A stretch of 64,000 nucleotides of DNA from Onchidella celtica (lineage: Eukaryota > Mollusca > Gastropoda > Systellommatophora > Onchidiidae), in the NCBI GenBank assembly GCA_963931925.1, contig OZ007573.1, forward strand, positions 35,012,807 through 35,076,806, read 5' to 3'. Every line of letters starts with the position of its first letter. Within the stretch, counting starts at the first letter, position 1. Below the pieces are notes generated by a model that did not search any database, was not told the origin of the DNA, and worked only from the letters and a program-made list of their open reading frames with translations. Below, one piece after another: positions 1 through 64,000 of this stretch. The position numbers and the translations under genes are program-made.

Positions 1-1105
1 CCTATGTTGTAAATGGTCGGTCTCTCTCTCTCTATATATATATATATAATCTATATAATCTCTTTCTCTCTCTCTTTTTTCCTTCCTTATCATGTGTATG
101 TGTAGAGGGTCTGTAAGACCAAACCCATTGGAATACTTTTTTCCCCTGCCGTATGGGACATTCATCTGTTTGTTTCTTTTGTTTTTTAAGTTCCAGCATT
201 CATTCTGAATTAGCACAGATTACAAAAAGCCTGAGATTTTCCCTTCCTTACCATTATCAAATTGATATTTTGTACTGAAATGACAGTTTGGTTGCATTGT
301 TATTCCCAGTGATAATGCAGGTTCTGTAGTACAGTTACCGACAGCGCCCAAACTCAGCCTCAGTTGTACATACTCGTATCTTGCAAGGTCGTCACTTCAT
401 ACGGCAAACGCTGAGACTTTGTCCCTCGAGAGCCTCAGCCTATGGCCATTGCAGTTGGCCCCCGCGCATTCATAAGCAGTTTACCAACGAAGAAGCCAGT
501 CATTCAGCGGAGACTAAGATTTGGCTATAACCAACCACAGCCAATCACCATTACGCTGGCTAGACCTTCCAACTGCAATAAATATGCCCAGACAAAGGCT
601 TCCTAAAAATGGGAGGAGCTTATATTGCGAGCCACTACCGAACAAGATCAAACGGATTGCTCATCGTTACCAGTTCCCTCTGATCGGCGCCTAGTATCGA
701 AATGTGAAAACGTAACAAGGACTATCGCCGACGAGGGTCAGGGCTCGTCAGCCCCTTTGTGGGGGTCCGGTACTTAACATTGCAAACGCCCCTCCACAAA
801 CTGCACTTCTAAAGCGGCCAGTGTTCTTTGATACAGGAGCGTCAGTTCCGATTAACTGTGTTTTATGAAATTCCTTATTCATACATATGAAATCCCGATG
901 ATTGCATTATACACTTAAAGATGAAAGTGTTATAAGCATTAACGTATGCATATCCGTATTTGAATTTCAAAATGTTAAATGAAACTCAAGTATTGGTAGA
1001 ATGCGCATGACGTCACAAAGTGTTTTGGTTTTGTTCTTCCGCCAAACAAGATGGCGGGTGGATCAGCTAATGAGTGTAACTTCGAGATATGTCTAAGCGG
1101 TTAAA
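1..1105. other. Intergenic, no gene seen
   Basis: The stretch opens with a short CT/TA microsatellite (about 20-75). No open frame of useful length or protein family is recognisable. Around 1005-1060 there is a CRE-like TGACGTCA and an AAGATGGCGG (YY1-like) motif just upstream of the THAP-like fragment. A short reading with a D-T-G-A-S motif at 830-844 was noted but is too short to call a retroelement protease. Confidence 0.5.
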
Positions 1106-1243
1106 ATGACTGCTGGTTGCATTGTAGCTGATTGTTATGACACGAGCGGAAAGGATGGATCCAAGCTGGTCAGATTCCATACCATCCGTGTAAACAAGGG
1201 AAGGGAAGTGAAAGAATTGACCGAACGTCTCCCATGTGCATGA
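1106..1243 (+). pseudogene. THAP-domain-like N-terminal fragment (45 codons)
   Basis: An ATG opens a 45-codon frame whose start (M-T-A-G-C-I-V-A-D-C) looks like the first zinc ligands of a THAP DNA-binding domain: C5 and C10, then S-G-K and R-F-H near residues 23-25. THAP domains need a later C-x2-H pair, which is not found in this frame before the stop. The fragment is therefore either a truncated copy or a first exon whose partner I cannot see. The upstream AAGATGGCGG and TGACGTCA motifs would suit a promoter. THAP domains occur in host genes and in P-element or Kolobok-like transposases. The reading is short, so confidence is low. Confidence 0.33.
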
Positions 1244-1476
1244 ACACACGCATTGTTTACTGCAGGTAACTATTTTCAGTTCGTCTCCGATTGGTTCGCG
1301 ACGCATCAAGTGCTCACAGTGCAAATCAGCTAACGAATCAAAATCAATGCCACCATCGCCACGGTTAAGGGTGGGTCCGGACAGACAAGATGGCGGATAC
1401 TATGCGCATTCTACCTATACGCAGATGCATGGTTCTCATTCTGAAAAAAAAATTCTCCCGGCTATCAGATCCTAAA

Positions 1477-1730
1477 GAATGAACACCGTACATGGTAAGT
1501 TACAGGTTGTTCACCCTTCGTGATCAGGTGGATGCCCATAAGATGAACATCACACATCTTTGTTTGCACCACATTCATTCTCCGTGATCATGTGGAAAGG
1601 GCGGCTGCCCGTAAGATGAACATCATACATCTTGAATTGCACGCTTTTCATTCTCTATGATTAAGTGGAAAGCGCGAATGCCCGTGCGATGAACACCGTG
1701 CACCGTTAGATGCACGATTTTCATCCCCCA
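1477..1730. repeat. Imperfect ~73-bp tandem repeat, about 3.5 units
   Basis: Units restart at about 1477, 1542, 1615 and 1688. Each begins GATGAACA (AATGAACA in the first) and contains TTCATTCTC(C/T)(G/A)TGAT and G(A/C)ATGCCCGT-like blocks. Spacing is 65, 73 and 73 bp. The last unit is partial. The units are clearly diverged from each other, so the repeat is not young. Confidence 0.75.
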
Positions 1731-1885
1731 AATGTGATATAGGTGAAATCATAAAAGTATCGATATCTCTACTAAAAAGCCAGAAATCGAAAATTTTGGA
1801 TTTATGCGGGTTTCATTCTATGCATGCGATATGACTGCTCATTAAAATGTCTTCGTACTAACAGCATTTCCCATTACAGCAATCA

Positions 1886-3058
1886 TCATGCAGAAAACAA
1901 AATGCGCTTAAAAGTAATACGAAATTTTGAACTCATTCTTAAGAATATAAACAAATTGCTTGAGGCATTGATGAAATCCAAAGTGAAGATCAAATTGAGA
2001 ACAATCACATGGATATTGTTATACTCTCTCCCATTGAAGAACTCCGGCTCTACGTAGCGGGCAATGCTCACAGTTATTCGAGGTACAACATTGACTAAAT
2101 ACACAGTTATCACAACAAGTAACATCTTGACTAGCTGTCTGTCTCGAGATGACACATGGGGTACGAGCGATTTGTCAGCATGAAAATCGTCGTTTTTTGA
2201 CAGAATATTTTCTGTGGACATGACAGTCTTCACCAGAATTTGACTTCCATCACATCCATTGCCCAGACTTAGCTGCTCGTCTTCTGCTGAGGACTCCAGC
2301 TTCGAAGGAGTGCAGACTCTAGAAACAACCCTATGCTGGCTATGTACCTGGGTAGACTGCTGGCTTGGAAAAGTTGCATTGCTGTTCTCTGAGCGAAATT
2401 TACTGGACTGTCTTAGACGAATGACCAGAACTACGGTACAAGTTATGATTATTATGAAAGTGATAACAGGCCATAAGATAGAACTAGCGCTGGTGTAATC
2501 ATAAATCCCTGGATGTATGTTTATAATTGGTGATAGTCCATAGATGGCAACGCTCTGATTAAACACTGGACTGAACACCCAAATAATTTCGAAGACGATG
2601 AAAGTATGGAAAAAAGACGTCACGATAAATATGGTGATGACCGAAAACGTGACGTACGTCACAAAGGGAGTGATGATACCTTTCACTTTGAACGGTAAAC
2701 TGACACAGAGACAGCGCTCAATGGAAACATAGGCGGTTATGGAATTCACCATAGCTCCTGTTATAGCATGGATACTCAGGTCACTGATATAGGTAATGTT
2801 TCTCCAGGATACCGAAAAGGCTGTGTCCACTAAGCCAATAATAAGATAAAGCCTGTGCACAAACCCGGACAAACACTTGAGAAAGTCAAAGAGGGCTATG
2901 GCACATAAGGAAATAGTAGCCGTGTCTTGAAAACCTTGTTTGGAGAATACAATTATGTTAATGACATTGGTCCCTAGTCCAACTAGAGCGAGTAGAAAAC
3001 ACGCCCCAAACCCAAAAATATCGTCAAAGATCTGGCGGGTGGAGTCATGGGCGAGCAT
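1886..3058 (-). CDS. Class A GPCR, chemosensory-receptor-like (390 aa)
   Basis: Predicted seven-transmembrane receptor in a single open exon, probably a plasma-membrane chemoreceptor of the gastropod candidate family. TM1 is about 15-38 with N31; TM2 48-70 with D58; TM3 93-118 ending in S-I-E-R-C (112-116), the DRY equivalent; TM4 132-158; TM5 190-215; a long ICL3 215-302; TM6 305-330 with V-V-P-R; TM7 345-372 with N-A-S-S-N in place of NPxxY; then S-S-K-F-R helix 8. ECL2 has a sequon at N167. I see no cysteine at the top of TM3 or in ECL2, so the canonical disulfide is missing. The start matches the paralogues (M-L/I-V-x-D-S). An AG lies one base before the ATG and could be a 5'UTR intron acceptor. 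Ligand and G protein are unknown; a peptide (FMRFamide-type) receptor is the alternative. Confidence 0.85.
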   Translation of the reverse strand: MLAHDSTRQIFDDIFGFGACFLLALVGLGTNVINIIVFSKQGFQDTATISLCAIALFDFLKCLSGFVHRLYLIIGLVDTAFSVSWRNITYISDLSIHAITGAMVNSITAYVSIERCLCVSLPFKVKGIITPFVTYVTFSVITIFIVTSFFHTFIVFEIIWVFSPVFNQSVAIYGLSPIINIHPGIYDYTSASSILWPVITFIIIITCTVVLVIRLRQSSKFRSENSNATFPSQQSTQVHSQHRVVSRVCTPSKLESSAEDEQLSLGNGCDGSQILVKTVMSTENILSKNDDFHADKSLVPHVSSRDRQLVKMLLVVITVYLVNVVPRITVSIARYVEPEFFNGREYNNIHVIVLNLIFTLDFINASSNLFIFLRMSSKFRITFKRILFSA

Positions 3059-5039
3059 TCTGTTGGTTCGGTTGGAACAGAGTGAAATTCAGAGTCCCCC
3101 AATGGACAGAAGAAAAGATGAACACTCACGCTTGCTTAAACAGATTCTAATTAAAATTACAGACTTTCAACAGGCCCTAGAAAGCGTATCTCTGTATTTT
3201 GATGATATGTCACAAGTTTAGTGAGTATCAAGTGCCGAAACACTTGTTTGACGGAGTTCCTCTTCTACTAAGATCTCTTATCGTTTTGTTCACCCAAAAG
3301 TTTCATTTCTCTTCTTCAAAATACTCCCTTGAAACGAATGCCATTTCAGAATAATTATGCCAAATAAAAAAATCGACCTTATGAAATACGACTATCAGTC
3401 TATATTTTGCCTTGAAACCATGCAGAACAAATTGAAATGCCCCGGGTTCCAATTGCATTAAAATCAATGTTATCTATAAAGCTTCAAACAAGACCTGTTC
3501 GGTGTTGCAATGAAATCTCCCAGTTTGAAATTCATCTTGTCAGAGTGTACTTGACCATGTTGCTGAATCGTCACAGAAATGGTTTTGTACGTGGAAGTGA
3601 GGACGTGACTGTCTGCTAGACAGAAGAATAAATGATTTTGCAAATTCACGCAGACGAAGTAACCTGAAATTTTTGGCTGGTTGCACTTGATCGAGGTTTG
3701 AAAGTGCTCTCCCAATGCTACTTTCCATTAGTTACATTGAAAGAATTCTATTATAATTATGTTGTTGATGAAGTTAATGATATGCCATTATGCCAACTTG
3801 AGAATTATTCGGAAAATTAAATCTAAAGAAAACTGATATTTATGTTAACTCTTGTAATTTATACTTACTATCATAGATATATCATAATATTCCCGCTCTC
3901 ATCTTTTGAACAGATCATTTGATATTTAGTTTAAAATTGCTGTGTGTGGTTGGGGTACATGGCATTTAGTCAAATCACCGTCTATCTGCATAGTTAAATA
4001 TTTGGCTTCCAAAATGCCTTTAATCATCAATGAAAATAATGGAATTGCTTTAAGTTTTCAATGTTGTTTGATTTGTAATACTGAGCTGTATTTATGTGCT
4101 GTTGATTAGACGATATAAAACTTCAAATGCTGCCTTTAGTTAAGATTTAATTATTCCGTCTTGCTAAGTTGCAACTGCTGCTTGGTACTTTACAATAAAC
4201 TACAGTAACAGTAATGAGGGAGACCAGCTATAACTGTACTTTAGGCTGTAAAATAAAGAAGATCCTATTGTAAAATATCAAAGTTAGACACGGATTTGCT
4301 GGAAATGTAACTTATAAAGTAATGTGGGTTAGCATCCTTCAGCAAATACTATTTAGAACACCAAACCTTCCCCCAGACGTAGTGGTGAGTATGAAATACA
4401 CTACAGGATCCTACCTAAAGCTAGAATCTTTGTTTTGCAAGAAAATAATTATTTTTACACATTTAAATTTTTCTGTTCATGTTGTCGTTTTTATTTATTT
4501 GATTGACTGTTTTTTTGCCAGGGGACGGGAGGTGGGGTGTTCTTTATGAATAAGAGGATTTTTTTTAAATCTTTGATTGGTATTGTTTCATTATTATTCA
4601 AATAACATGGTCTTCAGAAACATTTGTTGTTTTGGGCGTTCCAAAACTTTTGAAGAAAAAAAGATACAGCTTCCTTTTTCCGTCTTTCATTCCAATCTGA
4701 TTCACTACAATTTCGGGGATTTCTGGAGAAGTTTCTTTGTATATACAGGATTCTGAGAATTCACTAATCAACCAGTGACGTAAACAGTAGTATTAGATGG
4801 CAAATTGAGACAAAATATTGTTCTTAGACTTAATCATGTCTCATCGCGAACATTTCAAAACATTTTGTTAAATTTTCCGTGAGTGCTTAACTCTGGCGCT
4901 GTGGGTTTAACCCTGCAGATAATGAATGTCTTCAAGGTACACCAAATGTAGACAGAACTATTTGACACAAACACATTACAATACCGTAAACTTAGTTACT
5001 GTTCAACCACCGACGAGTGAGCCTTTTAAAAACACCTCA
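3059..5039. other. Intergenic, no gene seen
   Basis: AT-rich DNA upstream of the receptor at 1886-3058. A block at about 3252-3320 resembles a block at about 37976-38050 next to another receptor, both containing CTAAGATCTC. No other feature is supported. Confidence 0.5.
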
Positions 5040-5145
5040 AGAAATTTGTTTGGTTGGGCCGGGCCTAGCCCTGGGCGAGATTCGAACCCTGGACCTCTCG
5101 CTACCGTGTCAAGAGCGCTAACCATTGAGTCACTTTGCGGCCTTT
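5040..5145 (-). repeat. tRNA-derived SINE head (relic)
   Basis: Read on the minus strand, an A-box-like stretch (TGACTCAATGGTTAGCGCTC, complement of 5113-5132) is followed about 30 nt later by a B box (GGTTCGAATC, complement near 5078-5088). The layout is that of a tRNA-derived SINE promoter, with no cloverleaf good enough for a functional tRNA. It lies just left of the LTR element that begins at 5200. Confidence 0.6.
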
Positions 5146-5199
5146 TCCCCATTAATAGAGGTTTTCTCCCTGCCCCTCCTAACATTTAAAAGATTGGTT

Positions 5200-5353
5200 T
5201 GTGGTGCGCAGAGGTGCGCAGAGGTGTTGAACGGAGTCAACCCAAGAAGGACTTCGGGTAATAAACAGAAATAAACGACTCTCGAGATTTACACTGAGCT
5301 GGACGGTTTTGAGTTGGTTGTGTATCTGCCTGTTGTGTCTGTCAAGTGCTATA
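5200..5353 (+). repeat. 5' LTR of the CsRn1-like element (154 bp)
   Basis: Begins TGTGGTGCGCAGAGG with a 10-bp direct repeat (GTGCGCAGAG twice) and ends GCTATA. It matches the right LTR except for 14 extra bases after GAGTCAAC. It contains an AATAAA-type signal. The boundary is set by the shared sequence and the flanking GGTT duplication. Confidence 0.85.
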
Positions 5354-5354
5354 G

Positions 5355-5373
5355 TGGTGACCCCGACGTGATC
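5355..5373 (+). promoter_or_regulatory. Primer-binding site, tRNA-Trp type
   Basis: TGGTGACCCCGACGTGATC starts one base after the left LTR. It is the complement of the 3' end of animal tRNA-Trp including CCA, and is the same primer site known from avian alpharetroviruses. It marks where minus-strand DNA synthesis would begin. Confidence 0.85.
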
Positions 5374-5429
5374 TTTAGATCTAGACAGAATATTCCTATT
5401 CTTAATCTTTCAACGACGATTCGTCCACG

Positions 5430-6120
5430 ATGTCAATAGAAACAGTAGTACTTAAATTACCAACGTTTTGGACCACTTGTCCTTCAGCGTGGTTCGCTCA
5501 AACTGAGGCTCAGTTCGTGCTGCGTGGAATCACAACAGACGAAACGAAGTACTACTATGTAGTAGCAGCACTCGACGCTAACACAGCTTCAAGATCTTTA
5601 TCAATCATATCCTCACCTCCTCCAACCTGTAAGTACGACACGCTTAAATCGTTCCTTATGGATGCTTACGGGTTATCAGAAGCAGAGAAAGCCGACACTT
5701 TGCTAAACATTAAAGTACTAGGTGACAGCAAACCGTCAGAAATAATGGACAGAATGCTAGCTCTTTTGGGAGACCACAAGCCATGCTTCCTTTTCCGCCA
5801 CCTGTTTCTCAGACTGTTACCTGAATCTATTCGTGCTCCACTTGCTAATTCCCCCAATATCACTGACTACCGAGCACTGGCGAAAGAGGCTGATAACCTA
5901 TTTAACTCTGACAACAAACGCGACAATCTGCACTGCGGTTCAACCACCTAAACCAACACCAACCGTAGCACATGATGCAGGTTTGTCTGAGATTGACACG
6001 ATTTGTTGGTTTCATCGAAAGTTTGGTTCAAATGCCAGGCGATGTTCCAGCCCATGTAAATATTTCAGCAACCTCAAGACTAAAAAGAACCAGGGAAACG
6101 GGAGAGCGGGCCAGCGGTAG
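5430..6120 (+). pseudogene. gag: Gag of the CsRn1-like element, frameshifted
   Basis: The first part (5430-5951, 173 codons, starting M-S-I-E-T-V-V) reads as a Gag capsid of the small type found in animal Ty3/Gypsy elements, with W-F-A-Q-T-E-A-Q-F near residue 21. The frame then moves by one around 5910-5925. The continuation carries C-W-F-H-R-K-F-G-x5-C-S-S-P-C, a C-x2-H-x9-C-x3-C box in place of the usual CCHC knuckle, then G-N-G-R-A. Gag would form the particle and bind RNA. The frameshift means no full Gag is made here. Confidence 0.75.
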
Positions 6121-6200
6121 AAACTTTACTTGCTGGTCCATGTTCGCCCACTACACCATGTACTAAACAAAACCTAGAGACAAAGGTAACTCAACTATTT

Positions 6201-9200
6201 GTGACCGACGCACAGTCTAAAAGACGCTTCTTGGTGGATACAGGCGCACAAGTCTCTGTAATACCAGCAACATGGGCAGAAAGAGCATCAGGTGCTACAA
6301 GAACACCTTTGCAAGCCGCCAACGGAACCTCCATAGCCACCTATGGTTCACGAATCTTACCTTTGCATTTTGGCAACCGGATTTTCAAAGCACGTCTTAT
6401 ATCAGCTAATGTCAAACGACCTCTCTTAGGGGCTGATTTTCTCCGTCAGCACAACCTGTTGGTCGACATTCGAGGACGTCGCTTGATAGAAGCAGAATCT
6501 TTTGCTCACATTCACTGCACTGCCAGTTCAGTTTTAGATAACTCGGATCTTGCTCTCATAGAACCCACGAGCAATAAGTTCCGTAAAATTCTCAGTGACT
6601 ATCCGGAACTGTTACAGCCAACCTTCTCCACTGCTGAAGTCAAGCACGGGGTGAAACATTTTATCCCAACTAAAGACAGGCCAGTCTTCGCTCGTGCACG
6701 TCGTCTAGCACCAGACAAGCTGGCCTCTGCAAAGAAGGAATTTTTGGAAATGGAAAAGATGGGTATTGTACAGAAATCCAACAGCCCCTGGGCATCCCCA
6801 CTACACATGGTACCTAAAAGTAACGGAGACTCACGTCCTTGCGGCGACTACCGCAGACTGAATGATGCTACAGTTCCTGATCGCTATCCGATACCCCATA
6901 TTCAAGACTTTTCGGCTCGCCTGGCTGGAAAAAAATATTTCTCCAAGATTGACCTTGTGAGGGGATATCATCAGATTCCTGTAACTCCCGAAGATATACC
7001 TAAAACAGCTGTTATCACGCCTTTTGGTTTATGGGAATTTTTACGTATGCCATTTGGCCTTAAAAATGCAGCGCAGACGTTTCAACGGCTCATGGACTCT
7101 GTGCTCAAAGATTTAGACAGCGCATTTGTCTACCTTGATGATATTTTAGTGGCTAGCTCCTCAGCCAAGTCTCACGTAGAGGACCTCAATGCAGTTTTCC
7201 GGCGACTAAAACACCACGGACTGGTAATCAAGCTTGAAAAATGTCTCTTTGGAGTGGCATCGCTTGATTTTTTGGGACATCGAGTGTCTGCGTCAGGCTC
7301 AGCACCAATGTCGTCTCGTATTGAGGCAGTAAAGAAGTTACCACAACCAAGAACTGTAAAGGCACTCCAAGAGTACCTTGGGATAATAAACTTTTATCAC
7401 CGTTTCATTCCAAACATAGCTTTGATGTTGCGTCCCCTTTATCAAGCTCTGAAAATATCCAAACCACGCCAAGATCTCATTTGGTCCCAGGAAATGAAAC
7501 AATCCTTCCTTGCCGGTAAACAAGCATTGGCAGATACAACCATGCTGGTACATCCATGTACAGATTATCCATTAGCTTTGACATGTGACGCATCTGATGT
7601 GGCCGTCGGCGCAGTCCTTGAGCAGTACAACCATGGTCGCTGGGAGCCACTTGCCTTTTTTAGTCGCCAGCTACGTAGTCCGGAGATCAAGTACAGTACT
7701 TTTGACAGAGAGCTTCTGGGCGCCCATTTGGCAATACGCCATTTTCGTTATATGCTTGAAGGGCGGCAGTTTACCATCTACACAGACCACAAACCTCTAG
7801 TCCACGCAATGTCGAAAACATCTGAACTATGGTCAGCCCGTCAGCAAAGGCAACTGACTGCTATCTCAGAATTTACCACCGATATTAAGCACATCTCGGG
7901 AAAGAAGAATGTGGTTGCCGATGGCTTTTCTCGCGCTTCCACTTCCACAAACGCGGTCTCGTTAGGCATTGACTTTACAGCTATGGCCAAGGCGCAAATT
8001 TTGAGTCCAGACATACAAGCGTACAAAACTGCCATCACAAACATGAAAATTGCTACGACAAAGCTGACTGATGAAGGACCAGAGCTTCTCTGCGACATTT
8101 CAACTGGTAGAGCCCGCCCTATCGTTCCTCCAGATTATCGACGCCCGGTGTTCGAGGCTGTCCATAACCTTGCTCACCCAGGAGTTAAGGCTACTGTTAA
8201 ACTCATAGCAGAGAAATACGTGTGGCATGGCCTCAGCCGCCAAATTAGCGATTGGGTAAAGGAGTGTCACAATTGCCAGGCATAAAAAATTCAGAAACAT
8301 ACCAAGGCGCCCCTTCAGACATATACTGTACCTGACAAAAGATTTTCCCATATCAACATCGATATTGTTGGTCCATTGCCCCAGTCATGTGGTTACCGTT
8401 ACCTCCTAACCATCATTGACCGTAATACACGATGGCCAGAGGCAATTCCTATGACAAACATTACAGCACCAAAATGTGTTCGGGCTCTCCTTGGAGGCTG
8501 GATCTCTCGCTTCGGGTTCCCGCGGACATATCGTCGGATCGTGGTTCACAATTCACATCTTCCTTGTGGGCTGAAATTGCGAGACGCCTAGGAGTCAAGA
8601 CTCCATCGGACAACATCATTTCACCCCCAAGCCAATGGGATGGTGGAAAGGTTTCATCGCACACTCAAATCAGCTTTGAAGGCACGACTAACAGGGAACA
8701 ATTGGGCAGAAGAGATACCTTGGGTACTCCTCGGACTCAGAACAACTCCAAAGGAGGACCTGGGAACTTCTTCGGCAGAACTTGTCTATGGGGAACCGTT
8801 GACTATCCCCGGTGAGTTAATTCCGTCGCAGACTCTGTCTTGGTCTGCATCAGATTTTTTAACAGCTCTCCGAGACAAAAACGGTCTACGTGTACCTAGG
8901 CCAGCCATCCACCATAGTAACCCATCTACGCACTTACCACCGCTCTTGTTATCATCCAAATATTATGTCTACATACGCACAGATACAGTGAAAAGTCCAT
9001 TACAAAGGCCTTACACCGGTCCTTATAAGGTGCTAACTCCTGGAGATAAAACATTTCTCATAGACAGAGGTTGTCGTGCCGAACGCATCCCAGTAGACCG
9101 CCTTAAGCCTGCACGAGTGGACTCATCAAAACCGGTACAACTTCAGCAGCCGGTGCGCAGAGGCCGTCCTCCTGTCTCACAAGAGCCACAACTTAACAAA

Positions 9201-9302
9201 AGAACTAGAAACAATAATGATCCACCCACAACTGTATTTGACCACAGACAGCTCACTTCCCGTTCAGGACGACCAGTGCGATCACCTAGGCGCTACCAAT
9301 AA
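6201..9302 (+). pseudogene. pol: Pol of the CsRn1-like element, broken in integrase
   Basis: 6201-8285 is open for 694 codons. Protease has D-T-G-A at residues 13-16 and L-L-G-A-D near 75-79. RT spans about 150-420 with Y-L-D-D at 311-314. RNase H runs about 430-570 with T-C-D-A-S-D, F-D-R-E-L and T-D-H-K-P-L. The integrase HHCC zinc domain ends at C-H-N-C-Q-A. A TAA at 8283-8285 follows, then the same frame continues into the integrase core (D-I-V-G-P-L). It shifts frame at about 8520 (S-D-R-G-S-Q-F) and shifts back at about 8625 (N-G-M-V-E-R-F), so all three catalytic acids survive in separate frames. A T-G-P-Y-K module (GPY/F) follows near 9015. The product would be a copying and inserting polyprotein, but this copy is dead. 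Confidence 0.9.
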
Positions 9303-9333
9303 CTCTGTGAGATGTCTGTGCTAGGGGGAGATG

Positions 9334-9473
9334 TGTGGTGCGCAGAGGTGCGCAGAGGTGTTGAACGGAGTCAACGGGTAATAAACAGAAATAAACGACT
9401 CTCGAGATTTACACTGAGCTGGACGGTTTTGAGTTGGTTGTGTATCTGCCTGTTGTGTCTGTCAAGTGCTATA
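9334..9473 (+). repeat. 3' LTR of the CsRn1-like element (140 bp)
   Basis: Same sequence as 5200-5353 from TGTGGTGCGC to GCTATA, but lacking 14 bases after GAGTCAAC. It is preceded by the polypurine stretch at 9321-9331 and followed by the GGTT duplication. Confidence 0.85.
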
Positions 9474-9477
9474 GGTT

Positions 9478-12400
9478 CTTTGTGGGGAAGAGGGGGGAGG
9501 GGTGGGGGCGCGTGAGGGAATTCTGTCGACTTTTTCTGTATGGTTTCATAACGCCAACTCGTGAGACAAGTGCATACTGATGATTGTCAGTCATAATAGT
9601 TAATACCATAAACTGAAATACAAAAGAAATCGGGTACCAGCCGGGGAAAATGAAAGTGATATAAATGTGGTGGTTTCTATCAGCAAGTAACGAATTGTGG
9701 CACAGAGCAAAATAATGTAAAAAAAAAAAAAAACACACACACCCAAATGGGAAATGTAGTGATGAGCCATGAGGGCTTGGGACAAGGTTCTTTCCCAAGT
9801 TTTTGTGATTTTTATTTTTAAAAATGTGCAACCTGAAGGTCATCGGAACCGGAAGCTTGTGTTGTATGTTAGTTTCATTTTATTTAAATTCATTTTTTTT
9901 GTAATGTTGTTCTTGTTGTCGCCGACGTTGTTCTTATTTTTGTTGTATTTGTTGTTGTTGATGTTGTTGCTGCTGCAGCTTCAAAATGGAAGGCTTTCCA
10001 AAATACTTTTTTTTTATCACATTTCAATTCTAGCACTTGAGTGGAAACTAGAACAACAGTAATTGCTGAATAAACAATTGACTTAGCAAACAATAGTTGG
10101 TTATTCAAGAATTTTAATCCTTTTTTATTATCTATATGAATTACTGCCATGAATTCTTGCTCTCGTTTCATGTTAAACTGATACATAAATAACTGTTTAT
10201 AAGTAACTGAATAGCATTTCATTTTCTTAATAAATTTGAAAGGTAAACATCTTGTTGGGGACATTGCAGTGAAAAGGGAGACCACTGGACATTGCAAAAT
10301 TCAAATTCCATGCTGGACATCACCCAAAGTCCAAATGTTGCAACAAAAACAAAAAAAAATGTGTATGTAGCAAAGGCCTGACGTAAGAAATAACACAAAG
10401 ACGAAACAGAAATAATCCAGAAACGATACAATAAAATGATAAGGAAATCGTTTCTGTATTATTTCTTACTTGAGGTTTCGCTACATACAATGTTTTCTTT
10501 CTACCACATTTTGTATTTGCTTTAAACTTTACTGCGACCCCACAGATTTTCTATGAGTGTGTTGTTGTTGTTGTTGTTGTTGTTTTATATAACTGGATGA
10601 GTTTCCCGGCATTATCCGGGATGAACCCGTGAACGCACCGTTCTATCCCTCTCTCTTTTTTGGTCTAGAAAGCTTCCCGTATTCTACAGTCTTACCAGTC
10701 TATACTCTCTGGTCTTACTACAGATTTCATGGGCAACACAGCACTCCGCACTCACTTCTGGTAGGGAAATTGCGCGCTACGCGTATTAATATCGTTTCAA
10801 TTCGTTTCCGGTGACGTGGGCTTACCGTAGGGAGCCAATACAAAGATCATTGTAATTTACATTTTTACAACTTAAAAATTTACAACTTAAAAAAAAACAA
10901 CTGAAACTTGAATCAACACAATCGGTCGATACAAAAGCGATTGGGCTGATACGTTAACACCTAAGAAAACTGATTTTATAATTTTTAAAACTGCCATTTA
11001 GGCTGTAATGCCGAGCACAAAAAAAAAGGGCTAAAATTGAAGCACAGTGAATTACTCCAGCCACTATCTTTTTTATGATAGATATTTGTTTGGACATAAA
11101 GCAAAAAAATATGATCAAAGTGACTTTATCTCAAAAGAGAATCAATACATCTCGTCAAATCAACACTCTTAACTTTGTATGAAAATACCCGCCCTCTACC
11201 CGCAACGCATCCTATCCTTTCTGAGACAGGCTAAGATCTACAACTTGGTTTAACAACTTTTATATCCATTTACAAAACTTTTTTCCAGATCTACACAAAA
11301 CAAGTTTTGAGAAATTTACCAATGTGTTAAAATTATATGGAAGTATTTAATTCTATTGTTAAACTTGACAGGTCTGAATGCGAAACATAAATAAAGAAGG
11401 AAGTGCGCCAAAAATAGACCGTGAAGCCAGGGGGAAAAGAGGCCGTTATCGTGCTATGCACCGTACAATCCAAACACAAACCCCTCCTGTTTCGGGCTGC
11501 CAGCCCAGAGAAGCCCTTTTCCAGGTCTATAAAAGGCCCTTCTAAAGGCTAAAGAAATAAGATCATGAAGAAAGAGGAAGAAACAATAAACATTACAAGA
11601 AAAGTGACGTACAAATGCCCGGCTCAATGATCCTTCGAAAACAAAGCTCTACACATACTGCCGTTTCGGACTTCTGTATCATCAATAGCAACACAAAAAT
11701 GTCATTGTTTTATCCTATCAACAATTTATGTCTATGTGAGATCTGTGTGTCTATTTTGCATGTAACATGATGAATATCCTCAAATGTGGGAAGTAACCAT
11801 AATCTCGGGGGGCATTCGACCTGTAAAATGGTTGTGCTATTATTACCTCATCATCGGCACTATATCTGGAGTTGGTTACAATGAACGACTGTCTTGTTTC
11901 AGTTGAATGAAACTATAAAACACACATACACACACACACACAGAAAGGTTTGTGTGGCAATGTTTTATTGTATGCAGTTAAGTAGTCTTTACGTATTTAG
12001 GTGGGTTCCAACTTTGTCTAGTTCTAGTTTCAGCCTGTCTAAGGTCTCTATTGAGCCCGAGACACAGGGTAGCGAGACTTCTCAATTCGTCATTTTCCGT
12101 CCGTCGACTTTAACGAGTATCATCCATGTCAACAATGCAACCATTTGCACCACGCCCCTTCATATTTGAGTGAAGAAGAGTAGTACAGTTGAGCTCTGTG
12201 AGTGGTGCTAACTGTGTTTGTACGCACTCAAGTTGTGGACATAATGTAAGAAGGAATGGTTCGCGTCGGTATTCTATGTCTCGGATTGAGCGAAGGCTTG
12301 TGTCGTCTTTTATTGTTCTTTGATTTTTTATTTTCTGTAAAAATGTATTCTATGGTGTACCCATAGTCTTGCTGTTTGTGATGAAATCCTCTCCTGCGTT

Positions 12401-12574
12401 CAGACAAAATCCATATCTGACTTTGTCATTTCTATACACAAATGTCTGCAGGCTGTCGCTCTTCTCCCTTCTTTGTATTTGAAAATAAATATCTATAATT
12501 TAGTACCAAAATACGTTTGGCGACATCCATTGGGAAAGTGTGCCGAAGAGTATGATTACAGGCAGGTAAAAGAG
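9478..12574. other. Intergenic, no gene seen
   Basis: AT-rich, with GTT microsatellites near 9948-9966 and 10560-10584, a short CA run at 11925-11942 and the foldback listed separately at 10363. No protein family is recognisable in any frame. Confidence 0.5.
10363..10488. repeat. Foldback / hairpin repeat (~126 bp)
   Basis: GTATGTAGC and GTAAGAAATAA in the left arm (10363-10395) recur as the reverse complement in the right arm (about 10454-10488). An inner pair (GAAACGATA / ATCGTTTC) extends the stem. The loop is short. It may be a small MITE or a long transcribed hairpin. No flanking duplication was obvious. Confidence 0.6.
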
Positions 12575-12811
12575 CAAGAGGGGGGAGGGGAGACAGAGAA
12601 GGAGGAAAGGAAGAGGGAGGGAGGGAGAGACAGAGGGAAAGAGAGACGGGGAGTCAGAAAGAGAAGACAGGGGGAAAGGAGAGGGGGGGAGAGAGAGAGA
12701 GAGAAAAAGAGGGGGCGAGACGAGGAGAGAGAGGGAGGGAAAGAGGCCGAAAAAGAGACAGGAGGACAGAGAGAGGAGACGGAGAGATGGGGATAGAGAG
12801 AAAGGGGACAC
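12575..12811. repeat. Polypurine (G/A) tract, ~235 bp
   Basis: Almost pure G and A on the plus strand, built from GAGA, GGGA and GAAA blocks with only scattered C or T. Open frames across it on both strands are low-complexity artefacts. Long polypurine tracts can form triplex DNA. Confidence 0.85.
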
Positions 12812-13091
12812 ACACATGCTATAAAGATGGTCTGAAAGACGGTGTTCAGTGGCGTGGCATCTCTTCAGTGAACTTGTTCAGACAGCCAAAGACAGAATAC
12901 AATGGTATGCCATTGTAAGAAAAGCTTCAAAGACTTTAAGCGCGCCACATCAAAGCCCAGGCAGCTAGAAGAAGGTCGCCACCGGGCTGAGTCCATCCCT
13001 GCGACAACAGCGGACATCCAGTGCATTGTATGCTCACGACCCTGCAAATCCTAACTTCGACTGTAGCGCCATTCCAGTGTACACAAAATGA

Positions 13092-14279
13092 CTACAAGAG
13101 ACGTCCTCCTCGAGATACGAGGGAACACCATGATGAGACTGCCATCGGTTTTTTATAGTATCTTTTAATGCAAAAACTACCAAAAGTTCTCCGAAATTTG
13201 GAACTCATGCCCAGAAATATGAACAGATTGGTTGATGCGTTGATAAAATCCAAGGTATACGTTACGTTGATGCAAATCATATGAATGTTATGATATTTCT
13301 GTCCGTTGAAAAACTGGGGTTCGAAATAGCGTGTGACACTCACGATGATTCTGGGAATTGTATTTACTAGGTAGACAGCTATCACAACCAGCAACATCTT
13401 GACTAACTGCCTATCCCGACCGGATAAAGGAGAAACACTCAAAATATTAGCCCTGGCTCCATTTCCCTGTTCGGACATCGCATCTGTTTTCGGATTTACT
13501 ATTTGGTCTGCTTGTTTCTCGACGTGCGGCCTCCCGGTTTCTGATCCGTAATGTCCGGAACAGATGCTTGACGCAGTCCTGACAGCTGAAGTTTGGACAC
13601 TGCTATGTCCAGATCGAAACTGGCCCGATTGTCTCAAACGAATCACCAGTAAAACTGTACAAGTGACGACTGTGACGAACGGTATGGTCGTCCACAAAAT
13701 TGGGGCAGTGCTAGAATAGTCAAATGCCTGTCGGTTGTTCCTGAAGATATCTGACATCCCATAGTAAGCCACGGTCTGATTGAAAGCTGAATCATATAGC
13801 CAGATAACTTCAAATGCGATGAATGTATGGAAATACGATGCCACGATTATCAGTGTCAGTACAGTGATAGTTAGGTAAGTCACAAACGGCGTTATAATGT
13901 CTTTTACTTTAAAAGGCCGACTCACACAAAGGCAACGTTCTATGGAAACATAAGCGGTTATTGCATTAACCAGTGTTCCCGTTAAAGCATGAATACTCAC
14001 ATCGCTTATGTACGTAATATTTTCCCAAGACACTGAAAGAGGAGCGTTCGATAAACGGATAATTCCGTATAGTCTATGCAAAAGTCCAGAAAAACACTTG
14101 ATAAAATCAAAGACAGCAATGGCACATAGAGATATGGTAGCCGTGTCTTGAAAACCTTGCGCAGAGAATACTATTATGTTGACCATGTTGGTTCCCAGTC
14201 CAGTGAGAGACAGCAGAAAGCATACCCAGAGACCTAATACGTCGTCAATTAGCTGACGAAGAGAGTCTTGAACGATCAT
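13092..14279 (-). CDS. Class A GPCR, chemosensory-receptor-like (395 aa)
   Basis: Second intact receptor, closely resembling the one at 1886-3058. TM1 about 15-38 with N31; TM2 with F-D-F-I-K-C around 57-62; W85 in ECL1; TM3 ending S-I-E-R-C at 112-116; R-P-F-K-V-K-D-I-I-T-P in ICL2; ECL2 sequon at N167 (F-N-Q-T-V); ICL3 about 215-288; TM6 with V-Y-L-V-N and P-R; TM7 with D-F-I-N-A-S-T-N; helix 8 S-S-K-F-R. The C-terminal tail is longer than in the paralogues, with a basic K-R-Y-Y-K-K. There is no TM3/ECL2 cysteine pair. An AG lies 12 bases before the ATG (after GTAAAAACAG). It is probably a plasma-membrane sensory receptor; the ligand is unknown. Confidence 0.85.
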   Translation of the reverse strand: MIVQDSLRQLIDDVLGLWVCFLLSLTGLGTNMVNIIVFSAQGFQDTATISLCAIAVFDFIKCFSGLLHRLYGIIRLSNAPLSVSWENITYISDVSIHALTGTLVNAITAYVSIERCLCVSRPFKVKDIITPFVTYLTITVLTLIIVASYFHTFIAFEVIWLYDSAFNQTVAYYGMSDIFRNNRQAFDYSSTAPILWTTIPFVTVVTCTVLLVIRLRQSGQFRSGHSSVQTSAVRTASSICSGHYGSETGRPHVEKQADQIVNPKTDAMSEQGNGARANILSVSPLSGRDRQLVKMLLVVIAVYLVNTIPRIIVSVTRYFEPQFFNGQKYHNIHMICINVTYTLDFINASTNLFIFLGMSSKFRRTFGSFCIKRYYKKPMAVSSWCSLVSRGGRLL

Positions 14280-17200
14280 TGCATAAAGTAACTGTTTTTA
14301 CAGCCTTTGTGAATGAAAAATTTAAAATTCAGATCCTACCTAAGGTGTGGAGTATAGAGATCTTTCTTTTGTTTTCTTTTCTTTTTCATTTATTTTTGTC
14401 CCCCCTCTGTTGTCGACACTGGTTCCTATAACAGGGGAGACTGTACGTTATTTAACCATGCTGTCTGCTAACAACTCTAGCCCTAAACAGGTCACATTCT
14501 CTTAAAAATTACATGTCACCATTGTAGTCTCTAAATTAGTCGTTACATATAAGAAAAATAAATAATAAAACGTGTATCAAGAAACTAATGTAAATCCATT
14601 AAACAGGTAATTAAAAGTTGAAGGGTATGCACCAATGGACATGACTATTTATTTTAAAGAAGATATAATTACAGCTTCAAAGATGACGTTACCAAGAATG
14701 ATAACACGTTTGTCTTCCTAATGCCACATTTATGTTTTCATCGGAGAGTAATAAGGACATTTGACATCACTTAGCGACAGTGTCTCCCCAGCGCTCCTTT
14801 ATTTTCTGTTTTACTACAGACCAACATTCAGCAAATGGTGAAATTTGTCAGTGCAAACTGGAGACACCAAACTGACAATTTAAGTAAAATAATACTCCAT
14901 TATTTGTAGATGAGAAACTGATGGAGAACAGTTACTTGTAACGGCATTTAAAATGTAGTCCTTTTCCAAAAGCAAATTGGCACATCTTGTATTTCATTTA
15001 AAAAAAATAATTCTAATAGGGCTTGATATATTAATAATTCCTGGTACGATAATTACTTTGCCCATTTTAAACGAAAATGAATTACTGAAGCTTATATTAA
15101 CTTCAGCACTTATGAATCTGAATGTTCTGTACGGTGGTGAAACTCTGATATACACACATGACATTATTTTGATGGTTTTAATAAGTATATTCTGGATTAT
15201 AATTTCAGACGTCTTTATGGCTTATAACTTGCGAAGCTTTTTAAAATAGCCCAGAATCGGGATTTCCAACTCCAGGTGCTTGCTGTCAGAATGAAGACAA
15301 AGTCTCCTTTTCAGTCATTAAACACAGTTGCCACAGTTTTTGCCTAAGATAATATAACTTATAAGGAATAAATGTAGTATTATAATACAATATAAAAACA
15401 GCAGATCCAAGAGCTTGGTGTCGAGGAGTTCACTATTTTCAGGGGTTAACTACCCGGTATCAGGGTTTACAGTGCCTGAATACTGTCTGACGGCGGCCCA
15501 TGTCACGAGATTGATTACAAACTTGTTATTTTTACCGACGAGCTTTAATTCCACACGACTACTTTAAATTCCCTATTCACACGCCACATGCAAGAAATAA
15601 GTCAGTTCAAATCATCATTTTGTCTGTCATTCAGCCATACAGATAGGCAATATTGAGTTTCAATCACATTAAAGACATTTTGCTCACAAGTATCGCCCCA
15701 AGTGGTCATTTTATGTGTGTGGTGAATGTTTGCCATACTTGAATAAGGTTCTATGCCTTTGCTAGTTCATGAGTAATATGCCTGTTATTGAGTTATTATA
15801 TGTGTGTGCATTTCTTAAACACTCTGTGAAAGTAAATTCCCCTCATGGGATAGTAAAATGGCTATTGTCTCTCTTTAAAAAATGACAGATAACATACACA
15901 CTGTGTTGAATTTGTTTCGGTATCAAGAGCCGGTATGGGTTTGGCACCAACCCCTTATACCGTTGCACAAATTTCAAGTGGTGAACTATCCGTCGTTTTC
16001 ACCAGTTATGTACGTTATTGAGCACGCATGAGACGAACTAGCAAGGCCTCGACAACGGTCAGGATTTTGGAGTTTTGAATCCGAGTTTGGAGAAAGTACG
16101 TCGACACGATGTCGGCCATATTGTACTAGGTACAAGCAAGATGATGGACAGAATACAACAGAATGATAAGACAGAAGGAGCCCCTACCAGAAGCGGTCAC
16201 CAACCACCCGTGCAGGATCTGGAGACAGGACTCTTTACTGAATGGGACACCACACCGCAGCAGTACAGCTGGTCAATGGCATGGGACATAAGTGCCAAGG
16301 TCTAATAAACGCTGACTGTGGTCATACCCACCAACACACTGTCTTCCATTTTTTAACCCTCACCCTGTAAAGGGCGTCGAAATACGGCATCGACTTTCCA
16401 TGCACTCACTCTGCACGGGCGTACAAATAGGCTGTACAAGCTGACCGCGCCACGCACAAGCCATATTTTCACGCGTGGGGTCACTTTTCTCTTTGAGACG
16501 GAATTACCGGCTTATTGCTCACGTTATCTCTTCTTAATCAAAGGCATTGTGGCAAAGACATGTTAAAAGATGATCCCCACGGGTGACAACTTTTCGTGAA
16601 ATTTGTAATCAATTTACTGGAAGAAAGTACATGTTTCACCTTTCTCAATCCCCTTAACATGGGAAAGGAAAAACAAAGAATGGCAACAGGTGCTGTTTAA
16701 CATTTCTGTAAGTAACATGAAACGTCCTTATCAACGTTAAATCTTTGTTTCTGTTTGTGTCACAAGCAAATAATGCTTCAAGACATAGTTATATTTGTCC
16801 AGTTGTGTCCCTTGCTAAAGTTTTATCAATCAGTTGGCTGAACTGTGCAGCGTACGGCTGGAGGGATTCTATAATGCAGAACATGTTTAGAGAATCATAC
16901 ACTTGTCAAGTACGTAGATCTTCATTTAAATCAAGATAAGATTACCTTAAGTTTATGGTCGAAATCTCCGAGCTCGAAATGTCAAATTATAATGTTGTGA
17001 AGATATCAAACCCACGTTTTACCTCAGTTTTAATTTTACACATTCCTGAATTTTTTTTATTCCGATTCCTTACAACAGGTTTTGAGTTGTAGAGCTCTCT
17101 AACTGCAACCAGAAACTTTTATGATATTCTTTAACTTTTTTTTCTCAGAAGAAAAACAACTATCACTTTGTTTCACATACGAAATGACAAGATAGCACCT

Positions 17201-17281
17201 TTCATGCGAACCAAAGCAGATTTAGACTCTTTTTATTTTGCCACGATGAAAGTTACCCGCTATATTTGAGAGTGTGAGCAA
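14280..17281. other. Intergenic, no gene I can support
   Basis: AT-rich. A 90-codon frame at 14977-15249 encodes a hydrophobic, isoleucine-rich peptide, but it shows no family motif and is the kind of frame AT-rich DNA gives by chance. Nothing else is supported. Confidence 0.45.
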
Positions 17282-17597
17282 TGATACCATTAGTGTGTGG
17301 CCACACGCCGAGCGATGAGCCAAGCGGTGAGCTGCACTGTAGCGAAGGAACGGGAATAAATGCATTAAACCGAAGCAAGGCGTCCCCACCACAAGCGAGG
17401 TGCTCGCTATGGGCGACGATATATAACTTGCCATTTAACATCGCTCGTGACCTCTTGCTCTCCTGTAGGCGTGAATCTGTGGCTTGAAAATCCATAGCTA
17501 GTGGTGTGGCCACCCAAGCTCCATCGCTTACAACACGACCGTCGCCTGATCACAGCAAGCTGATAGCGCGGCTTGACATATGGCCACACTATTGTAG
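17282..17597. repeat. Possible MITE / foldback element
   Basis: AGTGTGTGGCCACAC near the left end and TGGCCACACTATTG at the right end are inverted relative to one another, and a further GTGTGGCCACCC lies inside. The interior is GC-richer than its surroundings, with several GCGA(T/C)G-like blocks. The pairing beyond the first 12 bases or so is weak and no clean duplication is seen. Confidence 0.35.
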
Positions 17598-18484
17598 ATA
17601 GCATGTCGGCTTGTTTATTTGTTTGCCGATTTGTTTTCCTCAGTTCTCCATTTATTCCACTATATTGTCAGAATTATTTGATTAACTAATGTTTAACAAC
17701 TCCATGTAATGACGCTTATGAGGCAAACCATTCTTGACAAACAGACATGCCTAAGATAGATTGTTTTCCCTTCAAGAAATTTATTACAGCTTACAATGGT
17801 ATTGTGGCAGCAAATTTTGGTTGTTGTACACAAGATATAGGTGTATTGATGCAACTACTAGCTGAACACACAACGGTCAACTTGAAAACATCTTTATCTT
17901 TCTTTTTTATGTGCTCCTTCAGTCATTCTTTTTGTGACCTCTTGTGTTCAGAAATGTTTTGTCGCCCCTTTCTCAATCCTTCCTTATGCACTCACGATGA
18001 TGAAAAGGTTGGTGGTCTCTGACGCATGCTTTTTTCCTGCAGAATGATGACAGTTTACAAATGACGGTTGTGGAGAATGATATAACAAGAACTGTAGGCA
18101 CACAAATTTTGTAAAACTGGATAGAACGAGTGCTGCTGTAAGACAAAACTTCAGGAAAACTGGAGAACTCAGGTTTTTGTCCTCTGTGACAGCACAAAAG
18201 TTTGATAAACTACAGATAAGACAATCAAGAAAAACAGTCGCAGCTGAAGCCTGGTCTTTCCACTCTTCCTGCCTCACTGTGACGCAAAACGATGTTCTTC
18301 TAGAGAGCTGCTAACCACACAGTGGAAACTGTGATAATTTTTCGTTCGAGAACCATAGCCGACTGAGTCAAGTCAGATTTTCGTCAGTGTGGACTCGGAC
18401 ATAAAGTTCATATGAACCAAATAGCGAGATAGACTTGTTTCAGTGTCACTAGAGCGCGAGGTCCCGTTTAATTCATTGTTCGGG
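17598..18484. other. Intergenic, no gene seen
   Basis: No recognisable coding sequence or repeat family. The overlapping minus-strand frames at 17973-18277 show no known motif. Confidence 0.45.
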
Positions 18485-19121
18485 GGACACGGTGGTCTAG
18501 AGGCAAGGTGCTCGCTTCTCATGCCAAAGGTACCGAGTTCGAATCCCGGTTTGTGGAGGCATGTTGTAGTTTTGGGATTTTCTCATATTTTCCTGTCCCT
18601 GATCCTATGGGAGGTAGGATCGAGCACCTAGTCTTCTCGGATAAGGACGAAAAATTCGGACGGCCCGTGTGCACGTTGCGCACGTTAAAGATACCTTGGC
18701 AGTTGGAAATCGTAAAGAGCAGGCCGAAAGGCCGCTGCCCGGGCAAAATTGAAAATTGAAATTAATAGATTAAAATTTATCCATATCACCCCCCCCCCCA
18801 CACCAGCAACAACCAAATGTATTATTCATTATTAAATATATATTGTTTTTAATAAATATTTAAATATTATTTGAGTTGTCTGTTGTGTGAACTGATGTAG
18901 GTTGTGAACTGCGCCTAACAGGCTGCGTTACAATTTGCCCTGAGATAGAGAGAGAGAGTGAGCAAGACAGGGAGAGAGAAAGAAGCAGTGCAGTGTGTTG
19001 AGCGCTTCGCAGGCAGCTCCATTCTGCTCTGTGGTTGACATGTTGTTTCTGTAAAGCGCATAGAGCATTTTAAATGGATATGCGCTATATAAATGCTATA
19101 CATTATTATTATTATTATTAA
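18485..19121 (+). repeat. tRNA-derived SINE, copy 1 (long, ATT tail)
   Basis: The tRNA-like head has an A box near TGGTCTAGAGGC (18493) and a B box GAGTTCGAATCCC (about 18536). A middle region contains GTGCACGTTGCGCACGTTAA and GATACCTTGGCAGTTGG. After an AT-rich stretch and a GA-rich run, the 3' tail has CTGTAAAGCGC, GCGCTATATAAATG and (ATT)n. The whole composite recurs at 41875-42497, which supports one mobile unit. The tail matches the LINE 3' end at 29690-29780. Confidence 0.8.
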
Positions 19122-19816
19122 GTAAACGCATACTCCATTGCTTACATCTCACACTAAAACGGAAGCAAAACAGGTTTGACTGAGTGGTGCTGGGCCCTTG
19201 TGTTTTGTAATCGCGTCTGCTTCATGCCATCGGACAAGAGTATGGATCAACGGACAGAGCGTGCCACTTGAGAGTCTGGAATGCCAAAAGTCTGAGAATG
19301 TCGTGATGACACAGTACTCTTAGTACCTACAAAAGTGTTTTTGTTTGTGTGTGTATATGCAGATAATACACTACTGAAAGGGATAACTGAATGAGAAGCA
19401 ATATTTAACAACCATCCCTTGAACAAGAAATGCAATGAAAATATACAGTTATCACAAAAATGAATGGCGGTGGTGTTTTGTGGGTATGAAGGGCAAAATT
19501 GCAATTCGTGCATTTGATAGTAGCGGTCGGAAGTTCATAATCACCATTTCATGGTTTGTTGCTCATTGGCAAGACATCGAAATGGACTAAGATTTGTAAG
19601 TTAAATTAACTACAAAATATCAGCAGATGAAAAACTAACCTCACCCTATTCACAATGACGAACAGTTTTTAAATAAACGACGGAGAATAGATGATAAAAC
19701 GAGATGAATTTAGAAATAATTTATTTTCAAATTTTGTTAACTGTTGTTTTTCCAATGTAAAGATGAGCTTTTGTTGTTGTTGCGGTTGCTGTTGTTGTTG
19801 TTGTTATTATATCAAT
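19122..19816. other. Intergenic; TTG microsatellite near the receptor 3' end
   Basis: A TTG/GTT repeat occupies about 19772-19806, directly beyond the stop codon of the receptor at 19817-20986. No gene is seen. Confidence 0.5.
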
Positions 19817-20986
19817 TCAGAACCACCAACTCTGAAATGTTATTCGAAATTTAGAACTCATACTTAAAAATATGAAAAGATTAGTTGATGCATTTAGAAA
19901 ATCCAGTACATACAACAAATTCTTGATAAATGAGTGAATGTTGTCGTATTTTCTTTCAACAAAAAACTCCGACTCGAAGTAACGTGTTACGTTGAGACTG
20001 ATGCGCGGGACTGCATTGGTCAGGTAGACTGCTATCACGACCAGTAACATCTTCACTAGTTGTTTGTCTCTTGTTGACATCCCAGATTTGCCTTTGGCCT
20101 CAGAAATGTGAGTGGTTTTGCATTGTTGTGATCCAGTATAATCGATCTTGGAATGCTCTGGAATTATGTAGACATTGTCATCAGTTCGAGTACTGTCTTC
20201 CTTTCTCGAGTCATGGGTATCTGGCTCAGAAGCGTCTGTTGTATACGGTGCTTTTGTTCCATGTGGACTTTCATATGCCCTGGCGTTTGAAACTGAAACT
20301 GAAACGTGTGAACTTTCCGAACGAAACCGACTGGACTGTCTCAAACGCATCACTAAGATGACAGTACAAGCAAAAATGATGACAAAAGTAGAGACGGGCC
20401 AGAACATGGAATTAGTGCTGATGTATTCGAAAATTTCTGGATTATTCCTCATAACAGCCGAATGCCTGTAGTAAGCCACAGTCTGGTTGTAGACGGGACT
20501 GAACACCCAGAACACGTCAAATATGATGAAGCCATAAAAGAAAGATGCCACACCTACAACAGTCAGAACAGTGACTGTAACGTACGTAACGCGTGGCGTA
20601 ATGATGTCTTTAACTTTGAAAGGGAGACTGACACAAAGACAACGTTCTATGGAGACGTACGCGGTTATGAGATTGACTGTAGCACCTGTCATGGAGTGCA
20701 CATTTGTGCTAATTATGTAAGTGAAGGTCTCCCACGACACCGACAATGGCATGTCCACTAAGCTGACGACACCATACAGTCTGTACAAGACGCCAGATGT
20801 ACACTTCAGAAAATCAAAGACGGCAATAGCGCAGAGAGATATGCTTGCTGTGTCTTGAAAACCTTGTCTACAGAACACAATAATAGTGATGATGTTCGTT
20901 CCGATTCCAACACCGGAGAAAATGAAACAAAGCCAATAGCCAAACAGATCGTCCAAAATCTGTCTAACACTGTCACTTAAAAGCAT
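19817..20986 (-). CDS. Class A GPCR, chemosensory-receptor-like (389 aa)
   Basis: Third intact receptor. The frame is open up to an ATG at 21034, which would add 16 residues. I chose the ATG at 20986 because the protein then starts M-L-L-S-D-S-V-R-Q-I like its paralogues, and a TTTTACAG sits just before it that could be an intron acceptor. Seven hydrophobic segments, S-I-E-R-C at TM3, the ECL2 sequon in Y-N-Q-T-V, a long hydrophilic ICL3 rich in S, T and D, T-R-D-K-Q-L-V-K-M-L-L entering TM6, and D-F-L-N-A-S-T-N in TM7 are all present. The TM3/ECL2 cysteines are absent. The C-terminus is short. Probably a plasma-membrane chemoreceptor; the ligand is unknown. Confidence 0.85.
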   Translation of the reverse strand: MLLSDSVRQILDDLFGYWLCFIFSGVGIGTNIITIIVFCRQGFQDTASISLCAIAVFDFLKCTSGVLYRLYGVVSLVDMPLSVSWETFTYIISTNVHSMTGATVNLITAYVSIERCLCVSLPFKVKDIITPRVTYVTVTVLTVVGVASFFYGFIIFDVFWVFSPVYNQTVAYYRHSAVMRNNPEIFEYISTNSMFWPVSTFVIIFACTVILVMRLRQSSRFRSESSHVSVSVSNARAYESPHGTKAPYTTDASEPDTHDSRKEDSTRTDDNVYIIPEHSKIDYTGSQQCKTTHISEAKGKSGMSTRDKQLVKMLLVVIAVYLTNAVPRISLNVTRYFESEFFVERKYDNIHSFIKNLLYVLDFLNASTNLFIFLSMSSKFRITFQSWWF

Positions 20987-22864
20987 ACTGTAAAATATCT
21001 CAAGGCGCGTATAAATAAAAGTAAACTCTGACACTTCACACAGGTAGACGCTGATAATTTGACGTACTAAATGAAAATAATTGCATTAAATGTGCCTGTG
21101 AATTCAAGAGTTGTCAGCTCCAATATACTTGTTTCGGGAATTTTATTGAATTTGATTTTTGTTTTTATTTAAATGAGAGAAAAGGCACGAAATAAATAGT
21201 TCATTTCGTTTCGGGAGAGTTTGGCCTTTATGCCATTAGAAGATTTGAAAATCATGTGCACGCTAATAAGATTATCTCACTTTTTCATAACTGTTGAGGT
21301 AGACCGTCCTTTCTTTATTGGATACAATTTTTGTCTTACAAAGTCGACATTTAGAGGTTTACCAATTACGAAAAGTTACTCAAAATGATCCAGTTTATTC
21401 GTCCTTTTCCCGAGCGCTCTGCATTGTGCCAATATTACAAAGAAATAAGTGTTCTGAAAACATAATATAATTCCTTATAGCATTACATGAGGAATGTTTC
21501 GTACAGAAAATAAGGCTTAAAACTTTGGCTTTACGAGGGTACAATAATTTCAGTCTAACCTAGCTCTCAAGATGTCCCAGGTCCAATACATGAAACGTGC
21601 GCTGTGGCTTAGACGTATAACATCTTCTTCCCGTTCAGTAGCCTTTGGACCTTTAGGGTTAAATAATGGAGTGTGGTGTCGTTTATAACCACCATATAAA
21701 AGATTCATTCTTTGTCATCATTTTATTTGTGCCGCCATCATCGTGACGTAAAATTTCTACTAAGTTCACAAATATGCAGCTGGCAGTTCAAAAGCACATA
21801 TTTATTATTTCAAAGATCTTTATAAATTACGTTGTCTAGCCCTCGGCATTGATCAGATTATTATACATTATCTGTTAAATGCTGTCTCTTTCCAATCTGA
21901 TTATACCTAAAGATAGTGCCACACATTAATCCTATGGGATTATAACATTGCTTACTTTGTGTTGCAAATTATACCTACCAGTAACATGGAATTTTTAAAA
22001 TTTACAGCACGAAAATGGAACTATATGGATAATAATTTATATCATGATGTGAATTATTTAACAGCTTAATGTTTGTACAACCTTACGATTCAGGACAACA
22101 AATGCCTGCTTCTCGAATGCATTCAGACCATCGATGAATGGTAAAATGTACTTATCATCAAAACAAGACAAAGTCTCACTAATGATAGTGTCTGTTCTCA
22201 GGAAATGGTTTTTCAAAGTCAACATTTTCTTGACTTCACCTGCAATTAGACAGATAATTATGCCTGAATATTATGATAAGTGAGTAGAGAAATTTCCTCT
22301 CTTCCTATAACTTATTCTGAATGAGATCTCTGTCTCCTTTGTGATGGTACTAGAAGATGACACAGTTCAAGCACAAGAATTTGGGTCATCGAGTACGTTC
22401 ATCTGTCTTGCCAGGCGTGGGCAGTTCCAAATAGTGTCCGTTGGTTTGTTTCGTTTGAAGCCCAGAACTCGTCCTTCTCCAAAGTTCAAATTTTATTTCG
22501 TCTTTCATCATACGTTCCAATGCTCCAAGGGCAAGTGGAATATTGAGAAAAATAACAAGGCAACTAACAGCAGGCCATGGAAGGAAAATCCTAGCTCGCC
22601 TCTAAGTTTCGTTCGGCATCGTATTGGTCGATCTAAATAATGGTTTAGATGTGTTAATGAAATGTTGTCATCCGTAAATGTACGCATTACGTGTGAAATA
22701 TGACGTCTTTTTTTTTCTTTATGCAGCACCCCCGGGTGGTTCCTTCTGCCAAGAGTTTCCATTCTTCTATTTTAATGTTTTTCAGGGGGTGGGGATTCGA
22801 ATTTGTATACAAAACCTATACTTGTCGTTGTTCTTTTTCTTCTGTGTTCTTCGACTCAGACTGT
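20987..22864. other. Intergenic, no gene seen
   Basis: AT-rich upstream region of the receptor at 19817-20986. No repeat or protein family recognised. Confidence 0.5.
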
Positions 22865-23095
22865 TTATATCAGGAGGCCGGTGGCCTTTATGAAGGACGC
22901 TGTGCTCTTGAGTTCCTCTGCTGTCCCATATAGCTTTGTGTGTAGTGCCACACCTCGGGACCAGCTATCTTTTCTCTGTTGTCTGTATAGGGGGCATTGT
23001 TGGAGGATATTTTCTGCATTCTCTGGAGAATTTCCACATGAGCATGTCTCAGTTTCTCCTTTGTTTGAATGAATCAAATATTCAGTTTCTCGCAC
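22865..23095 (-). pseudogene. Non-LTR retrotransposon (LINE) C-terminal remnant
   Basis: On the minus strand this reads C-S-C-G-N-S-P-E-N-A-E-N-I-L-Q-Q-C-P-L-Y, then L-Y-G-T-A-E-E-L-K and F-I-K-A-T-G-L. That is the cysteine motif and end typical of RNase-H-bearing LINE polyproteins in invertebrates (I/Jockey-like). Only the last ~75 codons remain, with no RT visible upstream, as expected for a 5'-truncated insertion. Confidence 0.65.
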
Positions 23096-29689
<6,594 letters not shown>

Positions 29690-30000
29690 AATTATTAATA
29701 ATAATAATACACAGCATTTATATAGCGCTTCACCCCGTTAACAACTTAACTATGCTCTAAGCGCTTTACAATATTTATATCATACAAATCACACACTCAG
29801 TACGTAGGCAGACACAGGAGAAAACAAAATGAACATTCAGAATGTAAAAAGATGGCTCTTCGGCTGATGTTTAAAAGTCTTAAAATTTTCAGCCTCTCTC
29901 AAAGGCAGAGGCAGAGCATTCCAAATCTGAGGCCCTTGAAAAAGATGTGTCACCCATGGTCTTAAGAGACATGCTGATGTCGGCGATAAGTGAAAATGCA
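29690..30000 (-). mobile_element. LINE 3' end (L2/CR1-like), 5'-truncated
   Basis: On the minus strand a reading ends G-P-Q-I-W-N-A-L-P-L-P-L-R, then F-K-x6-K-S-H-L-F. This is the usual C-terminus of L2/CR1-type reverse-transcriptase proteins (G-P-x-L-W-N-x-L-P). Past the stop at 29837 comes a 3' tail with TGTAAAGCGC, AGCGCTATATAAATGCTG and (ATT)n at 29693-29706. The same tail closes the two SINEs in this window. RT itself is not seen, so only the 3' end was inserted or survives. Confidence 0.7.
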
Positions 30001-30574
30001 GCCTAGGCCACCAGCTCGAGACAGGGGGAAAAGAAACCGATGGACACAGCCCAAGAAAAGCAGGCCCGCTGAAGAGAGCGATACAACCCAAACAGATCTG
30101 GACACTATCCCCAGAAACGACCATTGCTGTGTACGCTGTCACCCCCGCACTGGCCTGTTCAGCCACAAGCGACACTGCTCCAGCATAGCTGACGGTCAAA
30201 ACAGTTAGGATGCAATATTTAGTGGCCATCCCTGACCGACGGAGGTTTGAAGACTTTGAAACCAAACACATTCTCTCTTATAAGAAACTGGATATGACTG
30301 TGTAAGTGCCGTTGTTGTAAAAAGGTCTTCAAGCTCCCGCCACATTCTTGTCACCAGCGGACAGCCAAGTGTGATACTTGGTGGTCTTTCACTAAAATAA
30401 TGAGATCAACTTCGGCATGACCGGTAGAGTGTCAGTGGTCAGAAACTTTGTCAAACTCAATATTGTTATTATTAATATTAATTCATGACATCTTGGAATT
30501 TTTATGGCACAGAGGCTACAATTATGACAGGATTGGCAAAATGAAAAATACGACGTGTCAAAAGTCTGTGTTAC
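30001..30574. other. Intergenic; possible extension of the LINE remnant
   Basis: The minus-strand frame of the LINE end stays open to 30271, but the sequence beyond about 30000 is not recognisable as RT. Nothing else is seen. Confidence 0.4.
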
Positions 30575-30650
30575 GTTGGCGATGGAGAATTCTCTATCAT
30601 CTTGGATGCGAGAGGTGTCAGGTTCGAATCCCGCTCGATGCCAAGTCCAA
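30575..30650 (+). repeat. tRNA-SINE relic (B box)
   Basis: GTCAGGTTCGAATCCCGCTC near 30618 is an excellent B box. A box-like sequence upstream is degraded (TGGCGATGGAGAATTC). A decayed tRNA-derived SINE head is the simplest explanation. Confidence 0.42.
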
Positions 30651-32625
30651 ATCCATACAGTTTTTTCTTGGTGTCTTGAAAGGCATTCGCTCAACGGTGA
30701 GGGTCCGAAGCTTTATTTCTGATATAGTCATATTGTGCTGGAACATTGGACGCAAATCCTAATAAAAAACCTTGGCCTGGGCTGAATTTTGACAGGATGC
30801 AATCTCTTGTCAATGAACTCTACAGAAGAAACTACTTTTGAAAAAACAAATTTAGTCTTACAATTATATAATTTGTAAATCAGGAACAAGCTTCGCACAA
30901 AAAAGGATTTTTGAAATATCAGATTTAATCTTACAATAATATTTAAATCAATATTTTGAATTTTTTTTTCAACGTTTTATTTCTCACTAATTTGTTGCAG
31001 AAAACCACCGGCATATTATGTATACTTATCTTACGGTTGCACATTTCTATGAATGGTAAACCTTGACGGTCCACATTTGGAGGCTCGGGGAAAAGCTATT
31101 GCAGAAATGTGTAATTGACAGCACTGACTCTACTGAAAACAGTTTTGGAAAGAAATGAAACTGCAGAGCGATTTTTATCGTTTTTTTTTAGAACTTTTAC
31201 AGATGATCTGAGAGGAAACAAATAGTAAGACTTTGGGTAATATGAATTACAGTATATCAGGTTATTTTGCCTTCCTACTCCTGCTTCTTTCTTCCCGAAA
31301 AGTTAACGTCACATTTGTTATTATTTTTCTATTTGACTATTATCGGACAGGGAGATCTGATACTATTGCGTGTATGCCTTTATTTGCCAGACATTGCCCT
31401 GTTATTTTAAGGACATTTACGAGTTGTTTGTTACAGGAACAATCTTTTCCTTTTTAGACATAGCTAACCCACCGCTGTAGTCCAGAGAACTGACGTGCAT
31501 GACAATTATATACCTTTTCAATTATCCCAGCAAATGCAAAGACAGTATTAAATGCCTTTAATTTGAGCTGAGGTCTAGTACGGGTAGCCTACGCTGTTAT
31601 AACGATTTAATATACATAATGTAGTTATTAACCCAGCTTGGATTTGAAGAAAAACGCCTCTGATTATGACAAATCCCTAGTATAACGTATAATAGGGGTG
31701 TGGGGGTGAGGGTGGGGGTGGGGAGGTAGGGGTCCCCAGAGTGCGAAAAGCTTACGTAGAGGGTGGAGGGATTTCCAAAATGGAACACAGGCACCTTACA
31801 GATGGCCCTTATATAGGTATATAAACGCATAATTATGGAAGTTCATACTGAAATGATTATGTATGATTATCTCACATCATATAATGTAGACGTAAAATTG
31901 GTACAAAATAATGACCTGCATTGTCTTAGCATAGCATTTGCACAGGAAGATAAGCAGTTCTTAATAGCCAACACCAAAAAGATTTGACATACATTATAGA
32001 TTTTGCTCTGCCCTTCTTTGCAAACTCAGTGGCACCAAAATTCTAAGATAGGCATGGGTTAATGATTATAATAACGTTTGATTTGGACGTAGTTTGAGCT
32101 GCTGCTAAGTTTTTATATAAGATCCGCGAATACTCATGACGTTAGCCCAAGGGCCTAGGAGGCAGAGCGCTTAACCTGGGTGCAAACAGATCCCAGCTTT
32201 AACTAAGTCGCTGCTCTAATATAACTTCACTGTACAGGAAAGACACATCATTAAACCCCAAACACAGCAAAGACAGTCAAGGAGTTGTACTGTCTGGGCA
32301 CCTTTTCCGCTGTGACATTATCTGTGCACACTACAATAATGCTGGGATAGGTAGGCCTATGTCTGTCAGCCAAAAGCAGCTCGTCGGGTAAACAAATACA
32401 ATTTTCAGTGGTATGACAAATCACTAATGCACTTGCCCGAAAGAATCTCGAAAAGTACAAGCAGGTGTTCATTTTTCTTCTTTCATCAATTTTGAGAACG
32501 GAATGGCGCATAAATTATGGAGGTTAAATCATATTAAGTTTTATGATTTTGAACCTAACGCGTTTGACTTTATCAGGATTTTGATACTTTGAAATGGTCA
32601 AGTTCATGTCCTGCCATATCAGAAA
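30651..32625. other. Intergenic, no gene seen
   Basis: AT-rich. A possible very degraded tRNA-SINE lies near 32145-32290 (GAGCGCTTAACC then ACAGATCCCAG). A GGGGTGGGGGTGAGGG-type run lies near 31695-31725. No protein family is visible. Confidence 0.4.
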
Positions 32626-32787
32626 ATGCTTGTCAGTAACTTTCTTCGCCAAATCTTTGAAGATGTTTTCGGATTTGGAGCATGTTTTTTATTGTCCATC
32701 GTCGGCATGGGAACCAATGTCATCAATATCACTGTATTCTACAAACAGGGTTTCCGGGACTCAACCACAATATCCTTGTGTGCCATT

Positions 32788-34015
32788 TGTCATGAGTCAA
32801 GTGTTATTAAATCTCACGCAGAGCCGTGAGTTGTTTTTTTACCAGGGCCATGAGAATTGGCTGGTGGCCTTGAACGGTCCTCGCGTATTATTGTTTGTGA
32901 GTAAGGAATTGCAAAGTTAAACTATTAGATTCACGCTTTTCGGTTTTAATGTGCGTGATTAGAAGTAAGGCAGTGAGGGTGAGACTAGGTGGGGATAGTT
33001 GACATTGTTAAGTATGACTAGACAAGTTTTTGCACGTTAACTGGCTGGTAGAATAGTGCAGACTATATTCCTATATTCAAAATGGCGGGAGGTTTCGGCC
33101 AATGAGATTGCTGAACTAATTTTGCCAGCGGACTAGCCCTGCCGGGTAGTTGGATAGTATAAAACATCGTGTAACGTTGAAATTCATTGAATACAGACGA
33201 GAGAAGCATCGTTTCGTGAAGTATCTCCGGTTGGCCATTACCTGAACTGTGTGGTCTGAAGACTAAAAGTCCTTTGCCATCGGACTGACTGAGTAGAAGG
33301 AAAGGTTTGGGTGGACTGACCTTTAAGAGTCCACGCTGCGCTCTTTTGATGTTCGCGCCTACCAGTTAGGCGTGACCAACGGTAACTCAGCTTATTCATT
33401 AAGTATGATAGAAGTCAGGGATAGAAGAAAACTCACAGCATCATAGGAAGTCAGAGAAAACCACAGCTTGGACTCGACGAACGAGTGTAGTGTTAGCTTG
33501 TGAATCATTACGACTCGAGCCCTCCGATTTTAATATGAACATTAGAGCGATTACCTGTATAGAATTATATGTACAAGCTGTTTAAATACCTACAAGCCAA
33601 TTTGTGCTTCTGTAGGCTTTGAATGTACTGGGCTGTTCTAGCCTTCAGTGTACCTTGATAACCTGTATTATTCTGGAGAGTTTGCCTGGCGTCTGGCCAG
33701 TGGCGACTCAACTGTTACTTTAGATTAATATCTTGTTTCTTATAATATACCTTTTTGGCTATTAATTGCATTACATTTGATAGGGAACATAGTGGCATAA
33801 AGATGTTAGGTTAAGCTAGTAATTGGAAATTTTGCTTGAATATACTTCTATCGTTTTTTTTGTTTTGTATATTAATATTATGTAATAATATGGCCCGGCC
33901 GGCCTGACAACATATATTCTTATTTAATAATTTCTTGTGTGTATGTGTCCGAGTGTGAGTTAACTGCCTCTCGTGCAGTCACTACATCCCCAAGACCATA
34001 ACTCTGCTCGTGACA
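32788..34015 (+). mobile_element. Solo LTR (1228 bp) inserted in a GPCR
   Basis: Starts TGTCATGAG and ends GCTCGTGACA, flanked by a perfect CCATT duplication (32783-32787 and 34016-34020). It matches, in opposite orientation and with many differences, the LTRs at 48890-50115 and 52648-53873. Shared landmarks include CTTGGGGAT, CACTCGGACACA and GGCCATGAGAATTGGCTGG. A TATAAAA at 33158-33164 marks the likely U3 promoter. No internal region or second LTR is present, so the coding part was lost by LTR-LTR recombination. Confidence 0.9.
33158..33164 (+). promoter_or_regulatory. TATA box of the solo LTR
   Basis: TATAAAA followed by CATCGTGTAACGTT. The same context occurs in the paired LTRs (minus strand, TATATAAC at 49736-49743 and 53494-53501), so it is conserved in the family. 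Confidence 0.55.
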
Positions 34016-35112
34016 CCATTGCCGTCTTTGATTTCCTGAAATGTTTGTCCGGATTTGTATACAGATTGTACGGATTTATTCGTATAGAAAATCCGGCGTT
34101 GTCGATGACTTGGGAAAGTATCACTGTCACTAATGACAAGAGTATCCACGCAATAACAGGAGCTGTGGCCAACGCGTTGACGGCGTATTTGTCCATTGAA
34201 CGATGTCTTTGCGTCAGTGTACCATTTAAAGTTCGAGACATTATCACACCACGGAGGACGTTTCTGACAATTGCAATTTTATTGTTCGTGATTTTGACAT
34301 CGTTCTTTCAATAGTTTCATACTTTTATAGCGTTCGAAATCATTTGGTCTTTCAGTCCGGATCTTAATGGAACTGTTGCTCAAAGAAAAGTATCATCATT
34401 CATAAAGAGCCATCCTGCAATTCTGGCTTACATGAGTACCATTTCCATTTTCTGGCCGATCGTTACATTTACCACCACCGTTGCTTGCACCGCTACTTTG
34501 GTGTTTTACTTGAAAAAGTCTAGTAAATTTCAAGTGGAGCACAGCAGCGTCTCTGTTGTAATACCAAAGGGCGTCGATCAAACTCAGCGTCCAGAGAATA
34601 GACGAGCTCAAACTACTACACGTAGAGCAGAAAACACATCAGACGAAAATGCATATCTGGAAGAAGACATCAATGTACCTGAAAGCCGCCATGCTCACAG
34701 CAATAACAAACAATACTCTCTGGGAAGGCTCGATAATAATTCCGCTGAGTCCAACAGGAAAAAAACGAATCTCTCTCACTGTGATCTACAATTGCTGAAG
34801 ATGCTTCTTGCAGTCATAGCAGTTTACTTACTCAACGTAATTCCACGTATCAGTCTCAGTTTCGTTAGGTATTTTGAACCTGAATTTTACTACGAAAGAA
34901 AATACAATAATTTGGTTGTAACAACCCTAAACTTAACATTTGCCTTGGATTTTATCAACGTCTCAGTTAATCTGTTCATATATTTAGGCATGAGTTCAAA
35001 ATTTAGGAAAATTTTTCCGGCAATTAATGTGTTGCCAAAAATGACCTTGAAAAAAAGGCTGAATTTTTTCTTTTGTAAATTGTCAAAGTTTAGCCCTTTG
35101 AGAACCATTTGA

Positions 35113-35910
35113 CAAGAGCTGTACTATGTTATATAAGGGTTACTGCAGAATGGGTTGGAGTAAGTCCCTGCAGGTATAGTTCATTATGCTGATGAAAGAC
35201 AGCATTGTGACCAGTCTACAGTATGGTAAATTATATCTCACACAAACAATAACTTCAAACAAAGACAGGATTTGAAAGTTCAGAACAGACACAGCACATC
35301 AAAGAAAACTCAGGCAATAGCACAATGTTTAAATGGAAGAGAAAATAAGATATGAACGAGAATGTCCAGCAACAATAGTACATGTATTAAAAGTGTTGTC
35401 ACAATTATGTTTCACATTATCATTATTATTAATAATAGATTTGTGATCGATATTACTCAATATTACTGTTACTGCAGTCTATCTTTGTCAAAAGCAATGT
35501 ACTTAACCTCTCCAACAACCTTTCGTAATGTATATGAAAGTCATTTATCAGTGAGAACCATGAGTAGATACTGAGGTACATCTTTTCTTCTCCCTCTCTC
35601 TCTGTCTTTTCTGAGAAAATAAGGCACATGCATTTTGTTCGTTATTTGACAGATACAGATTTGAATTTCTATTTTCAGTTCAGTATAGTTGCCCATCTGG
35701 ATTCCTTTGATATCAGAAGCCTATCTTGAATAGATTAGGCTTTCGTCAATATTTTTTGACGGAATATGCAAACAACAGTATGACATCATATTCTGTTGTT
35801 TTTATTTGGCCCTCGCCATGCCCCCTCCCCCCCCCCCCCCAACATCCTTTTTAATTTTTGCTCACTCACACATACTGGTTGGTCAAATCTCAACAACTCA
35901 CTTATCAGAG
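35113..35910. other. Intergenic, no gene seen
   Basis: AT-rich, with a C run at about 35826-35840. No coding family recognised. Confidence 0.45.
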
Positions 35911-36099
35911 CTTTGGTCCAAGAAACCCAGGACTCAAACGAAGACTTTAATTGGATCAAGAAACACCTTATTCCAAAGAGGTCACTAATCAGGATTTTGG
36001 TACAAGAAACCCCGTACTCCAACAAAGCCACTGATCACAAGTCTGTTCCAAGAAACTCCAAATTTCAATGACGTCACTCAATAGAGCTTTGGATACACC
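35911..36099. repeat. Diverged ~45-bp tandem repeat, about 4 units
   Basis: The core (T)TGGTNCAAGAAAC recurs at about 35913, 35951, 35997 and 36043, with a partial TTTGGATAC at 36088. Between cores lie TCACTAATCA- and CTCCAACAAAG-like blocks. Spacing is 38, 46, 46 and 45 bp. Confidence 0.65.
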
Positions 36100-38121
36100 T
36101 TAAATTACATGTTTTGTGAATTATTTTTATAATGTCCTTTTGACGAATCATTCTGCCTCTTTTGATGCTGATTCGTGAAGTTTGTATGTACATTCCGTTC
36201 TGATCGCTGGGGTAGACAAACAGTATTGAAGTAAAGCTGAACGCGCTTAATGAAAAAAAAAAGTTATGGAGATTTACATTATTTTTCTTCTTTTTTTTTT
36301 GCACCCCCCCCCCCCCACACCCAAAGCACTTGCACTGTATTTTAAGAAAAAAGTAATTAGAATAAATGTGTTTAACCCTAGAATAATTAGATTTAAAGTC
36401 GCCTGGTTTTAATTTATGCAAACTTTTTGAAATCTACATTGAAATCTCTCTCAGTTCACAGTATTTCTAGGTTACTCAGTCTTTCTTGGCTCACTGTAGG
36501 TTCTGACACGTTTTGATTAATTTCAGTTTTGAGAAACTCCCTTTGCAGTTGGCAATTGGAACTGATAAATTCAAAATGTCAGAACAAAGTTAGTCAAACT
36601 CTCTTGCAGCTTCCACTTGAACACCCACCGAACCAAATGTAAAAGAATATCATAACAGTCGATAGTTGCAAAAAAATGTAACTCAACAGGGATTAGAAAA
36701 TACTTTGGAGGCGTAAATCATTAAATGCGTTTGAGACAATGTTTAGAAAATGGTTTAGTATGCCACGTATGGCAAGAACTCAGTTTTGATCCATTGTCAA
36801 TTTGTTAGCGCTTTTGGCCTTATCTTGAATCTTGACCCTCGAAACGCGATAACTGCCCTATTTTCACTTATTATATATATATAACTAACGCGTTAGCAAG
36901 AGAATTACCACAGCAAAGAAAAACCAGAATAAACTAACCTGTTAACGCCCCAGAACAAACAAAAATTCCACAAACGCTCGAACTCCTAACGACACACACA
37001 CACACTTACAAGACAAGTCCAACAAGTTCGCCTGATGAGTCCGACAAAATGCTCAAATATATATATATTTATTACACACACACTCACACACACAAATGTG
37101 AATATGTTAAAATTTCTCCCTTATTTGCATTAACTTTATTCGGTTTCAATTCCATCTCTCATTTGTTTACTCTCCGTTTGTATGACAGTCACACACAATT
37201 TGGGCCTGCTTCAATACTGTCAAATGATTATACATTTTGAAAATCGACGTGGAATAAGAATGTCTTGAACTGAGGTGTCTATTAGTGATTCGAGACGTCG
37301 GGGTTGAACTAACTATCAATATGCTTGTGCCGGTGTGTCTTTCCTATTGAAAATTCTAAGCTCTAGGGTTATGGTCGGATTAGGGTTACGGTTAGAACAA
37401 AATACCAAGTCCAAAGAGTATTCCAAATGAGCCTGCTGGCCTACATGTACATCCATGGCTTCACAGTATGTCTCTCCAAAGATTTCCATTGATTGAGTAC
37501 ACAATACTCATGCACAGAAGTTCACTGATTTCATCCCAAAAACAGTTGTTGGAATGCACAGAAAATTATGTGCAATGACCAAAAGGACTGAGTGGGCTCG
37601 AAATACTAAGTAACCTGGTATCTAACTAAATAGGGTTGGTCAAGAATAAATGTAGGAATGACTTTTAAGCACGAACGAGATATATATTTTATTTTTACCT
37701 ATTTAGTGAAATGTGGAACAGTGAAAATGACAGCATGGCAGGTACATTGACTCACTCTGTGAGCTTTCTGTTTCTTTCTTTTTGTTTCATCCAGAATGTG
37801 AAAATTCTGTCTGCATGAATTCATTGTTCAGATATAATTGACCACACTGACCGCTAAGATTCAGATATTCGCAGGAAACAAAACACTCAAAGACTGCAGG
37901 AAAAGTCTCAGGTTCACGATAGGAATGGCCCTCGTGGAATGAACTGTAAAGAGGTCAAAGGCCGAAGCCAGAGTCCGATGGAGCTTCTCTTTCCGCTAAG
38001 ATCTCCTATGGTCTTGTTCTCCCAAGACTTTCAATTCTTTTCACCACCACTCCTTTTTCAAAATAAATATATACACTTCATCAATTTTGCTCAAAAGTTT
38101 TCGTCACTTTTTTTTTCTTCT
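36100..38121. other. Intergenic, no gene seen
   Basis: C run at 36303-36316, TA-rich run near 36870-36885 followed by ACTAACGCGTTAG, and short CA runs near 36994 and 37075. A block at about 37976-38050 resembles the block at 3252-3320. No gene seen. Confidence 0.45.
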
Positions 38122-39291
38122 TCAAAGTAAATTGTGGCAGCACAGTAATGTCTGAAATATGTTCCGAAATTTTGAACTCATGCATAAATATATGAACAGA
38201 TTAACTGAGGCGTTGATGAAATCCAAGGTATATGTTATGTTAAGTGAAGTTACGGCAATGTTATTGTATTTTCTTTCGTAGTAAAATTCAGGTTCAATAT
38301 ACCGGACCACACTGAGAACGATTCGTGGAACTACGTTGAGCAAGTAAACCGCTATGACTGCAAGAAGTATCTTCAGTAATTGCAGATCACGGCGAGAGAG
38401 ATTCTGGTTTTTCCTGTTGGGGACAATGGAACCATCGGGTTTCCCCTGTTTGTTGTTACTGTGACCGAATGGACTTTGGTTTACCCTTGTGTAATCGTCC
38501 AAACATGTCTTATCATCTGATGAATTGTCCAGCTCGTGTGCAGCAGAATGAGCTAGGCCATTTCCTGAATGCTGGGTCTGATCGACGCCCCTTGATATTG
38601 CAACAGAGACATTGCTGTGCTCCAGTCGAAATTTACTAGACTTTTTCAAGTAGGTCACCAAGATAGCAGTGCAAGCAACGGTGATGGTAAATGTAAAGAC
38701 AGGCCAGAAAAGTGCATTGGTACTCATGTATGTCAGCACTGCAGGATGGTTCTTTAGGAATGATGACACCCGCCTTTGAGCAATCGTTTGATTGACAGCC
38801 GGACTGAAGAACCAGGTGATTTCAAACATGACAAATACATGAAAGAACGATATCAATGTCATGAAGACTATTAGGGCGATTGACAGAAATGTTGTTCGTG
38901 GTGTGATGATGTCTCGAACTTTAAATGGCACACTGACGCAAAGACATCGTTCAATGGACACATAAGCAGTCAATGCATTGGCCACAGCTCCTGTTATTGC
39001 GTGGATAATCGCGTCATTAGTGACAGTGATACTTTCCCATGTCATCGACAACGCCAGATCCGCTATACGAATCAATCCGTACAATCTATATACAGATCCG
39101 GACAAACATTTCAAGAAGTCAAAAACAGCAATGGCACACAAGGATATTGTGGCGGTTTCCCGGAAACCTTGTTTGTAGAACACAATTATATTGATGATAT
39201 TTGTCAACACTCCGACAAGAGAAAACAAAAAACATGCCCCAAAACCGAAAATGTCTTCAAGGATTTGGAGAAGAGAATCACTGACCAGCAT
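38122..39291 (-). CDS. Class A GPCR, chemosensory-receptor-like (389 aa)
   Basis: Fourth intact receptor, of the same subgroup as the split pseudogene at 32626-35112. TM1 contains L-T-N-I-I-N; TM2 has A-V-F-D-F-L-K-C; ECL1 has M-T-W-E-S; TM3 ends S-I-E-R-C (112-116); ICL2 reads P-F-K-V-R-D-I-I-T-P-R; ECL2 has a sequon at N167 (V-N-Q-T-I); ICL3 (about 218-300) contains G-V-D-Q-T-Q and a serine/asparagine-rich stretch; TM6 contains V-Y-L-L-N-V-V-P-R; TM7 D-F-I-N-A-S-V-N; then S-S-K-F-R and a short tail with L-L-C-C. Those two cysteines could be palmitoylated. The TM3/ECL2 disulfide cysteines are absent. The pair with 32626-35112 is in inverted orientation. The ligand is unknown. Confidence 0.85.
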   Translation of the reverse strand: MLVSDSLLQILEDIFGFGACFLFSLVGVLTNIINIIVFYKQGFRETATISLCAIAVFDFLKCLSGSVYRLYGLIRIADLALSMTWESITVTNDAIIHAITGAVANALTAYVSIERCLCVSVPFKVRDIITPRTTFLSIALIVFMTLISFFHVFVMFEITWFFSPAVNQTIAQRRVSSFLKNHPAVLTYMSTNALFWPVFTFTITVACTAILVTYLKKSSKFRLEHSNVSVAISRGVDQTQHSGNGLAHSAAHELDNSSDDKTCLDDYTRVNQSPFGHSNNKQGKPDGSIVPNRKNQNLSRRDLQLLKILLAVIAVYLLNVVPRIVLSVVRYIEPEFYYERKYNNIAVTSLNITYTLDFINASVNLFIYLCMSSKFRNIFQTLLCCHNLL

Positions 39292-39774
39292 GTTGTGATA
39301 TAAAGCAGGCTACAGATTTGAGATTATCGAAGGACCCCAATATATTTGTAAAACCCAGAGACAGTCGCTTCAAACGGCAGAACGCAACTTAAACCACAAC
39401 TTCAACAGACAATATAGTCACCGAATTCTTAAAACTGATTTTAGAAAAGCGTTAGAATATGATATGATGCCAGCACATAGTTTACGAAATTTGGTCAGAT
39501 GAATTATTTACCATTAACGAAAAGTGCAGTCATGTATTTGATGAGCTGTTTTTGTTTGACTGACAAAGCCGTCCCAGTACATTAATTATCACTGATAATT
39601 CCGCATTAGAAAGGGTGGTTGAAATGCTGATTTCTTGACCGCCGTCAAGGGGATTTGTTTATTAGTTTTTAGCATAACCAAGTTACATCAAAGACGTAGT
39701 TTGGGCCCTCGTCAAGCCGTTGGTGAGGAGTGTCTTAGCAACACTGGGAGATGTTAGTTTTTTTTTATGGATCC
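39292..39774. other. Intergenic, no gene seen
   Basis: Upstream flank of the receptor at 38122-39291. No motif recognised. Confidence 0.45.
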
Positions 39775-39840
39775 CATCGAGAATGGGATTGGAACTTAAG
39801 ATTCAAACGTTCTATCCCCTCAGCCACTGTGCTGGCACTA
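39775..39840 (-). repeat. Possible tRNA-SINE relic
   Basis: On the minus strand GCACAGTGGCTGAGGGGATAG resembles an A-box region and AAGTTCCAATCCC a weak B box, about 25 bases apart. The match is loose. Confidence 0.33.
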
Positions 39841-41331
39841 TCATAATAGAATTTATGTACGTGTGTTTGAGCTGTTCTGATATACCTGGCATCAGTCCTG
39901 GCTTTGTTATGCTGAAACGTTATTATTATAATTATCTCATGACTATAACATAATTGGAATTTTAATGGCAGTGCACATGAAAAGAAACAATGCATTAAAT
40001 GAATATATAATTTCTTTCTCAGATGTTGGCTTTGTGTCATTCTGGACAAAACTGTTACCCAATAAAAGTCATTATTATGTGCCGACCTTTCATCTGCAAC
40101 ATATGGCATAATAATGCATTATCACATAATCATTACACGGTATGATTTCGTGCGTTTGTATCTCCGCAAATATCAATTATATTAGGAATACACCAACATC
40201 AGAGACTTTAACTGCAGTATTATTCTTTACATCAAACAATACAAATTAACAACATTATCTGAAGCCAGATAATTACCTGCTATACTTTGACAAATCTATT
40301 TTCTCCCGTCTAAATCTAAGGTGTTTGAGTATAAATTTCACATTTCCTTTGACGTTTCAGGCATAATAATTGTCATCCACTTGGCTTCTGTAGACGACAG
40401 TAGTGACACACTCATATCCCCTTTATTTCTGAAAGAAAACTGCTTGTTTATTGGGGTAATTACTGGCTCCCCTCAAAAATGAAAAGATCTACACAGAGTA
40501 GCATCAGATTCCCCTAAATTTTCATACAAGTCAATCAGAAACAATGCCAAGAAAGTCTACATTAAGTTTTAAAGGAGGGTCAGAGCATTGTGAGAACAGT
40601 GGTGGCTTTCAGTGTGCGATGTTAATCTATTTTTTACTTCACCAAAATAAAGTAGTTTCAGCATATCGTTTAAACTTTTCCAGATACGAAGAGGTGTCAT
40701 GATATTTCTTTCTTCCTAAGTCAGAGTCATATTTTAATGTTTTTTGTGTTGTTGTGTTTGTTTTTTGTTGTTGTTGTTGTTGTTGTTGCAGTTGTTTTTA
40801 TAGTCTTTTTAATGATATCAAACACATATAATTGTACAAAATATTTGGTTTCTGAGTTTTCCGAGGCCTCTGATCTTTGAATTTGAGTGTTTGTTAGGGT
40901 TAGGATGTAATTTTGCATATGTGTTACAGGTTTATGTCGCTATTCAACATATCAAGTAAAAATCAGATACCGATACAAGGTTTGGGTCGGCGTCAGGTCG
41001 TCCCCGAGTGAGTACTTTAAAAACACGGCGAGAAATGAACCAAGTTGGTCCTCACCCAAAACGCTGCATCCACTGCTGTGAAAACTGAGCTTCTTGACTT
41101 AGAGACACAAATTTCAACATTAACTGGAAATGCTCAGTCCTAATAATCATGTGGTCAGTGCCCGAATTACTTATGCAAGATCGATTCAATGATTTTATCG
41201 TCAGCAAATATCTTTATTTCAGAATATCACATACCACCAGGGCATCCAGTATGCACTTCGATTAGTCTTACTCCAAAAGATTTTGAACACTTACAACTGC
41301 AAAATCAGATTGTTTGAGTCATCAAAGCCTT
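39841..41331. other. Intergenic, no gene seen
   Basis: AT-rich, with a TTG repeat at about 40765-40790. No supported coding sequence. Confidence 0.45.
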
Positions 41332-41489
41332 GTTTTTGTGTGTTTGGAAACGGAAACGGAAACGGAACGTCAAAAAATCCCTCAGCTAGCAAAAAAGAAA
41401 AACTGTTACGTATGAAAACGTTTCCCTCTATTTCATCACATTTGCGGGGTTTCTGATGCTTCCGTTGCCGTTTCCGAACACATGAAAAC
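41332..41489. repeat. Short terminal-inverted-repeat element (MITE-like, ~158 bp)
   Basis: GTTTTTGTGTGTTTGGAAAC at the left end pairs with the complement of the right end (GTTTTCATGTGTTCGGAAAC), and the match continues through (GGAAAC)n into about 32 bp. The interior of roughly 90 bp has no coding potential. No convincing duplication is seen, so the superfamily is not assigned. Confidence 0.6.
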
Positions 41490-41874
41490 CCAGCTTAACC
41501 TTTGAAATATAGGATATGTATGTGGTACTTCTTTTTTTATTATTATTAATTGCTTCCTGATCAACTGACAAGTTTCACTGTGCCAAATTCAGATGCCACC
41601 CAAAAACGAAAGGTGTAATCCGACAAGCAGTGCTCCGAGGCATTGGTGAGTAAAAGCAGTGCAAATTTCGGAAAAAGCATAAGTTCAGCGGTGTCCAGTA
41701 AAACCGAATTTTTTTTCTTAATTTATTTTCAAAACCATTTCTGGCACAACGGACAGTTGTTGTTGTTTTTACAAGCAAGACATGATGACCTTAAGTTTAT
41801 TGACTAATAGTATTGTAAAATTAACTGGTGCCTAAAGATGAAAGGAAGGCTTTGTAAAATAAAACTAATAAGAT
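41490..41874. other. Intergenic, no gene seen
   Basis: No supported feature. Confidence 0.45.
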
Positions 41875-42497
41875 GGACAAGGTGGTCTAGAGGCAAGGTG
41901 CTCGCCTCTCATGCCAAGGGTACCGGGTTCAAATCCCAGCCGGTGCAGGCATGTTGGAAGTTTGGGATTTTTCTCATATTTTCATGTCCCTGATCCTATT
42001 CGGGGGTAGGATCTAGTACCTAGTCTTCTCAGATAGGACGAAAAAATTTGAAGAGCCGTGTGCACGTTGCGCACGTTAAAGATACCTTGGCAGTTGGAAA
42101 TCGTAAAAAGCAGGCCTAACAGGCCGCTGCTCGGGCAAAATTAAAATTAATAGATTAAAATATATTCCTATCACCCCCACTACCCCCCAAAAAATTTATT
42201 TTTCATTATTAAATAAATCTTAATATGTATTCAAATATTATTATAATACTTTATAATGCAGTTGTGAGTTGTGAACTGTTGTGAGTTGTGAACTGCGGGA
42301 AACAGGCTGCGTTACAATTTGCTCTGAGATAGAGGGAGGTAGAGAGAGGGAGAGAGAAAGAGAGTGAAAGAGAAAGGGAGAGAGAAAGAGAGAGAGAGAT
42401 GCAAATCGAGAGAACAAGACTTTCTGTAAAGCGACTAGAGCGAACTTGTTTGGATTGGGCGCTATATAAATGATCTTCATTATTATTATGATTATGA
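41875..42497 (+). repeat. tRNA-derived SINE, copy 2
   Basis: Same architecture as 18485-19121: A box TGGTCTAGAGGC, B box GGGTTCAAATCCC, the GTGCACGTTGCGCACGTTAA middle, AT-rich stretch, a GA-rich run (about 42328-42400), CTGTAAAGCG, GCGCTATATAAATG and an ATT tail. A doubled TTGTGAGTTGTGAACTG occurs before the GA run and is not doubled in copy 1. Confidence 0.8.
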
Positions 42498-44309
42498 GAT
42501 AAGGATAGTTTTATTATCCCCTGAGGAAAATTCATTTCCATGGAGCGTTTAAGAGCACATACATGGTACACACATCTAACGGATCAATATAATATAAACA
42601 TAATAATTATCATAACTCAACAACAGGCGTCTTACTTAAAGTAACATGGAATGGAGCCTTAGTAAAATAGGACACACATTTATCTGTTATTGCGGCCTTT
42701 CAGAGTAGGAGGACCATTGATCCCAGAATGCCACGAGCTGATCTTTTGACGTAACTAAAAAAGAAAAAGAACACTATGGGGAGCACAACTTTTGTGACAT
42801 CAAATACAACAAATCATTCCTCCTTGGCATCATGAATTCTTTCCTTAAACATTTCGGTGAAGAGGCGACTGAAACCCCTCCGGCAGTGCTGAAAGTTGAA
42901 GTGAAAATCTGTTTTCTTTTTTTTTTCCTCCTTTTTTTCGACTTAATACAGAATATATTATACATCCAGTATGTGAAGTTGTTACTTTGTGTGAGTTCAT
43001 TCTTGCATTCGGCACTTTGTAATATTCTCTGTTTTCCCCTTTTGGTATATTTTATTTACATTACTGAAAATGTCATAAGCATCATGCACTGCTTCAGGGT
43101 CATTTTGCATTTCATGTAAGGCGTGAAACAGAGGAAGGGTGGTGTATGGGCCAGACCGCTGGCTCGCAGGCCCTGAATTTGGCTCCACACTGACACAACA
43201 GGCACTGCTCACGCCGTGACCCAGCAGGGTGCAGCAGGCAATACCTATTGTGCTAATGTGAAGCAAAGTTAAAAGGCGTCGAGCCAGAGGACTGCAGCCT
43301 TCACCAACCTTGATCTGCTTCACCCCTAATATGAAATTTCAACGAACTACCGAAAAAGCGCGAACCCATCTATTTCTCGACCAGAAATGGATGTAAAAGA
43401 TAAACTGTGGACTAAACTCTCTTATAATATCCGTCCGATATACGGGACTGCGTGAGATTTATGTTCAAAGAAAATCAATCGTCCGAGAGCTTTGAATGGC
43501 CAATGCCGCACAATTAACACGAAGGCAAAAATCCTTGATTTTTTTTTCCTTTGCAATGCTGGCCACAGTCTTTACAAATGCGACAAACAAATCTTTACCT
43601 AAATTTTAATACACTTTCCTAAGCAGATTGATCAAGTCGCCATCGATACAGTAAGAAAAACAGTACAATGCACATGAAAAACAACAAAAAGAAAAAAAGG
43701 AACAATAAAGTGCTTGGCAATGAAACTTTCTTATATTGTTTGTTACCAGTTGTACTACATCCCCGTCCCCGGTCTGCTGGGGATTCCACAAGACCAGACC
43801 AAGGAGGGATTCCGTGGCTATTTTCATATTTACAGAACGTTGCACAGTTACGTCTTTCTGGACATGGGCTACCCATAAAATACGTACGCTCGGAAGGGGA
43901 GGAAAGGGTTGACCCGGGTTGACCTCAACGTACGAAAAGCGTTACACCGTGTTGGGGGCTGGGGGTCTGTGGAGCGTGCGTATGCTTTTGAATCATGGTT
44001 ATGAATTAAAGGTTTGATTTTGTTTACTTCCTTTTTTTAAACAGCATATATGAGTAGTATAAACATCGAATAACTATCGAAACAGACATAGCCTATGCAA
44101 AATGCCACTTAAAAGTTTCATTACACTAAGGCCTAATCATAGAAATTTGCCATGTTAATGGTCGTGCGCTCACACAAGGGCAGGAATTGGGGATTAAACC
44201 AATGGTATGTAAAGCGTAGGCCTACATGGGAGGAGGCGGGGTCAAATTTGCCAGTATTGAGCTCACGTACTTCATGAATGACCCCAAAGTCGAGCAACCG
44301 TCATCATAT
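42498..44309. other. Intergenic, no gene I can support
   Basis: Begins with GATAGTTTTATTATCCCCTGAGG, which resembles tails of dispersed repeats but is not assigned. A GC-richer block lies at 43130-43320 without a recognisable family. No coding sequence supported. Confidence 0.4.
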
Positions 44310-45433
44310 TCACAGCAAACTCCTGAAAGTGGCTTGAAATCTTGAACTCATGCCTAAAAATATGAAAAAGTTGACAGAAGCGTTAATATAATCCAATAGA
44401 CAATATCCTTGACTACTTTGTAAGCATTTGAATATTTTCTTCCACTGAAAAATTCTGGTACATAAATTCGCGCAGGCGCGACGACACCACGTGGTATCAC
44501 ACTGAAGAGGTGAGTGGTTATGATTACCAGCAACATCTTTATTAGCTGTTGATCTCGGCGTGACAAGTGCGAAGCTTTCTGTTTAACCCTTTTGGGATCT
44601 GATTTCTGTGACATGCTATCTGTTCGCAAGTGCCGTGCATGATTAGACTATTTCAGAACTTTCTCGTGGCTCGCTGAATGCTCTACTTGTGAAAAATCAT
44701 CCAAAGTCTTTGAACTCCCGCTGGTTAAAGTTATACTTCTCTCTGAAACTTTATTGCTGTGTTCAAGTCGGAATAAACTGGACTGTCTCAAGCGAATTAT
44801 CAACACAACTGTACAAGTGACGAGAACAGAAAAAGTTATGACGTGCCAGATTATAGAGATCACACTGGCGTATGCAAATATTTCTGGTTTATTCAGTAAA
44901 ACTGGGGAGGGTCAAAAATAAGCAACAGTTGCATTGAAAATAGGGCTGAATTCCCATATAATCTCCTGCGTTATGAAGGCGTGAAAGTAGGATGCCACTA
45001 CTACAACGGTTATTAATGAAAGCGTTACGTACGTTACAAACGGTGTTAGGATGTCTTTGACTTTGAACGGTAAACTTACACAAAGGCAACGCTCAATGGA
45101 CACGTACGCGGTTACTGCATTGACCATGGTTCCAAATATAGCATGAGCACTGACGTCACCCAAAACTGTGACGTTGTCCCAGGTAACAGACAACGCTACA
45201 TCCACGAAACGAACTATTCCATGGAGTCTATGCAAGAATCCGATGAGGCATTTCAAGAAATCGAAGAAAGTCATGGCACACAATGAAATAGCCGCTGTAT
45301 CTTGAAACCCCTGTTTGGAGAACACAATCATGCTGATAGCGTTGGTCCCCATTCCAATGGTAGATAGTAAAAAGCATGCCCACATACCCAAAGCATTGCT
45401 AAAGAGTTGGTAAATGAAGCCGGTGACAATCAT
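44310..45433 (-). pseudogene. Class A GPCR pseudogene (two stops, one frameshift)
   Basis: Reads as a full-length member of the receptor cluster. 173 codons from 45433 cover TM1 to ECL2: G-T-N-A-I-S in TM1, F-F-D-F-L-K-C in TM2, S-I-E-R-C in TM3 and the F-N-A-T-V sequon. TGA at 44912-44914 interrupts ECL2, and the same frame continues through TM5 to a TAG at 44648-44650 in ICL3. It then continues again through R-R-D-Q-Q-L-I-K-M-L-L and TM6 (atypical T-T-H-L-F-S). In TM7 the frame slips near 44397, and the expected L-D-Y-I-N-A-S-V-N and G-M-S-S-R-F continue in another frame to a TGA at 44310. The start is preceded by TTTACAG-A. The three lesions make it nonfunctional; fairly young, as the rest aligns well with its paralogues. 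Confidence 0.9.
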
Positions 45434-45741
45434 TCTGTAAATCTGTAAATCTAGTTGGATGACAGAAAGCTGTTTGTGGACAAAAAAAAAAGCAACAACA
45501 CTTATACAAGGTGAAAGTTAATCTCATCTTCAAGCCTAAAATAACGTCTTTTGACTGATTAAAAATCAGTTTTCGTTTTTCCAACACTATGCCAGTCCAA
45601 GGAGTGTATGAGTCAGTGCCAGCTTCGAACAACGAAGATATGAGATTATCACTTCCAGCTCAAAAGTCCTCATATGGCATTATACAAGATTCCATGGCAG
45701 CAAGAAATGAAAATTTCAGATGATTTCGCTCATTGTTTGTT

Positions 45742-45780
<39 letters not shown>

Positions 45781-47112
45781 CAACTGGTGGAAACGCACAC
45801 AATTCATGTGTCGAGACAGTTGTGGTCTGGATGCACAATAGCTCCTCAGTCTTCAACATCAAAATTGTAAGTGATCGGCTAGAATGTCTTCAAAGTTTTA
45901 AATAATATAATCTCGCTCTGGCTTTTGCCTTTTCCTTGAGTTATTTTTTTACACGAAAGCTGCTAAAAAAAAAAAGGTACCGTGGTATGTACAATATGGA
46001 CCTGCATGCAATGCCGAATGGCCATCAGTCAAAACTGTTCGTGATGACTGGCATGTCAGAGTACCAAGCAACCAGCCTTTAGTATTGTGAAGATACCACG
46101 ATGTGCTTATTGTATTTTCTATGTTGGTGCCTCTTGGTGCATATGTTGTCTCTGTTGCTATTATGGCTTGCGTGCAGTTGTTGCGCTGGTCTTATAATGG
46201 GAATGCCAGTAAAAAATAACTTTCCTCACCTTGTCCATACTATTGTTGAGTGATAACAGTCTTTTTATACTCACAAGTTGAACTTTTCCTTGGAGCCGAA
46301 AGAGTTACTATGCTAGGCCAATGAAGATTTTCTTTCCCTAGATATTTTCAGATAACTCATTCGGCTTTTCCGTCAATTTCTGAAAGAGTAATCAAATGAA
46401 ATGACAGTTTTTGGCCAGTTGCCTGCCATATCATTTACATATGCGTGAGATTATATCGGGAAACTTACAAATTCTCCAAATTCTTTGATTCATCTCGATC
46501 TCTGACATTCGAAATGTATCATTTTCCGTGTGAATTTATACCGGAATTCTTTTTTAATTGTAAACTGGCTGAAGACGAAACCTCAGGATTTGCCATCCAT
46601 AGTAATGGACATTCATGCATTGAGAACAAAGACCATTCGGCGTGTGAAGGACAATTGACATAATAATGGAGACAGCGGTAACGCAACCCGTGAATAACTA
46701 TCCAAAAATGAGTTGTAATTGCAGAAATAATAATTTGCATCAAATTGATGGGGCGTGAGGTAAACGTGGGGAGGAAGGTTCTATCTAATGAGCGGTCGCT
46801 GTGTTCGAAGGATCGTGGGGCATGGTATGATAGATCTTAATACTTAATAACGTGTTCTATGTTCTGTGTAAGCGAAGCGAATTGCAGACAAGTTAATGTG
46901 GCACACATTCGTCTCATGTCGGGATTTGTAGGTTGTATCGATTTCAATGATGTTTTTTCAAAAGTCAATATAAAAAGAAGGCAAAATAAAAAAAAGGGAA
47001 AAAAATCATTGGACCAAAACAATCATGATTTTTAGCTTTAGTGTTTCTCTTCAACCGGTCACCTTGTTGGCAAGCCAAGTATATTTTGCTATGGTCAACT
47101 TGTTACACAGGG
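45434..47112. other. Intergenic; GTT microsatellite
   Basis: A TTG/GTT run at about 45740-45779 is the main feature. The remainder is AT-rich with no recognisable gene. Confidence 0.5.
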
Positions 47113-48210
47113 TGTCAATGTTCGAGGTGAGTAAGGTCTTGGGGATAATAGCGCATTCGACTAATCGAAAGGCCACTCACACTCGTCCAGGCACAATCAT
47201 AATAATAATACACTTGTTGAATATATATATCAGGCCTGAAGGGCCATACTACTTTATTACTACGGATACAATAGGTATGATTGCAGATACAATAATGTGT
47301 TTGCAGATACAATAGATAGGATTGCAGATACAATAATTATAGTTGCAGATACAATAGATAGGATTGCCGATACAATAAATATGGTTGCAGATACAATAGA
47401 TAGGATTGCAGATACAATAAATGGGACTGCATTAATTAGTGGCTACATCAAAGCCCCATTGTGGGAACTCCAGCTTATTGCTGAACTTATTAACTGTAAT
47501 TTAAGAGTTCTAATCTCACATGGGATACAACTAAGGCATTCAATATGACATGAGATACAATCTCTACGTACTACGTCTACAAAAGATTATTTTTCTATGA
47601 ATGACTTCAATACTTCTTTCTTTCCACACACACTATCATTCTACACTGTATTAATCCTGTCTCTATTGTGAGGATTGCCAGGTGGCTTTCCTACTACTCA
47701 GCTTCGTCACTGGGCTGATCTAGTAATTCCTGTCTCTATTGTGTGGACTTATGGATGCCTACCATTATACGCTCGTAGCCAAGTACGAGCGTAGATCCAA
47801 CAGACACGGTTCGCACTTTTGGCCTAGTGCGACGAGGCGTTTATCAATTCTCTGGATGACGACACGGTCACTCCACTTCGACTTCACTTGTATCTATTCT
47901 GTCTGTGCTCGACTCCTATTGTCAGGCCCTGGAGCTGGAGCCGAGAGGAACCTCACTGGATCGAATGATTTCCACAGCCGTTCTCTGCTTAAACAATGGC
48001 GACTTAAGCTTATATACCTCCAGCCAAACCCCGTGAAAGTTTCTTGTCTCACCTTCCGAAATCATACCGGGTTCACGTGCCCCGTGCACTGCTTGCAAAA
48101 CTCACCGCCTTAGGGCGTGAGTCCACTAACCTATAAAATCCCACCTTTTTATTCTAAGGGTCGGATCACCCTAACACTACTCACTGGATCCCCAAAATGA
48201 GATCATGACA
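47113..48210 (-). mobile_element. Diverged solo LTR, same family as 48890-53873
   Basis: On the plus strand it starts TGTCAATGTTCGAG and ends GAGATCATGACA. It shares AGGTCTTGGGGAT, CACTCACACTCG, and ATATATATCAGGCC(T/G)G with the paired LTRs, plus a TATAAAA-type box (complement near 48135). Flanks CAGGG and CAAGG are an imperfect duplication. It is a separate, older insertion in the same orientation, 680 bp from the intact pair, and contains a 21-bp tandem array not found in the other copies. Confidence 0.7.
47265..47431. repeat. 21-bp tandem repeat, 8 units
   Basis: The unit is GATACAATA followed by 8 variable bases and TTGCA. Eight units lie end to end, seven of 21 bp and one of 20. Two unit types (with AGATAGGAT and with other middles) alternate in the second half. 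It lies inside the solo LTR. Confidence 0.9.
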
Positions 48211-48889
48211 CAAGGGCTGTGCGGCGTAAGGACTAAGCCGTGCCTTTTTGGTGTCGACATACGGCAGTATTTTTCAATGACACTACATATATACAATCCT
48301 ATTGGACAAAGTTAAAATATGATCGAAAAAAAAACAAAAACAGTTGTATGTTACAAATTTTCGCGTAAGATACAATAAATAAAACCTTACAATGGATTGG
48401 GAATGAAAAGGAAAATCCACACAGTAAGCTTTTGACAGGGCTCGCAGAGTGACGGCTTGTGGTTGGTTTGATTTTTCCAATGCTATATATATATAATTTT
48501 AACTTTGTTTCAACTCTGCAGCGACTTCACAAGTTTTCTGTGTTTTTTTAACATTCGCCGTTGGTCGCTAAAAACTACGCATGACGTACGTCGTGGCGTC
48601 AAATTGACATTATATTCCGAAAGAACAGTTTATTAGGATAGCTTCTTTAAAATATGGTGTCTGTCAGAAGCCAGAACGTACGAGTAGGGTTAAAATACTA
48701 TTGGACTCGGGAGCTGAAATTGTATTGTTCAAAGTTTGCGCCTAATTTTTACTGCTATCTAAAGCAAGAGTTTAGGAGAAGAGTTGAAACGTGAGTAGCT
48801 CCCAAGTAAGGAATTTCAAATCTAGGGGTTGAAATTTCAAATCTAAGAGGGAAGATGTGCTTGCCTCCATTTTTAACAATACCCATATG
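48211..48889. other. Spacer between two LTR insertions
   Basis: AT-rich, no coding sequence. Contains TATATATATA at about 48484-48495. No gene seen. Confidence 0.5.
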
Positions 48890-50115
48890 TGTCACGAGCA
48901 GAGTTAGGGTCTTGGGGATGTTACGACTGCACGAGAGGCAGCTAACTCACACTCGGACACAACCACACAAGAAAAGTACTAAATAACTAGAGCGTATATA
49001 TGTCAGGCCGGTCAGGCCATAGTTTACATAAATATTAATAACAAAACAAAAGACAATAGAGGTATATATTCAAACCAAAAACTCTAATTAATAACTTAAC
49101 CAATGATATTCATGTAACTATGGAGGTACTGCAATCAATAGTAAATAGGTATATTATACGAAACTGGATATCAATTTAAAGTGACAGTTGAGTCGCCACT
49201 GGCCAGTCGCCAGGCAAACTCTCCATAAATCATATGGGCTTAAATGTTAGGAGAGCCCAGTACGTTCAAAGCCTACAGAAGCACTCTTCGGCTTGTAGGT
49301 AATTTAAGCAGTTGCCAAAAGACTATATTTTATGCACAATCACTATTCAATTCATCAACAATGTGCTATATTATTCCAATCATACTATGGCAATAGATCT
49401 ATCATACAGGACACTCGTGGTCGAGTGCCAGCTGGGGTTTCCTTAGTCTTCCTATGAGGCTGTAGTTCTCTCTCTATCTCCGATCTCTATTATACTTGAA
49501 TAATTAAGATATATTACCATTGCTCACGCCTACTGAGAGGCGCGAACATCAAAATAGCGCAGCGTGGGCTTTCAAAGGTCAGCCCACTCAGACCTTTCTT
49601 TCTAGAGCTCAGTCAGTCCGTTAGCAAGGACTTCTTAGTCTTCAGACCACACAGTTCAGGTACTGGCCAACCGGAGATACTTCACGAAACGATGCTTCTC
49701 TCGTCTGTATTCACCTAATCTGAACGTTACACGATGTTATATACTATCCAACTACCCAGCGTGCTAGTCCGCTGGCCCAATTAGTTCAGCTATCTCATAG
49801 GTCGAAACCTCCCACCATTTTAACTGTAGTAATACGTCTGCACTATTCTACCAGCCAGTTAACGTGCAAAAACTTGTCTAGTCATACTTAACAATGTCAA
49901 CTGTCCCCACCTTGTTTCACCCCTACTCCATTACTTATTAATCACGAACATTAAAACCCACAAGCGTGAATCCAACAGTTTAACTTTACATTTATTTACT
50001 CACCAACTATAATTTGGCGAGGACCGTTCAAGGCCACCAGCCAATTTCTCATGGCCCTGGTAAACAACAACAACTCACTCTCTGCGTGAGTTTTAACAAT
50101 ATCCGAATCATGACA
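48890..50115 (-). repeat. 3' LTR of the non-autonomous element (1226 bp)
   Basis: Plus-strand ends are TGTCACGAGC and ATCATGACA, i.e. TG...CA LTR ends in both readings. Minus-strand TATA-like TATATAAC lies at 49736-49743. Same length as, and apparently identical to, 52648-53873. Confidence 0.92.
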
Positions 50116-51193
50116 TATCCCCCACCCCAGTTAAAATTTGCAATTTTAACGATATAAATGATTATCGTAAAGGGAAGGCATGAGTCGAGAAATTCCTCGA
50201 AAGGTGAACTTAACTAAGAATACTAGGTAATAACTAAGACTAGTACTAAAGTTGCAAAAAAACCTACAGGACGGGTATCATTGATGGACAAAACTTCATG
50301 AAAATCTTAAGGCTCCGTCCAAAAGTATATATCTCTCTGAGGATTAAATCTTACCTCTAAATAGGTAGACATTAACAATCATAACTAAAATTTTAGAGTA
50401 CAACACTGATCCTGTGCGAATGTCATCAGGAATGCATACATACAATGAATAATACTCAAGAAAAGATAACTATAGTGGCATCGATGGCATTAGTGGATCT
50501 GGACTCCTGGTCTGCCATGACTTCTCGTCCTCGACCCTGGGCAACAACGTCTGGTGTGGCCAAAATACGGGTCGACGTCAGTAAAATAGCTGTTGGAACA
50601 AAGGAAAGCACAGGGGTAGGTGAAAAGTGTTCACAATGGGTGAACAATATGTGATACCATCCCTCGGTCTCAGAATGAGGTGCTAATCAGTATCCAACGC
50701 CAATACATATGACAGACCTAAATAGGAGAACAAAATTTCTGGTGCATCACAACTAGAAATTTCGGCATAGTTAAGCTGAATTAACACTAACAGAAGCGTC
50801 CTTAAGATAAATTAATCTGATGTTCTCGTTCAAATTTCATGTAGCGCTTCTCGCATTTAACACTAATCTAGATCTCAAATAACATTACAATTAAATCTTT
50901 CCAACATCCAATCCGGTATAGATGAGATGCCACGAGGCGATAGCAGTTAATTTAATGCGCCGTTTCCGTACGCAAGCCATGCACACGTCAAGTGTCACAG
51001 TCATCTCGGTAATATAGTCATAATCGGTTCAATTCAATATCCATATCGGGTATGTTCTTAGGTAACTCATCCACTGGCCACATGGATAGTCACAATCATA
51101 ATCGGTATTACGTTAGATGGTCCACGAAACGCGGAAAACCATAGTCATAATCGGTTGTATACAAAACAACTCCACACTTCTCCAAAACTTCTT

Positions 51194-51333
51194 AAAACGC
51201 GACCACGCAGTGTCCTCTGTTACCACTGCAAAATATCTCAAAACGCGACCACGCAGTGTCCTCTGTTACCACTGCAAAATATCTCAAAATACGAATACGC
51301 AGTGTACTATGTTACCACTGCCAAACATCTCTC
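51194..51333. repeat. 46-bp tandem repeat, 3 units
   Basis: Unit AAAACGCGACCACGCAGTGT plus a CTCTGTTACCACTGCAAAAT-type second half. The first two units are nearly identical and the third is diverged (starts AAAATACGAATACGC). Starts at 51194, 51240 and 51286. The motif ATAGTCATAATCGGT recurs nearby at about 51015 and 51142. Confidence 0.9.
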
Positions 51334-52038
51334 AAATAATCGAAAAATACCAATATCATCCATCCCACGAGGCAATCTCATTATTGCTCTCCTCGGGTCG
51401 ACGTCATACGCAGACGACTAAAAAAAAGTATCCTCAATATATATACTTCACATAGCTCTTATATTGATACCACCTCGACACTGATACAGACTCTTCCCCT
51501 GAGACAATTTATTGCTCCTTCGGGCGGCGGCACCAGCCGACAATAAAACCAATACTCACTATTCATCACTACTCAAAAAAAAAAGGTCACCTCTCTGAAC
51601 AGTCTAATACTGTCCTCTTGGGAGCCCGTCAATTTAAAGACGAGATCGGTATAAATTAATAATTAGCAAGAACTGGCAGTGTACTCACTGCACGGATTCC
51701 AACAATTCAATAATAGTTGTCACTTAAACAGTGTTGTCACTCTACAGCACAGGAGGGTTAATTCTTAAAAACTTTTTCCTCTCACCAAGCCAAGTTACCT
51801 CTAAAAACCGCTCAACGTGTCAAAACACGTGAATCAATGGAAGTATGTAATCAAAAAAAATAAAAAAAATAAGTGTAACCAAGAAAGATAAATACTATAT
51901 AACGAATATATAAAAAGGTAATACATTACAAACAAGACGCAAGAGGAACAGGACGAACGATAAATTACAATAAGACGCTAGACTAACAGAAATCACGAAC
52001 GACAACAGACCCGACTAACCTGAAACTATGTACAGAAA

Positions 52039-52133
52039 GGTAAGAAAAGCACAAGAGAGACGTCTTCCTAAAAGTACGAGGAAGATAGAACGCTAACAAT
52101 CTATACGAATAACAGGTCCCTACAGAACTATTC
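52039..52133 (-). promoter_or_regulatory. Conserved leader block with hairpin (copy in non-autonomous element)
   Basis: Complement reads TTCTGTAGGGACCTG, TAGCGTTCTATC, then TCTTCCT / 9-base loop / AGGAAGA (52063-52085). The same block in the same position order occurs at 57205-57300 in the leader of the Gag-bearing element. The stems are identical and the loops differ (CGTACTTTT here). Possibly a packaging or dimerisation signal. Confidence 0.7.
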
Positions 52134-52647
52134 AAGGCAAAGCATATCTCCTATCCGTTTTAAACGCCATCTAGATCTGCTAGTCTGGCAAAAAGAGGTA
52201 TGCTAAGTCTCGATCCCTTCCAACCTCCCGCCTATCTAATCTAACACAAAAGAAAAAAATAATGCCTGTCAAAAGTAGGGGAGCTGGAACGACGAACCCC
52301 TCAAACGAAGACAAATACAGATGGTTCACTTAACTGGGCAAAATGGACTGGCTCTTTCCTTTGGTCCACAGCGCTGGTCTTGTCTTTTCCTGATGCTAGC
52401 TGCCAGTCCCTCGTAGTGGTCCCAGGATCAATGACGAGAGGACATGCCAGACATGTGGGGGAGAAACAAAAACAAAAAAATCAGCAGTATACAAAACTAT
52501 AAACTACAAAAATTACATAAATAACAGTGGAGTCTTAGAGTGGTAGACCTGCAGCTGTTGACGGGGTCCTCTTCCGATGATAGTAGTGTTCTCTAGATGT
52601 CAGAAGGTGACGGGTCCTCTTCAGATGTCAGTGGGGTCCCCTCCAGA

Positions 52648-53873
52648 TGTCACGAGCAGAGTTAGGGTCTTGGGGATGTTACGACTGCACGAGAGGCAGC
52701 TAACTCACACTCGGACACAACCACACAAGAAAAGTACTAAATAACTAGAGCGTATATATGTCAGGCCGGTCAGGCCATAGTTTACATAAATATTAATAAC
52801 AAAACAAAAGACAATAGAGGTATATATTCAAACCAAAAACTCTAATTAATAACTTAACCAATGATATTCATGTAACTATGGAGGTACTGCAATCAATAGT
52901 AAATAGGTATATTATACGAAACTGGATATCAATTTAAAGTGACAGTTGAGTCGCCACTGGCCAGTCGCCAGGCAAACTCTCCATAAATCATATGGGCTTA
53001 AATGTTAGGAGAGCCCAGTACGTTCAAAGCCTACAGAAGCACTCTTCGGCTTGTAGGTAATTTAAGCAGTTGCCAAAAGACTATATTTTATGCACAATCA
53101 CTATTCAATTCATCAACAATGTGCTATATTATTCCAATCATACTATGGCAATAGATCTATCATACAGGACACTCGTGGTCGAGTGCCAGCTGGGGTTTCC
53201 TTAGTCTTCCTATGAGGCTGTAGTTCTCTCTCTATCTCCGATCTCTATTATACTTGAATAATTAAGATATATTACCATTGCTCACGCCTACTGAGAGGCG
53301 CGAACATCAAAATAGCGCAGCGTGGGCTTTCAAAGGTCAGCCCACTCAGACCTTTCTTTCTAGAGCTCAGTCAGTCCGTTAGCAAGGACTTCTTAGTCTT
53401 CAGACCACACAGTTCAGGTACTGGCCAACCGGAGATACTTCACGAAACGATGCTTCTCTCGTCTGTATTCACCTAATCTGAACGTTACACGATGTTATAT
53501 ACTATCCAACTACCCAGCGTGCTAGTCCGCTGGCCCAATTAGTTCAGCTATCTCATAGGTCGAAACCTCCCACCATTTTAACTGTAGTAATACGTCTGCA
53601 CTATTCTACCAGCCAGTTAACGTGCAAAAACTTGTCTAGTCATACTTAACAATGTCAACTGTCCCCACCTTGTTTCACCCCTACTCCATTACTTATTAAT
53701 CACGAACATTAAAACCCACAAGCGTGAATCCAACAGTTTAACTTTACATTTATTTACTCACCAACTATAATTTGGCGAGGACCGTTCAAGGCCACCAGCC
53801 AATTTCTCATGGCCCTGGTAAACAACAACAACTCACTCTCTGCGTGAGTTTTAACAATATCCGAATCATGACA
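52648..53873 (-). repeat. 5' LTR of the non-autonomous element (1226 bp)
   Basis: Copy of 48890-50115. Minus-strand TATA-like box at 53494-53501. In element orientation it begins TGTCATGATT and ends GCTCGTGACA. Confidence 0.92.
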
Positions 53874-55519
53874 ATATCCGTTTTATTGGACAATCGCGCA
53901 ATGACTGCATTGAAGACAGGTGATGTTGACCAACAAAATTCTTTCGCTGGGACGTCGGACTCATGGCGCGAACACACATCTGGGAGGCGGGAGTACAAGG
54001 TTCGAAAATACATATTTAAGTAATTCGGTGAAAGTAATGCATTGATCGCTCGGTGGTAATTTTCTTTGTTTCATTGTAGTTCTTATTTTGCTTTAATTCA
54101 GGAAAACGCTGTTTCATGAAAGTAGAACTACGGTAAGACTAGAGTAGGACTACAACAGGACTGTAGAATTACAAAATGTCCCGAGTTGTCTTTAGATGGC
54201 GAACCCAAATTCATTTTCTGAAAAAAAAAAAGTTACCAGCAAAGTCTGCGGTCAGTTTTCAGCACAAAACTTGTCCTATTGGACTCAGCTGGTAAGTTGG
54301 GTCATTTAAGAAATCCTTTGAAACGTGTTTAAAAAGAAAATTAGCTGAAATAATGGTCTAAATGTCGCAACTACCAGCAGAGGAGTTGAGTATGGCAAGT
54401 GTTCTGCTGCAAACAGTGACTGCAGACTTTGCTTCTGGCGACATATTGGTAAAAACAGGCAGTTAAAATTCTAATAAAATAACACAGAGATAGCTAGGCA
54501 GGGTGGAGGGTTATTTAAGCAGATATAAAAAAAAAAATCCTAGACGGGTGAATGAGTGAGTGTGTGTGTGTGAGGGGGGGGGGGTTGAATGGAGAGATGG
54601 ATGGATGAGTTGGTGGATGGGTGAAGTGGGCTCGGATGTTAGGCAACAAAAATGATCAAATGGACATGATGAAAGGACAACAGAAAAGGCATCAAAACTC
54701 ATATAACGACTTCCCTACCACCCAGTTAAGATACTAAATTAATGAAGGGGTGGAAAGAGTTCAGCACCACCCGACCAGTCTGAACTATTCTATTAGTTCT
54801 ATCTATGGACTGTCTCAAGATCAGCTTTAGGGTAAGAGATTAGGTCAAGATTAGGGATAGATTTTTGGTTAGGGATTGGCTGAGTGGTTTTGACGTGCGG
54901 AACCCTTTCCTCCTAAATCTGCCCATGGCCCTAACTGTAAGAGTTCAAAGTGGCCCGGGCGTATCGAACTCTTTCCGATAGGTCTCGCTGATGAACAGAC
55001 AGATACGCAGACATACACATTGGCATAGAGATAGGCATGAATTCTGGATGACTACAGGGAGTGTGTTACTATTCTGGATGTGGGCAGACTCTGAGGATGT
55101 GTTACAATTTACTAACGTTCTCTATCAGTACCACACAGTCTACAGAAAGATTTCCGAATGCGTCACTTCCTCTGATCTCATTCTTAATAACATTTCAGGT
55201 CATGCCCAACGAGAAGTCAGCTGTTTGCCACCAGTGACTCGCCAAGCATACGATGAAAAGACGAAGCCAATCTATTGAAAATACGTACGCGGCTACAGAT
55301 TATGTGAAAGGTGTACTGCTATTAGTATGCATGATATGTTGGTAGGAACTTTGGGAATTTTGGCAGTCAGAATTTTTTTTTTAATCTTACTTATTCTGTG
55401 GACAGACGTTAAATCATTTCTGCTTAAAAGATGTGGTGTTTTTTGTTTTGTTTTGTTTTTTTGTCGTCGAAATCATATTGTTTTCGTTTCACGACAACGA
55501 CAGCTTCTGGCATGATGAT
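53874..55519. other. Intergenic, no gene seen
   Basis: Contains a (TG)n, an 11-base G run and GGAT repeats around 54555-54625, and T runs near 55373 and 55441-55461. No supported coding region. Confidence 0.5.
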
Positions 55520-55524
55520 ATGAC

Positions 55525-56721
55525 TGTCACGAGTGGAGTGAGTGCAATTAAGGGGATTGCTACAGAGCGGGTGTAGAGTAAGAAAGGCTCACAGTAGACA
55601 GCAAGTTAAGCGTGCTGTTGTGAGTAGTAGTGGGGGCGGGGTCTGAAGGAGGCGAAAGCGCGGTATTACTATCACTGCAAGTTAGAAGGTCCTAGGGATC
55701 GGACCTGTGAATAAAAGCCCATCGGGCGGACATAAAGGGGAAGCAGTCGAGAAGACTAGTGAGAGTCTTTCCAGTTATGACTGGTATGTAGAACGTTGAT
55801 TGATTATTATGATTGATGTATTATATTATATTCGTCTATTACCATGATGTAAATAAGTATATGTGAGGAATGTGGAAGTCCTTGATATTGGATATAGCAA
55901 TGTGCGCCACGAGCGATAGATGAAAGTGAGTTCATGGATTTGTAGCGCGAGTGAGTAGTGTGTACTCCGATGGAAGTGTGTTACCGTAAGATGTGTGGTG
56001 AGTGAAAGGTGAACTAGTGTGTGTACGTTTCAGGGGTTGTAAGGAGAGGTGGAGTGAATAGAAATGGTAGGATATTATACCAATGTAATGTTATTCTTGT
56101 AGGTGTCGGGGACGGGCCGCAGAGCCACCTCGATGAGCACAGGGGATAGGCCAGCATAGGGCCGGAGGCCGTGCATAGGCCAGAAGTGAGACTGTCGGGG
56201 CAGGACAGTAGAGGCACATAAAGTCGTGGCAGTCAGGCCACGGACAGGGACGTAGATATGAGAGTGAATGAGATACTATATTGTTGCCATGTTGATAGGC
56301 TCGTGAACTGATATTATGTTGTTGCCATGTTGATGGCTATGGAAATAATAATGGGTTATTGCCCTGGCGAGGTGCTAGGGGAGTGCTAAGGTGTATGACG
56401 ATAGGAAGGTGATATTGAGAGACTGCGGTGCCAGTGAATCATTAATGTACTATTAAGACCCTGAGGGGAGAGGCTGAGGCCGAAGTGCCTTTAGGAGTAA
56501 CTACCGGATTGTGGATCCGAGGGAGAGTGTGTGTGAGAATAAGGCCGTTGTACGGCAGTGCATTTCAATAATATAATGTATGTAATTGCGCTATTATATG
56601 TATAATTATGTTTAATAAATGTGTGAGTCTGATGGGTTGTTTTGTTAAGTGTTAAACTCGTTTGTTCGTGATTGTCGTCCTGTCATAAACTATTACATTT
56701 CCCAGTCTGGGATTTGTGACA
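55525..56721 (+). repeat. 5' LTR of the Gmr1-like element (1197 bp)
   Basis: Begins TGTCACGAGTGG and ends GATTTGTGACA. TGAATAAAAGCCC near 55709 may be a TATA-type box, and AATAAA at 56614-56619 a polyadenylation signal. A minus-strand frame of 67 codons inside it is repeated in the other LTR and is not a gene. Confidence 0.93.
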
Positions 56722-56722
56722 C

Positions 56723-56759
56723 TGGGGGCTCGTCCGTTGTGACACTGGGGGCTCGTCCG
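56723..56759 (+). promoter_or_regulatory. Duplicated primer-binding site, tRNA-Pro type
   Basis: TGGGGGCTCGTCCG occurs at 56723-56736 and again at 56746-56759, 23 bp apart. The repeated unit includes GTGACA, the last six bases of the LTR. The 14 bases match the tRNA-Pro primer site known from murine gammaretroviruses, complementary to the tRNA 3' end with CCA. The doubled copy suggests a slip during reverse transcription. Confidence 0.8.
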
Positions 56760-57204
56760 TTGTGACTCGTCCATTTTCGTAATATTTAGTTGTAGTTAGT
56801 TAGTAGTAGGTATTTGTGCTGTCTTGTTCGTTGGATGAATGGACATTTCATGATATGATTTAGGTATATTTATGAATAATAATATGTATTGATGCATGTA
56901 TTTTGATGAATATGTATTAATGTGTACTTAAATTTCAGAGAGACAGTGGGTGTGCGTGCAGCCTGAGGAGACAAGTAGCCAGAGCTCCGATTAGGTCGAG
57001 GACTTAAACTCAAAATTTGAAAGTTAAGTGAAACTGAAATTTTGTGCCCTGGATTGTGGGCTGTTCCTTTAATCTGTCTTTTTCCGCTGTTTTTCTGTTT
57101 TTGTCGTAATTGATTGTACGGGCGGTGGCGCGGGTTTGCTGTGTTGAACTTAGTTTATCCTTTTAAAAAGGTGTGGTAAACTTTGGAACTTCGTTCATCA
57201 CAGC

Positions 57205-57300
57205 GAACAGTTCTGTAGGGACCTGTATTTTTGTTTAGATTGTAGCGTTCTATCTTCCTCGTTGTTTTAGGAAGACGTTTCTCTTGTCCTTCTCCTCCCT
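57205..57300 (+). promoter_or_regulatory. Conserved leader block with hairpin (copy in Gmr1-like element)
   Basis: Contains TTCTGTAGGGACCTG, TAGCGTTCTATC and a hairpin TCTTCCT / CGTTGTTTT / AGGAAGA at 57253-57275. It is nearly the same as the complement of 52039-52133 in the coding-less element. It lies in the untranslated leader between primer site and Gag, where packaging signals of LTR elements usually lie. Confidence 0.7.
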
Positions 57301-57689
57301 ATCTATAGATACGTTCTTTTTTTTCAGACTCTGTTCTTGTTCGTACCGTGTTGTGTAATCGGCGTAGTAGGTTGCATTTTTTTTTTCCATTATAGTTTTT
57401 TTTTGTAGAAGCTTTGTCCTAGTCTGGTTCGTTGTCCTTGACGTACTTGTGGTCCTTCTACTGAATTTCCTTATTCTTGTCTTTTCTACTCTTTTTTATT
57501 ATTAATAGTGCAGTACATTTTATGAATATAGAATTAGTTGTGCTGTAAAGGTAAATTTCTGAATTGTATTGGATACAAGTAGGTGTGGTTATATCTGGTG
57601 TGATCTCAGGTCTCTGGTCGTGTCGTTAGTTATCATACCGACAGGTTAGCCGTTTTTTTAAATATATACCATAACCATAAATCTGTGAA

Positions 57690-60422
57690 ATGGCGGAACT
57701 CCAACAACTAATGAAGTTGGGTAAGGAACTTGGCCTGGAGGGAGAGGAGCTACGCGGCTGGATTAAAGAACAGCAGGCGGATTTGCGCGATGAGCGTGCT
57801 AAGGATAGAGAGCGAGAAAAAGAGGCTCAAGAGCGACAGAGAGAAGAGGAAAGAGAGGCTAAGGCTCAGCAACAAGAAAGAGAGGCTAAGGATAAGGAAG
57901 AGGAAAGGGAGTTTAAGTTAAAGGAGTTGCATCAGCAACAGGAGAGACAGGCTCAGGAGAGGGAGCTTAAGTTAAAGGAGATAGAAGCTCAAGAACGGGA
58001 GCAGGAGATAAGGTTAAAGGAGATAGAAGCTCAAGAGCGGGAGACAGACGCGCGAGTAAGAATAGCGGAGTTGGAAATCAAAAAGAGTGCGCCAACAGAA
58101 ACAGTTGAGCGGCAGGTACCCAATAAAGGTGGTGTCAGGATTAAGCTCCCTACGTTCGACGACCGGAAGGACGACATAGACGCCTTCCTTTACAGGTTCG
58201 AATTGAACGCACAATTGCAATGGGGGGAAAATAAGGAATTATGGGCCACGTACCTGGCATCGCTATTGCAGGGGCGAGCGTTAACCTACTTTAAAGAGCT
58301 ACAGCGCGAAGACGTGCAAGACTACGATAAGCTGAAGGCTTTGCTGCTTCGCCGATTTGCGCGTACCGAGGAATATTTCCGGGAGCAGTTTAGGCGGGCA
58401 CGTGCAGATACCAGGGAGGACTTTGCTGCCTTCGTCGCGAGACTAACGGAGTATTTCGCGAACTGGGTAGACTTGGCGCATGTGGGCACGGATTTTGCTA
58501 AACTGAAAGACTTAATGATCCGTGACCAGCTGTACGCGTCGTGCCACAAAGATCTGGTGGCTTTCCTGAAAGAGAACGAACCCGCGACGGTGCAGGAGGC
58601 GTCTAAGTTGGCGGAGGCATACCGTACGGCACATCCGTCCAAACCAGTCGCCAGGGCGTACGTCCAAGATGCTGGGTACGTCGCCGTTGTCGAGGGGTCG
58701 CCGGCAGGACTTAGGGACAGGTCGCGTCAGCGTGGTGCCTATAGTGGGCAAGGCCAGGGGCAGCATAGGGGCTATCACCAATCACCGGCATATGGATCCG
58801 GTAAGTTTGACCGAGCAGGAGGGCTAGGTCGCGGTAATGGCCGGGGGCGAGTTGTGACCTTTGCCGATGACCGACGGCATAGGGACTCTAGTTCCGGTCG
58901 CGAAGGGTCACGGGGACCCAGGCCTAGAGCAGCACAGGGAGCGGAGTGTTGGACTTGCGGACGCGTGGGTCACTTTTCGCGCGAGTGTAGGGCCGCGAAG
59001 TGTTGGAACTGCGGAAGAGCAGATCACATCAGCGTGAACTGCCCTGCAGGTAGGATAGCGGCGAACGTGGACAGTAGCTCCAGTCCATGTTCCCCAAATA
59101 AATTTCATCATGCGGCTGCGTGCGTTACATCGGACAACGGAGGCGGACAGTATTCTAAGTGTCCCAGTTGTGAGAAGTTATTATCTTCCGGTGTTTTACC
59201 TTGTGGGAGAAAGATCCCCGTTATAAATTCATGTCATACAGGAGGTGGTCTTAGGGTTTATCCGGGGTTTGTTGGGGACGAACCGGTCTCGGTTTTACGA
59301 GATACAGGATCTACCGTTGTGGGAGTGCATAGGGACTGCATTCGGGATTCACAGCTTACAGGTGAGACTGTCCCGTGCATCCAATTTTCGGGGGCCATTG
59401 AGAAATTACCCATGGCAAAAATAATGATAGATACACCTTTCCTTAGCGGGGAAGTCGAAGCAGTCGTTGGTTGTTTTCCAGGCGCCCAGCTCATCATTGG
59501 GAATGTATCACGGGTAGTTTCCCCTTCCGAGGAGAACGTGCAAGCATGGTCGCAATCAAAAGGTATTGACTTTTGCGCCGCGGTCGAAACACGCCGACGG
59601 GTAGCCGATAAAGATAAGATTAGACCTTTGGCTACGCCAGCGGTCAACCTAGATATCACGCCAGAGCGCTTGGCGAGATTACAAAGGGAGGACCCGTCAT
59701 TAAACCCATGTTTTGGGGAAGCGCGAACCGAGAAAACAAGGAAATATAAAAACGGGTCATCTTCTTTTTTTGTCCAGGGGGGCATTCTGTTCCGTATGTA
59801 CGTCACAGTGGCTTCCGTTCAAAAGCAGGTCGTCGTGCCACGGTCGTTAATGGCTACAGTATTGCGTCTGGCCCATGATGTTCCATTAGCGGGTCATATG
59901 GGAAGTGCTAGAACCAAGGAGAGAGTTCTAAAAGATTTTTATTGGCCATCGATACATAGAGATGTGCGGTTATATTGTAAGACGTGCAGTGCGTGCCAAA
60001 AGACGACGCATAAGGGTCGTTCACCCCAGGCTCCTCTTCAAAAGATCCCCACGGTTTCGGAACCGTTTAAAAAGGTTTCGATAGACCTTGTTGATTTAAG
60101 AGAAAGATTATCTTCAGCGCGCACTATAGCAGAAGAAGCGTCTAGTATCGCTTCAGCAAGAGCAAAGACCTATAGAGATAGAGGATCCAAACTGAGAATT
60201 TTTAAGCCAGGAGACAAGGTCCTATTGTTGTTACCTACGGACCATAATAAGTTATTGATGACATGGAAAGGTCCTTATGTTATTGAGCGAATTGTTTCGA
60301 AGGTAGATTACGCTATCCACATTGATGGATCAGTAAAGGTTTTCCACGTTGATATGCTGCAGAGGTTTCATGAGAGACCAAAGTATCTGTATTCTCATAC
60401 TGGTGTTGAAGGACATACCTAA
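57690..60422 (+). CDS. gag-pol: Gag-protease-integrase polyprotein, integrase core deleted (910 aa)
   Basis: Residues 25-135 form a highly charged E/K/R/Q coiled coil. Residues 150-315 are a capsid-like region, and its second half (about 228-312: Y-F-R-E-Q-F, W-V, L-M-I-R-D-Q, E-A-S-K-L-A-E) resembles the SCAN domain, which is reported to derive from Gmr1-like Gag. Two CCHC knuckles lie at C420-C433 and C438-C451. Protease has R-D-T-G-S-T (D538) and L-I-I-G (601-604). The integrase zinc domain has H729, H736, C766 and C769. S-I-D-L-V (D799) is the start of the core, after which the text jumps to the C-terminal part: Y-R-D-R-G, F-K-P-G-D-K-V, W-K-G-P-Y and V-D-M-L. The other two catalytic acids are thus missing. 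Gag and protease may still work; integrase cannot. Confidence 0.88.
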   Translation: MAELQQLMKLGKELGLEGEELRGWIKEQQADLRDERAKDREREKEAQERQREEEREAKAQQQEREAKDKEEEREFKLKELHQQQERQAQERELKLKEIEAQEREQEIRLKEIEAQERETDARVRIAELEIKKSAPTETVERQVPNKGGVRIKLPTFDDRKDDIDAFLYRFELNAQLQWGENKELWATYLASLLQGRALTYFKELQREDVQDYDKLKALLLRRFARTEEYFREQFRRARADTREDFAAFVARLTEYFANWVDLAHVGTDFAKLKDLMIRDQLYASCHKDLVAFLKENEPATVQEASKLAEAYRTAHPSKPVARAYVQDAGYVAVVEGSPAGLRDRSRQRGAYSGQGQGQHRGYHQSPAYGSGKFDRAGGLGRGNGRGRVVTFADDRRHRDSSSGREGSRGPRPRAAQGAECWTCGRVGHFSRECRAAKCWNCGRADHISVNCPAGRIAANVDSSSSPCSPNKFHHAAACVTSDNGGGQYSKCPSCEKLLSSGVLPCGRKIPVINSCHTGGGLRVYPGFVGDEPVSVLRDTGSTVVGVHRDCIRDSQLTGETVPCIQFSGAIEKLPMAKIMIDTPFLSGEVEAVVGCFPGAQLIIGNVSRVVSPSEENVQAWSQSKGIDFCAAVETRRRVADKDKIRPLATPAVNLDITPERLARLQREDPSLNPCFGEARTEKTRKYKNGSSSFFVQGGILFRMYVTVASVQKQVVVPRSLMATVLRLAHDVPLAGHMGSARTKERVLKDFYWPSIHRDVRLYCKTCSACQKTTHKGRSPQAPLQKIPTVSEPFKKVSIDLVDLRERLSSARTIAEEASSIASARAKTYRDRGSKLRIFKPGDKVLLLLPTDHNKLLMTWKGPYVIERIVSKVDYAIHIDGSVKVFHVDMLQRFHERPKYLYSHTGVEGHT

Positions 60423-61233
60423 TGTCGTGTCATTCTTTGATGATATAGCATGCCATACGTCGACATGGTCTGATCATATTCAGACACTAACAGTAATTTT
60501 TCAACGATTACGTCATTTTGGGTTAACTGTTAAACCCGCAAAGATGGATTTGGCATGTCCAGAGATAGTATTCTTAGGACATATTGTGGGTAGAGGTGTT
60601 CAGAGACCTGAAGAAACAAAAATTGACAAGTTAGTAGGGTTGCAAATCCCTAAAACAAAGAAACAAGTCAGAAGCTTAGTGGGAATTTTAAATTATTACA
60701 GAAAGTTCATTCCAAATTTTTCCTCCTTGTCATCTTCTCTTACTGACCTTACTAAGAAGGGACAACCCGATAAGGTCCAGTGGACGTCTGAATGTCAGAC
60801 ATCATTTGATAATTTGGTGACAGCATTATCATCGTCACCCATTTTGATATTACCCGATTTTCGATCTAATTTTATCCTCAGAACGGATGCGTCGGACTCT
60901 GGTGTCGGCGCTTGTCTTCTACAGGAGAAGAACGAATGTCTCCATCCTGTATGTTATGTCAGTAGGAAGTTATTGCAGAGAGAAAGAAAGTATTCTGTGA
61001 TAGAGCGTGAGTGTCTTGCCATTGTCTGGTCCGTCCAGAAACTAGGACGTTATCTCATGGGACGAGAATTTTGTATCCAGACAGACCACAAGCCACTGAC
61101 ATTTTTGTCGAAGAATCGTTCGTCCAGCCCACGCTTGTCTAGATGGGCATTGGCTTTACAGCCGTATACCTTCGTTATTCAACCAATTCCAGGAACCAGC
61201 AATCATATCGCCGACTACCTTAGTCGAGCCTAG
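60403..61233 (+). pseudogene. pol: RT (C-terminal half) and RNase H of the Gmr1-like element
   Basis: The reading, one frame over from Gag-integrase, enters at V-L-K-D-I-P-N-V-V-S and at once meets F-F-D-D, the RT catalytic motif (usually Y-x-D-D), then F-L-G-H-I-V and N-Y-Y-R-K-F-I-P-N-F of palm and thumb. RNase H follows, with T-D-A-S-D-S-G, I-E-R-E-C-L-A and T-D-H-K-P-L, ending H-I-A-D-Y-L-S-R-A and TAG. The fingers and first part of the palm are absent, so a deletion joins integrase C-terminus to RT. RNase H lies last, with no integrase after it, confirming the unusual order. Confidence 0.88.
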
Positions 61234-61590
61234 GGGAAGATTTCGGGAGCTTATACATCGGAGGACAGGAACATTGACAGGATCTGTGTGAATAAGTCCA
61301 CTTTAAAATATTGACATTATAAATATGATATGAAGAATGGTTGATAGGTTGAATGGTTTTTGATTCTGTATTAAGTATTGTGGTTAGTTAGCTATTCAGG
61401 ATGTGACACATATATGCATATTGCAGGCCATACGGATCCCCATATTTTCCCCTGATTTCGGTATTTTATATACTAGGGGAACTACTAGGTCATTTTTTTT
61501 TAGTGTAGGTATTGCTCACGCTCACTCGTTGACAGTCATCTTGATGCGATTTGAAATTAATTGCATTAATTTTTTTGGGGTGGGGGATGA

Positions 61591-62787
61591 TGTCACGAGT
61601 GGAGTGAGTGCAATTAAGGGGATTGCTACAGAGCGGGTGTAGAGTAAGAAAGGCTCACAGTAGACAGCAAGTTAAGCGTGCTGTTGTGAGTAGTAGTGGA
61701 GGCGGGGTCTGAAGGAGGCGAAAGCGCGGTATTACTATCACTGCAAGTTAGAAGGTCCTAGGGATCGGACCTGTGAATAAAAGCCCATCGGGCGGACATA
61801 AAGGGGAAGCAGTCGAGAAGACTAGTGAGAGTCTTTCCAGTTATGACTGGTATGTAGAACGTTGATTGATTATTATGATTGATGTATTATATTATATTCG
61901 TCTATTACCATGATGTAAATAAGTATATGTGAGGAATGTGGAAGTCCTTGATATTGGATATAGCAATGTGCGCCACGAGCGATAGATGAAAGTGAGTTCA
62001 TGGATTTGTAGCGCGAGTGAGTAGTGTGTACTCCGATGGAAGTGTGTTACCGTAAGATGTGTGGTGAGTGAAAGGTGAACTAGTGTGTGTACGTTTCAGG
62101 GGTTGTAAGGAGAGGTGGAGTGAATAGAAATGGTAGGATATTATACCAATGTAATGTTATTCTTGTAGGTGTCGGGGACGGGCCGCAGAGCCACCTCGAT
62201 GAGCACAGGGGATAGGCCAGCATAGGGCCGGAGGCCGTGCATAGGCCAGAAGTGAGACTGTCGGGGCAGGACAGTAGAGGCACATAAAGTCGTGGCAGTC
62301 AGGCCACGGACAGGGACGTAGATATGAGAGTGAATGAGATACTATATTGTTGCCATGTTGATAGGCTCGTGAACTGATATTATGTTGTTGCCATGTTGAT
62401 GGCTATGGAAATAATAATGGGTTATTGCCCTGGCGAGGTGCTAGGGGAGTGCTAAGGTGTATGACGATAGGAAGGTGATATTGAGAGACTGCGGTGCCAG
62501 TGAATCATTAATGTACTATTAAGACCCTGAGGGGAGAGGCTGAGGCCGAAGTGCCTTTAGGAGTAACTACCGGATTGTGGATCCGAGGGAGAGTGTGTGT
62601 GAGAATAAGGCCGTTGTACGGCAGTGCATTTCAATAATATAATGTATGTAATTGCGCTATTATATGTATAATTATGTTTAATAAATGTGTGAGTCTGATG
62701 GGTTGTTTTGTTAAGTGTTAAACTCGTTTGTTCGTGATTGTCGTCCTGTCATAAACTATTACATTTCCCAGTCTGGGATTTGTGACA
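61591..62787 (+). repeat. 3' LTR of the Gmr1-like element (1197 bp)
   Basis: Same length as, and almost identical to, 55525-56721 (one substitution seen at 61699). Polyadenylation signal at 62680-62685. Preceded by the polypurine tract at 61577-61587 and followed by ATGAC. Confidence 0.93.
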
Positions 62788-62792
62788 ATGAC

Positions 62793-64000
62793 CATGATGA
62801 TGGCATTGGTGATATCTGTCCGTCACTGCCACTGGGATAACGAGGGTCACATATCCATGAAATGGCTGAAGATGCTAACGCGGAAACGAAAAGACTTTCT
62901 CCCTGCCCTGCGTGAGTTTCGTCTATACTTACTCATTAGTAATGGTGAATCTTCTGACAGACATGGGGAGGATTCCATTTGAGTCAAACAATTGAGATAC
63001 TTTAAGAACGTGACATTAGGAGGGTCCGTGAGTGGGACCGGGGGGGGGGGGGTCGCAGGAAGAAAAACAAAGGGGCGGGGGGGGGGGCTCTGTGCCCGAC
63101 CTGACAAGTTAGTCCTCTTTGTGGATGCCTTCATAGATACTTTATATTTCATATTTAATTTTTTTATTTTGTCGATTATTTTATCTGTTCAAGTTTCCTT
63201 TTTTTTTTCTGTTGTTTTTTTTCTTGTTTTGTTTTTTTTTTCTTGAAAAAGGCTGTTGCCGAAATATCGGCCATTTTCTGTCTTCTCCTTTGCGTTTCAT
63301 TGTATCGTTTGGGTATTATTTCTTACGCATGGCTTTGCTTCATACAACTTTTTCATTTTGCCAATTTTTGACTATTGAAGCCATAGAATGGTGTAGATTC
63401 TGTACAAAATTTGACAAACTCGCATATTTTGTGTTTTCTGATGTATTTGACATGCGATAGTTCACATGAAGAGTATGAAGATGTGATGTACTTTTAATGT
63501 AGCTTGCTCAAGATCAGGCACTCCAAACACTTTTTGGTTCATGTTGAGTTAAAATCCGGAAAGGAGAGTTCGAAACTCTTCAAAAGTATTGCAGTGTGTT
63601 GGTGTAATTTTACCGTCAAATACCTCAAGAAAATAGAAAAACTTTACCTAGAGAGCTGTGTATGAAGAAATTCACGTTTATGAAAAATTTCAAACGATCT
63701 TTTCAATCTTCAAAATTTTTCTCCCAATTCTCCTGAATTCTAACACACTTTTGAGAAAATTTCACTGATTCTTTGCTGAAACCTAATTTACCAAGAGACC
63801 AGTATGCTTTTATTGTAAGTAGTGACAGAATATTATTACCCTAGTATACTGCAGAAGACACATGTTCATGTCTGACATGCTGACAATGGCGACTAATTAC
63901 GCAGAGGTGCGGAAGGCGTTTTCAAGGCAGGGTGGCTCTTTTTGTCAGAATCCTTTTTGTCAACATTCATAAACTAAGGAACGTACGGAACTGATAACAT
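62793..64000. other. Right flank, no gene seen
   Basis: Contains two G runs (about 63040-63052 and 63077-63087) and T-rich stretches (63193-63242). No protein family recognised. Confidence 0.5.

Follow-up and report, generated by a model that had tools for sequence, protein, structure and literature searches.

Introduction

Retroviral packaging and dimerisation signals lie between the primer-binding site (PBS) and gag and are built of small stem-loops; to our knowledge, little has been established about the packaging signals of LTR retrotransposons in animals. Non-autonomous LTR retrotransposons include Dasheng and the TRIMs alongside LARDs and BARE2. BARE2 is described as unable to make Gag, and its RNA as occurring in particles (PMC3735527). 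LARDs are given a size rule of >4 kb in a source that also presents an Echinococcus TRIM with a candidate partner, lennie, and that describes PSI as kept only as secondary structure, which is why packaging signals are hard to identify (PMC4558846). Sireviruses are reported to keep highly conserved non-coding motifs among members that diverge vastly (PMC2829016), and partner elements among the grass pararetroviruses to have different genes and shared noncoding sequence, with recombination given as the main cause (PMC5491270). A more distant precedent is provided by small-RNA-derived TRIMs (PMC10886601). A gene order with integrase (IN) before reverse transcriptase (RT) is described for the Gmr1 clade in a survey of mollusc LTR elements (PMC6238403).

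Here we describe a block of leader sequence common to two LTR elements, A and B, that lie close together in a 64-kb window (the whole stretch of DNA that was analysed), and to a gene-bearing relative of B, termed C, found elsewhere in the genome. A search of the open-access literature gave no paper that we recognised as describing the block, which does not prove that it is unpublished.

Results

Two elements with unrelated LTRs

Element A lies on the forward strand and has the following parts.

55520-55524, repeated at 62788-62792: target site duplication ATGAC, 5 bp
55525..56721 (+): 5' LTR, 1197 bp, 1196/1197 identical to the 3' LTR
56722..56770 (+): primer-binding region, with TGGGGGCTCGTCCG twice in a 23-nt tandem repeat
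57690..60422 (+): open frame with SCAN-like Gag and two CCHC motifs, a protease (PR)-like DTG found by eye and an IN zinc domain (Pfam)
60412..61233 (+): C-terminal RT and RNase H, RVT_1 model positions 148-205 of 205 only (Pfam)
61577..61590 (+): polypurine tract (PPT), common to A, B and C
61591..62787 (+): 3' LTR

Element B lies on the complementary strand.

52648..53873 (-): 5' LTR, 1226 bp, 1226/1226 identical to the 3' LTR
52560..52647 (-): candidate primer-binding region, ~22-nt tandem repeats with TGGAGGGGACCCC, also in the C copy L093
50725..51970 (-): B-only body, at the position that gag-pol occupies in C, without a long open frame
50117..50724 (-): 3' region and PPT, common to C (98% over 611, one C copy, L092)
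48890..50115 (-): 3' LTR

The leader of A is 968 nt long and ends at the gag ATG at 57690. No match to the integrase core was obtained in the frame 57690..60422 (Pfam) and the N-terminal part of RT was not found in A (Pfam, RVT_1), so that A, with no integrase-core match and a remnant of RT, is defective: it bears Gag, and its enzymes are not full. B spans 48890-53873 (4984 bp, with an interior of 2.5 kb) and contains zero open frames of at least 140 aa; its body gave no match to the coding DNA of A, and its flanks, read as a target site duplication, are ATATG and ATATC, the same at 4/5 positions. The preliminary description of this DNA had paired a coding-less element with a Gag-bearing one at 57205 and 52133, and both exist, with the correction that 57205 belongs to the Gag-bearing A and that the coding-less element is B, on the complement. 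Its statement that the LTR bodies are unrelated is borne out (LTR A against LTR B scores 22, with a shuffle mean of 24.8), and A-B similarity is likewise at chance level in the LTRs, the genes of A and the remaining interior of B.

Common to A and B are the LTR tips TGTCA...TGACA (by eye), a PPT match of 31 columns (score 34, shuffle maximum 29) and, directly 3' of the 5' LTR in both families, tandem units of 22-23 nt made of the primer-binding motif and the LTR edge. The number of these units in A varies from 1 to 3 between copies (56722-56770; L016, L023, L027), and their equivalent in B is at 52560-52647. The sequence TGGGGGCTCGTCC of the A-related primer-binding region presumably fits tRNA-Pro.

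Other features of the window include a solo LTR related to that of B at 32788-34015 (1023/1271 alignment columns identical, 88 gaps), which has a perfect duplication CCATT and is inserted in a chemoreceptor-like gene (32616-32787 / 34016-35112), and another Ty3/gypsy element at 5200-9475, with short direct repeats at both ends, a DUF7041 protein, and protease, RT, RNase H and integrase pieces. Long-frame paralogues of chemoreceptor-like GPCRs form a cluster (1886-3088, 13092-14297, 19817-21085, 38122-39309 and 44912-45517); for the protein at 38122-39309, the only paralogue searched, the best named matches were from Aplysia and Physella, with others from Biomphalaria and Elysia, all heterobranch gastropods. 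The B-only body holds a 46-bp tandem repeat in three copies (51180-51317) without a counterpart in the fetched C stretches.

A block common to both leaders

57205..57344 (+): leader block of A, best-conserved part 57205-57288 (border post hoc)
51995..52133 (-): leader block of B (and of C)

Between 57205-57344 and the complement 52133-51995 the block is 85% identical over 108 nt (blastn, E 7e-29) and 80% over 141 nt, and its local A-B alignment scores 136, with a maximum of 35 among 200 dinucleotide shuffles. The block of about 95 bp first proposed between the leader of A and the complement of 52039-52133 is real at that place and beyond chance, and its length has been revised to ~140 nt. There is no third copy in the 64-kb window (blastn). 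The block lies 483 nt after the 5' LTR in A and 514 nt after that of B, and its start is 485 nt upstream of the A gag ATG (57690), in the leader between PBS and gag.

Upstream of the block there is a 20-column T-rich A-B match, reached by 3/200 shuffles; downstream, A against B gives no match above chance (80/200 shuffles reach it), and an exact run of 14 nt is found 38 nt past the block at equal spacing in A and in the C copy L072 (0/300 shuffles). The A-B differences within the block cluster (267/20,000 permutations were as clustered), with unchanged runs of 18, 20 and 14 columns. An Rfam scan of 48800-62900 gave no match, and searches of viral_contigs gave 0 matches for the 20-mer TAGCGTTCTATCTTCCTCGT and none for the RT-RNase H. 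The 16-mer TTCTGTAGGGACCTGT was matched 13 times in genome_contigs and 2 times in viral_contigs (prokaryote and virus collections), in no case with the rest of the block, and these matches were set aside as chance.

Genome copies and the origin of B

The genome search covered 1.14 Gb in 43 contigs. With the A block, 40 copies were scored of 838 candidates and 40/40 were identical over 96 nt; with the B block, 40 were scored of 1172 candidates, 34 at 100% (one over 94 nt) and 6 at 99%. The 63 copies fetched (18 with flanks, 22 more, 3 by a loop-variant pattern and 20 chosen by gag) comprise 43 of A type and 20 of B/C type, and all except one lie inside an A-type or B/C-type leader, the sole exception being L068, which has the block and the B body without a recognisable B leader upstream. 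Searching for an intact stem with an altered loop gave 3 places, each of them inside an A or a B leader, and the orientation of the block is that of the element in all placed copies. The copies support the block as a leader-specific sequence of LTR elements: the preliminary description had named a dispersed repeat outside such leaders as the finding that would overturn its claim, and 62/63 fetched copies are in A-type or B/C-type leaders. Separately, A blocks at C1:2374468, 2381591 and 2388714 are exactly 7123 bp apart, which looks like a tandem array of A elements.

Three of the nine block-selected B-type copies (L067, L072 and L073) have the B leader and the block without the B body, the B-only body being absent 3' of the block in each. 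The frame that follows L072 (L087) encodes Gag-PR-IN and runs uninterrupted for 888 aa until the fetched stretch ends, with gag, CCHC, H2C2 and rve found (Pfam), whereas L073 is followed by Gag-PR that is then broken by other sequence (L088) and L067 by a 241-aa piece of Gag (L086). These are the copies of C, and the comparison of a whole C element with B rests on the one copy that was followed, at C1:55.49 Mb. Its LTR pieces are 99.3% (1227 columns) and 99.5% (364) identical to those of B, it has the primer-binding repeats of B and leader pieces 89-100% identical to B's, and after its genes come 611 nt that are 98% identical to the B 3' region and then the PPT. B resembles a C element in which ~1.25 kb of other sequence has taken the place of gag-pol, and the C-type 5' sequence that B keeps stops about 16-21 nt past the block. 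Judged from these alignments, B is a coding-less derivative of a C-type element, and it is of LARD type in having an LTR pair, no coding capacity, a length >4 kb and a coding-bearing relative with the same LTRs. Its possession of the block would then be due to descent from a C-type element and, B being derived from C, the Gag of C, not that of A, would be its natural helper. The earlier idea that B depends on the Gag of A in trans is not upheld, given a Gag-PR-IN-bearing sibling with LTR pieces 99.3-99.5% identical (one copy).

Gag-PR-IN of A and C are identical at 274/706 aa (39%) and their coding DNA at 46% on the codon alignment (50/59/28% by codon position); the highest identity among 659 windows, each of 47 codons (141 nt), is 56%, versus 80-85% for the block. 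As aligned here, the leader block of A and C is far more alike than the genes, despite near-saturated coding DNA. Gag-PR-IN of C is at 42-43% to six loci of a related group, D, and at 42% to the scallop protein P0001, and that of A at 35-37% to the D loci and P0001; a small tree groups A with C and with an unnamed protein, P0003, in one clade (100/99, with a long-branch warning from the program). The D loci (L034-L063; from 44,581 candidates, 56 were scored and 30 of these fetched) have long open frames, many of ~1530 aa, leaders of ~100 nt (in three loci) and, in 28/30, TGGGGGCTCGTCC at the usual place. The block is absent in 30/30 of these loci with long open frames, so that it is dispensable to the clade as a whole. 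In the D locus L040, a gag zinc knuckle and an H2C2-rve integrase are followed by RVT_1 (Pfam); the order of integrase upstream of RT is seen in this one D locus and in the remnants of A.

The start of the block changes slowly within family A

As copies selected by the block cannot measure its conservation, a gag-selected sample was relied on. A 151-nt gag query gave 40 scored of 145 candidates (25 at 100%, 15 at 99%), and leaders were fetched for 20/40, five with a 100% match and all 15 with a 99% match. The block is kept in 20/20 of these A copies. Substitutions, counted against the window copy of A, were as follows.

Upstream 240 nt: 416/4611 (9.0%)
Block columns 1-96: 55/1898 (2.9%)
Block columns 97-140: 28/876
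Core columns 1-84: 23/1658 (1.4%), border set after seeing the data
Columns 85-140: 60/1116 (5.4%), post hoc border
Columns 141-380, downstream: 211/4695 (4.5%)
Columns 141-260: 70/2339 (3.0%), equal to the rate of the whole 96-nt block (2.9%)
120 nt after column 260: 141/2356
Columns 39-58: 0/389, with 12 indel events

The indel frequency of the core (29 per 1658) matches that of the downstream sequence (79 per 4695). Fisher's test of columns 1-96 against all flanks gives 7e-12, a value that is inflated by the kinship of the copies and overstated because of it. Three of the 20 copies are free of substitutions over the aligned columns 1-96, slightly more than the 0.96 that their flanks predict. 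The block-selected copies agree with the gag-selected pattern and, biased by choice, are supportive only; in those of B/C type, columns 97-140 (19/747) are no slower than the upstream (120/3901) or downstream sequence (70/3263), which leaves the first part as the only one that could stand out in B/C as well. Within A, the first part of the block changes more slowly than the upstream leader, as a cis-acting signal would, and these counts support that conclusion. As a separate observation, the A gag piece is exact in 25 of the 40 scored genome copies; the window copy of A (57690-61233) shows no integrase core and no N-terminal RT and keeps Gag, the PR-like motif, the IN zinc domain and RNase H.

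Predicted RNA structure

The predicted fold of an 11-row alignment has two neighbouring hairpins in both families.

57219..57250 (+): SL1 of A, predicted stem-loop with a variable apex
57253..57275 (+): SL2 of A, predicted, hairpin TCTTCCT/AGGAAGA
52088..52119 (-): SL1 of B
52063..52085 (-): SL2 of B

A hairpin with a kept stem and a varying loop had been proposed at SL2. Its 7-bp stem TCTTCCT/AGGAAGA is indeed identical in A and B; the 9-base loop differs at 2/9 positions only, which makes the window pair alone weak evidence for structure (with 23 changes among 107 columns, the probability that all 14 stem columns stay unchanged is 0.026). None of the 7 pairs varies in the 11 rows and no pair is compensatory, and the stem covariation that had been suggested as a check was accordingly not seen; pairs that are invariant give no evidence either way on structure. 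The exact stem recurs in 18/20 gag-selected A copies and is rearranged in 2 (L105 and L106), for which a 5+4-bp hairpin is predicted at the same place, so that the stem is largely, not always, kept in other copies.

SL1 (columns 15-27 with 33-46) has 10 pairs, of which 7 are fixed, 1 changes on one side and 2 on both, and it is kept in 11/11 rows; slid controls, for both hairpins together, were 37-56% paired. The two double-sided pairs are in effect one contrast of A versus B/C, and the apex can alternatively be aligned with a gap. Local folds of 61-62 nt have a hairpin at both places in 19/20 gag-selected A copies and in B; SL1 is not folded in L113 and is without its lowest pairs in L102, L105, L106, L108 and L109. 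Folding, also suggested earlier, agrees in giving two predicted hairpins in both families, but the whole block is no stabler than shuffles (z +0.74 and -0.39). SL1 and SL2 together have z -1.0 and -0.9, and SL2 alone, with z -2.1 and -2.5, is better than shuffles; the background rate of a perfect 7-bp hairpin is ~0.15 per 140 nt in this window. One candidate for a palindromic dimer loop, TCTATAGA in window A, is TCTGTAGA in 8/8 copies L016-L023 and was rejected as not conserved; L090 and L091 have the window form TCTATAGA.

Discussion

Our main reading, held tentatively with a probability of roughly 0.45, is that the block is a conserved leader RNA element that acts in cis, the element's own Gag selecting, dimerising or packaging the genomic RNA. 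It would be an RNA of ~84-108 nt with two adjacent stem-loops, situated in the long 5' leader of a Ty3/gypsy subclade with integrase before RT. Families A and C carry it, and B has kept it together with the LTRs, primer-binding region, leader, 3' region and PPT of C. Present on the genomic RNA, the block may help the Gag of its own element to select, dimerise or package that RNA. Maintenance of the block by selection, its action as RNA and packaging as the step concerned are all inferred. Since B makes no protein, the block would be used in cis, at the level of either RNA or DNA. Its location between PBS and gag, outside the LTR, makes selection, dimerisation or packaging of the RNA the first candidate, and the block, having stayed more alike than the genes, is probably an RNA signal. 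The bare sequence is kept across Gag-PR-IN that are only 39% identical, which makes a host factor nearly as likely.

For B alone, it is possible, if somewhat doubtful, that the block is a passive leftover of a C-type ancestor, not yet lost after the loss or replacement of gag-pol. B and the one C copy are as close as this would require (LTR pieces 99.3-99.5%, leader pieces 89-100%, 3' region 98%), and the identical LTRs of B leave little time for decay. However, the 5' segment kept by B ends just past the block, which as one event is weak evidence, and there are many block-bearing B-type copies (40 scored of 1172 candidates).

We consider it unlikely that modules were exchanged, such that template switching between co-packaged RNAs moved or homogenised the block and its likeness is due to recent transfer and not to long constraint. 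The block is only 15-20% diverged with genes near saturation, a value not far above that of the upstream leader of A (9.0%), and homogenisation of noncoding regulatory sequences by recombination has a reported precedent in grass pararetroviruses (PMC5491270). Neutral transfer predicts otherwise, however, than a core that changes several times slower than the upstream leader of A; A and C also belong to one clade (100/99, long branches flagged, small tree), the colinear likeness runs 38 nt beyond the block and the changes are clustered rather than even.

Just as unlikely, in our estimate, is another fate of the RNA, such as long-leader translation, nuclear export, splicing or host-factor binding. 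Outside the stems, too, primary sequence is kept, with 18 and 20 columns in a row unchanged, and conservation across Gag-PR-IN 39% identical is a better fit to a host-side binding site than to a Gag-specific one. A purely translational role would nevertheless be useless to B, which is without a long open frame, and the acceptor-like TTCTTTTTTTTCAG near the block end in A is accompanied by no donor-like GTRAG in the A leader and no acceptor-like tract at the equivalent place in B; the Rfam scan likewise gave no match. A wider version of the packaging reading, which we regard as improbable, would make the block a leader RNA module kept almost unchanged as the genes, the LTRs and most of the leader ceased to resemble each other. 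It would be a common packaging ticket for Gag lineages with Gag-PR-IN only 39% identical, by which different families in one genome, and the derivatives of these without coding capacity, could share, or be forced onto, one packaging or host-factor route. That an unrelated dispersed repeat landed in both leaders is extremely improbable, high copy number being the one thing found in its favour, and is refuted within the copies examined by the 62/63 that are in A-type or B/C-type leaders, by the presence in the window of just one copy in each element, at matching depth, and by the absence from 30 related loci.

Read as a cis-acting element for packaging, the block is a candidate leader element that could be found by sequence alone, in window copies with near-identical LTRs. 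Because the genome also contains a relative that bears Gag and a derivative without coding capacity, the pairing of each parasite with the Gag that mobilises it can be tested directly.

Among known systems, retroviral signals are similar to the block in placement and in their small stem-loops, predicted here, and differ in that no conserved palindrome was found in the block (one candidate). PSI is treated as structure-only in the account of PMC4558846, whereas here primary sequence is kept. The sireviruses, as described, are plant Ty1/copia elements with motifs at the PPT, the LTR and the LTR junction, whereas the block is ~500 nt into the leader, and, in contrast to what is reported of the pararetrovirus partners, slow change within A argues for selection here as the more probable cause. 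Gmr1-like Ty3/gypsy elements are likened to ours by gene order alone, that is, integrase before RT in the D locus L040 and an IN zinc domain before the RT/RNase H remnant in A; the difference is that A and C have leaders of ~1 kb with the block, against ~100 nt (three loci) and no block (30 loci) in D. LARDs and BARE2 are the closest counterparts of B in its LTRs, its PPT, its lack of a long frame, its 4984 bp and its LTR and leader from a gag-bearing sibling, and B differs from them in that its leader block recurs in a separate family, A, with genes that are almost saturated with changes.
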